Program-made: the position numbers and the translations under genes
Shown: one piece after another, positions 1 through 53,498 of the stretch
Layout: every line of letters starts with the position of its first letter
How positions within the stretch are numbered: the first letter of the stretch is position 1
Origin: a virus
IMG/VR virus record: IMGVR_UViG_3300031857_000256
Coordinates: 1 to 53,498 of that record
Strand: one strand, 5' to 3'
Length of the DNA: 53,498 bases
The notes under the pieces: generated by a model
What the model was told of the DNA's origin: nothing
The model's database searches: none
Seen by the model: the letters and a program-made list of their open reading frames with translations, nothing else

Positions 1-1
1 A

Positions 2-337
2 ACAAATTTTCAAATCAATTGGAACGATGAGAGCGGTTCAGCGATTGATTTGAGTGGTTACCACGCTAGAATGCAAATTAGACCAGGTGTTGAATCATCT
101 GAAGTCTTTCTTTCACTTTCATCATCTCTAAAGTCCGATAATACGGGAATCAATTTAAGTGGTTCTAATTTTATAACTCCATTGGCAAGTGGTTCTATTG
201 GAGTGTATATATCTGCAGCATCTTCATCAGTATTAAATTTTGGTGAAGCATTTTACGATTTAGAATTGGTAAAAGGTAATGAAGTTACAAGATTATTAGA
301 AGGTAAGGTTAAGTTATCTAAAAACGTAACTCGATAG
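2..337 (+). CDS. Small tail-associated structural protein, 5' end missing
   Basis: The reading frame is already open at the first full codon of the window and runs 111 residues to a TAG, so the true start lies upstream. A TTG at position 50 is internal and should not be taken as the start. The visible part has a tryptophan-containing strand, then DLSGYHARMQIR, and near the end YDLELV followed by RLLEGKVKLS and a terminal TR. This layout (polar strand, 'DL-GY-A-MQIR', 'YDLEL...RLLEG') is one I know from small beta-rich proteins encoded just upstream of collagen-like tail fibres in phages and prophages. The next gene, one base downstream, is such a fibre, which supports a tail or fibre-attachment role. 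The exact function is unknown. Confidence 0.7.
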   Translation, partial: TNFQINWNDESGSAIDLSGYHARMQIRPGVESSEVFLSLSSSLKSDNTGINLSGSNFITPLASGSIGVYISAASSSVLNFGEAFYDLELVKGNEVTRLLEGKVKLSKNVTR

Positions 338-338
338 G

Positions 339-2969
339 ATGTCAGTACAAATAAGCAAAGATATAACAACTGTCCAAGTTGAAATCCCAAAAACCAATGT
401 AGCGGTAGAAAATGCCGTTACGAATATTAATGTCCAAACATCTCAACCTCTAGTAACAATATCACAAGCGGGTGTAAGTGGTAAGGATGGAACATCTGGA
501 ACATCTGGTACTTTTGGAAATGTATTGAGTAGTTCACTTAAAATTTCCGGTTCAATTATTCCAAATGTAGCTGATGGAGATTTAACATCTTCGTTTAGTT
601 TGGGTTCTGCTACAAATGCGTGGAAAGACCTTTGGATTTCTAAGGGTACAATTTATTTTATTGGAGATAATAATGAATCTGCATCTATTTCTATAAATGC
701 AGACAATCAAATTGTAATATCTGATATTAATCTTGCAGGCTCATTAACTGCATCTTTAAGAGAAGGATACATTTGGGTTGGTGGACCTGGTAACAAAAAT
801 ATTGCAATACCAACTTCTTCTTTAGTAACTGGTGGTACTGGAGCAGGATTTCCATATGAAGGTGAAGCACAAATTACAGGTTCACTAATTGTAACAGGTT
901 CAATATTTTTAAATGGAGTTAATATAGCAGGTGGTGGAATTGGTACAAACGGCACATCTGGAACAAGCGGATTAACTATAACAGGTAGTGCTGGTTCGGA
1001 TGGTACAAGCGGAACGTCTGGATTAACTATAACAGGTAGTGCTGGTACATCGGGTATTGACGGTACAAGCGGAACGTCTGGATTAACTATAACAGGTAGC
1101 GCAGGTTCGCATGGTACATCCGGAACTTCTGGAATTTCAGTATTGGTAGATAGTGGTTCATTTGCAACAATTGGTTCAAATTCATTTAATGGTAACCAAA
1201 CCATAACGGGCTCTCTTATTCAAGGATTAGAGGGGAATATAGCAACAGGAGAAAACTCACATGCTGAAGGAAGTATTACTAAAGCAATAGGAAACTACTC
1301 ACATGCTGAAGGAGATAATACTCAAGCAAAAGGAGATTACTCACACGCTGAAGGTCAAGAAACAATAGCATCAGGCTCATACTCACATGCAGAGGGGTAT
1401 CAAACAATAGCATTAGCCAATCATCAACACGTACAGGGACAATATAACGCTGTATCATCTGTACCTTCCGCTTTTATTGTAGGTAATGGAACTGATGATA
1501 TTAATAGAAGTAATCTTATACACGCCGCTGGAAATGAAGTGGAGATAACCGGTTCATTAAACATAAATGGTTCATTTACTTCATCATTAGCAGAAGGTTA
1601 TGTTTGGGTGGGTGGAATAAACGATATAACTCATTTAGTAGCAACATCTTCATTTGCAATAACTGGTTCAAACACATTTATAGGTAATCAAACTATAAGT
1701 GGTTCAGTTTATTTACAAAATGGTGAATCAATATTGTCTGCTGATAAATTTGATTCGCCTGCTGGAGATTTAACTTTGAGAGCAGGAGATAGTGTAACTA
1801 GTGATGCAGGAGATTTGACCGTAAGAGCGGGAGATACAGTAACAGGAATTGGTGGTAATCTCATAATATCAGCAGGAGATACTACAACAGGTAATGCTGG
1901 TACACTTAATATAAGTAGTGGTGAAACTATAACGGGAAATGGTGGAAACTTTACAATTAACGCAGGTCAGACTATATCTGGAGACGGTGGTGATGTAAGT
2001 ATAAATGCGGGTCAAACTGTAACTGGTGCAGGTGGTGCTGTAAGTATAAAAGCAGGTGATACAGTAACTGGTGCCGGTGGTCATATAATCTTAACAACCG
2101 GAGATTCTGTTAATGGTAATCCGGGTGATATAACATTAAGAATCGTAAGTGCATCAGTAAACAAAGATTGGGTATTTGGTAGTGCTAGTGTAATATTTCC
2201 TGATGGAACAACACAATTAACCGCATTTACCGGAATCCCACAGGGAACGGTATCATCATCACAACAAATAACTGATTTTGGGTTTGTATCATCATCAACC
2301 GCAGATACAACTGCATTAAATAATTTTACTAGTTCTATAATAGCGGAAATAAACGGTATTGAAGTATATACGGCATCATTAAAAGCAACCACATTGATAA
2401 GTGGAGCTGCACAAATTACAGCATTAGGATTTGGAGCAGGTGGTGGAGATGTAACAGCACTCAATACATATACTGGTTCTCAAAGTGCAATTACAAATAT
2501 AATATTACAAACAACTGCATCTTTAAAAACTTATACATCATCAATTAGTGGAATTACTAATGCCATAATGGCTTACACCGCATCATTAAAAGCAACAACT
2601 TTAATATCTTCATCTGGACAAATTTCTGGATTTGCAACACTAACTGCAAATACATTTGTTGGAAATCAAATAATAACAGGTTCTTTAATTGTAAGTTCAA
2701 CTGCAGTAAGTGATGCAACTTTATTGACAAGTAGTTCTAATCTTATTTTAAACTCTGGAAGTAATTTATACATTAATAATGGTGGTTTGGCTCAAATAAG
2801 TGGTTCACTAAATGTAACTGGGTCAGCAACTATAAATGATATTTTAATACTTACACCAAGAACAACAAATCCAACAAATCCAATTTCTGGTAGTTTTATT
2901 GTTAGTTCTAGTGGAGATACAATTAAACCATTCTTTTGGGATGGTAATGATTGGCAAGCACTTTATTAA
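339..2969 (+). CDS. Modular tail fibre protein (collagen-like, SHAEG and solenoid repeats), 876 aa
   Basis: The ATG lies one base after the upstream stop, so the two genes are translationally coupled. The N-terminus is a short beta region running into GKDGTSGTSGT, the usual anchor-then-collagen start of phage fibres. Around residues 205-265 are three near-identical units joining GTSGTSG to LTITGSAG. Residues 307-370 hold four 14-residue SHAEG repeats ending in HVQGQYN and then AFIVGNGT, a beta-roll arrangement like YadA-type heads and the region before Peptidase_G2-type fibre tips. Residues 476-595 hold eight exact 15-residue repeats of the form GG-x-hydrophobic-x-AG-x-TxTG, probably a beta-solenoid. 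ITGS/SGS spacer motifs recur throughout and are shared with the giant fibres downstream. The C-terminus ends FFWDGNDWQALY. It is probably a trimeric virion fibre; no enzymatic domain is visible. Confidence 0.8.
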   Translation: MSVQISKDITTVQVEIPKTNVAVENAVTNINVQTSQPLVTISQAGVSGKDGTSGTSGTFGNVLSSSLKISGSIIPNVADGDLTSSFSLGSATNAWKDLWISKGTIYFIGDNNESASISINADNQIVISDINLAGSLTASLREGYIWVGGPGNKNIAIPTSSLVTGGTGAGFPYEGEAQITGSLIVTGSIFLNGVNIAGGGIGTNGTSGTSGLTITGSAGSDGTSGTSGLTITGSAGTSGIDGTSGTSGLTITGSAGSHGTSGTSGISVLVDSGSFATIGSNSFNGNQTITGSLIQGLEGNIATGENSHAEGSITKAIGNYSHAEGDNTQAKGDYSHAEGQETIASGSYSHAEGYQTIALANHQHVQGQYNAVSSVPSAFIVGNGTDDINRSNLIHAAGNEVEITGSLNINGSFTSSLAEGYVWVGGINDITHLVATSSFAITGSNTFIGNQTISGSVYLQNGESILSADKFDSPAGDLTLRAGDSVTSDAGDLTVRAGDTVTGIGGNLIISAGDTTTGNAGTLNISSGETITGNGGNFTINAGQTISGDGGDVSINAGQTVTGAGGAVSIKAGDTVTGAGGHIILTTGDSVNGNPGDITLRIVSASVNKDWVFGSASVIFPDGTTQLTAFTGIPQGTVSSSQQITDFGFVSSSTADTTALNNFTSSIIAEINGIEVYTASLKATTLISGAAQITALGFGAGGGDVTALNTYTGSQSAITNIILQTTASLKTYTSSISGITNAIMAYTASLKATTLISSSGQISGFATLTANTFVGNQIITGSLIVSSTAVSDATLLTSSSNLILNSGSNLYINNGGLAQISGSLNVTGSATINDILILTPRTTNPTNPISGSFIVSSSGDTIKPFFWDGNDWQALY
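949..1134 (+). repeat. Tandem GTSGTSG-LTITGSAG coding repeat, about three units
   Basis: Three successive units of roughly 54-63 bp encode a collagen-like GTSGTSG segment followed by LTITGSAG. The copies are nearly identical at DNA level, with a 9-bp insertion (an extra G-x-x triplet) in the second, consistent with recent slippage or recombination. Confidence 0.8.
1257..1448 (+). repeat. SHAEG beta-roll repeats, four 42-bp units
   Basis: Four 14-residue units start with SHAEG and carry a small residue-glycine step in the middle; a fifth partial unit reads HVQGQYN. This is the pattern of left-handed beta-roll adhesin heads. The DNA has diverged between copies although the protein motif is kept. 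Confidence 0.8.
1764..2123 (+). repeat. Eight 45-bp units encoding a 15-residue beta-solenoid repeat
   Basis: Eight units of exactly 45 bp encode G-[DNAH]-x-x-[hydrophobic]-x-[AST]-G-x-[TS]-[VIT]-x-x-x-x, and a ninth starts at 2124. The constant 15-residue period with glycine turns fits a right- or left-handed beta-solenoid in a fibre shaft. Confidence 0.8.
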
Positions 2970-2971
2970 TT

Positions 2972-3547
2972 ATGGCAATAGAATTTACAAACGGATACCA
3001 AATTATTTCAAATACACCATTTTATTCTAATATTGATAATTACATAATAAATGGTGTAAGGCAGGCATCTACCGGAGAATTATTTAGAAGTAATATAACT
3101 CCCAGTAGAAGAATGACAGTCACACAAACTATTACATTTACAGGATTTAGAATGGTCAGAATACCAAATGATAACTGGAATCAATTATCAACAGTTGCTT
3201 TTTATTCACCAAATGTTTCTTTAGCAGTTGTAGGTGGTAGTGGAGGAACAATTGATGGTGGGGTTTCATCTAAAAGTTTTGAGACTAAATCAGTTACAAA
3301 CCGTCCAAATGTAACGGCTCAAAGAGCAAATCAGACTTGGCAATATGATATAAACATCATTAGAGCGGTAAACAATTCCGTAACTACCCTAACACCTGGC
3401 GAATACAGCTTAACAGTATTGGGAAAAAGTGGGATTGGAAATTTGACAATAGCAACCCTAACAAATTCTTTATTTCCAATTGATACCACTAAAAAGATAT
3501 ATCCATCCTCAAATGTATCAACACACTTTGTAATTGAAGTGTTTTAG
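2972..3547 (+). CDS. Hypothetical beta-rich structural protein, 191 aa
   Basis: The start chosen is the ATG at 2972, two bases after the stop of the preceding fibre. An in-frame TTG at 2951 would add seven residues inside the fibre gene and is less likely. The protein begins MAIEFTNGYQI and is rich in Thr, Asn, Ser and Val, with predicted beta strands and no cysteine, signal peptide or membrane segment. A glycine-rich turn (VVGGSGGTIDGG) occurs near the middle. I do not recognise the family. Its place directly after a fibre gene and before the neck cassette suggests a virion component, possibly a fibre tip or fibre-associated protein. It is followed by a 70-bp gap with a candidate promoter, so it probably ends a transcription unit. 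Confidence 0.7.
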   Translation: MAIEFTNGYQIISNTPFYSNIDNYIINGVRQASTGELFRSNITPSRRMTVTQTITFTGFRMVRIPNDNWNQLSTVAFYSPNVSLAVVGGSGGTIDGGVSSKSFETKSVTNRPNVTAQRANQTWQYDINIIRAVNNSVTTLTPGEYSLTVLGKSGIGNLTIATLTNSLFPIDTTKKIYPSSNVSTHFVIEVF

Positions 3548-3585
3548 GGATATATCTCTCAAATAACTAATCTTCCCTTTTCTAA

Positions 3586-3593
3586 TATTTATA
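3586..3593 (+). promoter_or_regulatory. Candidate late promoter octamer TATTTATA upstream of the neck cassette
   Basis: The octamer TATTTATA, preceded by AA, lies 24 bp before the ATG at 3618 in a 70-bp intergenic gap. The same octamer recurs in most other intergenic gaps of the window. It is the exact reverse complement of the T4 late -10 sequence TATAAATA, so its orientation needs testing. Confidence 0.5.
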
Positions 3594-3617
3594 AGTAACC
3601 TAAAATATATACTTATA

Positions 3618-4784
3618 ATGGCATTAGAAACTTTAATATATCCTGGTTCATCTTCGTTCTTTCCGGGACAAACTCCTTTTGGAATATATGATAACGATTA
3701 TGAGTTCCAAGAAGAAGCTCCAAAAGTGGCACTTTGGTGTGCTAGAAGATTGGGGTATCCTATTCAAAACATTGAACTTTTAGATGAAAATTTTTACGCT
3801 TGTTTAGAAGAAGCAGTATCAGAATACGGTGCGCAAGTAAATCAATTCAATATTCGTAATAATTTAGATGTTTTGAGAGGAAAAACAAAATCTACAAATC
3901 TTTCTAATAAATTAGTTCAAGGTTCAAATCTTCCAACATTAATTGGTATTTCGGATGCATATGGAACTTTAGCTGGTGTGGGTGGTAATACTGATATCAA
4001 AAAAGGATATGTAGAATTACAAGCCGGACAACAAGAATATGATTTAGATACACTATGGGGAGCTGTTTCTGAAAGTGGAAAACGTATAGAAATTGTAAAA
4101 GTATTCCATGAACCAGTACCTGCAATTAATAGATTCTTTGACCCTTATTCAGTAAGTGGACAGGGTACGTTAAACTTAATTGATGAATTTGGATTTGGTT
4201 CATTCTCACCGGCGGCACAATTTATATTGATGCCGATATTTGAGGATATGTTAAGAATTCAAGCTATTGAGTTTAATGACCAATTTAGAAAATCTGCATT
4301 TACGTTTAATATTGTAAATGGTAAGATTAGAGTATTTCCAAGACCAACATCTCAACATATAAATCTTTACGGAAAATTATATTTTGATTATTTTGTAAAA
4401 GACGATTTTACTGAAAATTCTACAAATATAACACCAAATGTAATTTCTGATTATTCGGATATCCCGTATGATTTTATGGAATTTGGTGGCATTAATGATG
4501 TTGGTAAACAGTGGATTAGAAAATATACTTTAGCATTGGTAAAGGAACTATTAGGAGCGGTTAGAGAAAAATATTCTCAAATTCCAATTCCTGGTTCTGA
4601 AATTAGTTTAGATGGTGCAGCGCTTAGAGCAGAAGCAACAACGGAAAAAGAATCACTTATGACACAATTAAGAGAAACTTTGGAAGAATTGGGAAGAACT
4701 AAACAATTTGAAAACCGAAATACGGAAGCTACTGCTCATCAAGAAATGTTACGAAAAGTTCCACTAGCAATTTATATAGGTTAA
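3618..4784 (+). CDS. Putative neck protein (T4 gp13-like), 388 aa
   Basis: First gene of a tightly packed cassette; the next gene starts four bases after its stop. The N-terminal part has an acidic/hydrophobic helix region containing CARRLGYPIQNIELLDEN followed by a conserved-looking EEAVSEYG. This resembles the 'RLG-P---hEL-D-Q------AL--Y' opening of neck/adaptor proteins I associate with T4-like marine phages. The middle is beta-rich with PRPTS and LYGKLYFDYFVKDDF, and the C-terminal 100 residues are helical and charged (LMTQLRETLEELGRT). Position immediately before a gp14-like and a gp15-like gene matches T4 order 13-14-15, and this is the main argument. It would sit at the head-tail junction. 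T4 gp13 is about 309 residues, so this version is longer. Another type of head-completion protein is possible. Confidence 0.55.
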   Translation: MALETLIYPGSSSFFPGQTPFGIYDNDYEFQEEAPKVALWCARRLGYPIQNIELLDENFYACLEEAVSEYGAQVNQFNIRNNLDVLRGKTKSTNLSNKLVQGSNLPTLIGISDAYGTLAGVGGNTDIKKGYVELQAGQQEYDLDTLWGAVSESGKRIEIVKVFHEPVPAINRFFDPYSVSGQGTLNLIDEFGFGSFSPAAQFILMPIFEDMLRIQAIEFNDQFRKSAFTFNIVNGKIRVFPRPTSQHINLYGKLYFDYFVKDDFTENSTNITPNVISDYSDIPYDFMEFGGINDVGKQWIRKYTLALVKELLGAVREKYSQIPIPGSEISLDGAALRAEATTEKESLMTQLRETLEELGRTKQFENRNTEATAHQEMLRKVPLAIYIG

Positions 4785-4788
4785 TATT

Positions 4789-5256
4789 ATGGCAAGATTT
4801 GCACTATCAAGAGATATAAAATTCTTTGAAGGTATATCCAGAGAATTAGTAGATGTGGTTATAGAAACCGCAGTTGTTCTTTACAAATTAATTGTAGAAG
4901 AAAGTAAGACTAATTTGTATGGAGAATCTTTAAATAAAACATATTATCAAGGTGTTGAATGTAGTGCGATAATTCAAAGAGATGAAACAACTGCAAATTA
5001 TGAAGGATTTGGTGTAGATGCAAATCAAAACGTACAATTTCGTTTTAATCGTTTTACACTTAAAGATAAAGATTTTTATCCAGAAGTTGGTGATATTATT
5101 TTTCATAATGAAGCATATTTTGAAATAGATAATGTAACGGAAGACCAATTAGTAGGTGGCAGAATTGAAACTGGAGATGGAGAAAAATTCTCTATCGTAT
5201 GTTCTACATTTATGACTAGAAGAAGTAGCATACAAACTGAAATGAGAATTGTATAA
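4789..5256 (+). CDS. Putative neck/head-closure protein (T4 gp14-like), 155 aa
   Basis: A small protein between the gp13-like and gp15-like genes. Its N-terminal helix includes VVIETAVVLYKLI, followed by a beta-rich half with FYPEVGDIIFHNEAYFEID, a pattern typical of gp14/head-closure proteins in T4-like phages, where a beta-barrel forms the collar under the portal. It is shorter than T4 gp14 (256 residues), so peripheral elements may be missing. The stop overlaps the start of the next gene as TAATG (5254-5258), a sign of coupled translation. The family assignment rests on the central motif and synteny rather than full-length similarity. Confidence 0.6.
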   Translation: MARFALSRDIKFFEGISRELVDVVIETAVVLYKLIVEESKTNLYGESLNKTYYQGVECSAIIQRDETTANYEGFGVDANQNVQFRFNRFTLKDKDFYPEVGDIIFHNEAYFEIDNVTEDQLVGGRIETGDGEKFSIVCSTFMTRRSSIQTEMRIV

Positions 5257-6317
5257 TGGAAAGAAAAGAAACAAATAGGGCCAAACATTTATCAATAGAT
5301 AAAGAATTTCAGAAAGGTGTCAAAATTATTGATGTCGATACTGCTATTGCCGATTATATGTCTAAAGTTATTATTCCTGATTTGGAAGAAAATGGTAATT
5401 TAGTTAAAGTTCCATTAATCTATGGAAACGCCGAAAGATGGACAAGTTCAAGACAACAAGGTTATTTAAGAGATGAAAGGGGAAAGGTTCAAATTCCTTT
5501 GGTAATGTTTAAAAGAAATAGCATTGAAAAGGATGAAAGTTTACCGCATTTTAGAGAAGTAATTACACGTCCATTTGCAAAAAAATATTCTCAAAAAAAT
5601 AGATATGATAGATTTAGCATAATGACTGGAGCTAAACCTACATACGAATTTTATAATATAGCAATTCCTGCATATGTTACCGTTGTATATGAAGTGGTAA
5701 TTTGGACTTCATTTACCGAACATATGAATAAGATAATTGAACAATTTCAAAATGAAAGTGAAAAATATTGGGGAAATGTAGATGGGTTTAAATTTAGGTC
5801 AATAATTAATTCTTTTGAAACTTCTCAAGATTTAGTAGGAGCTTCAGAAAGATTAATTAGAACCACTTTTAATGTAAATGTTAGTGCATATCTTTTACCT
5901 GACCAGGTTAATGAAAAACCAACAATTAGTAAATCATTTTCAGCAAAAAGAGTTGTATTCGGTATTGAAACTGACCTCTCTGGAGACCTGTTCACCGGTG
6001 CAAATCTTTATAATGAATATGCAGATGTTATTAATTTTGTAGCTATAAGAGGTTCTCAAATGGCAAGTTATGTAAGTCCAACTTCTGTTAAATTAACAAA
6101 TGTTAGAAAACCACTTCTTCCATCCGAACTTATTGGTGTATTTGATACCGATAACTGGTTTAGAATATATATAAATGGCGATTTTATATCACCTTCGTTT
6201 TATACATATACATTTAGTGGTGGTACAAATGAGATAGTATTTAATTTTGTAAATTTAAATTTTTCTTTGGATGTAGATGATGAAATCGCTATAACTGGTA
6301 AATTCCAAGAACTATGA
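5256..6317 (+). CDS. 15: Tail sheath stabiliser / tail completion protein (T4 gp15-like) with extra C-terminal module, 353 aa
   Basis: Residues 1-240 match the layout of T4 gp15, the hexameric cap that ends the tail tube and sheath and binds the neck. There is KVPLIYGNAERW where T4 has RVPITYASKEHF, and later YEVVIWTSFTEHMNKIIEQF where T4 has YELSIFTRYEDDMFQIVEQI, then a segment with aromatic-rich strands. T4 gp15 has 272 residues; this protein carries about 80 more at the C-terminus, containing RIYINGDFISPSFY and ending DEIAITGKFQEL. That tail resembles most of each of the two small proteins encoded next. The start overlaps the upstream stop (TAATG) and the stop overlaps the next start (ATGA), so the cassette is translationally coupled. 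Confidence 0.8.
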   Translation: MERKETNRAKHLSIDKEFQKGVKIIDVDTAIADYMSKVIIPDLEENGNLVKVPLIYGNAERWTSSRQQGYLRDERGKVQIPLVMFKRNSIEKDESLPHFREVITRPFAKKYSQKNRYDRFSIMTGAKPTYEFYNIAIPAYVTVVYEVVIWTSFTEHMNKIIEQFQNESEKYWGNVDGFKFRSIINSFETSQDLVGASERLIRTTFNVNVSAYLLPDQVNEKPTISKSFSAKRVVFGIETDLSGDLFTGANLYNEYADVINFVAIRGSQMASYVSPTSVKLTNVRKPLLPSELIGVFDTDNWFRIYINGDFISPSFYTYTFSGGTNEIVFNFVNLNFSLDVDDEIAITGKFQEL

Positions 6318-6670
6318 ATATACTAGATTTAAAAAATATAATGAAAGAAGTAAATGAGCCAAATGAATTTGTATTAGAAGTTCATGACTTGTTACATCCA
6401 TACTATTGGATTTTCAAAAAAGATAATTTAAGAATAAAAACATTATATAAGACTTTGGAAAAATTTAGAAAACCCACTGCAAGATTTGATGTTTTTATAA
6501 ATGGATTATTTATATCTGAAAATGATTATGAATATGAGAATATATCAAATACATTTTATTTAAAATTTAAAAAAGAAAGATTTCCTGAATTTGACCGCTT
6601 TGGTAATCCATATGAAATCGAAGTTACTGATGAAATAAAAATAAATGGAGATATAGAAATTTATAGATAA
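6314..6670 (+). CDS. Small structural protein with 'ING-IS' beta module, 118 aa
   Basis: Starts within the ATGA overlap with the gp15-like gene and ends in a TAATG overlap with the next, so it belongs to the same coupled unit. The first 55 residues are helical and charged. From about residue 56 it has DVFINGLFISENDYEYE, a strand with FYLKF, and then DEIKINGDIEIY, the same pattern as the extra C-terminal module of the gp15-like protein. This kind of short beta module ('INGxxIS...Y...D-I-I-G') is frequent in phage neck, baseplate and fibre proteins. I infer a neck or collar accessory, possibly an attachment point for the fibres encoded downstream. The family is not recognised. Confidence 0.7.
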   Translation: MNILDLKNIMKEVNEPNEFVLEVHDLLHPYYWIFKKDNLRIKTLYKTLEKFRKPTARFDVFINGLFISENDYEYENISNTFYLKFKKERFPEFDRFGNPYEIEVTDEIKINGDIEIYR

Positions 6671-7053
6671 TGGCGAGAAAATTACCAAATATAAATAGAG
6701 GAAACGATTTATTAAAAAGACAAAGATTGGAATTTAAAGATTTTGTGCTTAGAGTAAATACGGATACTTTTATTTATTCATATATACCGGACACACTTGA
6801 AGTAGTTGAAAATCTTTATTTTATACTAACATTACTAAATAAAAAATTTGTTTTTGATATTTTAGAAGTAGATGATGTTAGAGATTACATTGATGTATAT
6901 TTATTTGGAGTAAAACAACCACAAAGCAGATACAATGTAGAAGTTAGTGGAAATAATATAATTGTTACATTTGTTGCAGATGTTACTCGTTTACCAAATG
7001 AAGTACCTGCATCGGCATTTGAAATTAAAGGGAAAATAGTAGAAATAGTATAA
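6670..7053 (+). CDS. Small structural protein related to the preceding gene, 127 aa
   Basis: Begins at a TAATG overlap and ends at another TAATG overlap with giant fibre gene 1. The N-terminal half contains a charged helix and strands (RVNTDTFIYSYIPDTLEVV). The C-terminal half has DVYLFGVKQPQSRYNVEVSG, a strand with IIVTF, then FEIKGKIVEIV, which lines up with the ING-IS module of the preceding protein and of the gp15-like C-terminus, though more diverged. Tandem duplication of this module next to its gp15-like carrier is the simplest explanation. Because its stop is coupled to the first giant fibre, it may be the adaptor linking that fibre to the collar; this is inference only. Confidence 0.7.
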   Translation: MARKLPNINRGNDLLKRQRLEFKDFVLRVNTDTFIYSYIPDTLEVVENLYFILTLLNKKFVFDILEVDDVRDYIDVYLFGVKQPQSRYNVEVSGNNIIVTFVADVTRLPNEVPASAFEIKGKIVEIV

Positions 7054-10000
7054 TGGCAAGACTGATACCTCGTAAACAGATAGAAGAACAACAGAATATT
7101 TCTGGTTCCCTTACCATACAACAAAATGTAGATATAGGTAATGATGCCATTATTTCTGGCTCACTTTTTGTATCAAAAAGTTTCTTTTTAGGAAATGATG
7201 TTACCGATAAAAGTGAAATTACAGGATCTGTATTTTTAACAGGTTCGTTAGAAATAGATGGACAACTTGTATTTAAAGGACCAGAAGCAGTTTTATCTGC
7301 AACTGCATCAAATACTTTATTGGCAGTGGATACTCAACGATATGCTGGTATTCTTGCAAAAGATTTTGGTGCTAACGTTCCTACACTTTATGTATCTTCA
7401 ACCGATGGTGACGATAATAATGATGGTAGAAGTATTCAATATCCACTTCGTACAATTAAAAGAGCGGCATCTTTAGCTTCTCCTGGGTACGATGGTAGAT
7501 ACGGCTTTGATACTGGCTCAATTTTTAATGGATATGTGATTAAAGTACAGGCTGGAACGTATTTAGAGGATAATCCTGTGATTCTTCCTAAAAATACAAC
7601 CATTTGGGGTGCAGGTCTGCGTATTACAAAAATCAACGCTAAGAATCCAACGGAAGACCTATTTTTAGTAAACTCTGGATGTTATATAGCAGAGGTTACT
7701 ATGGGTGGACTGAGATTATTTCCAGACCAAATAAATCCTGTAAAGGGGTTTGCTGTGGCTTTCCAACCAGGAGCGTTTATTACAACTTCCCCATACGTTC
7801 AGAACTGCTCGCAAATTTCAAACCAAGAGAATTCATTCACCGAACTTTACGAAGATATTCCACCAGGCGGCGGAGGTCTTTACGTTAATGGTGATGTGAT
7901 AGATCCAGATTCTCCGTTGGCTTCAATGGTATTGGATGCTTACACTCAAATTTCTCCAAACGGCGTAGGTTGTTTGGTTAATGGTAGAGGGTTCATTCAG
8001 TTGGTATCTTTCTTTAATAACTTTTCATATTATTCTATTAGAGTAAACAACGGTGGACATGCTACCCTAAACAACTCAAACATTTCGTTTGGTTTGTATG
8101 GTATGTACGCATCAGGTTCTCGTTTTATATCTGGTAGTGGTGGTAACATAGCAGCTAGAGATTCCGTAAGAGGGACTTGGAGTGTAGTTGTAGACGTGTT
8201 AAATAAAGGATTAGAAGCGGGATTACCTACAATTACAAAATTAAATACCGATGAAGGTATTCGTTTAACATCACCGGCATTATATACACAAAGTAGAGTA
8301 TCGGCGGGTACTACATTATCAACAACGGCAGCATCGGAAATAGCTTCTGATTATAAATTAATTAGTGCAATTGTAGAAAATGGTACTGCAGACTTTCCAA
8401 CATTATTGGCACAAAGTTCTAATAAAGGATATGGATTTGATTCCCCTTACAATATTTTAGGAGAAGTACAAATAACATCATCCATATCAGCAACAAATAC
8501 TGATTTAACAAATATAAGTGGTTCATATGCGGCATTATTAAGTATATTGGCAAACGGTACTGGTTCATTTACATTTAAATCAAATAATGAAGATGCAATT
8601 AAAGTAACAAATACCACGGAATATCCATTGGGAACTGCATCACCATTTACGGCGAGTGTGAGTTCTTCATTTAGTACTATAATTGATATTTTGAAAAATG
8701 GATTATCGGCAAGTCCGGTATTGGTTTCAAATACTAGTTCAAGTTTATTAATAGGAACTGGTTCTCAATATTTTACCGGAATATCATCATCTATTGCAGT
8801 TAGAAATTCGGTAAGTGCTAGTTTTGGTATAGTATATGGTGTTTTACAAAATGGAACTGGTAGTAACATATTACCAATACCTGAAAATCATCAAAGAGTT
8901 TATACGATAGTTAATAGTGGTAGTATTGGATTTAAATTTGATGATGTAAATAATTCATTAAATCCAACTCTAACTTTATTCAGAGGTGAAACGTATAAAT
9001 TTAATGTAGATGCTACAGACGAGTTTGGTGGATTATTTTATCCGTTTTGGATTAGAACTGCACAAATTGCAGATATCGGTACTAAATATGATTATAATAA
9101 AGGTGTAATAAATAATGGTGATAGTACTGGTACAATTACATTTACTGTACCATATGATGCACCTAATACTTTATATTATGTAGCGGATAATAATAGTGTA
9201 ATGGGTGGCAAGTTGAATATTGTAAATTCATCAACAACACCTAGATACTTAATTCAAAATACATTAACATATCCTGAAACAATTTTAAGTTCATCGATAG
9301 CAAGTACTGATGTTGATAAAATAAATGCTTATGATTTATTAATAGGAAATAAAGAGCTTGTAAAAGATGAAGTAGTAAGATTTGTAAATTCGTCTTGGTC
9401 TGATTTAGATTATAATCAAGAAACTTGTAAAAGAGATGTTGGATTTATTATAGATGGTGTAGCTAAAGACCTTTTATTTGGCGGTAATGAAGAAAGTTTA
9501 AGAAGTGCACTTTATTATTACATATATCCATCTGAAGCTACCACAACACAAAAAGAACCAACAACATCTGCTGTAAAATATGCAGCTGGGCTGGTTGATA
9601 AATTATTAAGCAATGTAACATTACAGTCTGCTAATAATGATAAATTGGCAGTAGCGGAATCTATTTTAGATAATAGAATATTTGTACAAAATGAAACAAT
9701 AGCATTTTTAAGTTCTTCTTGGAGTGGAGATGATGGGTTCTATTACAATGAAGAAAAATGTAAAAGAGATGTTGGTTACATTTTAGATGCGGTAGCAACT
9801 GATGCATTATATGGTGGAAATGAAAGAGCTATTACGGCTGCAAGATTTTATTACTTATATCCATCGGCAGCAACTGTAGCTGGAGTTCCATCTTCAACCG
9901 CACAATTAGAACAAACATTAACCGGTATTAGATATGCGGCGGGTGTAGTTGGTGCATTACTTAAAAATAAAACATTCCAAACAGCATCGGCTACAACACA

Positions 10001-13000
10001 AGCGGCATATGATTTATTAAAAGCTAACAAAGAATTAATTCAAAATGAAACAATTCAATTTATTAATGTAACATATCCTCAATTAAAATATAATCAAACT
10101 AAATGTAGACGTGATGTTGGTTATATAATTGATAGTGTTGCAACCGATTTATTATATGGTGGAAACGAAAGAGGTGTTGTATCTGGTAGAAACTATTATG
10201 CATATCCATCAATAGCAACTTCAATACAAAGGAGAGAAACAATTGCTGGTGTTAGATATGCTAAAATTATTGGAGATTATATTGTTCAAAATATTATATT
10301 AGATACACCTAGAATTGTTAATAATGATGAAAAAAATATTAAGGTAACTGCTTTAGAAAATATAACATCATCATTTAGTGGCACAATTACTGAAAAGGCT
10401 TTAATTAGTAGTTCGTTTTCAATTGTTGAGGGAATTATTAAAGGTGGGTTACAAGCCATTCCATCTGTATTGGCACAAAATACTAATCAAAATTGGGGAG
10501 AAGCTAATCCATTAAATGTAACATCAAATGTTCAAACTACAAGTTCGTATGTAACTCCAAACGAAATTAATACAATAGATAGAAATTTCGGAATCGTTAC
10601 AAACATTATAGATAATGGAATATCATTAGAACCTGTATTAACTTCATCATTAGATGGATTAATTAAAGTAACCGATATTGCTCAAATAAGTGGAACATCT
10701 GCAACAAATAATGAAACTGCAAGTATTAGTTCATCATTTGCATATGTAATGAATGTTATAGCCGGTGGATTGGGACAACTACAACCATTGGTATCTAATT
10801 TAAGTGCAAGTATTGTAGTAACAAATACACCATTCATATCATCAACTGCTGCAAGTGGTTCTATTGGAACTTCCATTAGTTCTTCAATGAATACTATTGC
10901 AACTATTATAAGTGGTGGATTAGGTGTAGTTCCTACATTAATTTCATCTGTAGCAAATAGTATTAAAGTAACAAACACACCTCAATACATTTCAGCATCT
11001 TATAGTGGAAGTTTAGAAGATGTATCGTTTGTATCCGCATCAATCGCTATTGTAACAAGTATAATTAAAGGTGGTCCATCTCCGGCCAAAGTAGTTTATA
11101 CAACACCAGTATCTACCGTAAACGCTAAAGCTTCTTACGATTTATTAAAGCAAAACATTCCATTTATACAAAATGAAACTATTGCATATTTGAGTTCGTC
11201 TTGGGCTGGATTTGAATACGATGAGGTTAAGTGTAAAAGAGATGTTGGTTTAATAATTAGTGGTGCGGCCGAAGACCTTATATGGAATTCAAATTCGGCA
11301 TCTATTGTAAATGGTGAATATTATTATGAATTCCCATCACAGGCAACCGATACACAACTAAATCAAACTTTAGATGGTATTAATTATGCTAGTAGATTAG
11401 CTCAAAAGTTAATACAAAATATAGAATTCAACACAGCACCTATTAACAACCAAAATGCCGATACTTTATTAAAGAACAACAAAGTATTCATACAAAACGA
11501 AACAATCGCTTATATGAGTTCTTCTTGGGGTTTATTTGAGTATAATGAAGCTAAATGTAGAAGGGATGTTGGATATATCATAGATGCGGTTAGAACTGAT
11601 ATCGTTTATGGTGGAAATGAAAGAACAATTGAAGCAGGTAGATACTATTATTTATATCCATCTGAAGCAACTAGCACTCAATTGCAACAAACTACCGATG
11701 CGATTAATTACGCAAGTAGATTGGCACAAAAAGTAGTAGCAAATACAACCTTTGTAGTAGCTGATACGAATGCTTTAAATGCAAGTAATTTACTATCTTT
11801 AAACAAATCATTAATAGCTAGTGAAGTTGTTGAGTATGTAAGTTCTTCTTGGAGTGGTGTTCAATACGATGAAAATAAATGTAAGAGAGATGTAGGATAT
11901 ATTTTAGAGGCAGTAAGAACTGACTTAGTTTATGGTGGTAACGAGAGAACTACAATAGCTGGGCAGTATTATTATCTATTCCCATCTGCAGCAACTGTTG
12001 GTGGTGAACCTACCGCAACTCAACAATTAGACCCAACAATAACTGGTGTAAATTATGCACGTAGATTAGCACAAAATATTGTATTAAATAAAACATTAGT
12101 TTCTCCAACTCAAGCTGTTTTAGATGCTAGAGAATTGGTAAAAACTAACACAACATTTATACAACAAAATGTAATTGAATATATTTCTGATACATACCCT
12201 ACATTGAATTACAAAGTAGATAAGTGTTTCAGAGATGTAAGATTTATTGTTGATGGAGTACTTACTGATTTGGTGTATGGTGGTAATGAGAGAAGTTTAC
12301 AATCAGGAGAATTCTATTACAAATATCCATCACAAGCAACCGATTCGCAAGCAAATGAAACAATAGATGCAATTAACTTTGCAAAAGAATTAAGTAAATT
12401 AATTGCAATTGGTGGTAAGGCTATTGAAGATGGATTTGATACTGTTGTAGATATTATTAGTAGTGGAAGTTTAGGTTATCCAACTTTAGTTTCAAATACT
12501 TTAGCTGGAATTAAAGCAACAAACGAACCACAATTTGTAACACAGAGTTCGGTATTAACATCGGATAAATCAATAGTATCCGCATCTTTTGGAAATGTAA
12601 TTAATATTATAGATAAGGGTGTAAATGTTATTCCAACTATTATATCTTCTACAAATAGAGGTATTAATAAACTTGGTAATGTTCAAACTACATCATCAAT
12701 AACTCCAGTTGCAACGGATATAAACAAAGTTGGAAGTGGATTTGATATTGTATTAAATATTATAGCAAACGGAACTGGTTCAATACCATCCAAAATCACA
12801 AACACATCATCTGTAATTAAGAGAACCGATAGTGTACAATATATTACAACGGCATCTATTTCATCAACATATTTAACAAATGCAAATTCTGCATTTGATA
12901 TCGTATTGGATGTTCTTGAAAATGGAACTGGTTCTTTACCTTCGTTGGTTAAAAATGTAAATGGTTTAGTTAAATTAACAAATAGTACGCAATATACATC

Positions 13001-16000
13001 TTCAATGAATGTTAGTAGTTCTAGAGTTAATAGTATCACTTCATCATTTAATACTGTTATAAACATATTAGAGAATGGAACTGGTTCGTTACCAAATATT
13101 ATTTCAAATAATTTTAATAATGTTAAAGTAACAAATGGATTAAATTATGTATCAGCATCTTATAGTGGCACATCGATACAATCTACATTTATATCGGCAT
13201 CAATTTCAATTGTAACAAATATAATTGCGAATGGAACTGGTAGTTTACCTAATATAACTTTATATACATCATCAATATCATCATCTGCTGTTTTAGATGC
13301 ATATAATATATTAAAAGCACATATACCATTTATACAAGATGAAACAATCGCATACTTGAGTTCTTCTTGGAGTACCGCATCTTATGATGAGGCTAAATGT
13401 AGACGTGATATTGGTTTAATTGTAAGTGGAGCAGCTGAAGACCTTATATGGAATTCAAATTCTGCCTCCGTTGTAAATGGTAAATATTATTATGAGTATC
13501 CATCGCAGGCGCAAGGTGCACAATTAAATCAAACGTTAGATGGTGTATTCTATGCAAGTAAATTGGCACAAAAAGTAATATTAAATACTTTATTTACTTT
13601 ACCAACACCACAAACAAATACGGCATATGATTTATTAATTAATAATAAAGAGTTTATCCAAAACGAAACAATTGCATACATTAGTTCTTCTTGGAGTACA
13701 AAGGAATATAACGAAACAACTTGTAAGAGAGATGTTGGTTATATATTAGATGCAATTGCAACTGATGTTAAATGGGGTGGTAACGAAAGAGCAGTAACTG
13801 CGGGAGTGTTCTATTATAAATATCCATCAGCGGCAACCGGCTCTCAATTAAAAGAAACTGTGACTGGTGTAACTTACGCTAAAAATTTAGCAGATAAGTT
13901 ATTAAGAAATGCACAATTCCAAAAAGTATCTCAAAACAAATTACAAGCTAAAGACCTTATTGTAAATAATAAGAGTTTTATAGAAAATGAAGTAATTGCA
14001 TATGTATCGGCTAGTTGGAGCGAGTTTTCATATAACGAAACAACTTGTAAGAGAGATGTTGGTTATATATTAGATGCTGTAGCAACTGATATTATTTATG
14101 GTGGAAATGAGAGAAGCTATGAGGCTGGTAGATATTATTATTACGAACCGTCAACAGCAACTACAACTCAATTAGGCCCAACGTTAAGTGGTGTTAAACA
14201 CGCTAAAGGGTTGACACAACAAATACTTAAAAATTTATTATTTGTTAAACCATCTAATTCTGCACAAATTGCATACGAACTATTATTTAATAATAAGGCA
14301 CTTATACAAAACGAAACAATCGCATTTGTAAGCTCTTCTTGGAGTATGTTTAATTACAATGATGTTAAGTGTAGACGTGATGTGGGATATATTGTAGATG
14401 CAGTAGCAACTGATATTCTTTATGGTGGTAATGAAAGAGTTTCTGAAGCAGGAGAATATTATTACTTATATCCATCATTAGCAACCGTTGAAGGTGATGG
14501 TAACGAATCCGGACAATTAGACCAAACATTGGATGGTGTTAAATACGCTAAAGGAATAGCACAAAAAATTGTAGCAAATACTTTATTACAAACACCAACA
14601 GAATCCGAAAGAGCTGGATATGATTTATTAATAAAGAATAAACAATTAATTCAAAAAGAAACTATTGCTTATATTAGTTCTTCTTGGAGTGGTATTGGTT
14701 CATTCTCTTATAATGAGGCAAGTTGTAGTAGAGATGTGGCTTACATTTTAGATAATGTAGCAACCGATTTATTATATGGTGGTAATGAAAGAAGTTCTAA
14801 AGCTGGTGAGTACTATTACTTATATCCATCTAAAGCAACTGTAATCAGTTCAATATCACCTGATACTAATTCTCAAAAAGGACCAACAATAGATGGTGTA
14901 ACCTTTGCTGCAGGAATAGCACAAACTATTTTAAATAATACTACATTAATACAACCAACCGATTATGTTAAATCGGCAGTAAGTTTATTAAAAGCAAATA
15001 GGCAATTTATACAAAATGAAACAATTCAATACATAGATGCATTCTTCCCTTACTTAACTTATTTAAGAGAAAAATGTAGACGTGATGTTGGATATATTGT
15101 TGATGGTGTAGCAACTGATTTATTCTATGGTGGAAACCAAAGAAGTATAACTTCTGGTGATTACTACTTTAGATATCCAAACAAAGCAACAACATCGGAC
15201 CAACTTTCAGAAACGGTATCCGGTATTGAATACGCTAAAGCAGTATCTAAAAAAGTAGTACAAAATATTTTATTAAGAAAGCCGGTTACTAAAGATAATA
15301 CATCCGCTAATATAAAGGCAACTGATACAAATCAATATACTTCATCTATAAATGTTAGTACAACTGAAATAAGTAAGATTAGTTCTTCATTCTCAATTGT
15401 AACTGATATAATAGCAGGTGGTGTTAGTGTATCTCCAATAAAAGTATTAAATACAGAAGCTGGAATTAAAGTAACCAATGAAACGGCAGTAACTTCATCT
15501 ATAAATGGTGGCAACACATATGCTGATTTAGTAACATCATCATTCAATTTAGTAAGAGATATTATTTACTATGGTGAAGCTGGTATACCTGATGCATTGG
15601 CTAGAAACTATGATTATGGTTTCGAATTACAAACTCCAACTTTATTACATATCAGTTCAACTGAACAAAGTGTAATAGGTGGAACTAATAATGCTAGTGA
15701 TTTGGTTGATGTTAGTGCCTCTTACGCAACTGTAATTGATATTGTTAATAATGGTACTGGTTCTATACCAACTATTATAGAAAATACATCATCATCAATA
15801 AATGTAATAGGTGGAACTCCATATCAATCTCCTGTAGCCGGTACAACTACTGATATAAATAAAATTGGTAGTGGATTTGGAATTGTAACTGATATAATTG
15901 AAGGAACTTATCCAACTGTTGTATCAAACACAACAAATGGTGTTAAGGTAACAACAACTCCTCAGATATTAATAAATGGTAGTACCGCACAAAGATTACA

Positions 16001-19000
16001 AGCTAAGTTAGTATCATCATCATTTGCGGTAGTAACAAATATTATCTTAAATGGTACTGGTTCTCAAACATATGTAGCACCATCGGCAACCGCAAATACT
16101 AATCCAAGAATAACATCAGCTTACAATTTATTAGTAAGTAATAGTTTAATGATTGTTGATGAGACTATAGCATATATGAGTTCATCTTGGAGTACATTTG
16201 ATTATAATGAAGAAAAATGTAGACGTGATTTAGGATATATTATTGATGGAGCAGCTTCTGACCTTTTATATGGTGGAAACTCTGGTTCATTCTTAAATGG
16301 ACAATTTTATTTATTAATACCATCACAAGCAACATCTTCTCAATTAGACCAAACTCTAACTGCTATTAGATATGCTAGTGGTATTTCTGAAAAGGTAATT
16401 CAGAGCCAATTATTAACACATATTTCAGCATCACAAAGTACATCAGCATCTTATGTATCATTATTAGAGAACAAAGAGTTCATACAAAACGAAGCAATTG
16501 CTTATGTATCTTCGTCTTGGTCAACATTTGATTATAATGAAACAACTTGTAGACGTGATGTGGGATATATTGTAGATGCGGTAGCAACTGACCTTTTATA
16601 TGGCGGTAATGAAAGAAGTTGGATAGCAGGAGATTACTATTTCAGATATCCATCACAGGCTACAACTTCACAATTACAACCAACATTAGATGGTATAAAT
16701 TACGCCAAAGGTGTGGCAATGAATGTAGCTAAAAATACTACATTTGTAACTGCTGATGTAAATACACAATTCTCTTATGATATTTTATTAGCAAATAAAG
16801 AGTTCATACAAAATGAAACTGTTGCATTTGTAAACGCTAAGTATCCTAACTTATATTATGACCAAATCAAATGTAAGAGAGATGTGGGATACATTGTAGA
16901 TGCAGTAGCAACTGATTTATTGTATGGTGGAAACGAAAGAGCAGCAATAGCTGGTGAGTTCTATTACTTATATCCTTCATTGGCAACTGAATCAGAGCAA
17001 GTAGTTGAAACAACTGCGGCAATTGATTATGCTAGAAGATTAAGTTTAGAAATAATTCAAAAGAATACCATTTCTACTCCACAAATTGTATCAAATACAT
17101 TTAATAATATCAAAGTAACAAATATATCACAAATAAGTGGTGTAGCGGCAACTCAAACTGAAGCAACTGCTATATCTTCTTCTATTGGTATTGTAATTGA
17201 TATCGTATCGAATGGTACTGGTTCATTACCAATATCAATTCCTTATACAACACCATCTACTGACCCTAATGTAATAAATGCATATAATAACTTAAAAGCT
17301 AATATACCATTTATCGCAGCAGAGACAGTTGCATATATAAGTTCGTCTTGGGTGACTGGTTCTAATTCGGATACGGCATTTGTTTACAATGATTTAAGTT
17401 GTAGTAGAGATGTTTCGTTGATTGTTAGTGGAGCAGCAGAAGATTTATTATGGAATAGTAATTCGGCATCTATTGTAAATGGTAAGTATTATTATGAATA
17501 TCCATCACAAGCAACCAATACACAATTGGATGAAACATTGGATGGTATTTCTTACGCATCTCAATTAGCACAAAAGATTGTATTGAATACATTGTTTGTA
17601 ACCGCATCACCAACCGCTTCAGCAGTTTACAACGCATTAAAAACCAACAAACCATTCATACAAGCAGAAACAATAGCATTTGTATCTTCATCTTGGAGTT
17701 CATTAAATTATAGTGAAGCTAAATGTAAGAGAGATGTTGGTTTAATAGTGGATGCAGTAGCAACTGATATTCTTTACGGAGGAAATCAAAGAAGTGCAAC
17801 TGCTGGACAATATTATTTCAAATATCCATCACAAGCTACTGGTTCTCAATTAGATTCAACATTGAACGCAATTGATTTCGCAGGTGGTACGGCTAAGAAT
17901 GTAATTACAAACACAACATTTGTAACTGCATCTCAATCAGTATCAGCATCGGTTGAATTATTAAGAAACAATAGATTATTCATACAAAATGAAACTATGG
18001 CTTACTTAACTGCTAGCTGGAGTTCATTTGAATATAACAAAGAGAAGTGTAAGAGAGATGTTGGTTATATCTTAGATGGTGTAGCAACTGATATCTTATA
18101 TGGTGGTAATGAACGAAGTGTAATGAGTGGAGATTTCTATTACAAATATCCTTCAAAGGCAACTTTATTAGGAGATGGTGATGGTGTGGGTCAATTAGGA
18201 CAAACTTTAGATGGTATTATTTACGCAAGTAGAATAGCTCAAAAAGTTGCACAAAATATACAATTCGTAACAGCATCATCAGCAGTATCTGCCTCATTTG
18301 ATTTGTTGAGAAAGAATAAAAATTTCATAGCAGCTGAAACTATCGCTTATGTTAGTTCTTCTTGGAGTGGAGTTTATTATAATGAAGCAAGTTGTTCACG
18401 TGATGTGAAATATATCATAGACGCGGCGGCAACCGATTTATTATATGGTGGAAGTGAAAGAAGCGTAACCGCTGGTTCATACTATTTCTTATTCCCATCA
18501 AAAGCAACTGTAAAAGGTGTACCATCTGAGGCAGCACAATTAGACCCAACAATTACAGGCGTAAGATATGCTGGTAAATTGGCAAGTAAGGTTGTAACAA
18601 ACCCAACTTTCATATTACCATCAGCATCTCTATTAACAACTGTTAATTTATTAACATCGAATAAACCATTAATACAAAAAGAAACTATAACATTCTTGAG
18701 TTCTTCTTGGAGTACATTGAAGTATAATGAAACGAGTTGTTCTCGTGATTTAGGATTTATTATAGACGCGATTAGAACTGACTTAGTTTATGGTGGTAAC
18801 GAAAGAAGTATTGAAGCAGGTTCTTATTATTATAAGATTCCATCTGTTGCAATTAAAGAATCATATACTGATAACGGCGAAGCTGGACAAAAAATCCAAA
18901 CTGTTGATGGTATTGATTTCGCAAGAGGCCTTTCTGAAAAGATTGTTTCAAACACTTTATTAACTTATCTAGCACCATCTACAAAGAGAAGACAAGCGGC

Positions 19001-19601
19001 TGATAGATTGAGAGGTTCTAAAGATGAATTAAGACAAAGAGCAATCGGATACACAAACGGAGCATTCCCTTATTTAGTTTATAACGAAGCGAGTTGTTCT
19101 CGTGATACTGGTTTGATTGTTGATGCTTGTTGTACTGATTTATTATATGGTGGAAACGAAAGAGGTATTGCAGCGGCATCATCTTACTATAATGGTCAAT
19201 ACGGTAACGCAATTGCCGTAACTAGAGACCAACTTTTAGAGACTTTGGAAACTAATAGATATTTAAGAACAAGAGCAGAGTTTATAGCAGCTGGAGCACC
19301 ATTAGAATCATTTGGTTCATTGATTGTGGCAACTGGTATTGACTACTCTTATAATGGTAGTGGTGTTACGTTTAAAGCACTTCCACCGAATCAGGGTGGT
19401 AGTGGTGTTGCAAATCCGGCATTTGAAATTACCGAATTGGGTGGTGGTAGAATTTACTTTACATCTGGTAACGAAACTGGTGACTTTAGAATTGGTACGG
19501 GATTAAGTATTAATCAGGCAACTGGTACTCTTGTGGGTAGAACATTTAGTAAATCTCTATTCTCATTGGTAACTCCGTTCTCATTGGCACTACAAATATA
19601 A
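7053..19601 (+). CDS. Giant tail fibre / virion structural protein 1, 4182 aa
   Basis: Start codon overlaps the upstream stop (TAATG). Order of parts: residues 1-105, ISGSL/TGSL beta spacers; about 109-350, a right-handed beta-helix domain of the pectate-lyase/DUF1565 type opening with LYVSSTDGDDNNDGRS and PLRTIKRAASLA; about 368-610, five copies of a 'B' module (SSSF-IV--II-NGTGS-P...IKVTN); about 612-725, a degenerate cupredoxin-like domain; about 757-4060, alternating blocks of an 'A' module (FIQNETIAY, SSSW, CKRDVGYI, GGNER, YYYLYPS) and more B modules; 4060-4182, a C-terminal domain with ALPPNQGGSGVANP, GGRIYFTSGNETGDFRIG and TPFSLALQI. The A repeat and this C-terminus are familiar from giant structural proteins of T4-like cyanophages. 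A cysteine precedes xRD in each of the 22 A copies. No enzymatic active site is evident; a long, flexible virion fibre is likely. Confidence 0.85.
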   Translation: MARLIPRKQIEEQQNISGSLTIQQNVDIGNDAIISGSLFVSKSFFLGNDVTDKSEITGSVFLTGSLEIDGQLVFKGPEAVLSATASNTLLAVDTQRYAGILAKDFGANVPTLYVSSTDGDDNNDGRSIQYPLRTIKRAASLASPGYDGRYGFDTGSIFNGYVIKVQAGTYLEDNPVILPKNTTIWGAGLRITKINAKNPTEDLFLVNSGCYIAEVTMGGLRLFPDQINPVKGFAVAFQPGAFITTSPYVQNCSQISNQENSFTELYEDIPPGGGGLYVNGDVIDPDSPLASMVLDAYTQISPNGVGCLVNGRGFIQLVSFFNNFSYYSIRVNNGGHATLNNSNISFGLYGMYASGSRFISGSGGNIAARDSVRGTWSVVVDVLNKGLEAGLPTITKLNTDEGIRLTSPALYTQSRVSAGTTLSTTAASEIASDYKLISAIVENGTADFPTLLAQSSNKGYGFDSPYNILGEVQITSSISATNTDLTNISGSYAALLSILANGTGSFTFKSNNEDAIKVTNTTEYPLGTASPFTASVSSSFSTIIDILKNGLSASPVLVSNTSSSLLIGTGSQYFTGISSSIAVRNSVSASFGIVYGVLQNGTGSNILPIPENHQRVYTIVNSGSIGFKFDDVNNSLNPTLTLFRGETYKFNVDATDEFGGLFYPFWIRTAQIADIGTKYDYNKGVINNGDSTGTITFTVPYDAPNTLYYVADNNSVMGGKLNIVNSSTTPRYLIQNTLTYPETILSSSIASTDVDKINAYDLLIGNKELVKDEVVRFVNSSWSDLDYNQETCKRDVGFIIDGVAKDLLFGGNEESLRSALYYYIYPSEATTTQKEPTTSAVKYAAGLVDKLLSNVTLQSANNDKLAVAESILDNRIFVQNETIAFLSSSWSGDDGFYYNEEKCKRDVGYILDAVATDALYGGNERAITAARFYYLYPSAATVAGVPSSTAQLEQTLTGIRYAAGVVGALLKNKTFQTASATTQAAYDLLKANKELIQNETIQFINVTYPQLKYNQTKCRRDVGYIIDSVATDLLYGGNERGVVSGRNYYAYPSIATSIQRRETIAGVRYAKIIGDYIVQNIILDTPRIVNNDEKNIKVTALENITSSFSGTITEKALISSSFSIVEGIIKGGLQAIPSVLAQNTNQNWGEANPLNVTSNVQTTSSYVTPNEINTIDRNFGIVTNIIDNGISLEPVLTSSLDGLIKVTDIAQISGTSATNNETASISSSFAYVMNVIAGGLGQLQPLVSNLSASIVVTNTPFISSTAASGSIGTSISSSMNTIATIISGGLGVVPTLISSVANSIKVTNTPQYISASYSGSLEDVSFVSASIAIVTSIIKGGPSPAKVVYTTPVSTVNAKASYDLLKQNIPFIQNETIAYLSSSWAGFEYDEVKCKRDVGLIISGAAEDLIWNSNSASIVNGEYYYEFPSQATDTQLNQTLDGINYASRLAQKLIQNIEFNTAPINNQNADTLLKNNKVFIQNETIAYMSSSWGLFEYNEAKCRRDVGYIIDAVRTDIVYGGNERTIEAGRYYYLYPSEATSTQLQQTTDAINYASRLAQKVVANTTFVVADTNALNASNLLSLNKSLIASEVVEYVSSSWSGVQYDENKCKRDVGYILEAVRTDLVYGGNERTTIAGQYYYLFPSAATVGGEPTATQQLDPTITGVNYARRLAQNIVLNKTLVSPTQAVLDARELVKTNTTFIQQNVIEYISDTYPTLNYKVDKCFRDVRFIVDGVLTDLVYGGNERSLQSGEFYYKYPSQATDSQANETIDAINFAKELSKLIAIGGKAIEDGFDTVVDIISSGSLGYPTLVSNTLAGIKATNEPQFVTQSSVLTSDKSIVSASFGNVINIIDKGVNVIPTIISSTNRGINKLGNVQTTSSITPVATDINKVGSGFDIVLNIIANGTGSIPSKITNTSSVIKRTDSVQYITTASISSTYLTNANSAFDIVLDVLENGTGSLPSLVKNVNGLVKLTNSTQYTSSMNVSSSRVNSITSSFNTVINILENGTGSLPNIISNNFNNVKVTNGLNYVSASYSGTSIQSTFISASISIVTNIIANGTGSLPNITLYTSSISSSAVLDAYNILKAHIPFIQDETIAYLSSSWSTASYDEAKCRRDIGLIVSGAAEDLIWNSNSASVVNGKYYYEYPSQAQGAQLNQTLDGVFYASKLAQKVILNTLFTLPTPQTNTAYDLLINNKEFIQNETIAYISSSWSTKEYNETTCKRDVGYILDAIATDVKWGGNERAVTAGVFYYKYPSAATGSQLKETVTGVTYAKNLADKLLRNAQFQKVSQNKLQAKDLIVNNKSFIENEVIAYVSASWSEFSYNETTCKRDVGYILDAVATDIIYGGNERSYEAGRYYYYEPSTATTTQLGPTLSGVKHAKGLTQQILKNLLFVKPSNSAQIAYELLFNNKALIQNETIAFVSSSWSMFNYNDVKCRRDVGYIVDAVATDILYGGNERVSEAGEYYYLYPSLATVEGDGNESGQLDQTLDGVKYAKGIAQKIVANTLLQTPTESERAGYDLLIKNKQLIQKETIAYISSSWSGIGSFSYNEASCSRDVAYILDNVATDLLYGGNERSSKAGEYYYLYPSKATVISSISPDTNSQKGPTIDGVTFAAGIAQTILNNTTLIQPTDYVKSAVSLLKANRQFIQNETIQYIDAFFPYLTYLREKCRRDVGYIVDGVATDLFYGGNQRSITSGDYYFRYPNKATTSDQLSETVSGIEYAKAVSKKVVQNILLRKPVTKDNTSANIKATDTNQYTSSINVSTTEISKISSSFSIVTDIIAGGVSVSPIKVLNTEAGIKVTNETAVTSSINGGNTYADLVTSSFNLVRDIIYYGEAGIPDALARNYDYGFELQTPTLLHISSTEQSVIGGTNNASDLVDVSASYATVIDIVNNGTGSIPTIIENTSSSINVIGGTPYQSPVAGTTTDINKIGSGFGIVTDIIEGTYPTVVSNTTNGVKVTTTPQILINGSTAQRLQAKLVSSSFAVVTNIILNGTGSQTYVAPSATANTNPRITSAYNLLVSNSLMIVDETIAYMSSSWSTFDYNEEKCRRDLGYIIDGAASDLLYGGNSGSFLNGQFYLLIPSQATSSQLDQTLTAIRYASGISEKVIQSQLLTHISASQSTSASYVSLLENKEFIQNEAIAYVSSSWSTFDYNETTCRRDVGYIVDAVATDLLYGGNERSWIAGDYYFRYPSQATTSQLQPTLDGINYAKGVAMNVAKNTTFVTADVNTQFSYDILLANKEFIQNETVAFVNAKYPNLYYDQIKCKRDVGYIVDAVATDLLYGGNERAAIAGEFYYLYPSLATESEQVVETTAAIDYARRLSLEIIQKNTISTPQIVSNTFNNIKVTNISQISGVAATQTEATAISSSIGIVIDIVSNGTGSLPISIPYTTPSTDPNVINAYNNLKANIPFIAAETVAYISSSWVTGSNSDTAFVYNDLSCSRDVSLIVSGAAEDLLWNSNSASIVNGKYYYEYPSQATNTQLDETLDGISYASQLAQKIVLNTLFVTASPTASAVYNALKTNKPFIQAETIAFVSSSWSSLNYSEAKCKRDVGLIVDAVATDILYGGNQRSATAGQYYFKYPSQATGSQLDSTLNAIDFAGGTAKNVITNTTFVTASQSVSASVELLRNNRLFIQNETMAYLTASWSSFEYNKEKCKRDVGYILDGVATDILYGGNERSVMSGDFYYKYPSKATLLGDGDGVGQLGQTLDGIIYASRIAQKVAQNIQFVTASSAVSASFDLLRKNKNFIAAETIAYVSSSWSGVYYNEASCSRDVKYIIDAAATDLLYGGSERSVTAGSYYFLFPSKATVKGVPSEAAQLDPTITGVRYAGKLASKVVTNPTFILPSASLLTTVNLLTSNKPLIQKETITFLSSSWSTLKYNETSCSRDLGFIIDAIRTDLVYGGNERSIEAGSYYYKIPSVAIKESYTDNGEAGQKIQTVDGIDFARGLSEKIVSNTLLTYLAPSTKRRQAADRLRGSKDELRQRAIGYTNGAFPYLVYNEASCSRDTGLIVDACCTDLLYGGNERGIAAASSYYNGQYGNAIAVTRDQLLETLETNRYLRTRAEFIAAGAPLESFGSLIVATGIDYSYNGSGVTFKALPPNQGGSGVANPAFEITELGGGRIYFTSGNETGDFRIGTGLSINQATGTLVGRTFSKSLFSLVTPFSLALQI
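8890..9228 (+). other. Degenerate cupredoxin-like domain in giant fibre 1
   Basis: The encoded segment runs from PTLTLFRGETYKFNV through NNGDSTGTITFTVP to LYYVADNNSVMGGKLNIV and aligns with the two intact domains of giant fibre 2. Of the four expected copper ligands only Met remains: the first His is Tyr (FYPFWI), Cys is Ala and the second His is Asn. It probably keeps the fold without metal. Confidence 0.65.
9324..19230 (+). repeat. Alternating A-module (22 copies) and B-module array
   Basis: By hand I count 22 A modules (about 85-125 residues, marked by C-x-RD and GGN) in five blocks of 3, 4, 6, 3 and 6 copies. B-module blocks of 5, 6, 5 and 1 copies lie between them, and five more B copies precede the array. 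Approximate A-block limits are 9324-10290, 11115-12410, 13290-15290, 16110-17085 and 17275-19230. The copies differ at DNA level, so the array is old rather than freshly amplified. First and last copies of blocks carry distinctive signatures (see findings). Confidence 0.85.
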
Positions 19602-19628
19602 AAAAGAAAATAAAAAAATAAAAAAGAA

Positions 19629-20546
19629 ATGGCAGAAGTTTTTGTACCGTTAAACCGATTCCAGTCAGTAGTAACAAATCTGACTGGCGAGCAAGATGAA
19701 ATTTATATAACCCCGGCCGGAGTATCATCAATTGTGCTATCAGCGCAAATTACCAATAATGATTTAATAGTTCAGCCGGTTACGATATTGGTAACATCTA
19801 ATAGAGAATTACCTGTGCCAAGATTTGAAACAATATATAGTGGTAGTTCATTTATAAGTTCTTCTGTATCTTTATTAAATTTTAGCGGTAGTTTTGCTAG
19901 TGCATCTTTATTATTAAATGCAAATAGACAATTTTTAAGAAAAGAAATAGCAGCCTATACTCAAAACCAAAATAATTTATCGGAAACTCCATTTACCTTT
20001 ATATCATCATATTTTGAACAAAATACATTAGATGATGTGGATGCAATAAAATATGATATTGCAAATAACACAACTAGTAGAACAAATAAAGCGGCAAAAG
20101 CGTATTTTGATAAAAATGGGGTATCCGCAATCGCTTCAACTGAATATTCTGCATCAATATTTGCTTTAGATTATTTAAAAGTATTATCAAATCAAATTAT
20201 AAAAAATGAATCTGTAACGGGTTCTGCTCAAGTTGAATTAATATACCAAAACACGGTAACACAATCTATATTATCCGGATTCAATAATGGAACAAGTAAC
20301 GAAGTATCAGCATCTATATATGTAGTAAATTCTTTAGTAGATGTTATCAAAGCAACTATTGAAAGCCCTGTATTTGTTGAACAAGAACCGGTTAAATTGG
20401 TTACAAATGTAACAATACCGGCTGCGGATTCACTTTCACCGGTAGTTTCTGGTAAATTAGTATTAGAAGAAGGTTATGGTTTTATAGTTTCCGGCTCAAC
20501 AAATCTATCGGTAGTCCTATCTTTACTTGAATCTGCGAATGAATAA
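19629..20546 (+). CDS. Fibre-associated beta-sandwich protein with inserted repeat domain, 305 aa
   Basis: The leader (19602-19628) is almost all A and supplies only a weak ribosome-binding site. The N-terminus NRFQSVVTNLT, then IYITPAGVSSIVLSAQITNN, is familiar from small proteins next to giant fibres in T4-like marine phages. The C-terminus has GKLVLEEGYGFIVSGS followed by LSVVLSLLESANE. These two ends correspond to the N- and C-terminal halves of the 110-residue protein at 33189, which has ITYTAPAQTSATVIGVSVAN and QKLVMEENDYLSVVSS. Between them, about residues 90-230, is a helical insert with LLLNANRQFLRKEIAAY, DDVDAIKYDI and FALDYLKVLSNQIIKN, a degenerate, cysteine-free version of the A module of giant fibre 1. 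It probably binds or caps giant fibre 1; this is inferred from the shared module and adjacency. Confidence 0.75.
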   Translation: MAEVFVPLNRFQSVVTNLTGEQDEIYITPAGVSSIVLSAQITNNDLIVQPVTILVTSNRELPVPRFETIYSGSSFISSSVSLLNFSGSFASASLLLNANRQFLRKEIAAYTQNQNNLSETPFTFISSYFEQNTLDDVDAIKYDIANNTTSRTNKAAKAYFDKNGVSAIASTEYSASIFALDYLKVLSNQIIKNESVTGSAQVELIYQNTVTQSILSGFNNGTSNEVSASIYVVNSLVDVIKATIESPVFVEQEPVKLVTNVTIPAADSLSPVVSGKLVLEEGYGFIVSGSTNLSVVLSLLESANE

Positions 20547-20559
20547 CGATATATGTCAA

Positions 20560-20585
20560 CCTATAATATTTATAGGTGATTTTTT
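20560..20585 (+). terminator. Weak hairpin with T-run after the beta-sandwich gene
   Basis: A 6-bp inverted repeat, CCTATA (20560-20565) and TATAGG (20571-20576), is followed by TGA and a run of six T. The stem is AT-rich and encloses a TATTTATA octamer, so it may be a weak terminator, a palindromic promoter element, or both. Confidence 0.4.
20567..20574 (+). promoter_or_regulatory. TATTTATA octamer (first of two) upstream of giant fibre 2
   Basis: Preceded by AA, inside the CCTATA/TATAGG inverted repeat, and 15 bp ahead of a second copy. Two copies occur in this 69-bp gap. Confidence 0.4.
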
Positions 20586-20588
20586 GAA

Positions 20589-20596
20589 TATTTATA
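20589..20596 (+). promoter_or_regulatory. TATTTATA octamer (second) upstream of giant fibre 2
   Basis: Preceded by AA and ending 19 bp before the ATG at 20616. It lies just after the possible terminator, where a promoter for the fibre 2 unit would be expected. Confidence 0.5.
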
Positions 20597-20615
20597 ACAA
20601 AGCTGGAAAGTACGA

Positions 20616-23600
20616 ATGGCAATTAGTAATCTTTTAACGGGTAGGGTTAGGGTTGTATCCCCAAAAAATGTAACACAGGACAGGTATCAATTTATTGATT
20701 TATCTCAAGTTGAACCCAATTTAGGTGTTCCAAACTTTTCTGCCTCATTATCAGGCTCTCCGGCTATCGTAGTTTCGGATGACCAGGGTAATAGAGGATT
20801 TGTAAGAAGTTTAGATTTAGATAGAGTAAGTGGACAATTTACAGGTTCATTTACCGGAAGTGCAGATTTAACTGGTTCTTTTAGAGGAGATTTTAGTGGA
20901 GATGGTTCAAAATTAATTAATTTACCAATTTCCGATACCGCACAAAAATTAGCATCTGCATCTTTTACCGCATCATTTAGTAGTGGTGGTCTTGATATCA
21001 ATACAAATACCAATATACAAGGTAATTTGTCCGTAACCGATGATGTAAGAATTGGTGGAAACTTATATGTTTCAAAATCTATATATGCAGACCAATTAAT
21101 TGTTAATGTAATATCATCTTCAATTATATATTCATCTGGTTCAAATAAATTTGGTGATGAATCAATTGATAAGCAAGAATTTACTGGTTCGGTTGAAATA
21201 AGAGATAGAGTTGGTGCAAATGAAATTACAGCATCTTCTATTTTGAGTCAGTTTACTGGTTCATTCTTTGGAGACGGTAGAGATTTAAAAAATGTTCCAG
21301 CTATATTATTAGCAAGTGGCTCGGTAACCGCTTCTATTGTAGGTGACCTTATTATATTCAATGCACAAAGTGCATCGTTTTTAGGTGGCGTACAAATTAC
21401 AGGTAGTTTATTATTAAACACAGGATCTGTTGTAATTGAATCGGGTTCTATTGTTGCAGCAAGGGGTGTTATCAATCAACTTACTGCATCTTCTATTATA
21501 AGCCAGTTTACTGGTTCATTCTTTGGAGATGGTAGAGATATATTCAATCTACCACAGGCTACAAAATTAGCAACGGGATCTGTAACCGCATCAGTTAGTC
21601 CTCAATTTGGATTTAAAGTAGAATCTATTTTAAGAGGTTCTGAATTTACTGGTAGCGTAGATGTATTAGGTAATATATCAGCATCTATGTTTAGTGGTAG
21701 TGGTAGAGGATTATTTGATATTCCACGTTCTGCTCTAACACCGGATGCATTAACATCTACCGAGATATCATCGGGTTCAGTAACGGCATCTGTGGCACCG
21801 GAATATGGATTTAGAGTTTTATCAATAGCAAGTGGTTCACACTTTAGCGGAAGTGCATATATTGATTCATCTTCTTTTATATACGCTGATGGTTCTAGAT
21901 TAAGAAACATACCAAGAAGTGCATTAACCGAAGATGCATTGGTTACTACCGAAATCAAATCTGGTTCAGTAACCGCATCGGTTGCACCCAATTACGGATT
22001 TAAAGTATTATCAATTGATAGTGGTTCGCATTTTAGCGGAAGTGTTTATATCGATTCTTCTTCATATCTTTATTCCGATGGTAGATATTTAAGAAACATA
22101 CCAAGAAGTGCATTGACTGAAGATGCGTTAGTTTCTACTGAAATTAAATCTGGTTCAGTAACAGCATCAGTTTCACCTGAATATGGATTTATTGTAACCA
22201 CTCCATTTAGTGGTTCCAGTTTTGGTTCTAGATTTACTGGTTCGGTTGATGTGAGTGGAAGTGTTAGAGCATTTTCATTTATTGGTGATGGTTCTCAATT
22301 AACAAATGTTGCATCGGTAGTTTCTCCGAGAATTGCAAGTGGTAGTGTAACTGCATCGGTATCACCAAATTTTGGGTTTGTAGTATTTTCACCAAATAGT
22401 GGGTCTCAATTTACAGGTTCACTTTTTGTAAGTGGAAATATAGAAATATATACGGGTTCTTTTTCTGGTAGTGGTAAATTATTGAGAGAAATTCCTGTAT
22501 CTGCTATACCTGATTTAGACCTTTCAAAAATAGGTAGTGGTTCTGTAACGGCATCTATAACGCCAAATAAAGGATTTACTGTAAATATATTTTCACAATT
22601 TAGTGGAAGTATGGTGGTATCTTCTTCTGTATTTGAAATACCTACTGCATCATTAGATACTGTTTTTGATGTAAGGAATGATGGAACTACCGCATATATT
22701 TTTAGTAATGCGGTAACGGGTTCTAATCCAACATTAACATTAGCTAGAGGAGTTCTATATACATTCAACTTAAATGCGGCGGGACATCCATTCTATATCA
22801 AAACCGTACAATCATCTGGTACTACAAACGCATATAATACCGGTGTAACTAATAATGGAGATGATGTGGGTGTTATAACATTCATTCCATCGGCCGGTGC
22901 TCCTGATACTCTTTACTATAACTGCCAATTACATTCCGCAATGGGTGGTAGAATTAATATTGTTGATAAAATAGTAAGACCTGCGGAAATTAAATTTATT
23001 GGAGATACTACTGTAACGGGTAGTTTATTTGTAAAAGATAGAATAGAAGCTAGAGAAATAAGTGCATCATTTAGTGGTTCATTTAGAGGAACTTTTGATG
23101 GAGATGGTTCTAATTTATTTAATTTACCATCTGCAACAAGATTGGCATCTGGTTCCATTACTGCATCGGTAAGTCCAGATAGAGGATTTGTTGTACAATC
23201 ACAAAATAGTGGTTCACAATTCACTGGTAGTATTAATGTAACTGGTTCCGTAACTGCAATTAACTTTATTGGAAGTGATTTTAGTGGTTCATTTCAAGGG
23301 GATGGTAGTAGATTAGTAAATCTTCCGTTACCTCAACCAAATAGAATTTTAGATGGACCAGTAACGGCATCGGTTTCATCTATTGATGGATTTGTTGTAA
23401 AATCTCAAGCAAGTGGTTCTCAATTTAGTGGAAGTTTAAGAATTAGTGGTAGTATATTTTTAGCATCTGGTTCTTTCTATTCTGGAAGTGGTAGAGGATT
23501 ATTTGATATTCCAAGAACCGCTTTAACTGAAGATGCGTTTTTAATTGATAGAATCGTAAGTGGTAGTGTAACTGCATCCGTATCACCTCAATTTGGATTT

Positions 23601-26600
23601 AGAGTTGTTTCGTATGATAGTGGTTCACAATTTACAGGAAGTTTAAATGTAAGTGGAAGCATATTTTTAGCATCTGGTTCTTTTTATTCTGGAAGTGGTA
23701 AAGGATTATTTGAAATTCCACGTTCTGCGATATCCGATTTAGATATATCATTAATATCATCTGGTTCGGCAACTGCTTCTATTTCACCTAACAAGGGATT
23801 ATTAGTTAATGTACCAACTACAATTAATGGATTTTTAGTTGTAACCGGTTCTACTGATATAAAAGCAAATTTAGTAGTAACGGGTTCTGCAATTATTAGT
23901 AGTTCTTTATTATCTAAAGGAGTTTCTAGATTTGAATCTGGAGTTTCTGCATCAGTATTTAGTGGTAGTGGTGCTGGGTTGACAGACATACCTTTTTCGG
24001 CATTATCACAAGAATTAACTAGAATTGCAACTGGTAGTGTAACGGCATCGGTTTTTCCTGATAAAGGATTTGTTGTAGAATCATTAAGAAGTGGTTCACA
24101 ATTTACCGGAAGTTTGAGAGTTAGTGGTAGTATATTTTTAGCATCTGGTTCTTTCTATTCTGGTTCTGGTGAAGGATTGTTTAATATTCCAAGAACCGCT
24201 TTAACACCGGACGCATTAGAATCAACATACATAGCATCAGGTTCTATAACAGCTTCGGTATCACCTAGATTTGGATTTAGAGTAGAATCTCTGGAAAGTG
24301 GTTCTCAAATTACTGGTAGTATAAGAATTAGTGGAAGTTTGTTTGCAACAAATGACTTAACGATTAGTGGTAGCGGAAATGTATTGGGAGATATTAATGT
24401 ACAAGGTGATGCAACGGTATCGTCTGGTTCTTTCTTTGTTGGAGATGGTAGATATCTATCAAACATAACATTAGCTAATTTAGCAATTGATTCAACAAAA
24501 ATATTTAGTGGTTCAGCAACCGCATCGGTATCACCAACTGAAGGATTTGAAGTAAATGTTCATTCTAGATTTGATGGAAGTTTTATAGTATCATCATCTG
24601 GAAGACCTACACCTGATTATTTAATTGATACAATTGTTAATGTAACAAACGATGGTTCAAATGCATATATAATAAGTAATGCTTCTATATCTGGTTCAAA
24701 CCAAACAATAACATTACAAAGAGGATTACAATATACATTTAATGTAAATGCATCTGGACATCCATTTTGGATTAAATACGTTAATTCTACCGGAACTATA
24801 TGGGAATATAGTGGAAGTATAACAAACAACGGAGAAGATAATGGAACAATACTTTGGACTCCACCATCTGGTTCTCCTAATGTTCTTTACTATAATTGCC
24901 AGTTACATAGTAGTATGGCTGGTCAAATAAATTTAATTGACTACACGGAAATACCGGCAGAAATTAAATTTATTGGTGAAACTAAAGTAGAAGGTAATAT
25001 AACCGCATCTATGTTTAGTGGTAGTGGTAAGGGATTGTTTGATATTCCTTTCTCAAACTTAACTGGTGATGCGTTTAGAATTGCAAGTGCAAGTGTAACA
25101 GCATCGGTTTCTCCAGATAGAGGATTTATTGTAGAATCATTCCAAAGTGGTTCTGGATTTAGCGGAAGTATTTATATAGATTCATCATCTTTCATATATT
25201 CAGAAGGTACTTATTTAAGAAACATACCAAAATCTGCACTTACGGAAGATGCATTAGTTTCTACTGAAATTAAATCGGGTTCTGTAACCGCATCGGTATC
25301 TCCTGATTTTGGATTTAAAGTACAAACTCCATTTACATCATCTGTATCTGAAAGTGTGTTTACAACACAAATTGCTTCACAATTTACCGGTTCGGTTTCA
25401 ATTAGTGGAAGTTTATTTGTTAATGATATTAGTGGTGGATTGTTTGTAGAATCCGGTTCATTTATTTACGCGGAAGGTACATATTTAAGAAACATACCAA
25501 AATCGGCAATTACTGAAGATGCATTATTATCTTCGTTTATTGTATCTGGTTCAGTAACAGCATCAGTTTCACCTGATTTTGGATTTAGAGTTGTAACACC
25601 ATTTACTGAATCGCAAGTGGGTTCTCAATTTACAGGAAGTGTTGATGTTAGTGGTTCATTAAGAGCATTTTTCTTAATAGGAGATGGTTCGCAGATTACA
25701 AACGTACAAGCAGCGGCATCTCCGTTGATAGCAAGTGGTTCGGCAACTGCATCGGTAGCAAGTGGTGATAGATTAGTAGTAACAACTGCTAAAACTGGTT
25801 CGGAAATTGGTTCTGAATTTACCGGTTCAATAGAAGTTAGTGGTAGTATAAGAGCAACCGATGATATATACGCAGACTTCTTCTATGGTGATGGTAGATA
25901 TATCACAAATGTAGTAGCCGCAGCGGCACCATTCATTGGAAGTGGTAGTGCAACTGCATCGGTAGCGGATGGTGAACGTTTTGTTGTAATTACTGCAAAA
26001 ACTGGTTCACAAATTGGTTCTGAATTTACTGGCTCTGTTGAGATTAGCGGTTCATTAATAGTAAAAGATGATGTAACTGCGGATTTCTACTTTGGTGATG
26101 GTAGATTCCTTACCAATGTACAAGCGGCGGCGGCACCATTGATTGCTAGTGGTAGTGCAACTGCATCGGTACAAAGTGGTAGAATATTTGAAGTAATTAC
26201 TAAAGCTCCATCTGGTTCATTTGGTTCTCAATTTACCGGTTCGGTAGCTATTAGTGGTGCATTATCAGCATCTTTATATCAAGGAGATGGTGGTGGATTA
26301 TTTAACATTCCTGCATCAGCACTTCAAAATCTTCAATTAGATAGAATTCAATCCGGTTCTGCTAGAGCAATTATAAGTCCTGATGAACTAAATGTAAACG
26401 TACCAATAACAGCGGCACTTTACATAGGTGATGGTGGTGGACTATTTAATATCCCTGCAAATGCATTGCAAGACCTTAAGTTAGATAGAATTATATCTGG
26501 TTCCGTAGAAGCTGTTATTTCTCCAAATAAAGGTTTAGAAATTAATACTAGAGTAAGAATCTTCTCTGGTTCGGCAGAAATAAGTGGTGGTTTATTTATA

Positions 26601-29600
26601 AGTGGTGGTAATGTTGTTCTACAAAGTGGTTCGGCATTCGTTGGAGATGGAAGTGGTTTAACAAACATTAATATCGCTAACTTAGCGTTTCAAACTCCAA
26701 TATTAAAGAGTGGTTCGTTTACTGCATCAATTTCACCGGATAATGGATTTGTTGTTAATACATCAGCTAGTATTTGGGGTAATGTATATGTGGGCAATGA
26801 TTTAAAAGTTGCACATAATATAAGTGCATCTAATACCATATCTGCACAATTATTTACTGGTTCATTTAGAGGAACATATACATTCCAAGGAGTTGGACCA
26901 ACTGCATCTGCGGACTACGATATTTTAAGATACAACGAAACGCAAGGATATTATATTCCACAACCAGAAACTTCATTAACTGAAACGGTATCGTTTAATA
27001 ATATAAGTGATTTAACAATCGTTCACAATTTGGGAATCAGATATCCAGTTGTTCAAGTTTACGCAACTGGTTCCGAAGACCAAATTTTACCTGGTACTAT
27101 TAAATCAATTGATGAAGATACAATTCAAATTATATTTGCTGGATTAACTTCCGGACATGTTGTAATCGGTAGTGGTGGTTCTTTAATACAAGGTACAATT
27201 CAAGGTGATAGAGTATTCGGTACCGTATTATCTGCATCATATGCATTTAAAGCATCTTTTGCAGATAATGTAGCTGGATTTGATTCTGCATCATTATCTC
27301 AATTATCGGCATCTTTAGGAGATACTGCACAATATATAAGAAATAATCAAACCGCATCAATGAGTGTTGGTAGAGCGGTTTCTGCATCATACGCACTAAC
27401 TGCATCTTATGTTGAGAATTTGAGTGGATTGAATTTGGTTGAATATGTAAGAAATGACCAAACATCTTCAATGACTGTATTGAGTTCATCATTTGCAATA
27501 TCTTCGTCTTACGCACTTTATGCAGCGAATGCGGCAAATGTTGATACATCTAATTTTGTATTGAACTCACAAACCGCATCTATGTTAGTAGGTACGGCTT
27601 CATTTGCATATACTGCGAGTGTTGCTCTATTTGCATTAAATGCGGCAAATACTGATACCGCATCGTTCTTACAAATTAATAAAGACCAAACTATAAATGC
27701 ATCACTTACTATTAGTGGAAGTATAGGTGTAAGTGGTAGTATAATTGGAAATGGTGCAATACAAATAAATAATTTACCAACTGGTTCATCTGAAGAAGTT
27801 GTAATTTGGAATAGTGTAACAAAAAGATTAGAAAGAAGAAACGTAGCAGCGGCTGTAGGTTCTTCTGGTACATCTGGTACCGAAGGCTCTGGAGGTACAT
27901 CTGGTACATCTGGTTCATCTGGTTCATCTGGAAGCAGTGGCACTGCAGGAAGTAGTGGTACATCCGGAGAAGATGGCACATCAGGAAGTTCTGGTACATC
28001 GGGAACTGCTGGAAGTTCTGGTTCATCTGGTTCATCTGGAAGTTCTGGAAGTAGTGGAACTGCTGGTTCATCTGGAAGTTCAGGAAGTAGTGGTTCATCT
28101 GGAAGCAGTGGCACATCAGGAAGTTCGGGAACAACCGGGTCAGCAGGAACATCTGGTACATCAGGAAGCTCTGGTTCATCTGGTACATCAGGAAGTAGTG
28201 GCACATCAGGAAGTTCTGGAACCACTGGTTCATCTGGTTCATCTGGTAGTAGTGGCACATCTGGAAGTGGAGGCACATCTGGAAGTAGTGGTTCATCAGG
28301 AACTTCTGGAACCGCAGGCACATCTGGAACATCTGGAACAACCGGGTCAGATGGCACATCTGGAAGTAGCGGCACATCAGGAAGTTCTGGTACATCTGGA
28401 ACATCTGGAAGTTCTGGCACGAGTGGTTCATCTGGAAGCTCGGGTTCTTCTGGTTCATCTGGAAGTGGTGGTACATCTGGTACGAGTGGCACATCTGGTT
28501 CAACTGGAACTGGAGGTTCATCTGGTACGAGTGGCACATCTGGCACGAGTGGCACATCAGGAAGTTCCGGTTCATCTGGTTCTTCTGGAAGTGGAGGCAC
28601 ATCCGGTACATCTGGTAGTGCGGGTAGTGGTGGCTCTGCAGGTTCATCTGGTACGAGTGGCACTAGTGGCACATCTGGTTCAACTGGTAGTGGTGGTTCA
28701 TCTGGTACAAGTGGAAGTTCTGGAACCGGAGGCACAGGTGGTTCTGCAGGTACTTCGGGTAGTTCTGGTAGTAGTGGCACATCCGGTTCAACTGGTTCCG
28801 ATGGTACTTCTGGTATAGATGGTTCATCTGGAAGTTCTGGTTCATCTGGTACATCTGGAGAAGATGGTACATCAGGAAGTTCTGGTACATCAGGAACTTC
28901 TGGAACTAGTGGCACAACCGGGTCAGCGGGTACTTCTGGTTCATCTGGAAGTAGTGGAAGTTCTGGTTCATCTGGTTCATCGGGAAGTTCGGGAAGTAGT
29001 GGTTCATCTGGTACAACTGGTTCTGATGGTACATCAGGTAGTTCGGGTTCATCTGGAAGTTCAGGAAGTAGCGGCACGAGTGGTTCATCTGGCAGTAGTG
29101 GTACAACAGGTTCATCTGGTTCATCGGGAAGTTCAGGAAGTAGTGGAAGTTCTGGTACATCTGGAACTGATGGCTCGACTGGTTCTGCAGGTACATCGGG
29201 AAGCTCTGGCACATCAGGCACAACTGGTTCAGAAGGTACATCTGGAAGTTCTGGAAGTAGTGGAAGTTCCGGACAAGATGGTACATCAGGAAGTTCAGGA
29301 AGTAGTGGTTCATCTGGTAGCTCTGGAAGCAGTGGAAGTTCTGGTACATCGGGACAAGATGGCACATCGGGACAAGATGGCACATCTGGAACTGATGGCT
29401 CAACTGGTACTGCAGGTTCGAGTGGCACATCGGGAAGTTCGGGTACAACTGGTTCAGAAGGTACATCAGGAAGTTCTGGTACGCAAGGAAGTAGTGGTTC
29501 ATCTGGAAGTTCTGGAAGTGCTGGTTCATCTGGCTCATCTGGAAGCAGTGGCACATCTGGAAGTACTGGTTCTTCAGGATTAAATGGAACATTCTTCGGC

Positions 29601-31496
29601 TCATCGGGTACATCGGGTTCAAATGGCACATCTGGTACATCTGGTACATCTGGAAGTAGCGGAAGTTCGGGTTCATCTGGATTAAATGGTACATTCTTTG
29701 GTACTTCTGGCACATCAGGAAGCTCTGGTACCGATGGTTCAACCGGTACTGCAGGGTCAACTGGTAGTGCAGGTTCATCCGGCACTGCGGGCAGTTCGGG
29801 TACATCTGCAGAAGGAACATCTGGTACATCTGGTTCATCTGGTAGTTCGGGAACTTCTGGTTCAACTGGTTCAGCCGGCTCGGCAGGTTCATCTGGCACA
29901 TCAGGAAGTAGTGGCACATCCGGAAGTGGTGGTACATCGGGACAAGATGGTACATTCTTTGGTTCATCTGGTACAACCGGTACATCTGGTTCAACTGGTT
30001 CTTCTGGTTCGGCAGGCACTTCTGGTTCAACTGGTTCCGCTGGTACAAGTGGATTTGATGGAACATTCTTTGGTTCACATGGTACATCTGGAACTTCTGG
30101 AAGCTCTGGTACGAGTGGCACATCTGGTAGTACTGGTACCGCGGGTACATCTGGATTAGGTACTGATGGTACATCTGGAACTTCTGCAGTAGGTACATCT
30201 GGTACGAGTGGCACAACGGGAACTGATGGCAGCTCTGGAAGTAGTGGTACAACGGGTACTTCCGGTTCATCTGGATTAAATGGTACGTTCTTTGGTTCAT
30301 CTGGAACCGCAGGTAGTTCGGGTAGTTCGGGCTCAACTGGAACGAATGGCACATCGGGTAGTTCGGGTTCATCTGGTTCTTCTGGATTAAATGGTACATT
30401 CTTTGGTTCTTCTGGAACTTCTGGAAGTAGTGGCACAACGGGTACTTCTGGTTCAAGCGGAATGAGTGGCACGAATGGCACATCTGGTTCATCCGGATTG
30501 AATGGTACATTCTTTGGTAGTTCGGGTACTGCAGGTAGTTCTGGTACATCGGGTGCTGGTTCATCTGGTACGAGTGGCATAACTGGTACAAACGGTACTG
30601 CGGGTACATCCGGATTTGATGGTACATTCTTTGGTAGTTCGGGTACTGCAGGTAGTTCTGGTACATCTGGAGCAGGTAGTTCCGGTACATCAGGATTAGG
30701 TACTAATGGTTCATCTGGTACATCTGGACAAGACGGAACATTATTTGGTTCATCTGGTACATCTGGTACAAATGGTTCTAGTGGAACATCGGGAGCAGGT
30801 ACATCTGGTACAAGTGGATTGGGTACTAACGGTTCTGCGGGTACATCTGGATTTGATGGTACTTTCTTTGGAAGTAGTGGTACATCTGGTTCAAACGGTT
30901 CATCGGGACTTACTGGTTCAAACGGTACGAGTGGCACAACTGGCTCAAATGGAATAAGTGGCACAGATGGTACATCCGGTTCATCTGGATTTATGAATGT
31001 ATCTGGTACTACTGAAAATGGCGTAATTACTTGGCAAAATGTGCCAGCTGGGGGTGTAGTTGAAAGTAATATTACATTTGATGGAAGTACATTAAGCGTA
31101 ACTGGTAATGTAACAACAACAACATCAGTAGCAGCAACTACGTTTGTTTCTGCTGGTACTTATGTAATAGGTACAACGTTTAGAGAAACATATTCAGACC
31201 AAGGAACTGGTGGAAGCGTAACATTGGACCTTGCAACTGCAAATAATTTCAGAAGACAATTCAATGGAAGTGCAACAATTACTTTCAGTAATCCACCATC
31301 ATCACCTAATGGATTTGGATTTACATTTACTATGGTTAATGCGGGTGCATATTCTATTACATGGCCTGTGAGTATTGATTGGGTTGGAGGACTTTCACCT
31401 GTATTAACTTCAGCCGGAACTGATGTATTAACATTCTTTACATTTAATGGAGGTACAACATATTATGGATTTGTGGTAGGAAAAAATATGAGTTAA
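20616..31496 (+). CDS. Giant tail fibre protein 2 with cupredoxin-like domains and collagen-like shaft, 3626 aa
   Basis: Residues 1-2080 are built mostly from about 24 copies of a module around GSVTASVSP-(D/N)-x-GF-x-V followed by SGSQFTGSL, VSGSI, SGSG-GLF-IP and AL. Two cupredoxin-like domains (about 683-785 and 1339-1442) interrupt the series, each with a complete His/Cys/His/Met set. Residues about 2080-2190 form an ungapped beta domain (HNLGIRYPVVQVYATGS), followed by helical ASYALTASY/DQTASM repeats. Residues 2415-3458 are a collagen-like Gly-X-Y tract made of GSS, GTS and similar triplets with no proline and ten FFG-type interruptions. The C-terminal 170 residues form a beta-rich tip ending YGFVVGKNMS. 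A long trimeric fibre with a rod-like distal shaft is likely. The gene has a TATTTATA element 20 bp upstream and a GGAAAG ribosome-binding site. Receptor and copper occupancy are unknown. Confidence 0.85.
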   Translation: MAISNLLTGRVRVVSPKNVTQDRYQFIDLSQVEPNLGVPNFSASLSGSPAIVVSDDQGNRGFVRSLDLDRVSGQFTGSFTGSADLTGSFRGDFSGDGSKLINLPISDTAQKLASASFTASFSSGGLDINTNTNIQGNLSVTDDVRIGGNLYVSKSIYADQLIVNVISSSIIYSSGSNKFGDESIDKQEFTGSVEIRDRVGANEITASSILSQFTGSFFGDGRDLKNVPAILLASGSVTASIVGDLIIFNAQSASFLGGVQITGSLLLNTGSVVIESGSIVAARGVINQLTASSIISQFTGSFFGDGRDIFNLPQATKLATGSVTASVSPQFGFKVESILRGSEFTGSVDVLGNISASMFSGSGRGLFDIPRSALTPDALTSTEISSGSVTASVAPEYGFRVLSIASGSHFSGSAYIDSSSFIYADGSRLRNIPRSALTEDALVTTEIKSGSVTASVAPNYGFKVLSIDSGSHFSGSVYIDSSSYLYSDGRYLRNIPRSALTEDALVSTEIKSGSVTASVSPEYGFIVTTPFSGSSFGSRFTGSVDVSGSVRAFSFIGDGSQLTNVASVVSPRIASGSVTASVSPNFGFVVFSPNSGSQFTGSLFVSGNIEIYTGSFSGSGKLLREIPVSAIPDLDLSKIGSGSVTASITPNKGFTVNIFSQFSGSMVVSSSVFEIPTASLDTVFDVRNDGTTAYIFSNAVTGSNPTLTLARGVLYTFNLNAAGHPFYIKTVQSSGTTNAYNTGVTNNGDDVGVITFIPSAGAPDTLYYNCQLHSAMGGRINIVDKIVRPAEIKFIGDTTVTGSLFVKDRIEAREISASFSGSFRGTFDGDGSNLFNLPSATRLASGSITASVSPDRGFVVQSQNSGSQFTGSINVTGSVTAINFIGSDFSGSFQGDGSRLVNLPLPQPNRILDGPVTASVSSIDGFVVKSQASGSQFSGSLRISGSIFLASGSFYSGSGRGLFDIPRTALTEDAFLIDRIVSGSVTASVSPQFGFRVVSYDSGSQFTGSLNVSGSIFLASGSFYSGSGKGLFEIPRSAISDLDISLISSGSATASISPNKGLLVNVPTTINGFLVVTGSTDIKANLVVTGSAIISSSLLSKGVSRFESGVSASVFSGSGAGLTDIPFSALSQELTRIATGSVTASVFPDKGFVVESLRSGSQFTGSLRVSGSIFLASGSFYSGSGEGLFNIPRTALTPDALESTYIASGSITASVSPRFGFRVESLESGSQITGSIRISGSLFATNDLTISGSGNVLGDINVQGDATVSSGSFFVGDGRYLSNITLANLAIDSTKIFSGSATASVSPTEGFEVNVHSRFDGSFIVSSSGRPTPDYLIDTIVNVTNDGSNAYIISNASISGSNQTITLQRGLQYTFNVNASGHPFWIKYVNSTGTIWEYSGSITNNGEDNGTILWTPPSGSPNVLYYNCQLHSSMAGQINLIDYTEIPAEIKFIGETKVEGNITASMFSGSGKGLFDIPFSNLTGDAFRIASASVTASVSPDRGFIVESFQSGSGFSGSIYIDSSSFIYSEGTYLRNIPKSALTEDALVSTEIKSGSVTASVSPDFGFKVQTPFTSSVSESVFTTQIASQFTGSVSISGSLFVNDISGGLFVESGSFIYAEGTYLRNIPKSAITEDALLSSFIVSGSVTASVSPDFGFRVVTPFTESQVGSQFTGSVDVSGSLRAFFLIGDGSQITNVQAAASPLIASGSATASVASGDRLVVTTAKTGSEIGSEFTGSIEVSGSIRATDDIYADFFYGDGRYITNVVAAAAPFIGSGSATASVADGERFVVITAKTGSQIGSEFTGSVEISGSLIVKDDVTADFYFGDGRFLTNVQAAAAPLIASGSATASVQSGRIFEVITKAPSGSFGSQFTGSVAISGALSASLYQGDGGGLFNIPASALQNLQLDRIQSGSARAIISPDELNVNVPITAALYIGDGGGLFNIPANALQDLKLDRIISGSVEAVISPNKGLEINTRVRIFSGSAEISGGLFISGGNVVLQSGSAFVGDGSGLTNINIANLAFQTPILKSGSFTASISPDNGFVVNTSASIWGNVYVGNDLKVAHNISASNTISAQLFTGSFRGTYTFQGVGPTASADYDILRYNETQGYYIPQPETSLTETVSFNNISDLTIVHNLGIRYPVVQVYATGSEDQILPGTIKSIDEDTIQIIFAGLTSGHVVIGSGGSLIQGTIQGDRVFGTVLSASYAFKASFADNVAGFDSASLSQLSASLGDTAQYIRNNQTASMSVGRAVSASYALTASYVENLSGLNLVEYVRNDQTSSMTVLSSSFAISSSYALYAANAANVDTSNFVLNSQTASMLVGTASFAYTASVALFALNAANTDTASFLQINKDQTINASLTISGSIGVSGSIIGNGAIQINNLPTGSSEEVVIWNSVTKRLERRNVAAAVGSSGTSGTEGSGGTSGTSGSSGSSGSSGTAGSSGTSGEDGTSGSSGTSGTAGSSGSSGSSGSSGSSGTAGSSGSSGSSGSSGSSGTSGSSGTTGSAGTSGTSGSSGSSGTSGSSGTSGSSGTTGSSGSSGSSGTSGSGGTSGSSGSSGTSGTAGTSGTSGTTGSDGTSGSSGTSGSSGTSGTSGSSGTSGSSGSSGSSGSSGSGGTSGTSGTSGSTGTGGSSGTSGTSGTSGTSGSSGSSGSSGSGGTSGTSGSAGSGGSAGSSGTSGTSGTSGSTGSGGSSGTSGSSGTGGTGGSAGTSGSSGSSGTSGSTGSDGTSGIDGSSGSSGSSGTSGEDGTSGSSGTSGTSGTSGTTGSAGTSGSSGSSGSSGSSGSSGSSGSSGSSGTTGSDGTSGSSGSSGSSGSSGTSGSSGSSGTTGSSGSSGSSGSSGSSGTSGTDGSTGSAGTSGSSGTSGTTGSEGTSGSSGSSGSSGQDGTSGSSGSSGSSGSSGSSGSSGTSGQDGTSGQDGTSGTDGSTGTAGSSGTSGSSGTTGSEGTSGSSGTQGSSGSSGSSGSAGSSGSSGSSGTSGSTGSSGLNGTFFGSSGTSGSNGTSGTSGTSGSSGSSGSSGLNGTFFGTSGTSGSSGTDGSTGTAGSTGSAGSSGTAGSSGTSAEGTSGTSGSSGSSGTSGSTGSAGSAGSSGTSGSSGTSGSGGTSGQDGTFFGSSGTTGTSGSTGSSGSAGTSGSTGSAGTSGFDGTFFGSHGTSGTSGSSGTSGTSGSTGTAGTSGLGTDGTSGTSAVGTSGTSGTTGTDGSSGSSGTTGTSGSSGLNGTFFGSSGTAGSSGSSGSTGTNGTSGSSGSSGSSGLNGTFFGSSGTSGSSGTTGTSGSSGMSGTNGTSGSSGLNGTFFGSSGTAGSSGTSGAGSSGTSGITGTNGTAGTSGFDGTFFGSSGTAGSSGTSGAGSSGTSGLGTNGSSGTSGQDGTLFGSSGTSGTNGSSGTSGAGTSGTSGLGTNGSAGTSGFDGTFFGSSGTSGSNGSSGLTGSNGTSGTTGSNGISGTDGTSGSSGFMNVSGTTENGVITWQNVPAGGVVESNITFDGSTLSVTGNVTTTTSVAATTFVSAGTYVIGTTFRETYSDQGTGGSVTLDLATANNFRRQFNGSATITFSNPPSSPNGFGFTFTMVNAGAYSITWPVSIDWVGGLSPVLTSAGTDVLTFFTFNGGTTYYGFVVGKNMS
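22663..22971 (+). other. Cupredoxin-like domain 1 of giant fibre 2 with intact copper-ligand set
   Basis: The encoded segment opens with PTLTLARGVLYTFNL and contains GHPFYIK and YYNCQLHSAMGG. Candidate ligands are H724, C770, H773 and M776, giving C-x2-H-x2-M with the first His 46 residues before Cys. The C-x2-H-x2-M spacing equals that of amicyanin (Cys92, His95, Met98). The strand order (LTL-RG--Y-F, then a late ligand loop and GGRINI) fits a cupredoxin fold. Metal binding is predicted, not shown. Confidence 0.7.
24632..24945 (+). other. Cupredoxin-like domain 2 of giant fibre 2 with intact copper-ligand set
   Basis: Second copy, with QTITLQRGLQYTFNV, GHPFWIK and YYNCQLHSSMAG. Candidate ligands H1382, C1428, H1431 and M1434 have the same spacing as in the first domain, although much of the surrounding sequence has changed. 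Both copies follow a strand ending in 'V-NDG' and lead into an EIKFIG(D/E)T segment, so the whole unit was duplicated. Confidence 0.7.
27858..30989 (+). repeat. Proline-free collagen-like Gly-X-Y tract of giant fibre 2 (1044 residues)
   Basis: Glycine occupies every third position for about 1044 residues, with Ser, Thr, Ala, Asp or Gly in X and Y and no proline. Ten interruptions of the type G-x-[DN]-GTFFG (one GTLFG) begin at 29586, 29688, 29949, 30060, 30282, 30393, 30504, 30621, 30735 and 30858; each adds one residue to the triplet phase. Synonymous Ser and Gly codons are mixed heavily. Because the repeat contains few stop triplets, long spurious frames appear in other frames and on the other strand. 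Confidence 0.9.
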
Positions 31497-31507
31497 TACT
31501 TATAGTT

Positions 31508-32407
31508 ATGAGTATAGCAAGAAAATTAATACCAAGTGGAGAAGAACAATTTCCATTTAAGATTCAAATAACAACAACTCTAGCAAATACGGTATTTACT
31601 GTACCGTTGGTTGATTATGGTGGATTGGCACCACAACTAACTATTAATTGGGGTGATAGTAGTAGTTCTCCATTAATAACATCATCCACATCCATTAATA
31701 GAACACATACTTACGTTTCTCCTGGTACATATATCATTAGTATAACTGGATTTATGCCTGGGTTTAAAGTAAATAATAATACAAGTATAAGGAGTTTAAT
31801 AACGGCAATTATACAATGGGGAAATGTTGGTTTAAGAACAATGGACTTTTATGGTTGTGTAAATATAACATCAATACCAACTAGTGCAAGTATTAGTAGT
31901 TTTGGTGGATATACCGGATTAAGTGAAATGGTATTATTTTCTTCATTTATGAGAGGTACTCGTATAACTACAATACCTGATGATTTATTTGATTATTCAC
32001 CAAATGCAACAACGTTTGCGAATGCGTTTGATGCTATAACAACTTTAACTTCTGTACCTAATGGATTATTTGATAATGTTCCATTGGCATCGACATTTGC
32101 ATCTTGTTTTTTAGCATGTACGGCACTCACGTCAGTTCCAACAGATTTATTTGACCAAAATATAAACGTCATAAACTTTTCATCTACGTTTCGTAACTGT
32201 AGGTCATTAGTAAATGTTTTACAATTTACATATAATACGAATGTTTCTATTTTTAATAACATTTATAATATGTCTACAACAGCAAACGCATTGACAGGAA
32301 CTGCACCGGAATTATGGAATAGAATTCCAGCACCATCTGGTACCGATGCTTTTAACAACTGTATTAATTTATCAAATTTTGCATCTATACCTTTAAATTG
32401 GAAATAA
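31508..32407 (+). CDS. PKD-like + leucine-rich-repeat (BspA/DUF285-type) tail protein, 299 aa
   Basis: Starts 11 bases after giant fibre 2. Residues about 25-85 resemble a PKD-type beta-sandwich: LTINWGDSSSSP followed by RTHTYVSPGTYIISITG. From about residue 95 to the end, the protein has leucine-rich repeats of the BspA/DUF285 kind, with units such as TTIPDDLFDYSPNATTFANAF, LTSVPNGLFDNVPLASTFASC and LTSVPTDLFD, the last consisting of a partial repeat ending FASIPLNWK. DUF285 repeats are common at surface-exposed ends of bacterial adhesins and in some phage tail proteins. Placement directly downstream of a giant fibre makes it a good candidate for a receptor-binding tip or a fibre partner. 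No signal peptide or enzyme motif is present. Confidence 0.75.
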   Translation: MSIARKLIPSGEEQFPFKIQITTTLANTVFTVPLVDYGGLAPQLTINWGDSSSSPLITSSTSINRTHTYVSPGTYIISITGFMPGFKVNNNTSIRSLITAIIQWGNVGLRTMDFYGCVNITSIPTSASISSFGGYTGLSEMVLFSSFMRGTRITTIPDDLFDYSPNATTFANAFDAITTLTSVPNGLFDNVPLASTFASCFLACTALTSVPTDLFDQNINVINFSSTFRNCRSLVNVLQFTYNTNVSIFNNIYNMSTTANALTGTAPELWNRIPAPSGTDAFNNCINLSNFASIPLNWK

Positions 32408-32411
32408 AATT

Positions 32412-32855
32412 ATGTATTTAAGAATTATAAATAATGAAATTAATTATCCATACTCTTTGCAAAAATTAAGAGAAGATAATCCCAATACGAGCTTCCCATC
32501 TGAAATGACAGAAAACTTAATGTTAGAATTAGATATTAGTGAAGTAAGAACTACTCCAAAGCCAAATGATTATACAAAAAATATTTCAGAAGGAACACCG
32601 ATATTAGTAGAAGGTGTTTACTATCAAAATTGGGTACAATCAGATGCAACTGAATCGGAAATAAATGATAGAATTGAAAATAAATGGATTGAAATTAGGG
32701 ATTTAAGACAACAACTATTATATGAATGTGATTGGACACAGCTATCTGATATTCCATCGGAAACAAAAGATTTGTGGACAACTTATAGACAAAATTTGAG
32801 AGATATAACAAATCAATCTAATCCTTATAATATTGTATGGCCAGTAAAACCTTAA
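32412..32855 (+). CDS. Phage tail assembly chaperone-like protein (Phage_tail_APC type), 147 aa
   Basis: Begins five bases after the preceding stop. The diagnostic part is the C-terminal third: LRQQLLYECDWTQLSD, then IPSETKDLWTTYRQNLRDIT and NIVWPVKP. This 'R--LL---DWTQL-D-P-----W--YRQ-LRDI----P-N--WP--P' signature belongs to the Phage_tail_APC family, often encoded next to tail-fibre genes and thought to help fibres fold or attach. The N-terminal half is less conserved and contains YPYSLQKLREDNPNTSFP, also typical of these proteins. It is likely a cytoplasmic fibre chaperone rather than a virion component, acting on the preceding adhesin or the giant fibres. Family assignment is fairly sure; the specific client is inferred from position. 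Confidence 0.75.
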   Translation: MYLRIINNEINYPYSLQKLREDNPNTSFPSEMTENLMLELDISEVRTTPKPNDYTKNISEGTPILVEGVYYQNWVQSDATESEINDRIENKWIEIRDLRQQLLYECDWTQLSDIPSETKDLWTTYRQNLRDITNQSNPYNIVWPVKP

Positions 32856-32871
32856 AAGGAGATTACGTTTA

Positions 32872-32879
32872 TATTTATA
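32872..32879 (+). promoter_or_regulatory. TATTTATA octamer upstream of the small fibre gene at 32896
   Basis: Located in the 40-bp gap after the chaperone-like gene, 16 bp before the next ATG and preceded by TA. It suggests a new transcription unit covering the small fibre proteins and giant fibre 3. Confidence 0.45.
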
Positions 32880-32895
32880 CCTAAAGATTCAATAA

Positions 32896-33174
32896 ATGAT
32901 AATCCACAGTCCCATATTTTCTGGTTCAATTACACAAGCATCAACAGCACATGCGCAATTGAGCGGTTCTTTTACGGGTTCTTTTAGTGGTTCGTTTAAA
33001 GGAGAGATTGAAGTTCAGCAGGCAACTTTTAATACTTTAATAGTTACTAATAAGTTTACTGTATCTGGTTCTCAATCTATAACGGGTTCTATTTATTTAA
33101 CCGAAGGTGGATATTTAGTAGATGGAGTAAATGTATTGGATTCTGCTATAGCTTTTGCAATAGCATTAGGATAA
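32896..33174 (+). CDS. Small fibre-like protein, 92 aa
   Basis: Contains the same spacers as the giant fibres (SGSFTGSFSGSFKGE, FTVSGSQSITGSIYL), followed by GGYLVDGVNVLDSAIAFAIALG. No cysteine and no membrane helix is certain; the alanine-rich end is short. It looks like a stand-alone copy of a fibre beta module, perhaps a minor virion component or a remnant of a larger fibre. The start has a TATTTATA element 16 bp upstream but no clear Shine-Dalgarno sequence. Function not recognised. Confidence 0.65.
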   Translation: MIIHSPIFSGSITQASTAHAQLSGSFTGSFSGSFKGEIEVQQATFNTLIVTNKFTVSGSQSITGSIYLTEGGYLVDGVNVLDSAIAFAIALG

Positions 33175-33188
33175 AATGAAACAAAAAA

Positions 33189-33521
33189 ATGGCAAACACT
33201 TTTAAAAATAGTATAACGGGTTCAATAGGAACAACAAATACAATAACATACACAGCACCAGCACAAACATCAGCTACGGTTATAGGTGTGAGTGTTGCGA
33301 ATGTTGTATCTAATAATATATCGGTTAGTGTAAGATTAACTGATACATCAACATCTAAAACTGTATATTTAGTTAAGGATGCTTTATTAGTTCCTGGTGG
33401 TTCTGCTGTTTTAGTAGGTGGCGAACAAAAATTGGTGATGGAAGAAAATGATTATTTATCAGTTGTTTCATCAGCAGCTAGTTCAGTAGATGTAATTGTT
33501 TCGGTTTTGGAAATAACATAA
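33189..33521 (+). CDS. Small beta-sandwich structural protein, 110 aa
   Basis: A strand-rich protein with ITYTAPAQTSATVIGVSVAN in the N-terminal half, then VYLVKDALLVPGGSAVLVGG and QKLVMEENDYLSVVSSAAS, ending VIVSVLEIT. This is the form I associate with small fibre-adjacent proteins of T4-like marine phages, where a glycine-bounded strand leads to 'KLVLE-GD-L-V-SS--SSVDVIVSVLEIT'. It matches both ends of the 305-residue protein at 19629, which carries an insert between them. It may cap or connect giant fibre 3, whose gene starts 13 bases downstream, as the 19629 protein is encoded next to giant fibre 1. Role inferred from context. Confidence 0.7.
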   Translation: MANTFKNSITGSIGTTNTITYTAPAQTSATVIGVSVANVVSNNISVSVRLTDTSTSKTVYLVKDALLVPGGSAVLVGGEQKLVMEENDYLSVVSSAASSVDVIVSVLEIT

Positions 33522-33533
33522 AGATTGTGATTA

Positions 33534-36500
33534 ATGACGAATTTGGGTAGTACAGCAAATGGTTTAAATCAACTAAGCGCAAGCTTGGTTTCTTTGTTTG
33601 TAAGTGGTAGTAGAATTGCCAACTTTTCATCGGCATCGGTGAGTGTTGTTGGTCCTTTTTCTGCTTCCGGTGTTCAAACAAACGTAATTGGTGTAACCAA
33701 TAATGGTGCTCCTCTTGAATTAAGAGGTAATGTCCAAATTAGTGGTTCCGTAACATCTTCACTTTTTAGAGGTGATGGTAGTGGTTTATTTAATCTATCA
33801 GCGGAAGCTTTAGGAGATTTGAATCAGTTAAAATCTGGTTCAGCAACAGCAAATATATCGCCAAATAGAGGATTGGTAGTAAATGTACCAACATCTATTA
33901 GTGGTGGATTATCTGTTAATGGTAATTCTAATATAACTGGCTCTCTTACAATCACTTCAAATCTTAACGTAAGTGGTAGAATAACAACAACTGAAATTTC
34001 TACCGTATTAATATCTTCATCGGTAATATTTTCATCAGGTTCAAATAAATTTGGTGACAATGTTTCTGATAATCATCAATTTACCGGTAGTGTAGGTATA
34101 AGTGGCTCAATATTTGTAACGGGAGATACAATACCAACCGATAATTCAACAAATGAAGTTTTAGTATTAAATACAACAACTGGTAGAATTAGTAGAAGAT
34201 TTGCAGCAGCAAGTTCTGGTACATCAGGTACCGGTGGTACATCTGGTACTTCTGGTAGCTCTGGAAGTAGTGGAAGTTCCGGTTCATCTGGTTCTTCTGG
34301 AAGTGGTGGCACATCTGGTACATCAGGAAGTTCTGGTTCTTCAGGTTCTTCAGGAACAAGTGGTACATCAGGAAGCTCTGGTTCTTCCGGTAGTGGTGGA
34401 ACGAGTGGCACATCAGGAAGTAGTGGAAGTTCCGGTTCATCTGGTTCTTCTGGTAGTGGAGGCACAAGTGGTACATCCGGTAGTGGAGGCACAAGTGGAA
34501 CATCTGGTAGTGGTGGTTCTTCGGGTTCATCTGGTAGTAGTGGAAGTAGTGGTTCATCTGGAAGTAGTGGCACATCTGGTTCAGCAGGAACTGCTGGCAC
34601 ATCTGGTAGTGGTGGTAGTAGTGGTACTGCCGGCCAATCCGGAAGTTCAGGAAGTAGTGGTTCATCCGGAAGTGGGGGCACATCTGGAACAACTGGTACT
34701 GCCGGCACAGGTGGTACATCTGGTCTGACCGGTGTAGGTGGTACGGCAGGTACATCAGGAAGTTCTGGTTCATCTGGCACATCCGGAAGTAGTGGTAGTA
34801 GTGGCACATCAGGAAGTGGTGGTTCATCTGGTTTAACTGGTGGCGGTGGTGCTTCTGGTAGTAGTGGTACATCGGGAAGTAGTGGCTCATCTGGAAGTTC
34901 GGGTTCATCCGGTAGTGGTGGTTCATCTGGTACATCTGCAAGTGCAGGTACCGGTGGAACGGCTGGTACTGCAGGTACGAGTGGCACATCTGGAAGTAGT
35001 GGCTCATCTGGTACATCGGGAAGTGGTGGTTCATCTGGCACATCTTCAAGTGCAGGTACAGCCGGTACAGCTGGTACATCTGGAAGCAGTGGTTCATCTG
35101 GAATCTCTGGTTCTTCTGGTTCATCAGGTTCATCTGGAACTTCAGGTAGTAGTGGTTCATCTGGAAGTTCCGGTTCAAGTGGACAAGCGGGTTCATCTGG
35201 AAGTTCAGGAAGTAGTGGTTCATCCGGAAGTGGGGGCACATCTGGAACAACTGGTACATCAGGTTCATCTGGAAGTGCAGGCACATCTGGTACTAGAGGA
35301 ACATCGGGAAGTGGTGGTTCGTCTGGTTCATCTGGTAGTGGTGGAACGAGTGGCACATCTGGTTCTTCTGGTAGTGGTGGAACGAGTGGCACATCTGGTA
35401 GTGGGGGCACATCTGGAACAACTGGTACCGCAGGTTCTGGAGGAACATCTGGATTATTGGCATTAACGGGTAATACTGATAATGGTGTAATCACATTAAA
35501 TGGAACTGCACCAAATGGTACAGTTGAAGCAAATTTAAGATTCGATGGTACTACGTTAGCGGTAACTGGTAACGCTACAATTAGTGGTGACCTTACTGTA
35601 AGTGGTACAACAACATATATTAATACAACAACTTTAAATGTAGGTGATAATATCATTACATTAAATGCAGATATTGGAGCATCAACTACACCAACTGAAA
35701 ATGCTGGTATAGAAGTTAAGAGAGGTAATGCAGCAACAAAGACATTCTATTGGGAAGAAGCAAATGATAGATGGTACGCTGAAGATGGATTGTATGTAGG
35801 TGGTAACGTAGTTCTTAGCGGAACTGTAGATACTGGACAAGGTGCAACGGAAGTTTACTTAATGAATCAAAATGTTCGTACAACGGACGCAGTGACATTT
35901 GCAACAGTTGATACCGGACAAGGAGCAAACGAATTATATGCAATGAACCAAAACGTAAGAACTACGGATGCGGTTACATTCGCAACGGTCGATACTGGTC
36001 AAGGTGCAAACGAATTATATGCAATGAACCAAAACGTAAGAACTACGGATGCGGTGACATTTGCAACCGTTGATACCGGCCAGGGAGCAAATGAATTGTA
36101 TGCAATGAACCAAAACGTAAGAACAACCGATACGGTACGTTTTGGAAAAGTTGAAATAGATGGTGCATCAAATTATATAGATACTAATACAGGATATTTC
36201 AGTATTACATCAGCAGGTAATGAAATAACATTAGGTGGTACAACCGGAAATATGTACATTAACTATCGTGCGGCATTAGGTAGTACTCCAACTGGATATA
36301 TTTGGAACGCTGGTAGTAGTACTTCATTTGCTACTCATACTATGGGTAGAATTGATGCGGATTCTTTATACGATAGAAATGATACAGGATATTATGTAGA
36401 CCCTGCTTCAACATCAAGACAAAATGTTATTAGAGGTACTCAAATAGCAACTGGATATCATTCATTAACTTCCGGTTATTATGCCGGTGGTGCAACTCCT

Positions 36501-39500
36501 TCAACCGGGTATCTAATTACCACAAATATTGATTATGGCGTATTTAATATGCCTATTGTTATTATTGAAGGATATGCATATGGAAATGGTGCACCTATTC
36601 ATTTACAAATTGTTTGGTACGCATATTCACCAGACCCTTCAGGATGGACAAGTGTATCTTATATAAACAAAGGTGGTTGGGATCCTGGTACCGTTTCTAT
36701 TGGTAGAAATGGTAGTGGTAAAGTTTGTATTCATCTTTCAAGTAACATTTACTATGGTAGATTTAATGTAAGAGGTATTTATGACCAAGGACATTCATAT
36801 TTAGAAAACTGGTCAATTACCGAAGCATCAACTTCCGGTTTATCTTTAATAAGAACTGTTGGTAGAGCAACAATGCAGACCGATATTAGTGGTACTGCTG
36901 CATCTGAAACTTTAGCAACTGTAACTAATAGAGGAAATATTTCAACTGGTGACATTTATACGCCAAATGCATCATCATATTTTAGAGCACGTTATACTGC
37001 GGGTTCTAACAACTATCATGGTTCATTTAACTGGTATCATCTTCAATTGGGTAATAATGGTGATAACTATATCATAGCAGGTAGAACTGCAACCGGCGGT
37101 AGATTAAGATTCTATGTAAATAATACATCCGATTTCACTTCAATCAATGGTACTGAAGGTATGAGATTAGATAGTGATGGTAGATTGTATTCTTATGTGG
37201 ATACTCGTTCACCATTATTTTATGACCAAGATAATACGGGATATTATTTAAATCCAAACGGCACTTCCAACTTACTTTATATAACAATGCCGCATAGAGG
37301 CAATGGTACTGAAAATATTTTAGTAAATGATGGTGGTAGTGAAAACTGGAACGCAATAAACATTAGAGGTGGTGCTAATAACCATATGGGTATTGGTTAT
37401 CATGGAACTTCAAGAGGTGTTTTTGGTAGAGATGGATTCTCAATTCATTTTGATGAAACTGATTCATTCCGTTTGCATACAAATGGTTGGGACACTGAAT
37501 TTGAAGTTACTGGTGATGGTAGAGCATGGTTAAAAGATAGACTTGGAATTAATACAACTGATTTTTCATATACATCTTCGGATAATAGTGCAGCTGTAGG
37601 TAGTAATCCAACCGCTAATAAATTATTTATAAATGGTTCAATACAATTAATAGGTAACAACGATGCGATTGTATTCGGTAGAGGTACTTCATCATTCCTT
37701 AAAGATGAAGAACTTGCATTTGGATGGGGTGGTGGATGGTTTATGCAGGATAGTACTTGGATTCGTTCTAGAGGTTCTAAAAATGTGTATGTAGATGCAT
37801 ATATAAGAGCACAGGGTTCATTTAGAGTTGGTAGTGAATACTCCATTTGGGGAACGTATGGTACATATAGTGCATATATTAGTAGATTAGCATATATTTC
37901 ATTGGACTGGGATGCTGCTTATGATTCGTATAGTAATCATGGTTTAGCATCAACTGACCTTAATGGAAACTTTAGTGATAGTGTATCTTTAAACTCATTT
38001 AATGATATTATTTTAAGACTTGATAGTAATAATAATAATACCAACTCTTATGTAAGATTTATGGATAATAGTGCCGGTAATGGGCAGTTTGCTTATATCG
38101 GTAGAGAAAATGGTTCATCTATAATGGAATTATATGGTGATATTTACGCAAATAGATTTTTAGATAGGAACGATAGTACATATTTCCTAAATCCGGCATC
38201 TGATAGAGATACCAGTATAAATGGATTTACTGCTAGAACTGTAGAAGGTACAAAAGGAACTTGGAAATATAATATTCCAAGATGGGCACACACATCAGAT
38301 TCTAACTATTGGGTAGGTTCTATGGGATGGGGAACTACTGACTTTAATTCAGTAATGACTTGGGGTAGTGGTTTCTTTGATACTTGGTCATCTCCTGCAA
38401 ATAGTCCTGGTGATGCATCACATTGGACAGGAATGCAAGCACTTCACTATACAAATGCATATAATAGTGCGTATGGATGGCAATTAGCAGGCGGTTCAAC
38501 CGATTCATTATGGTTCAGAAGATTCTGGCCAAATAGTGGCGGTTGGTTTAAAGTTGCGATGTATGATAATACACATTCGGCAAGTAGAGGATTCTATGCA
38601 TCTATTTACTATGATAATGATAACACAACTTATAGAGTAGACCCGAATGGTACTTCAAGATTATTAACACTTCAAGTAGATAATATAATTCAAGGTGGTG
38701 TTCAATACGCACAAAGATTGGATAACGTAGCTAGAACCGCTATAACTGTTGGTGGTAATGCTAGTACATTCTATCCAGTAATTCTTAATATTGGCGCGGG
38801 TGCAACTGTTCAACAATATGGTGAATTCGTAATTGAAAGAGGTGGATATGATGACCCAGGATACTCCGGAATTGGATTCAGTACAATGAATGCAAGATTC
38901 ACTGTTAAAGCGAGTGGATGGGGATTTGGTGCAACATATGAAAATTTAGAATATTACGGAAGAACATTTAATGGAATTGCAAACTGGCAACAAATTTCGG
39001 AATCATCTCGTTTGGTGATTTGGTTAAGAGGTGCAACCGTTTATTATTTATTTAATATTGTTGGTAGTACATCGGTACATTTTGCGAATGGCAGTGGTAC
39101 ATCATATTCTGAAACACATGGTAGTACATATACATTCTCACCAACTTCAACGATTTCCGATAAGGCATCGTATGAAAGATGGCAAGGTGGTAACATAAAA
39201 TATACCGGAATTATCTATTCGGACAGTGATGTAAGAGCACCGATATTCTCTGATATTTCAGATACAGGTTATTACATTAATGCAAATTCAACTTCTCAAC
39301 TTAATAGACTACAAATCAACAATGGTTTAATAGCGGGTGGTATTGATAATGGGTCAGTAATACTTTATAGAGCATCAAATCCATTTAGTTTAGGCGGTAC
39401 TGATGCTGTATTAACTTTATCCGATAGAAGTAACAATGACTGGGGATTAAGAATTGATAAGAGTGCACATGATTATGGTATGTACGTTGAAGTTTCAAAT

Positions 39501-42500
39501 GGTGCAACTTACGGATATGCTGTTAATAATGGTGGTGGTTGGGTATATAGAGTTCATGGTAATGGATATATCTACGCACCTTATTGGTATGATATTAATG
39601 ATACCGGATATTATGTAGACCCTAATGGTACATCTTCAATGGTGACGGTGTATGTGAGTGATTGGATTTATCAAAGAAGTTCAGGTGGTATGTATTGGAC
39701 TCCATATTCTAGAGGTATTGCATCTCCTGAAAACGTTGGTAATCCATATGGAACTGTAGCAACTACAAATGCTAATGGTAGAAATGGTTGGAACGGATAT
39801 GCTTTAGGTTCTCAAATGACATTGATGCATGACTACAATAATGGTGGTAACACTATGGGTATGCATGATACATCTTATGGTTGGATTTGGAGATGGATTA
39901 GAGATTCTTACTTTAGAGTAGATAGAGGATATAGTGAATTCGCAAATAGTGCAAGAGCTCCAATATTCTACGATTCGGATAATACTGGATACTATATTAA
40001 CCCAGCTTCATTCACCGAAATTTATGGTGGATTACGAATGAGTGGTGGTCATGGTGATTCTACAATAAGAAACCGATTATTAGCATCTAATAATGGTGCT
40101 GGTACCGGTGTTGTTCAATTACAAATGTGGTGTTCTGAACCAGGTAATACTTGGGATTGGGCTGGATTTGGATATAACGTTGATAACACATATCATGATG
40201 GTTCTGGACCTTATTACTTTAGTAGACCTAATACTTCGTTTGGTCAAGCGTATTTTAGATTTAGTACATCTGGACATATGTACGTTTACAACACAAATAC
40301 TTCTGGTACTCGTTATACTAATATGGAGTTCTATGCAAGTAACTGGGTATATGTAAACAACTATTTGGAAGCAGGTAACTCATTAAGAGCACCTATATTT
40401 TATGATTCAAACGATACATCTTATTATAGTAATCAAGCTAGTACAAGTATTTATAATGTAATTGGTACAAATAAGCTTCGTGCGGACACTAATAGAAACT
40501 ATAATGATGGTAATGGTTGGTGGGGACATGACCCTTATGGATATGGCTGGGGATTACCGCATGGTTCATTCAGAACATTAGAAATATCAACTTCTGGTAA
40601 CTTCTCTACTGAACCGGCAATGTTCCGTTTACACCAATGGGGTTCTGGTTCTCCGGAATTCTGGAAACCACAAGGTACAACACTTTATTTAAGAGAAACT
40701 CCAATTGGCGGTAATATTAAACACTCTAACTGGTTTACTCGTTTCTATGTACAAAGATACATTGAGACTGATGAATCAATGAGAGCACCGATATTCTATG
40801 ATACTGATAATACTGGATACTTTACGAATCCAGCTGGACGTTCTAGGCTTTCCGAAATCGATTATGGTGATGGCTCTTATTATTGGAGAAGTGGTTCTTG
40901 GGGTTGGAGACATCAAACTCCGTCTGGATATATTGAGTTTGGACCTGCGAATACTGGACATGCTCACATTTATACCGACCGTTCAAACTTCTACTTTAAC
41001 GTAAATGAATTATATGGTAATGGTTATCATGTAATAATGCATAACTTATGGTGGGGTAACACTTACTTTGGTAGTGGTGGTGATATGTATGCAACTATTT
41101 GGTATGATACAAATGATACCGGATATAGATTAGACCCGAATGGTTCTTCAAGACTTAACTTTGTTCATACAAATAACTTGTACATTAGTGCGGGTAATAT
41201 GTTGTATAGTGATTCGGGTGGATGGCAAGGTGAATACAATAAATTACAATGGCACTCATCTCACGCTTATTGGCAAAGACTATCCGGTGGATACTTCATA
41301 ATGAGAAGGGGTGATGGTAATGATAGAAACTATTTTAATGATAGTGGTGATATATGGATGGCTTATTTAGGATGGATGTCATCTCACTTAAACCAAAACG
41401 TAAGAACTGATGCGGGACCAACTTTTGCAGAAGTTTATAACAATGGTTGGTTTAGAAATAATAGCAATGGTACTGGACTCTATAATCAAAATAGAGGAAT
41501 GCACTGGTACACTAATAATGGATATTGGAAATCAGCGGGTGGTGGATATGGATATGGTGGTATTCAATTCTATAATAACTACGAATCTGATAGTAGAGGA
41601 TATGCTGGATATTGGGATGGTAGTGGTTTCGGTATGTTGAACTCATCTGGTAACTGGCAAATTCGTATTGAATATGGTAACGCTCATATGGAGTTGTATC
41701 GTATTACATATATGAACGATGCTAGACCATATATAACATACGATAGAGATAATACTGGATATTATTCTGACCCTAATGGTACTACTAATATGTACGCAAT
41801 TACCGATTATACTCGTAGAGCGGCATTTATGTTAGGTAGGTCTAACACCAATCGTAGAGATATTACTGGTGATAGTAACTATTGGACAGGTACACAAGGA
41901 TGGGGTACTGGATATGGTAACTGGGATAATGCTTGGTCTGGTGGATTTAATGGATGGGATATATGGGGTGGTGGAACTGCTCACCCTCAAGGCGGTGGTT
42001 ATGTTCACGCTCAAGGTATCGTATCTGGTCAACACTATTCAACTTCAGATGGTGGAGCGGGATATGGTTGGATGATGGTAGGTGCAGCAGATGCAACCGC
42101 AAATAGATATTGGGCTAGAGGTAAGTGGGGCGGTGGTGTATCCGGTTGGAGAGAATTCGTAATGAGTGATTCTAACCCTGGATATTATCTGTACGCATAT
42201 ATTATGTATGATTCCAATAATACAGGATATTATTGTGACCCTCAATCTTATTCACAATTTAGTAGTGGTGAGTTTAACAACTATGTAAGAGTAGCTAGAA
42301 TAGATTTCATTGGAACTGGAGGCAACTCTGGACAAGGTACAAACGCTTATAATATCTTCCAAGAAGGTGGTGGATGGAGTTATCCTTATCCGGATTTAAG
42401 AATCGCATATCACACAGGTCTTAAATTAGGAGCAAATGCTGGTTCTTATGAAGGAACTAGAGTTTATTCCGATTATGATATGAGTGATTTGTGTTTCACT

Positions 42501-43187
42501 TTAGCAGGTTCATCAAATTATTCATTTAAATATAAGTGGCAATATACGGCAACAGCTGGATATTATTCAGATTATAATGGTGCACACTGGTATCCAAACT
42601 ACGCATCATCTTATGGTTCATGGAGAGCTGATGGAAGTAGGAATGGATGGTATGGTATCAGTATTGGTACCGGAAATCAACCACATTTAATGTTTGATGG
42701 TAGTGGTAATGGTGGTATGTACATTCAAGACTATGGTAGATGGACATTTTATCATTCATTAGGAAACAATTGTACTGGTTTTAATACATCATCAACATCT
42801 TCATCTTATGGTATTTATGTTGAAAAAGGAATTTACGCAACGGGTGATGTTGTTGCATATTCTGATAGAAGAAAAAAAGAAAACATTGAAACTGTTGACA
42901 ATCCTTTGGATAAATTATTAAGATTAAGAGGTGTTTGGTATAACAGAATTGATGATGAAACCAAAAAAAGAAACATTGGTGTAATTGCACAGGAAGTTGA
43001 TGAGGTATTACCTGAAGTAGTAACTTATGCGGAAGATGTTGATGAATATGGGGTTGCATATGGTAACTTTGCAGGTTTGTTTATTGAAGCAATTAAAGAA
43101 CAAAACGAAATTATCAAAACTCAACAAAAAGAAATTGAAGAATTGAAAGAAATTGTAAACAAACTAATACTTAATAATAAAGGATAA
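33534..43187 (+). CDS. Giant tail fibre protein 3 with C-terminal S74 self-cleaving chaperone, 3217 aa
   Basis: Parts in order: residues 1-225, beta modules shared with giant fibre 2 (GDGSGLFNLS, GSATANISPN, SGSNKFGD, QFTGSV); 229-641, a proline-free collagen-like GSS/GTS tract without FFG interruptions; about 645-760, a beta domain; 766-873, four 27-residue repeats with NQNVRTTDAVTF; about 940-2910, twelve 'YD-x-[ND]-[ND]-TGYY-x-[DN]-P' modules, each followed by a different aromatic- and glycine-rich domain; 3110-3217, a Peptidase_S74 intramolecular chaperone with AYSDRRKKENI and GVIAQEVDEVLPEVV and a C-terminal coiled coil (EIIKTQQKEIEELKEI). By analogy with endosialidase-type fibres the chaperone trimerises the fibre and cleaves itself off before S3110. 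This is probably a main host-recognition fibre. The following gene's ribosome-binding site overlaps its stop codon. Confidence 0.88.
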   Translation: MTNLGSTANGLNQLSASLVSLFVSGSRIANFSSASVSVVGPFSASGVQTNVIGVTNNGAPLELRGNVQISGSVTSSLFRGDGSGLFNLSAEALGDLNQLKSGSATANISPNRGLVVNVPTSISGGLSVNGNSNITGSLTITSNLNVSGRITTTEISTVLISSSVIFSSGSNKFGDNVSDNHQFTGSVGISGSIFVTGDTIPTDNSTNEVLVLNTTTGRISRRFAAASSGTSGTGGTSGTSGSSGSSGSSGSSGSSGSGGTSGTSGSSGSSGSSGTSGTSGSSGSSGSGGTSGTSGSSGSSGSSGSSGSGGTSGTSGSGGTSGTSGSGGSSGSSGSSGSSGSSGSSGTSGSAGTAGTSGSGGSSGTAGQSGSSGSSGSSGSGGTSGTTGTAGTGGTSGLTGVGGTAGTSGSSGSSGTSGSSGSSGTSGSGGSSGLTGGGGASGSSGTSGSSGSSGSSGSSGSGGSSGTSASAGTGGTAGTAGTSGTSGSSGSSGTSGSGGSSGTSSSAGTAGTAGTSGSSGSSGISGSSGSSGSSGTSGSSGSSGSSGSSGQAGSSGSSGSSGSSGSGGTSGTTGTSGSSGSAGTSGTRGTSGSGGSSGSSGSGGTSGTSGSSGSGGTSGTSGSGGTSGTTGTAGSGGTSGLLALTGNTDNGVITLNGTAPNGTVEANLRFDGTTLAVTGNATISGDLTVSGTTTYINTTTLNVGDNIITLNADIGASTTPTENAGIEVKRGNAATKTFYWEEANDRWYAEDGLYVGGNVVLSGTVDTGQGATEVYLMNQNVRTTDAVTFATVDTGQGANELYAMNQNVRTTDAVTFATVDTGQGANELYAMNQNVRTTDAVTFATVDTGQGANELYAMNQNVRTTDTVRFGKVEIDGASNYIDTNTGYFSITSAGNEITLGGTTGNMYINYRAALGSTPTGYIWNAGSSTSFATHTMGRIDADSLYDRNDTGYYVDPASTSRQNVIRGTQIATGYHSLTSGYYAGGATPSTGYLITTNIDYGVFNMPIVIIEGYAYGNGAPIHLQIVWYAYSPDPSGWTSVSYINKGGWDPGTVSIGRNGSGKVCIHLSSNIYYGRFNVRGIYDQGHSYLENWSITEASTSGLSLIRTVGRATMQTDISGTAASETLATVTNRGNISTGDIYTPNASSYFRARYTAGSNNYHGSFNWYHLQLGNNGDNYIIAGRTATGGRLRFYVNNTSDFTSINGTEGMRLDSDGRLYSYVDTRSPLFYDQDNTGYYLNPNGTSNLLYITMPHRGNGTENILVNDGGSENWNAINIRGGANNHMGIGYHGTSRGVFGRDGFSIHFDETDSFRLHTNGWDTEFEVTGDGRAWLKDRLGINTTDFSYTSSDNSAAVGSNPTANKLFINGSIQLIGNNDAIVFGRGTSSFLKDEELAFGWGGGWFMQDSTWIRSRGSKNVYVDAYIRAQGSFRVGSEYSIWGTYGTYSAYISRLAYISLDWDAAYDSYSNHGLASTDLNGNFSDSVSLNSFNDIILRLDSNNNNTNSYVRFMDNSAGNGQFAYIGRENGSSIMELYGDIYANRFLDRNDSTYFLNPASDRDTSINGFTARTVEGTKGTWKYNIPRWAHTSDSNYWVGSMGWGTTDFNSVMTWGSGFFDTWSSPANSPGDASHWTGMQALHYTNAYNSAYGWQLAGGSTDSLWFRRFWPNSGGWFKVAMYDNTHSASRGFYASIYYDNDNTTYRVDPNGTSRLLTLQVDNIIQGGVQYAQRLDNVARTAITVGGNASTFYPVILNIGAGATVQQYGEFVIERGGYDDPGYSGIGFSTMNARFTVKASGWGFGATYENLEYYGRTFNGIANWQQISESSRLVIWLRGATVYYLFNIVGSTSVHFANGSGTSYSETHGSTYTFSPTSTISDKASYERWQGGNIKYTGIIYSDSDVRAPIFSDISDTGYYINANSTSQLNRLQINNGLIAGGIDNGSVILYRASNPFSLGGTDAVLTLSDRSNNDWGLRIDKSAHDYGMYVEVSNGATYGYAVNNGGGWVYRVHGNGYIYAPYWYDINDTGYYVDPNGTSSMVTVYVSDWIYQRSSGGMYWTPYSRGIASPENVGNPYGTVATTNANGRNGWNGYALGSQMTLMHDYNNGGNTMGMHDTSYGWIWRWIRDSYFRVDRGYSEFANSARAPIFYDSDNTGYYINPASFTEIYGGLRMSGGHGDSTIRNRLLASNNGAGTGVVQLQMWCSEPGNTWDWAGFGYNVDNTYHDGSGPYYFSRPNTSFGQAYFRFSTSGHMYVYNTNTSGTRYTNMEFYASNWVYVNNYLEAGNSLRAPIFYDSNDTSYYSNQASTSIYNVIGTNKLRADTNRNYNDGNGWWGHDPYGYGWGLPHGSFRTLEISTSGNFSTEPAMFRLHQWGSGSPEFWKPQGTTLYLRETPIGGNIKHSNWFTRFYVQRYIETDESMRAPIFYDTDNTGYFTNPAGRSRLSEIDYGDGSYYWRSGSWGWRHQTPSGYIEFGPANTGHAHIYTDRSNFYFNVNELYGNGYHVIMHNLWWGNTYFGSGGDMYATIWYDTNDTGYRLDPNGSSRLNFVHTNNLYISAGNMLYSDSGGWQGEYNKLQWHSSHAYWQRLSGGYFIMRRGDGNDRNYFNDSGDIWMAYLGWMSSHLNQNVRTDAGPTFAEVYNNGWFRNNSNGTGLYNQNRGMHWYTNNGYWKSAGGGYGYGGIQFYNNYESDSRGYAGYWDGSGFGMLNSSGNWQIRIEYGNAHMELYRITYMNDARPYITYDRDNTGYYSDPNGTTNMYAITDYTRRAAFMLGRSNTNRRDITGDSNYWTGTQGWGTGYGNWDNAWSGGFNGWDIWGGGTAHPQGGGYVHAQGIVSGQHYSTSDGGAGYGWMMVGAADATANRYWARGKWGGGVSGWREFVMSDSNPGYYLYAYIMYDSNNTGYYCDPQSYSQFSSGEFNNYVRVARIDFIGTGGNSGQGTNAYNIFQEGGGWSYPYPDLRIAYHTGLKLGANAGSYEGTRVYSDYDMSDLCFTLAGSSNYSFKYKWQYTATAGYYSDYNGAHWYPNYASSYGSWRADGSRNGWYGISIGTGNQPHLMFDGSGNGGMYIQDYGRWTFYHSLGNNCTGFNTSSTSSSYGIYVEKGIYATGDVVAYSDRRKKENIETVDNPLDKLLRLRGVWYNRIDDETKKRNIGVIAQEVDEVLPEVVTYAEDVDEYGVAYGNFAGLFIEAIKEQNEIIKTQQKEIEELKEIVNKLILNNKG
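34218..35456 (+). repeat. Proline-free collagen-like Gly-X-Y tract of giant fibre 3 (413 residues)
   Basis: Every third residue is glycine, with Ser, Thr, Ala and Gly in X and Y. Triplets such as GSS, GTS, GGT and GTA dominate; there is no proline and no FFG interruption, unlike the tract in giant fibre 2. Codons are mixed (AGT, TCT, TCA, TCC for Ser). Confidence 0.9.
35829..36152 (+). repeat. Four tandem 81-bp units in giant fibre 3
   Basis: Four consecutive units of exactly 81 bp encode DTGQGAxE, then a Y-x-MNQNVRTTD stretch and V-x-F-x-x-V. Units 2 and 3 share long identical DNA stretches, which points to recent duplication. A diverged relative (LNQNVRTDAGPTFAEV) recurs near 41390. Confidence 0.9.
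36367..42300 (+). repeat. Twelve dispersed YD-NDTGYY-DPNGTS modules in giant fibre 3
   Basis: I count twelve copies of a roughly 20-residue motif YD-x-[NDI]-[DN]-[NT]-TGYY-x-[DN]-P-x-[GS]-TS. They are spaced about 200-450 bp apart and separated by non-repeated domains rich in Trp, Tyr, Gly and Asn. The motif is known from S74-terminated tail fibres, where it probably forms short stacked beta elements between shaft domains. Confidence 0.8.
42861..43187 (+). other. Peptidase_S74 intramolecular chaperone domain of giant fibre 3
   Basis: Encodes residues 3110-3217, beginning at the Ser of SDRRKKENI and including GVIAQEVDEVLPEVV. In endosialidases and related fibres, cleavage occurs just before this serine after trimer folding. 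The basic RRKK segment, the GVIAQEV strand and the terminal heptad helix are all present, so processing is expected to work. Confidence 0.85.
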
Positions 43188-43190
43188 ATT

Positions 43191-43622
43191 ATGGCAATAC
43201 AAAGAAATTACGAATTACCTGGTACTGGATTAGAAGCACAAAATGCATATCATGTTGTTACCAGTGTTAGAGTTGAAAAAAGAATGGCAGATGTTCCACC
43301 GCCACCCGATACATCTAGACCGGATGGTTTAACAGCTAGAGATGAAACACCTGGTACTGAAGTTTATTGGAAAGCTGGATATGTTGGCGAAATAGCCGTT
43401 ACTATTTGGAAAGACAAAGCGGCCAGAGATGCTAATGCAAAACCAATTGGATTTATTGGAACAAACCCATCGGATAATCAATACGGAGTTAGTATTGGTA
43501 CTGCTGGAATGGACCATAAATGTAAATTCTTTATAGATATAACAAGTCCATTAACTGAAGTAGAACAAGCGTATAATCATTTATTAAGTACGGACTATTA
43601 TAGTGGTTGTTCACAAATTTAA
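43191..43622 (+). CDS. Hypothetical structural protein downstream of giant fibre 3, 143 aa
   Basis: An AGGA ribosome-binding site at 43181-43184 lies over the last sense codon of the fibre gene. The protein starts MAIQRNYELPGTGLEAQNAYHVVTS-type sequence (hydrophobic strand then 'AYHVV'), has a proline-rich linker (VPPPPDTSRPDG), and continues with strands such as GEIAVTIWKDKAARD and AKPIGFIGTNP. It ends with a short helix and two cysteines near the C-terminus (one at GCSQI). I do not recognise a named family; similar small proteins with 'AYHVV...ITIWKD' sit next to fibre genes in other phages. A fibre-associated or baseplate accessory role is plausible. Confidence 0.65.
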   Translation: MAIQRNYELPGTGLEAQNAYHVVTSVRVEKRMADVPPPPDTSRPDGLTARDETPGTEVYWKAGYVGEIAVTIWKDKAARDANAKPIGFIGTNPSDNQYGVSIGTAGMDHKCKFFIDITSPLTEVEQAYNHLLSTDYYSGCSQI

Positions 43623-43643
43623 TTCGTTATTTTAAAAACTAAA

Positions 43644-43651
43644 TATTTATA
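43644..43651 (+). promoter_or_regulatory. TATTTATA octamer upstream of the gene at 43671
   Basis: Preceded by AA in a 48-bp gap, ending 19 bp before the ATG. Same spacing class as the elements at 3586, 20589 and 46525. Confidence 0.5.
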
Positions 43652-43670
43652 ACATATAAACAAATATATT

Positions 43671-44054
43671 ATGGCATTACAATACACATGGAAATTAGAA
43701 GGCTTAAAAAAGCAAAATAGTGATGAACTAGATAACATTATAATTGGTACTCGTTGGAAAGTGACAGGTACTGATGCAGATGGTGTTTTTGGTGCATTTA
43801 TTGGTGCAACTCCATTTAAAGCCGAAGACGTTGATGTAGATAATTTTACTGAATACGAAAGCTTGACAGAAGAACAAGTATTAGGATGGATTAAAAGTAC
43901 AGTAAGCGGTTCTGCTTCAACAAATTATTGGGAGCACATTAGTGGTAGAATAGAAAAAGAGATATATGAGAAAAGATATGCTGTTAGTGATATATCTGAA
44001 AATTCTCTACCTTGGGCATCAGGATCGGTAACACCAACACCACCAACACCTTAA
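43671..44054 (+). CDS. Small virion-associated protein, 127 aa
   Basis: A compact protein with YTWKLEGLKKQNSDEL, a strand pair around GTRWKVTGTDADGVFGAFIGAT, then FTEYESLTEEQVLGWIKS and a C-terminal proline-threonine tail (TPTPPTP). The pattern 'W-I-GLK-------N-I----W-VTG-D-DG-----G-T......F--YE-LTE--V--WI' is one I associate with small structural proteins of marine T4-like phages; the family has no known function. It forms a unit of its own here: TATTTATA upstream and a strong hairpin terminator 25 bp after its stop, directly before the sheath gene. Confidence 0.65.
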   Translation: MALQYTWKLEGLKKQNSDELDNIIIGTRWKVTGTDADGVFGAFIGATPFKAEDVDVDNFTEYESLTEEQVLGWIKSTVSGSASTNYWEHISGRIEKEIYEKRYAVSDISENSLPWASGSVTPTPPTP

Positions 44055-44078
44055 AATAAAAAAATTAAAAGTATAATA

Positions 44079-44118
44079 CCCAAAGCATAGTTAATTGAAA
44101 TTGTGTTTTGGGTTTTTT
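44079..44118 (+). terminator. Rho-independent terminator before the sheath gene
   Basis: Arms CCCAAAGCA (44079-44087) and TGTTTTGGG (44104-44112) pair over nine positions with one G-T wobble, around a 16-nt AT-rich loop, and are followed by six T. It isolates the gene at 43671 from the sheath gene. Confidence 0.7.
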
Positions 44119-44123
44119 CATTA

Positions 44124-44131
44124 TATTTATA
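44124..44131 (+). promoter_or_regulatory. TATTTATA octamer upstream of the tail sheath gene
   Basis: Preceded by TA, just after the terminator T-run and 57 bp before the sheath ATG, a longer leader than at other genes. A GGAG ribosome-binding site (44178-44181) follows. Confidence 0.5.
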
Positions 44132-44188
44132 TGTGTATTTTTATACATTAATAAATCTACAAATTAAAACTGAAATCGGAGAAATAAA

Positions 44189-46501
44189 ATGGCAGAAAGA
44201 ATCGTATCACCTGGAGTATTTACGAGAGAAAATGACCTTTCCTTCTTAGCGCAAGGAATTGGTGAAATTGGCGGAGCATTTATAGGACCTTTTAAACAAG
44301 GACCTGCTTTCGTTCCAACAATCGTAAGAACACAATCAGAATTTGAAACAATATTCGGTACACCGGATGGAACTTTTTACACAGAGTATGCAGTTCAGAA
44401 CTATTTAAGAGAAGCTGGTTCTGCTACTATTGTAAGAGTTGCCGGTACTGAAGGATATACACAAAACGCACCAGTAGGTATATTTGCCAGTGGTAGTGGT
44501 TTTGGTGATAAATTAGTTGGTGTATTATTTAATACTAAAGTTGGAGCAACGTATCAAGCGATTGACTCAACTGGTAGTATTTTAGATAATATAGCCGATA
44601 AGGGTTCATTTATTATAAAAGGAAATGAATTTGGTGGAACAACTGGTATATCAGCATCTATTCTTCCATCTGATGTGAACGATTTAAAAGATGTATTTGG
44701 CGAATCTCCATTTGGTAGTAAAAATGCATATGCTTATCTATATTTTGAAAGTAGTGCATCTCTATTCCCAACAACCGATACTTTTTCTTCAGTTTATTCT
44801 CAAATTTTACCTGACCAAGATTTTACCGATGAAGCATTATCTGCTGTAACTCCTTGGATTAAATCTCAAGTAATTAGTGGTGATAGATATGACCTTTTCC
44901 GTTTCCATACAATTGGACAAGGTGAGGTTTATAACAAAAAATATAAAGTAAGTATTTCTAATGTTAAGGCTGCCGGTGAAGATGGTTCTACGGACTATGC
45001 AACTTTCACTGTAACTTTAAGAGGATATGGTGATACTGATAGAAGAAAGAGTGTAATTGAACAATGGGGTAATGTAAATTTAGACCCATCATCTCCAAGA
45101 TACATCGCTAGAGTAATTGGTGATAGATATTTCACAATTGATAACAATGGTAAAATAACTGAAAATGGTGATTACTCAAATAAATCACTTAACGTATGGG
45201 TAGAAGTTTCTGAAGCGGGTTCATTCCCTATTTCAGCAGCACCGTTTGGACATGGGGCATACACTAACCCTGTTAGAGTATCTGCGGCAACTAAAGTTCC
45301 TGCGGTAGTTTACCAAACCGGTTCAGCGGCTAACAATTCATCATCTCCAATATATTTTAGTGGATTTGATTATGAATCAGTAGGTGCTGTAACTGATAAC
45401 ACACAATATTTAAAACCAATACCTACAAGTGCTGGTACTGGTGCAAACGTAGCATTCGCATTTGATTCTCAATTGAGTTATCAACTGACAGGTTCTGCGG
45501 CATCGGATATGGTTAAAAGACAATTCGTTGTAGCATTCCAAGGTGGTTTTGATGGTGTAAATCCGATTGTAAGATTAGCGAAAGCTGGTGATGCAGATTG
45601 GGGAGCTGGTAACAATCAAGGATTGAATTGTACTAACTTAACATCAGCAGGTTCACAAGCATATGTTAAAGCAATAAACGCACTTTCTAATCCAGATGAA
45701 TACGATATTAATTTAGTTGCAGCACCTGGTATTAATAGAGAACTTCACCCAGCGGTAACACAAAAGTTAATTGATATGTGTGAAGAAAGACAAGATTGTT
45801 TCTACATCGCTGACTTTACTGATTATCAATCTTCAATTACAACCGCAACTGAGCAAGCTAATTCAGTAGATTCAAACTATGTAGCTTGTTATTATCCTTG
45901 GTTAAAAACGATAGATGTTAATACTAATAAATTAACAACCGTTCCACCATCAGTATTATTACCTGCAGTATTTGCAAGTAGTGATAGATTGGCGGCTGAG
46001 TGGTTCGCACCTGCTGGTTTGAATAGAGGTGGTATTACCGGAGCAGTTAGTGTATTGAATAGATTAACACATTCTGAAAGAGATACTCTATATGAGAACA
46101 AAGTAAATCCAATTGCATCATTCCCTGGACAAGGTATTGTAGCATTCGGACAGAAAACATTGCAAGATAAAGCATCTGCATTAGATAGAATCAACGTAAG
46201 AAGATTACTTATCGCTGTTAAGAAGTTTATTGCATCTACATCTAGATATTTAGTATTTGAACAAAATACTGCAGAAACTAGAAGCAGATTCATTAACACT
46301 GTGAATCCTTATTTGGAATCAATTCAACAAAGACAAGGTTTATACGCTTTCAACGTTGTAATGGATGATTCAAATAACACACCGGATGTAATTGATAGAA
46401 ACATATTAGCTGGAGCAATTTACTTACAGCCTACGAAGACTGCGGAATTCATCATAATTGATTTCAACATTCTTCCAACTGGAGCATCATTCTCAGCATA
46501 A
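44189..46501 (+). CDS. 18: Tail sheath protein (T4 gp18-like), 770 aa
   Basis: The N-terminus MAERIVSPGVFTREND, then GAFIGPFKQGPAFVPTIVRTQSEFETIFG and YAVQNYLREAGSATIVRVAG, is the classical Phage_sheath_1 opening. The C-terminal half has the conserved core seen in contractile sheaths: NLVAAPGINR, YVACYYPWLKTID, VLLPAVFASSDRLAAEWFAPAGLNRGGI, and INVRRLLIAVKKFIASTSRYLVFEQN, ending in the strand EFIIIDFNILPTGASFSA that joins neighbouring subunits. At 770 residues it is longer than T4 gp18 (659), the extra mass being in the middle protrusion domain. GGAG gives a good ribosome-binding site eight bases upstream. It forms the contractile sheath around the tube encoded next. Confidence 0.95.
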   Translation: MAERIVSPGVFTRENDLSFLAQGIGEIGGAFIGPFKQGPAFVPTIVRTQSEFETIFGTPDGTFYTEYAVQNYLREAGSATIVRVAGTEGYTQNAPVGIFASGSGFGDKLVGVLFNTKVGATYQAIDSTGSILDNIADKGSFIIKGNEFGGTTGISASILPSDVNDLKDVFGESPFGSKNAYAYLYFESSASLFPTTDTFSSVYSQILPDQDFTDEALSAVTPWIKSQVISGDRYDLFRFHTIGQGEVYNKKYKVSISNVKAAGEDGSTDYATFTVTLRGYGDTDRRKSVIEQWGNVNLDPSSPRYIARVIGDRYFTIDNNGKITENGDYSNKSLNVWVEVSEAGSFPISAAPFGHGAYTNPVRVSAATKVPAVVYQTGSAANNSSSPIYFSGFDYESVGAVTDNTQYLKPIPTSAGTGANVAFAFDSQLSYQLTGSAASDMVKRQFVVAFQGGFDGVNPIVRLAKAGDADWGAGNNQGLNCTNLTSAGSQAYVKAINALSNPDEYDINLVAAPGINRELHPAVTQKLIDMCEERQDCFYIADFTDYQSSITTATEQANSVDSNYVACYYPWLKTIDVNTNKLTTVPPSVLLPAVFASSDRLAAEWFAPAGLNRGGITGAVSVLNRLTHSERDTLYENKVNPIASFPGQGIVAFGQKTLQDKASALDRINVRRLLIAVKKFIASTSRYLVFEQNTAETRSRFINTVNPYLESIQQRQGLYAFNVVMDDSNNTPDVIDRNILAGAIYLQPTKTAEFIIIDFNILPTGASFSA

Positions 46502-46524
46502 TAATGGAAACTACAATCAATTGA

Positions 46525-46532
46525 TATTTATA
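46525..46532 (+). promoter_or_regulatory. TATTTATA octamer upstream of the tail tube gene
   Basis: Preceded by GA in the 55-bp gap between sheath and tube, 24 bp before the ATG. With no terminator seen after the sheath gene, it would add tube transcripts, useful since tube and sheath are both needed in bulk. Confidence 0.5.
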
Positions 46533-46556
46533 AAAGTAAAATAAAAGGAACAAAAA

Positions 46557-47060
46557 ATGGCAGACAATTTAATATTACCATATGAGCAGATGATATTCAG
46601 GCAGTTTGAGCCAAAAATGAAGAATCGCTACTACATGGAAATGGCAGAAGTAGGTATTCCGGCATTTATGGTTAAAACCGCAAATAGACCTGAAATTCAG
46701 TTTGAAACTGTGAAGATAGACCATATCAACACTTATAGAAAGTTAAAAGGTAAAGGTGAGTGGCAGGATTTATCCGTGACACTTTATGACCCAATTGTTC
46801 CATCTGCAGCGCAGTTGGTAATGGAATGGATACGTTTATCTCATGAATCTATTACCGGACGTGATGGATATGCAGAATTCTACAAAAAGACTATTAACTT
46901 TTATATGTTAGGTCCAGTAGGTGATAAGGTTGAACAATGGACACTTCATGGAGCGTTCATTTCTAGAGCATCTTTTGGTGATTTGGATTTTTCGTCAACA
47001 AACGAACCAGTATCAATTGAATTAACACTTACATACGATTACGCAGTTCTTGAATACTAA
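46557..47060 (+). CDS. 19: Tail tube protein (T4 gp19-like), 167 aa
   Basis: Length equals the T4 family (163). The protein has the usual tube features: QMIFRQFEPKMKNRYYMEM at the N-terminus, IPAFMVKTANRPEI, KIDHINTYRKLKGKGEW and DLSVTLYDPIVPSAAQLVMEW, then YKKTINFYMLGPVGDKVEQW and ISRASFGDLDFSSTNEPVSIELTLTYDYA. These correspond to the conserved beta-sandwich and the 'D-S----V-I--T--YD-A' end of contractile tail tube proteins. An AAAAGGA ribosome-binding site lies eight bases before the ATG. It sits between sheath and the baseplate-family chaperone gene, as in the usual tail order, and is followed by a strong terminator. Confidence 0.95.
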   Translation: MADNLILPYEQMIFRQFEPKMKNRYYMEMAEVGIPAFMVKTANRPEIQFETVKIDHINTYRKLKGKGEWQDLSVTLYDPIVPSAAQLVMEWIRLSHESITGRDGYAEFYKKTINFYMLGPVGDKVEQWTLHGAFISRASFGDLDFSSTNEPVSIELTLTYDYAVLEY

Positions 47061-47082
47061 TATTCAAAACATTATAAAAAAG

Positions 47083-47109
47083 AAGGGATACCAAAAGTAT
47101 CCCTTTTTT
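47083..47109 (+). terminator. Strong rho-independent terminator after the tail tube gene
   Basis: Perfect 9-bp stem AAGGGATAC (47083-47091) and GTATCCCTT (47097-47105) with a five-base loop (CAAAA), continuing into a T-run. It lies 22 bp after the tube stop. Confidence 0.85.
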
Positions 47110-47133
47110 ATTTTCAAATTTTTTTGTTTTATG

Positions 47134-47141
47134 TATTTATA
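47134..47141 (+). promoter_or_regulatory. TATTTATA octamer upstream of the baseplate-family gene
   Basis: Preceded by TG, 24 bp after the terminator and 25 bp before the ATG at 47167. The terminator-octamer-gene order repeats that seen before the sheath. Confidence 0.5.
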
Positions 47142-47166
47142 TATACAAACTAAATAAAGTAATGTT

Positions 47167-47931
47167 ATGAGTGAAAAAAATTATGATTTTCCAACGGAAG
47201 TATTAGACCTTCCATCAAAAGGATTAATATATCCAAAAGATAGCCCACTTGCATCGGGTAGAATTACAATCAAATATATGACAGCAAAAGAAGAAGATAT
47301 ACTTTCTTCTGCAAATTTGATTAAAAAAGGTATTGTTTTAGATAAATTGTTTGAATCAGTTGTTGTTGATAGCGTTAATATAAACGATATTTCAATTGGT
47401 GATAAAAACGCAATTATTTTAGCAACAAGATTGTTAGGATATGGTCCTGAATATAACGTTTCTTTTTATTCAAAAAAGAAAAATACTACTTTGGAAGCAA
47501 ATATAGACCTTTCAAAGGTGAATGTTAAAGATATAGATTATTCATCTTTCAATAATAAAAATGAATTTGAATTCGTTACACCTATCGGCAAGAATAAGAT
47601 AACATTTAGACTTCTTACACATGGTGATGAAAAATTGATTGATAGAGATATACAGGCTTTAGAAAAATTGAATAAAGATACTTCATTTGAAATCACTACC
47701 AGATTGAGATATATGATTAAAGCGATTGATGGTAATGCAGATTTAGGATTTATTACAAAATTTGTTAATAATTCATTTTTGGCTAAAGATAGTAAAGCAT
47801 TTAGAGATTATGTTAAAAAAGTTTCTCCAGATATGGACATGGTGTTTGAATTTACACATGAAGATGGGGAATTGGAGGTGGTGCCCATTCCAATGGGCGT
47901 GACCTTTTTTTGGCCTTCCGAAGAATCATAG
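47167..47931 (+). CDS. T4_baseplate-family protein (gp26-like), tail assembly role, 254 aa in frame 0
   Basis: The N-terminus DFPTEVLDLPSKGLIYP, then LASGRITIKYMTAKEEDILSSANLIKKGIVLDKLF and IGDKNAIILATRLLGYGPEYNV, is the signature of the T4 bacteriophage base plate protein family (PF12322; T4 gp26-like), which acts in baseplate hub assembly. The rest is charged alpha/beta, ending GVTFFWPSEES before a TAG. T4 gp26 has 208 residues. The zero-frame end overlaps by 29 nt a second open frame (to 48124) whose product looks like the natural continuation, with a T7 tract in the overlap. Position between tail tube and tape measure is where lambda G/GT-type tail chaperones with programmed frameshifts are found, so it may be the equivalent gene. 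Family call fairly firm; frameshift discussed separately. Confidence 0.75.
   Translation: MSEKNYDFPTEVLDLPSKGLIYPKDSPLASGRITIKYMTAKEEDILSSANLIKKGIVLDKLFESVVVDSVNINDISIGDKNAIILATRLLGYGPEYNVSFYSKKKNTTLEANIDLSKVNVKDIDYSSFNNKNEFEFVTPIGKNKITFRLLTHGDEKLIDRDIQALEKLNKDTSFEITTRLRYMIKAIDGNADLGFITKFVNNSFLAKDSKAFRDYVKKVSPDMDMVFEFTHEDGELEVVPIPMGVTFFWPSEES
47905..47911 (+). other. T7 tract, candidate frameshift site
   Basis: Seven T in a row, read in frame 0 as ACC-TTT-TTT-TGG. The downstream frame is open only from 47903 (after a TGA at 47900-47902) and frame 0 stops at 47929-47931, so any switch must occur within these 29 nt. A +1 or -2 slip on the T tract joins the frames. A sequencing error (one T too many) would give the same picture. 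Confidence 0.55.
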
Positions 47932-48124
47932 TGCATTACTTCATACTCAAATCTTTGATATGGTTGAGTATAGTAATGGATTTTCAATGATGGAATTATA
48001 TAAAATGCCAACTTATTTAAGAATGTTCTACTACAATAAATTGGTAGAATCAAAGAAAAAGGAAGCAGAACAGGCTAAAAAAGCACAAAATAACACAGGT
48101 AGTTCAAAAGTTAGGTTTAGGTAA
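47912..48124 (+). CDS. Frameshifted C-terminal extension of the gp26-like gene, 70 codons
   Basis: In the +1/-2 frame relative to the 47167 gene, an open frame reads GLPKNHSALLHTQIFDMVEY, MELYKMPTYLRMFYYNKLVE, and then a charged helix (KKKEAEQAKKAQN) to TAA at 48124. The central 'MPTYLR-FYY-KL-E' followed by a Lys/Glu helix is like the C-terminal part of tail/baseplate assembly chaperones. Only one in-frame ATG lies early (47960), with no clear ribosome-binding site and with conserved-looking sequence before it, so expression by frameshift from the upstream gene is preferred (318 residues in total for +1, 319 for -2). A terminator stem starts inside its last codons, showing that this is the true end of the unit. 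Alternatives: independent start at 47960, or a sequencing error in the T7 tract. Confidence 0.6.
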   Translation, partial: GLPKNHSALLHTQIFDMVEYSNGFSMMELYKMPTYLRMFYYNKLVESKKKEAEQAKKAQNNTGSSKVRFR

Positions 48125-48154
48125 AGTATTTACTTATTCCTAACTTTTTCTTTT
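48106..48154 (+). terminator. Terminator overlapping the end of the frameshift extension
   Basis: Ten-bp perfect arms AAAAGTTAGG (48106-48115) and CCTAACTTTT (48139-48148), with an inner GTAAA/TTTAC stem (48121-48133), then TCTTTT. The 5' arm lies in the last codons before the TAA at 48122-48124. Confidence 0.7.
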
Positions 48155-48160
48155 AGTAGA

Positions 48161-48168
48161 TATTTATA
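48161..48168 (+). promoter_or_regulatory. TATTTATA octamer upstream of the small gene and tape measure
   Basis: Preceded by GA, directly after the terminator and 26 bp before the ATG at 48195. It probably serves the small gene, the tape measure and the genes that follow, since no later octamer was seen in their short gaps. Confidence 0.5.
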
Positions 48169-48194
48169 GTTTGAATAAGTGTAAACAATTTAAA

Positions 48195-48428
48195 ATGGCA
48201 AAAAAATATAAAATATCCGAATCATATATAAATGAATTTTGGGGTTTATTCACAAGTAAAAAAACACCTGAAAAACTTCAAAAAGTAATTGATAATGACC
48301 CGGTTTTAAAACAATTGCAGGCTAAAATTGATGCAATTGATGCAAAATCTAAAAACTATTTAGATACAGTAAAAAAAGATGATCCTGAAATTTACGGCTA
48401 TCTTTTAAAGCATGGATTTGTAAAATAA
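48195..48428 (+). CDS. Small helical protein between chaperone and tape measure, 77 aa
   Basis: The ATG at 48195 gives MAKKYKISESYINEFWGLF; an in-frame TTG at 48171 would add eight residues overlapping the promoter region and is less likely. The protein is charged and helical (SKKTPEKLQKVIDND, KLQAKIDAIDAKSKNYLDTV) and ends GYLLKHGFVK. There is no cysteine and no membrane segment. Family not recognised. Encoded ten bases before the tape measure, it could be a tape-measure chaperone or a minor tail component; small helical proteins are common at this position in contractile tail clusters. Confidence 0.75.
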   Translation: MAKKYKISESYINEFWGLFTSKKTPEKLQKVIDNDPVLKQLQAKIDAIDAKSKNYLDTVKKDDPEIYGYLLKHGFVK

Positions 48429-48438
48429 TTAATAAAGA

Positions 48439-50853
48439 ATGGCAGAGGTTAGGAATCTTACTCCAGAAGAACTGGAAAAACAAAATAAACTACTCAGAGA
48501 GCGTGATGAAATCATGCAACGTCTTGAGGAGAGGAATAAGCGTATTGCCACAGCGGGAGCCGATGAAATAAAACGTTTAGAAAAACGAAATCAAAAAGAT
48601 AAAGAGCATCTCGATAATATTGGAAATCAATTAGATGCTATAACTGAAATAACAGATAAGGTTGAGGACTATGCGGACTTTTGGAAAAAAGCAGCGGAAA
48701 AACAACAGGATTATTTAGACCTTCAAGAAGATTTTGGAACATCGTTTGCAAAATTATCACCACAGGTAAAAAATTTATTAGTTTCTCAAGAAAAGGGTGG
48801 TGGTGCATTTGCTGCAATTACCGCTAGAATTTTAGATATTAAAAAGAAAGAAATTAATGCAAGTGGTGATGAATTGGCATCATTGGAATCAAGAAGAGCA
48901 GAATTAGAAAAGATAAGACAAACACAAATTGATTCAGCAGATAGTCTTGCATTTGAAAAAGAATCATTTTTTGGTATAAGTGATGCAGCTAAACGAAGAC
49001 AAGAATTTCAATCATCAATAGTTGGATTATCGGAAGAAGATAAAAAATTAGCAGAAGAAATTTTTGAAAGAAATCAATTATTACTTGCACAACAAGAAAG
49101 ATATGTTGAGTTGAAATCTCAACTAAATGATATTACAAATTCATTACCGGAAGGTTTGAGTAATCTAGTATCTGGTATAACGTCATTGGTAAAAGGAATT
49201 GCAAAAGGTTTAGGTCCTGTTGTAATTATAGCAGGGTTAATATCACTTGCTATAAAGGAATTTACCGAACTAAATAGTGCAGCCAAAAAATTTAGAGAAG
49301 AAACTGGTTTAACGGCAAAGCAAACAAAGGATGTAGATAATCAGGTTAAGAGTATTAGACATGAGTTTGCGGATTTAGGTGTAGAAGCGGAAGATGTATA
49401 TGAAAGTGTAAAGGCGTTAAAAAGCGAATTTGGAGACTCTATACCATTTACCAAAGGAATTGTTTCATCTTTAACTGTGATGAATAAAAACTTTGGAATT
49501 GCACAATCTGATGCAGCAGCTGTTAATATGATTTTTCAAAGTATGGCTGGATTAACTGCACAAACTGCACAAAATGTTTCCATGCAATTGGTAGACCTGG
49601 CACAAATGTCCGGTGTTGCACCATCACAATTATTTAAAGATATCGCAGAATCTGCCGAAGAGTCTTACAAATATTTTAAAGGTGATATAAATGCGTTAGG
49701 AAGAGCGGCAATAGAAGCTAGAAGATTGGGTACTAATTTAAAAAGTGTTCTAAAAACAACAGAATCTCTTTTAGATTTTGAAAACGGAATTGAAAAGGAA
49801 TTAGTAGCGGCAACGTTTGTAGGTGGGCAATTTAATTTAACGCAAGCTAGAGCATTGGCATTTGCTGGTAAAACTGTAGATGCACAAAAAGAAATATTAA
49901 GGCAGGTACAAAGAACAGGTGACTTTAGGAATAAAGATGTATTCACTCAAAGAGCATTAGCCGATGCAGCCGGTATGTCTGTTGAAGAAATCAGTAAACA
50001 ACTTACAATGCAAGAAAGGTTAGTTGGACTGAGTGATGAGCAAAAAAAGTTAGTAGCTGATGCAATGGATAAGGGATTAAGTCTTACGGACTTAAGTGAT
50101 TCACAATTGCAGGATAAAGTTAAAGAATTAGCAGCACAAAAAGAAATAGCAGATAGTGTTACTAAAATGGAAAACGCATTCAAAGGAATAGCTGCTTCGT
50201 TGGGTACTGCTGTTGTACCATTATTGGAAGGATTAACACCGGTAATTACAATTTTAGCTGAAGGATTTGGATTCATATTTAAAGTATTAAATTATGTTCC
50301 AGGATTATTCCCAGCGATTATAGCAGGATTAGGTGCTATGTATATCATGTCTAAAAAAGTTGCAATTGCACAACAAATGGCAGCAATTGCAAAAGTATAT
50401 TCTACATATGGTGCAATGCCGTTTATTGGAGTTGCATTAGCGGCAGGTGTAATTGCGGCTATGATGGCATCGATGGGTAAAGCTAAGAATGTGGGTGATA
50501 TGGCAATAACTGATGGTGGAAAAACTAGAATATCGACACAAGAAGGTGGAATATTTGCCCCAAGTTCAAATGACCAAATTGCAGTTGGACCGGGTGTAGT
50601 TGATAGACTTGATAGATTAAATCAGGCCGGGAAATTGGGAGCAGCATCAGCCTTACCATTTGCAGGAGGTGTCGCCACATCACAAGCTATTGGTATCCTA
50701 GTTCAGGAAATGAAAGCATTAAGACAGGACATGAATTCCGGTAAAATAAGAACCAATACTTATCTAGATGGACAAAAAGTTACAACTGGAATTGCAGTAG
50801 CAAGTGAACAAAGTACGAGAAATAACTTCTCTTACGGACAAAGACTTTTATAA
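48439..50853 (+). CDS. Tail tape measure protein (T4 gp29 position), 804 aa
   Basis: Residues 5-110 form a long coiled coil rich in Glu, Lys and Arg (EKQNKLLRERDEIMQRLEER). A first hydrophobic segment occurs near residues 250-272 (LGPVVIIAGLISLAI), a helical middle follows with repeated Gln/Ala-rich segments, and a second hydrophobic stretch lies at about 610-680 (YVPGLFPAIIAGLGAMYIM and IGVALAAGVIAAMMASMG). This pattern, coiled coil plus membrane-active hydrophobic helices and an Ala/Gln-rich body, is typical of tape measure proteins, which set tail length and help DNA entry. Position after the tube and chaperone genes fits. T4 gp29 has 590 residues; a length of 804 would predict a longer tail if scaling holds. 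Its C-terminus (NFSYGQRLL) probably contacts the baseplate hub. Confidence 0.85.
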   Translation: MAEVRNLTPEELEKQNKLLRERDEIMQRLEERNKRIATAGADEIKRLEKRNQKDKEHLDNIGNQLDAITEITDKVEDYADFWKKAAEKQQDYLDLQEDFGTSFAKLSPQVKNLLVSQEKGGGAFAAITARILDIKKKEINASGDELASLESRRAELEKIRQTQIDSADSLAFEKESFFGISDAAKRRQEFQSSIVGLSEEDKKLAEEIFERNQLLLAQQERYVELKSQLNDITNSLPEGLSNLVSGITSLVKGIAKGLGPVVIIAGLISLAIKEFTELNSAAKKFREETGLTAKQTKDVDNQVKSIRHEFADLGVEAEDVYESVKALKSEFGDSIPFTKGIVSSLTVMNKNFGIAQSDAAAVNMIFQSMAGLTAQTAQNVSMQLVDLAQMSGVAPSQLFKDIAESAEESYKYFKGDINALGRAAIEARRLGTNLKSVLKTTESLLDFENGIEKELVAATFVGGQFNLTQARALAFAGKTVDAQKEILRQVQRTGDFRNKDVFTQRALADAAGMSVEEISKQLTMQERLVGLSDEQKKLVADAMDKGLSLTDLSDSQLQDKVKELAAQKEIADSVTKMENAFKGIAASLGTAVVPLLEGLTPVITILAEGFGFIFKVLNYVPGLFPAIIAGLGAMYIMSKKVAIAQQMAAIAKVYSTYGAMPFIGVALAAGVIAAMMASMGKAKNVGDMAITDGGKTRISTQEGGIFAPSSNDQIAVGPGVVDRLDRLNQAGKLGAASALPFAGGVATSQAIGILVQEMKALRQDMNSGKIRTNTYLDGQKVTTGIAVASEQSTRNNFSYGQRLL

Positions 50854-50854
50854 T

Positions 50855-52729
50855 ATGCCAACATTATTAGAATTATTTAAAACACAAAGAATATCGGAAG
50901 GAACTAATGCCGGAAAAACGGTAGAAGAAGCATACTCTGTCCAAAATAGTAAAGATGTTCAGATACAAACTACCAATCCAATATTACAACCACTTACTGA
51001 AAAAATAAATAAAAGAAGAAAAGATACTATACGATTAAAAGAAACTCGTTTAGAAGAAGAAACCGCAGGATTGAAAGCATTTGGTGATACTGCAAAACTT
51101 GTTCTTTATGGTGGTGATTATTTCAGAATTATCAATGGTACAACTCGTTCTAAACAATTAATGTTAAGAAGTATAGGAGCAAGTGGTGCTGGATTGGCCG
51201 ATAGTCTAACCGATAAAATTGGTAGTGCGGTAGGAAATTTAGTAGGTGATAAAATTTCAAATTTATTTTTAAAAAAAGAAGATAGAGTACCACCAAAACT
51301 TGATACTAGAGCATTGGGTACTGATATATTAGCGGATGTTGCTAGTAGAACATTGGGTAGACTTTTACCAGAACCGATGATACCTTCAAAAGTTGCGGAA
51401 GAATTTGAAAAAGGTAGAGCAAAAAAAGAGCAGGATTTTATCCATGAGTATGATATTGATAAAAAAATCATACGATTAAAAAATAAAAAAGGAATACCCA
51501 AACTTATAGATGGTTTATTGAAAAATAATAAAGACATAATGGGTCAGACTAAGGATGTTTTAATGTCCACCGCCGGCACTATTGCAGGGGGATTAGTTGC
51601 TGGTGGTATTGGTAAATTGAGCAGTTTGATTTTTAATAAAAGAAAAAATAAAAAAGGTGGAAGTAATCAAACCACACAACCAACAACATCAACGGGATTC
51701 AAATGGTCATCTGACCAACCATATTCGGCAAAACGTAATATAGCAACATTAAAAAATCCGGAACCATTTGATAGAAACGATTTATCTACTGTATTTTTAG
51801 AAGCTAAAATATCAGCTTATGAATCTATTACTGGCCAACGAGTTCAGAGACCAGGAGAAGCGCCATTATCATTACAGTTTGGCCAAATTGCTCAAATTGG
51901 ACCAAATCCAATTTTAGAAAGTTTGAAGTCAGAGCCTATAAAATATTCCGATTATGATAGAATTACTAAAGAAAATAGATTTAAAAAGAGAGGTATGAGT
52001 GATGGAGCAGATGCTTTGAATATTATGAACAGTATAGTTTATAGTGGACAATCTGCGACATTAGATTCTGCAGGTAATAGTGCAGATAGTTATGATTATA
52101 TACCATTGAAATTCTATTCCATATACAACAATGAAACTTTACAATTTAGATGTACAATCGCAGATTTATCGGAAACATTTACTCCATCTTGGGAAACTAA
52201 TAAATTTATAGGTAATCCTTTTTCTTTTTACACATATAGTGGTATTGAAAGAAGTGTGACGTTTAGTTTTAAAGTATTTTCTTTAAACTTAATGGAGCAT
52301 CAATTTAATTGGGAAAGAATTAATGAATTAGCATCATACACATACCCACAGGACTATAAAGGAATAAGTGGTGCCGTTGTACCACCAATTTTAAAAATTA
52401 CAATTGGTAATTTATATAAAAATAAAGAATGTTTTATTGATAGCTTATCATATACGGTTGATGAAACTACTCCTTGGGAAATTGGTATGAATAAAAAATT
52501 AACATCACCAATTGTTCCTAAACTTTTTGGTGGATTTGTATATTCGGTGGATGAAAATAATCCGGCTGATGAATATAAGTTACCGATGATTATAAATGTG
52601 GAAATTACATTGAAATTTATTGAAGGAAGAAATAATACTTCACCAAATAGTATTCTATATGGATATACTGATTTTACGCCAAAAAATATTACTACACCAG
52701 ACCTAACCACAAATACATTTACAATTTAA
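50855..52729 (+). CDS. Baseplate-tail tube junction protein (gp48/gp54-like), 624 aa
   Basis: The ATG at 50855, one base after the tape measure stop, gives MPTLLELFKTQRISEG; an upstream ATG at 50804 lies within the tape measure gene and is rejected. Residues 1-300 are low in recognisable motifs, with a Gly/Ala-rich segment (GTIAGGLVAGGIGKL) and basic linkers. The C-terminal 190 residues have the features of tail-tube cap/initiator proteins: DYIPLKFYSIYNNETLQFRC, YSGIERSVTFSFKVFSLN, WERINELASYTYPQDYKG, PPILKITIGNLY and CFIDSLSYTVDETTPWEIG, ending with IINVEITLKFIEG. This beta domain with 'R-V-FSF', 'YP' and 'P--LKI--G' is shared by the gp48/gp54 group and related tube-baseplate adaptors. It is longer than T4 gp48 or gp54 (about 320-364 residues), so it may fuse roles. 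Confidence 0.65.
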   Translation: MPTLLELFKTQRISEGTNAGKTVEEAYSVQNSKDVQIQTTNPILQPLTEKINKRRKDTIRLKETRLEEETAGLKAFGDTAKLVLYGGDYFRIINGTTRSKQLMLRSIGASGAGLADSLTDKIGSAVGNLVGDKISNLFLKKEDRVPPKLDTRALGTDILADVASRTLGRLLPEPMIPSKVAEEFEKGRAKKEQDFIHEYDIDKKIIRLKNKKGIPKLIDGLLKNNKDIMGQTKDVLMSTAGTIAGGLVAGGIGKLSSLIFNKRKNKKGGSNQTTQPTTSTGFKWSSDQPYSAKRNIATLKNPEPFDRNDLSTVFLEAKISAYESITGQRVQRPGEAPLSLQFGQIAQIGPNPILESLKSEPIKYSDYDRITKENRFKKRGMSDGADALNIMNSIVYSGQSATLDSAGNSADSYDYIPLKFYSIYNNETLQFRCTIADLSETFTPSWETNKFIGNPFSFYTYSGIERSVTFSFKVFSLNLMEHQFNWERINELASYTYPQDYKGISGAVVPPILKITIGNLYKNKECFIDSLSYTVDETTPWEIGMNKKLTSPIVPKLFGGFVYSVDENNPADEYKLPMIINVEITLKFIEGRNNTSPNSILYGYTDFTPKNITTPDLTTNTFTI

Positions 52730-52741
52730 TAAAAAATAAAA

Positions 52742-53498
52742 ATGTCAGATAGCAACAATCGCCAACCCGCAACCCCAACAGTCGTACCAAAAAAGCCGTC
52801 TGGTAATACCGTTTTGTGGCAAGCATCTGATGGGAGTATGTATATTTTAACTGAAAACAATTTTGATGCAGTTTTAAAAGCGGAATATGGTGAAAAATAT
52901 AAAAGAGAAATTGCAGGATTGGTAACTAAAGAAACTTTAAACGCATTTTTATCTATAATAAAAAGTGTTCCAGGTGAAGGGGTAGCTGCAAACTTGGCTA
53001 TAACCGGTGTAAAAATTTTAGCAAAAGGCGTAGTTAGTACAATTGGCGATGCGGTAGCTGGTAAAGAAATTACTCCTGGTAGTGTTTCGTATAATATTTA
53101 TAGTGAACTTTTTAAGTTATCCAATTTTGCTGGGGGTGGCCCGGTAGGCGGTGAAGGGGCCATACCAAGTGCTTTAACTTCTGCATATAAATATAAAAAG
53201 TTCATTACTACCAAAGATCCTGGGTTTTCGAAAGTAGCTATTATTAAATTTGCACAAACAAAATATTCGGACGAACTAATCATAAAAGGTGAAATAGGAT
53301 TTTTTTCAATAGGAAAGCGAGCGGAAAAGGCAGTTATAACATATATAAAAAACAAACTAGGTCATAAACCAGGACATAGTGAAACCGCCGGAAAAAATAT
53401 CGAAGAATATGATATATCAAGTATTGCACAAAATTGGGACGGAACTGATTTGGAAAATTTTGATAGATTTATTGCACAAGGATATAATATCGGAGAGG
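52742..53498 (+). CDS. Unrecognised structural protein, 3' end beyond the window
   Basis: An ATG at 52742, 12 bases after the preceding stop, opens a frame of 252 codons that is still open at the window end. It begins MSDSNNRQPATPTVVPKKP, a flexible Pro/Thr-rich start, then VLWQASDGSMYILTENNFD and a long hydrophobic helical region (VAANLAITGVKILAKGVV), a glycine-rich turn (GGGPVGGEGAIPS), and a strand region FSKVAIIKFAQTKYSDELIIKGEIGFFSIGKR. No family recognised. The position after the gp48/gp54-like gene suggests another baseplate component such as a hub or wedge protein, or a lytic/puncturing factor, but nothing in the visible part decides this. Confidence 0.65.
   Translation, partial: MSDSNNRQPATPTVVPKKPSGNTVLWQASDGSMYILTENNFDAVLKAEYGEKYKREIAGLVTKETLNAFLSIIKSVPGEGVAANLAITGVKILAKGVVSTIGDAVAGKEITPGSVSYNIYSELFKLSNFAGGGPVGGEGAIPSALTSAYKYKKFITTKDPGFSKVAIIKFAQTKYSDELIIKGEIGFFSIGKRAEKAVITYIKNKLGHKPGHSETAGKNIEEYDISSIAQNWDGTDLENFDRFIAQGYNIGE

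Follow-up and report, generated by a model that had tools for sequence, protein, structure and literature searches.

A giant tail-region protein encoded in the 53,498-nucleotide stretch analysed here (hereafter the window; IMG/VR record IMGVR_UViG_3300031857_000256, positions 1 to 53,498) carries 22 copies of an A repeat, which are probably best explained as phycobiliprotein-fold domains stacked in blocks, the variant copies at the block ends being caps with free faces. A bound bilin is not included in this explanation. The protein comes from an uncultured T4-like phage and is encoded by a single ORF spanning the whole repeat region (Table 1), with an N-terminal part, B repeats and five A-repeat blocks. 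By eye, the N-terminal part (7053-9300) looks like a parallel beta-helix (TLYVSSTDGDDNNDGRS...) and is followed by a cupredoxin-like stretch at about aa 640-725. A possible kinship with gp12, the T4 short tail fibre, is suggested only by the PHROG name of the protein, and no Pfam fibre domain was detected in it by a Pfam scan.

Anchoring on C-x-R-D recovered exactly 22 A copies, spaced by 108-119 aa inside blocks and 176-391 aa at block junctions, which gives a layout of 3, 4, 6, 3 and 6 copies, as counted in the sequence-only reading of this DNA. That reading had placed the repeat region at 9324-19230; the last copy ends near 19286-19304, not at 19230. Its description of the block ends was borne out: SGAAEDL[IL]WNSNSAS opens blocks 2, 3 and 5, the related DGAASDLLYGGNSGS opens block 4, [YF]P-x-L-x-Y is present in the closing copies of 5/5 blocks, and a recount found 0 internal copies with an opener or closer signature. 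A trait of the block-1 opener had been overlooked, namely that the internal-consensus T and R are missing (GVAKDLLFGGNEES for AVATDLLYGGNERS).

Table 1. Features of the A-repeat protein and its neighbour in the window
Feature	Position	Strand	Remark
Giant tail-region structural protein, 4182 aa	7053..19601	+	PHROG 4527/5342 'short tail fiber'/'tail fiber', E 5e-196 / 5e-178
Block 1, three A repeats	9312..10313	+	
Opener of block 1, without T52 and R61 (GVAKDLLFGGNEES)	9312..9635	+	
Closer of block 1, VTYPQLKY	9990..10313	+	
B-repeat spacer, blocks 1/2	10314..11117	+	
Block 2, four A repeats	11118..12434	+	
Opener of block 2 (SGAAEDLIWNSNSAS)	11118..11441	+	
Closer of block 2, DTYPTLNY	12111..12434	+	
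Block 3, six A repeats	13284..15284	+	
Opener of block 3 (SGAAEDLIWNSNSAS)	13284..13607	+	
Closer of block 3, AFFPYLTY	14961..15284	+	
Block 4, three A repeats	16104..17081	+	Modelled with B flanks (pLDDT 76, all-helical)
Opener of block 4 (DGAASDLLYGGNSGS)	16104..16427	+	
Closer of block 4, AKYPNLYY	16758..17081	+	
Block 5, six A repeats	17271..19304	+	Final copy strongly diverged
Opener of block 5 (SGAAEDLLWNSNSAS)	17271..17609	+	
Closer of block 5, GAFPYLVY	18981..19304	+	
Similar B-repeat spacers	12435-13283, 15285-16103, 17082-17270	+	
C-R-R-D motif of copy 15, one of 22 C-x-R-D	16548..16559	+	Aligns with phycocyanin bilin-attachment C84-x-R86-D87
C-x-R-D Cys codon starts, copies 1-11	9426, 9759, 10104, 11232, 11556, 11880, 12225, 13398, 13722, 14046, 14370	+	
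C-x-R-D Cys codon starts, copies 12-22	14724, 15075, 16218, 16548, 16872, 17400, 17724, 18048, 18393, 18738, 19095	+	
305-aa neighbour protein, one degenerate A-like domain without C-x-R-D	19629..20546	+	

The A repeat is almost certainly homologous to phycobiliproteins. A profile of 148 copies matched 90 PDB chains (best E 7.1e-5), the best 60 of these 90 being all phycobiliproteins, and in the alignment C-x-R-D falls on the bilin-attachment motif C84-x-R86-D87. Against the phycocyanin alpha/beta profile, hhalign gave 84.6% (E 6.7e-6) for copies of the window clade alone and 95.2% (E 2.8e-8) once isolates were added, compared with 0.1% for an unrelated control. A single-domain AlphaFold2 model built on a deep alignment (112 rows) reached a pLDDT of 87.8, and phycobiliproteins made up 50/50 of the top Foldseek matches listed, with probabilities up to 1.00, TM values up to 0.78 and weak E-values (0.16-0.6). 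They were also most of the PDB matches listed for the block-4 model. Pfam family PF00502 (Phycobilisome) scored above its cut-off in 5/13 records, all cultured cyanophages (giant ORFs of S-CAM1, S-PM2, S-WAM2 and S-RSM4; a large ORF of DSL-LC03). The window protein itself had no PF00502 match, the Pfam scan of its 22 copies was also empty, a PDB search with these copies alone reached phycocyanin at E about 1 only, and one with a block profile gave no match; what ties the window copies to phycobiliproteins are profiles in which copies from relatives were included.

The resemblance covers the helical fold from helix B on, the invariant C-x-R-D and, in closers and standalone copies, the proline turn before this motif. 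Sequence homology is confined to about the first 59 columns and stops after GG. Compared with the 160-177 residues of phycocyanin, phycoerythrin or allophycocyanin, the A domain has about 108: its B-E loop is short of about 11 residues, and the N-terminal helices (residues 1 to ~35) are missing. Hence, the A domain is a shortened relative and is not classed as a true phycobiliprotein, and its bilin pocket may be incomplete. Unlike phycobiliproteins, A domains follow one another along a single chain of a viral tail-region protein, and their bilin is only putative. We found no literature report of phycobiliprotein-like domains in phage virion proteins, within an incomplete coverage of the literature. 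Dispersed A-like domains do occur in tail-region proteins of 1500-7400 aa in cultured Synechococcus and Prochlorococcus phages (Kyanoviridae). Their giant 'short tail fiber' or 'virion structural' proteins (PHROG 4527, 5342; S-PM2, S-CAM1, ACG-2014i) share with the window protein homologous domains in a tail-region protein of 3400-4500 aa, and PF00502 is above cut-off in S-CAM1, S-PM2 and S-RSM4, whereas their copies are dispersed and standalone instead of forming capped tandem blocks. No fold was seen named in the annotations of these proteins.

That the A repeats actually bind a bilin is possible, though we rather doubt it. C-x-R-D is present in 22/22 window copies. A scan of viral contigs yielded 69 loci, reduced to 30 non-redundant ORFs with 506 copies, in which counts were made by model columns; C, R and D were each conserved in 506/506 copies, and only six columns are invariant, these three among them. 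The motif nevertheless lends itself to another reading, with about an even chance of being correct: the A domain would derive from phycobiliproteins, have lost its chromophore and serve as a helical spacer with a structural role only, C-x-R-D being kept for core packing or helix support. The absence of the B-E loop and N-terminal helices is in line with such a spacer, as are C-x-D-D in place of C-x-R-D in some isolate copies and the need of a phage for a long fibre, tail fibre being the PHROG name. It accounts less well for an unbroken C, R and D in a domain that mostly drifts to about 50% identity, and for the 305-aa neighbour, in the ORF after the giant gene. The degenerate 23rd A-like domain of that protein (19911-20213) is conserved in relatives with C-x-R-D in 0 of the 52 ORFs checked, so an A domain can persist without the motif. 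The ho1-PcyX genes of relatives, with psbA absent from the large ones, also weigh against a mere spacer.

These genes encode a heme oxygenase and a PcyX-like ferredoxin-dependent-type bilin reductase (ho1-FDBR), adjacent and overlapping in 4/4 relatives larger than 200 kb (G007, G009, G017, G020), in the same genome as the A array and far from it; an overlapping pair was also found in G002 and G016. The relatives' reductase matches PF05996 above cut-off, has PcyX (5owg, 1.2e-19) as its nearest PDB entry, retains the conserved His and Asp in 4/4 and falls below the NCBIfam PcyA equivalog cut-off. A CpeS-type lyase is absent from the large relatives, and no bilin genes were found in the window, a 53-kb fragment. 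Other reductase-positive contigs with A domains are G026 and G034-G037, with weak single domains in G029, G030 and G032. In large relatives, loci L093, L094, L095, L096 and L097 show overlapping heme oxygenase and PcyX-like genes near ThyA, GroEL/GroES-like and other genes, without psbA.

It could equally well be true that the bilin genes act in the metabolism of the host or in freeing iron while infection proceeds, the A arrays alongside them being a coincidence of lineage. Indeed, several bilin-reductase contigs, two of them of 200-251 kb, have no A array, and a role in host light harvesting or iron supply has been proposed (PMC11480375). Against a coincidence, array and genes occur together in all four relatives above 200 kb, with no psbA, and Mel-JY01, the closest isolate when judged by tail sheath, lacks A domains as well as FDBR. 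The tail sheath of the window phage is nearest to that of a Microcystis phage, then to those of Flavobacterium phages, and the contigs of tail-sheath relatives are too short for a clade-wide count of co-occurrence. Because reductase contigs without arrays exist and arrays tend to break assemblies, the link between A array and bilin genes is suggestive only. In 10/10 cultured cyanophages measured (L078, L080, L081, L083, L084, L086, L087, L090, L091, L092), the giant gene has a CpeT-type lyase gene 0.3-2.0 kb upstream of it; this placement may be mere synteny, reflecting shared ancestry rather than 10 independent events.

Under the bilin-loaded reading, a heme oxygenase and a PcyX-like reductase encoded by the phage itself would make a bilin during infection that becomes covalently attached to the Cys of C-x-R-D, on as many as 22 A repeats in each tail protein, and the virion would carry stacked chromophores on a pigmented tail protein. 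We propose this scenario only tentatively. The A-repeat motif fits that of phycobiliproteins or of BBAG-1/3, members of the bilin biosynthesis-associated globins (BBAGs). The C-x-R-D globins among BBAGs load bilins themselves, without lyases (PMC10151467); like the A domain, BBAGs are globin-like, have C-x-R-D in BBAG-1/3 and are associated in genomes with heme oxygenase and FDBR, but they are single cellular proteins of heterotrophic bacteria, whereas here the array is viral and multi-domain, and the bilin genes lie in another part of the genome. If true, a bilin-loaded tail could have a role in light, in redox or oxidative protection or in host-surface recognition, and would give a purpose to the phage bilin genes PcyX, PebS, Ho1 and CpeT. 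The bilin-synthesis genes of phages are functional; the purpose of pcyA/pebS and cpeT in phages was termed a mystery (PMC3037559) and the phage hemO-FDBR cassette 'still enigmatic' (PMC11480375). As a candidate bilin acceptor inside the phage, the A-repeat protein makes this question testable with expression systems and cultured cyanophages.

The block ends follow a rule that extends across the viral relatives. In the 30 ORFs, A copies form runs of 2-8 with conserved order. W29 was present in 385/385 copies with a follower (openers and internal copies) versus 2/113 closers, T52 in 385/385 copies with a predecessor versus 0/113 openers, R/K61 in 381/385 copies with a predecessor versus 4/113 openers, and [YFW]P in 109/113 closers versus 0/272 internal copies. 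Given the W29 and T52 counts in non-redundant relatives, these position-specific residues are not due to chance. The near-perfect placement upholds the proposal that the blocks are real units with N- and C-terminal variants and not a random array. The runs of 8 (L020, L027, L030, L037) correspond to block 4 (three copies) joined to block 5 (five copies) through a linker of 14-18 aa that contains no B repeat. These fused blocks still show [YFW]P in the closer, and the next opener still lacks R61; contact with a B repeat is therefore not the cause of the caps.

Standalone copies indicate in which direction the residues changed. Among isolate copies with the loop covered, SSW occurred in 0/56 and [YF]P in 24/56, and other residues usually stand in place of T and R. 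In phycocyanin, P64 is invariant at the place of the closer proline (KFPYTT in the alignment). Since [YF]P is common to phycocyanin and the standalone copies, this motif of the closers is ancestral, whereas SSSW, T52 and R61 inside blocks are derived and dependent on a neighbour. The polarity implied earlier, with closers replacing the usual SSSW, is thus reversed.

As W29 is tied to a follower and T52 to a predecessor, and standalone copies lack both, these residues probably mark repeat-to-repeat contact faces, the caps being the faces left free. In the proposed arrangement, shortened phycobiliprotein-fold (bilin-globin) domains would be strung in blocks, each docking onto the next in head-to-tail order. 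The first helix pair ends in the SSSW loop, which would face the following copy; the C-x-R-D helix end with the GGNER loop (D48, T52, E60-R61) would face the preceding one, and W29 of one copy would touch T52/R61 of the next. An opener, having no predecessor, would lack D, T and R; a closer, having no successor, would show the ancestral [YF]P. The caps would then be held by selection on contact rather than be marks of recent block copying, and each stack could be a rigid section of rod flanked by B stretches. Counted from C-x-R-D, D48 and T52 take the places of R93 and Y97 in phycocyanin, which are invariant there and which we take to be alpha-beta interface residues. No usable covariation signal emerged from the mutual information of neighbouring copies when copies two apart were taken as the control. 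In ankyrin, HEAT and TPR arrays, internal repeats likewise have common interface residues that are replaced in the N- and C-terminal copies, but their fold and interface are different, and the A repeat, a 108-aa globular unit, is not a member of these families. The arrays would show a route to a stackable domain, with two faces altered only beside a neighbour and free ends left ancestral.

The tree of the 22 copies gave a mixed answer to the expectation that openers group with openers and closers with closers. Openers 2, 3 and 5 form one clade (support 100/99), with opener 4 at 93/87, and closers fall on one side of a branch (83/85) when all columns are included. Role required 3 changes on this tree versus 9.0 in shuffles, and block membership 13. 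After removal of the signature columns, the clade of openers 2, 3 and 5 persisted (88/84), whereas closers needed 4 changes versus 4.6 for shuffles, a value equally low in 149/500 of them. The openers thus have common descent, and the closers have the signature alone in common. Identity among internal copies was 0.55 both within and between blocks. When window copies were compared with seven relatives of similar layout, 121/154 best matches had the same block and position and 153/154 the same role. From the positional matches, the layout is long established and has been maintained by selection, as the earlier reading had allowed; its other option, the copying of a block as a unit, was not sustained, and no trace of it is left in the sequences. 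Inheritance of both signatures through duplication of whole blocks with their end copies, instead of selection on an interface, is therefore improbable: it would account for the opener clade, and is opposed by closers unclustered outside the signature, internal copies without block-wise similarity, block-1 and fused-block openers with other residues in place of T and R, standalone isolate copies in the same free-face states, and the positional orthology.

A further position-dependent trait of the A copies is an insert of 7-10 residues that follows the PS-x-AT turn. It was observed in copies 2, 6, 11, 12, 19, 20 and 21 (9645-9986, 11766-12107, 14256-14957, 17934-18971), just ahead of the closers of blocks 1, 2, 3 and 5. 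Downstream of the A-repeat protein and before the tail sheath gene lie two giant ORFs (20616-31496, 3626 aa; 33534-43187, 3217 aa) with long collagen-like Gly-x-x (GTS/GSS) stretches. A 299-aa protein of LRR/BspA-like appearance (31508-32407, by eye) sits between the two, and the second giant ORF contains 4 tandem units of 81 bp (27 aa) at 35822-36136.

Follow-up and report, generated by a model that had tools for sequence, protein, structure and literature searches.

Cupredoxin-fold modules with a predicted copper site between the repeats of a giant phage tail fibre

The window analysed here is the whole 53,498-nucleotide stretch of viral DNA in IMG/VR record IMGVR_UViG_3300031857_000256, and all features described below lie on its plus strand. 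Two giant tail fibres are encoded in it. Giant fibre 1 (7053..19601, 4182 aa) matches the tail fibre families PHROG 4527 and 5342, and giant fibre 2 (20616..31496, 3626 aa) is a translated open reading frame whose adjacent reading frames match phage tail families. Further genes of the window include those for a tail fibre assembly or tail assembly chaperone protein (32412..32855; PHROG 4912, E 5e-15; PF16778, E 1.8e-14) and a contractile tail sheath protein (44189..46501; PHROG 23, E 1e-76; PF04984). Its tail genes, among them those for sheath, tube and tail chaperone, identify the virus, an aquatic phage, as contractile-tailed. The closest sheath from an isolated phage is that of Microcystis phage Mel-JY01, at 48%.

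Fibre 2 is composed of GS-rich fibre repeats that hold two cupredoxin domains, with a long GTSGSS repeat region after them. The latter, at window positions of about 28000-31000, also yields long, probably spurious, open reading frames on the opposite strand. Domain 1 covers residues 682-786 (22659..22973) and matches the family profile at E 2.8e-51, while domain 2 covers residues 1339-1445 (24630..24950) and matches it at E 9.1e-48; at these values chance resemblance is excluded. Both domains are about 105 residues long and carry His, Cys, His and Met at the same spacing (46, 3, 3). In domain 1, the first predicted copper ligand is H724 (22785..22787), whose equivalent in a bacterial relative, L152, aligns with the ligand of amicyanin, and the predicted ligand loop is C770-x2-H773-x2-M776 (22923..22943). 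In domain 2, the translation gives the corresponding predicted ligand H1382 (24759..24761) and loop C1428-x2-H1431-x2-M1434 (24897..24917). The entire fibre contains no cysteines other than C770 and C1428. A reading of the DNA made from the sequence alone had placed two cupredoxin-like domains within 22663-24945. Its residue numbers and identical spacing are correct in the translated reading frame and its two domains stand; its starting coordinate falls mid-codon, and the two separate intervals given above are the better description. The domains are 57% identical to each other, with a dN/dS of about 0.34. When related giant fibres from other viral contigs are compared, the domain has a dN/dS of 0.11-0.36, which indicates purifying selection.

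A third copy of the domain, absent from that earlier description, is found in fibre 1 (8895..9236, residues about 615-728; family profile E 1.4e-29). It is of the metal-free (apo) type and has apo-type relatives in other viral contigs. A profile search of the whole window places Y663, A711, N714 and M717 where the four ligands would stand, and the fold motifs NPTLTLxRGxTYxFNV, PFWI, GVxNNG and APNTLYY are retained. Consequently, the domain is able to serve in a fibre without metal. At least six other viral contigs, recognised by shared contig names, combine a metal-free relative of the fibre 1 copy with a metal-type relative of the fibre 2 copies (3300034104_003795, 3300047282_000660, 3300044641_003944, 3300008261_000129, 3300008120_000384 and 3300044568_000721), and the window is thus not alone in this arrangement. 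As a rule, giant-fibre relatives carry two or three copies of the domain per fibre 2.

The fold was assessed by structure prediction. The AlphaFold2 (AF2) model of domain 1, built with 60 related sequences and containing protein only, with no metal placed, has a mean pLDDT of 95.6, a pTM of 0.87 and eight strands. The first His sits immediately ahead of strand 45-48, the Cys ends strand 84-89, and the second His and the Met occupy the loop preceding strand 96-102. In the model, these positions are the standard cupredoxin layout. In a Foldseek search against solved structures, all 28 matches at E<=0.001 are cupredoxin-fold proteins, among them rusticyanin, copper nitrite reductase, AcoP, pseudoazurin, plastocyanin, laccases and CuA domains. 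In structural alignment with VIA-align, rusticyanin scores a Z of 9.0-10.3, and three-domain nitrite reductase reaches 10.8 through its N-terminal domain, with an rmsd of 2.5 across 96 residues. The AF2 model and the Foldseek and VIA comparisons thus agree on an eight-strand Greek-key beta-sandwich like that of solved cupredoxins, which bears out the fold proposed in the sequence-only reading. The fold of domain 2 is assigned from its identity to the modelled domain 1, and the invariant positions are kept. In a 277-residue model that includes fibre repeats, the domain has a pLDDT of about 96 and the flanks are mostly below 70, as expected for an independent module of a multimeric fibre modelled as a monomer.

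The link to known copper proteins is more distant at the level of sequence. No cupredoxin was matched when the sequence of domain 1 was compared with PDB sequences, and the family profile meets solved cupredoxins weakly (copper nitrite reductase at E 0.04, auracyanin at E 0.31). Homology consequently rests on the fold, the profile and a bacterial bridge. This bridge is L152, a protein of 137 aa that matches the family profile at E 5e-23, scores above the cut-off of Pfam family PF00127 Copper-bind (23.0 vs 21.2), and aligns to amicyanin at E 3e-4 (1aac) and 4e-5 (variant) with His, Cys, His and Met all in register. The window domains themselves fall below the PF00127 cut-off and are unlisted at E<=1, and PF00127 matches occur in nine of 60 relatives, the best at E 0.0014. 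The window domains are also below the cut-off of the plant family PF25489 At5g54830-like, which is 27 bits against a best window score of 24.4 bits. Many family members give sub-threshold matches to both Pfam families, whereas the curated cut-offs of both lie above the scores of the window copies. In the PDB sequence and profile searches, no direct significant sequence homology to amicyanin was found for the window domain.

Comparison with the actual amicyanin sequence confirms that the C-x2-H-x2-M loop is of the amicyanin type. Amicyanin (PDB 1aac) and the window domain share the cupredoxin fold, the upstream His, and the C-x2-H-x2-M loop followed by x-G and a strand, and their ligands are in register through L152. 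They differ in that amicyanin is a soluble periplasmic electron carrier and has Asn after the His, whereas the window domain is embedded in a fibre and has Pro in that place. Rusticyanin and three-domain copper nitrite reductase (N-terminal domain; 2dv6, 6tfo), which match best in structure with a Z of 9.0-10.8, have an identity to the window domain of about 20-25%. The loop from Cys to His to Met is longer in rusticyanin.

The domain family extends well beyond this virus. Relatives of domain 1 occur in 315 phage records, nearly all of them cyanophages, and most of the matches listed carry the annotation gp9, baseplate wedge tail fibre connector. Cyanophage gp9 ends at its C-terminus in this domain, and the corresponding family, PHROG 677, is matched at E 7e-23 at profile positions 280-411 only. 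The domain thus resembles the C-terminus of gp9, and Syn19 gp9 retains H/C/H/M, whereas the match is confined to the last 115-130 or so of 412 profile residues and the rest of fibre 2 is not gp9; a match over the whole gp9 protein was not found. T4 gp9 is a trimer in an exposed position, and its C-terminal domain is where the long tail fibre is attached (PMC3004832). All four ligands are retained in P-SSM2, the podovirus P-SCSP2 and Syn19 gp9, as well as in an Actinomycetia phage and a subtilisin-like protein of S-H9-1. Among viral proteins, structures with the same fold are predicted for, among others, fibres of cyanophages, gp9 and 'beta-sandwich' proteins of giant viruses, and none of the matches listed bears a copper-protein name. 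The giant-virus proteins are Pithovirus and Marseillevirus entries (BFVD A0A481Z6J5, A0A481YVH3 and others).

Bacterial copies are mostly the C-terminal domain of proteins of 400-650 aa and sometimes a small secreted protein, and they occur in many aquatic Bacteroidota and Alphaproteobacteria. A classical membrane or electron-transport context was considered and not seen for these secreted single domains and C-terminal domains. In L085, L096 and L097 (PS1 clade and other alphaproteobacteria), proteins of about 430 aa, the domain closely related to the family is preceded by a second, more diverged cupredoxin-like stretch (NHPLSIS ... YYYCLFHGGM).

The behaviour of the ligands across relatives bears most directly on whether they form a site. 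The search seeds of a first ligand census included ligand residues. Because this carried a risk of sampling bias, the scan was repeated with a ligand-free pattern, which recovered H/C/H/M in 58 of 61 distinct copies; the remaining three are without two or three core ligands. Adding the relatives of one metal-free copy and those of the fibre 1 copy gives 186 distinct viral copies. All three core residues (His, Cys, His) are present in 157 of these and none in 28; one copy keeps a single core residue and no copy keeps two. The metal-binding residues of the viral copies are therefore kept or lost as one unit, with few exceptions. Independent variation of the ligands among homologues had been named in the sequence-only reading as grounds for abandoning a copper site, and this objection fails, since the core ligands are retained or lost together. 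In a 155-sequence set, the pairs C-H2, H1-H2 and H1-C show the strongest co-variation of all well conserved column pairs (phi of 1.0, 0.91 and 0.91, with the next pair at 0.74), and about 1% of control column triples have as many double losses as the ligands. On the best tree, there are 7-8 changes per core ligand and 8 independent contrasts, of which 1 to 3 fall on well supported branches, so that tree support for independent losses is weak. Cellular copies are intact in 74 of 79 cases; single ligand changes occur among them, with one Gln for the axial Met and two Tyr for Cys. Gln also replaces Met as the axial ligand in stellacyanin. Two features of a type 1 copper site are present: His, Cys, His and an axial Met/Gln residue at the standard fold positions (sequence and model), and a ligand set conserved as one unit (186 viral copies).

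These counts also weigh on the alternative that the cupredoxin fold is only a stable beta-sandwich serving as adhesion or spacer module, in which the ligand residues serve core packing and virions contain the apo form. Such a role would be compatible with the fact that this virus and its relatives have copies that lack the site yet share the fold motifs, and with the occurrence of the domain at many positions in structural proteins. It would also agree with the behaviour of the axial Met, which is found in all 157 metal-type viral copies and largely persists where the other ligands are lost (20 Met and 9 Leu in the other 29); because of these 20 copies, conservation of Met alone is no proof of ligation. 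However, residues kept for packing should drift one at a time, and intermediate states are missing or nearly so in the viral copies. Moreover, the sequence motifs of the fold persist after replacement of all three core residues, which shows that packing does not need them. A purely structural role for the ligands is consequently regarded as unlikely, with a modest share of the probability.

The explanation considered probable is that fibre 2 carries self-folding cupredoxin modules between its repeats, with an amicyanin-type site that is selected as a unit and binds copper, which rigidifies an exposed knob. It builds on three computational results, namely the fold, the four-residue ligand set and the near all-or-none conservation of that set. 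Copper binding by the fibre 2 domains is itself a prediction from sequence and model. Each domain would be an independent cupredoxin module inserted between fibre repeats, the module being in effect an interchangeable building block of fibres, and each would hold an intact amicyanin-type mononuclear (type 1) metal site maintained as a unit by selection. Phage proteins assemble in a reducing, copper-poor cytosol, which counts against this explanation. One copper per domain would most likely be taken up extracellularly after lysis, where copper is expected to be available and such a site should bind it tightly. The bound copper would then stiffen, and possibly complete, an exposed adhesion knob that contacts a cell or particle surface. 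As the same module occurs without the site in fibre 1, metal would not be required for folding and would add a property in fibre 2, presumably stability and/or metal-dependent adhesion. Given the metal-free sister copy, a contribution to stability or to metal-dependent binding is thus more probable than a role in packing alone.

A second alternative is that the site is real and holds another ion in vivo (zinc, Cu(I) only or iron), or that it is a Cys-His catalytic or covalent-linkage site. Co-loss of the ligands shows merely that the residues act as a unit, and zinc is known to enter cupredoxins during cytosolic expression. Iron has a precedent in phage fibres: at the tip of the T4 long tail fibre, gp37 binds it by HxH motifs, according to the passage of PMC11705849 that cites the T4 structure. 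Against another ion, an H / C-x2-H-x2-M set carried by a cupredoxin fold is the hallmark of type 1 copper, and the change from axial Met to Gln in one cellular relative agrees with copper chemistry. Against a catalytic site, the other invariant positions are the Y, P, N and G of the fold motifs, and there is no obvious catalytic partner. This alternative is accordingly considered improbable, more so than packing. Finally, a redox-active copper centre (electron transfer, redox sensing or oxidase-like activity at the host surface) would fit the electron carriers and copper oxidase domains among the closest folds, yet it is highly improbable, and classical electron transfer unlikely, given that the fibre shows neither a redox partner nor a second copper centre, that giant fibre 1 manages without the site, and that most bacterial relatives form the C-terminal domain of a larger protein, which is untypical of electron carriers.

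Under the favoured explanation, copper bound by a fibre module, fibre 2 would resemble T4 gp37 in being a phage fibre that bears metal ions, as described for T4 in that part of PMC11705849; the two differ in that the iron is held through HxH motifs of the fibre trimer, whereas the predicted site lies inside one folded domain and uses other ligands. In addition, petE, a true plastocyanin gene of host origin with a metabolic function, is found in cyanophages (PMC3037559); it is a gene separate from the cupredoxin fibre domain. Among the open-licence papers searched, none links a cupredoxin with a phage tail fibre or bacteriophage virion, and a wider open-licence search of titles and abstracts returned nothing on copper-protein domains in phage fibres, a result that falls short of proving absence. 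What appears to be new is the cupredoxin fold serving as a fibre module.

If copper is bound, phage fibres would form a class of copper protein unreported in the papers searched, and such fibres would occur in hundreds of aquatic viral contigs and in cultured cyanophages such as P-SSM2 and Syn19. The joint retention or loss of the metal-binding residues across about 190 related viral sequences points to copper-bearing fibres as a possibility for many aquatic phages. Fibre stability or adsorption could then respond to copper, which is both scarce and toxic in seawater, and virions could hold a store of bound copper, an idea already put forward for iron. A bolder form of the proposal, in which virions of many aquatic phages, cyanophages included, bear stoichiometric type 1 copper on tail fibres or baseplate connectors and use it in host recognition or as a redox or metal-dependent switch, with metal-type and metal-free copies split between the two fibres, is speculative and rather doubtful.

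Natural metal-free copies, including the one in the same virus, provide a built-in control for the role of the metal. In the metal-free clade L323-L345, the axial Met is replaced by Leu in some members (for example L331, L333, L339, L343 and L344), as is expected after loss of the site. A second metal-free group (L356-L358 and L364) has N/S/D/L at the four ligand positions.
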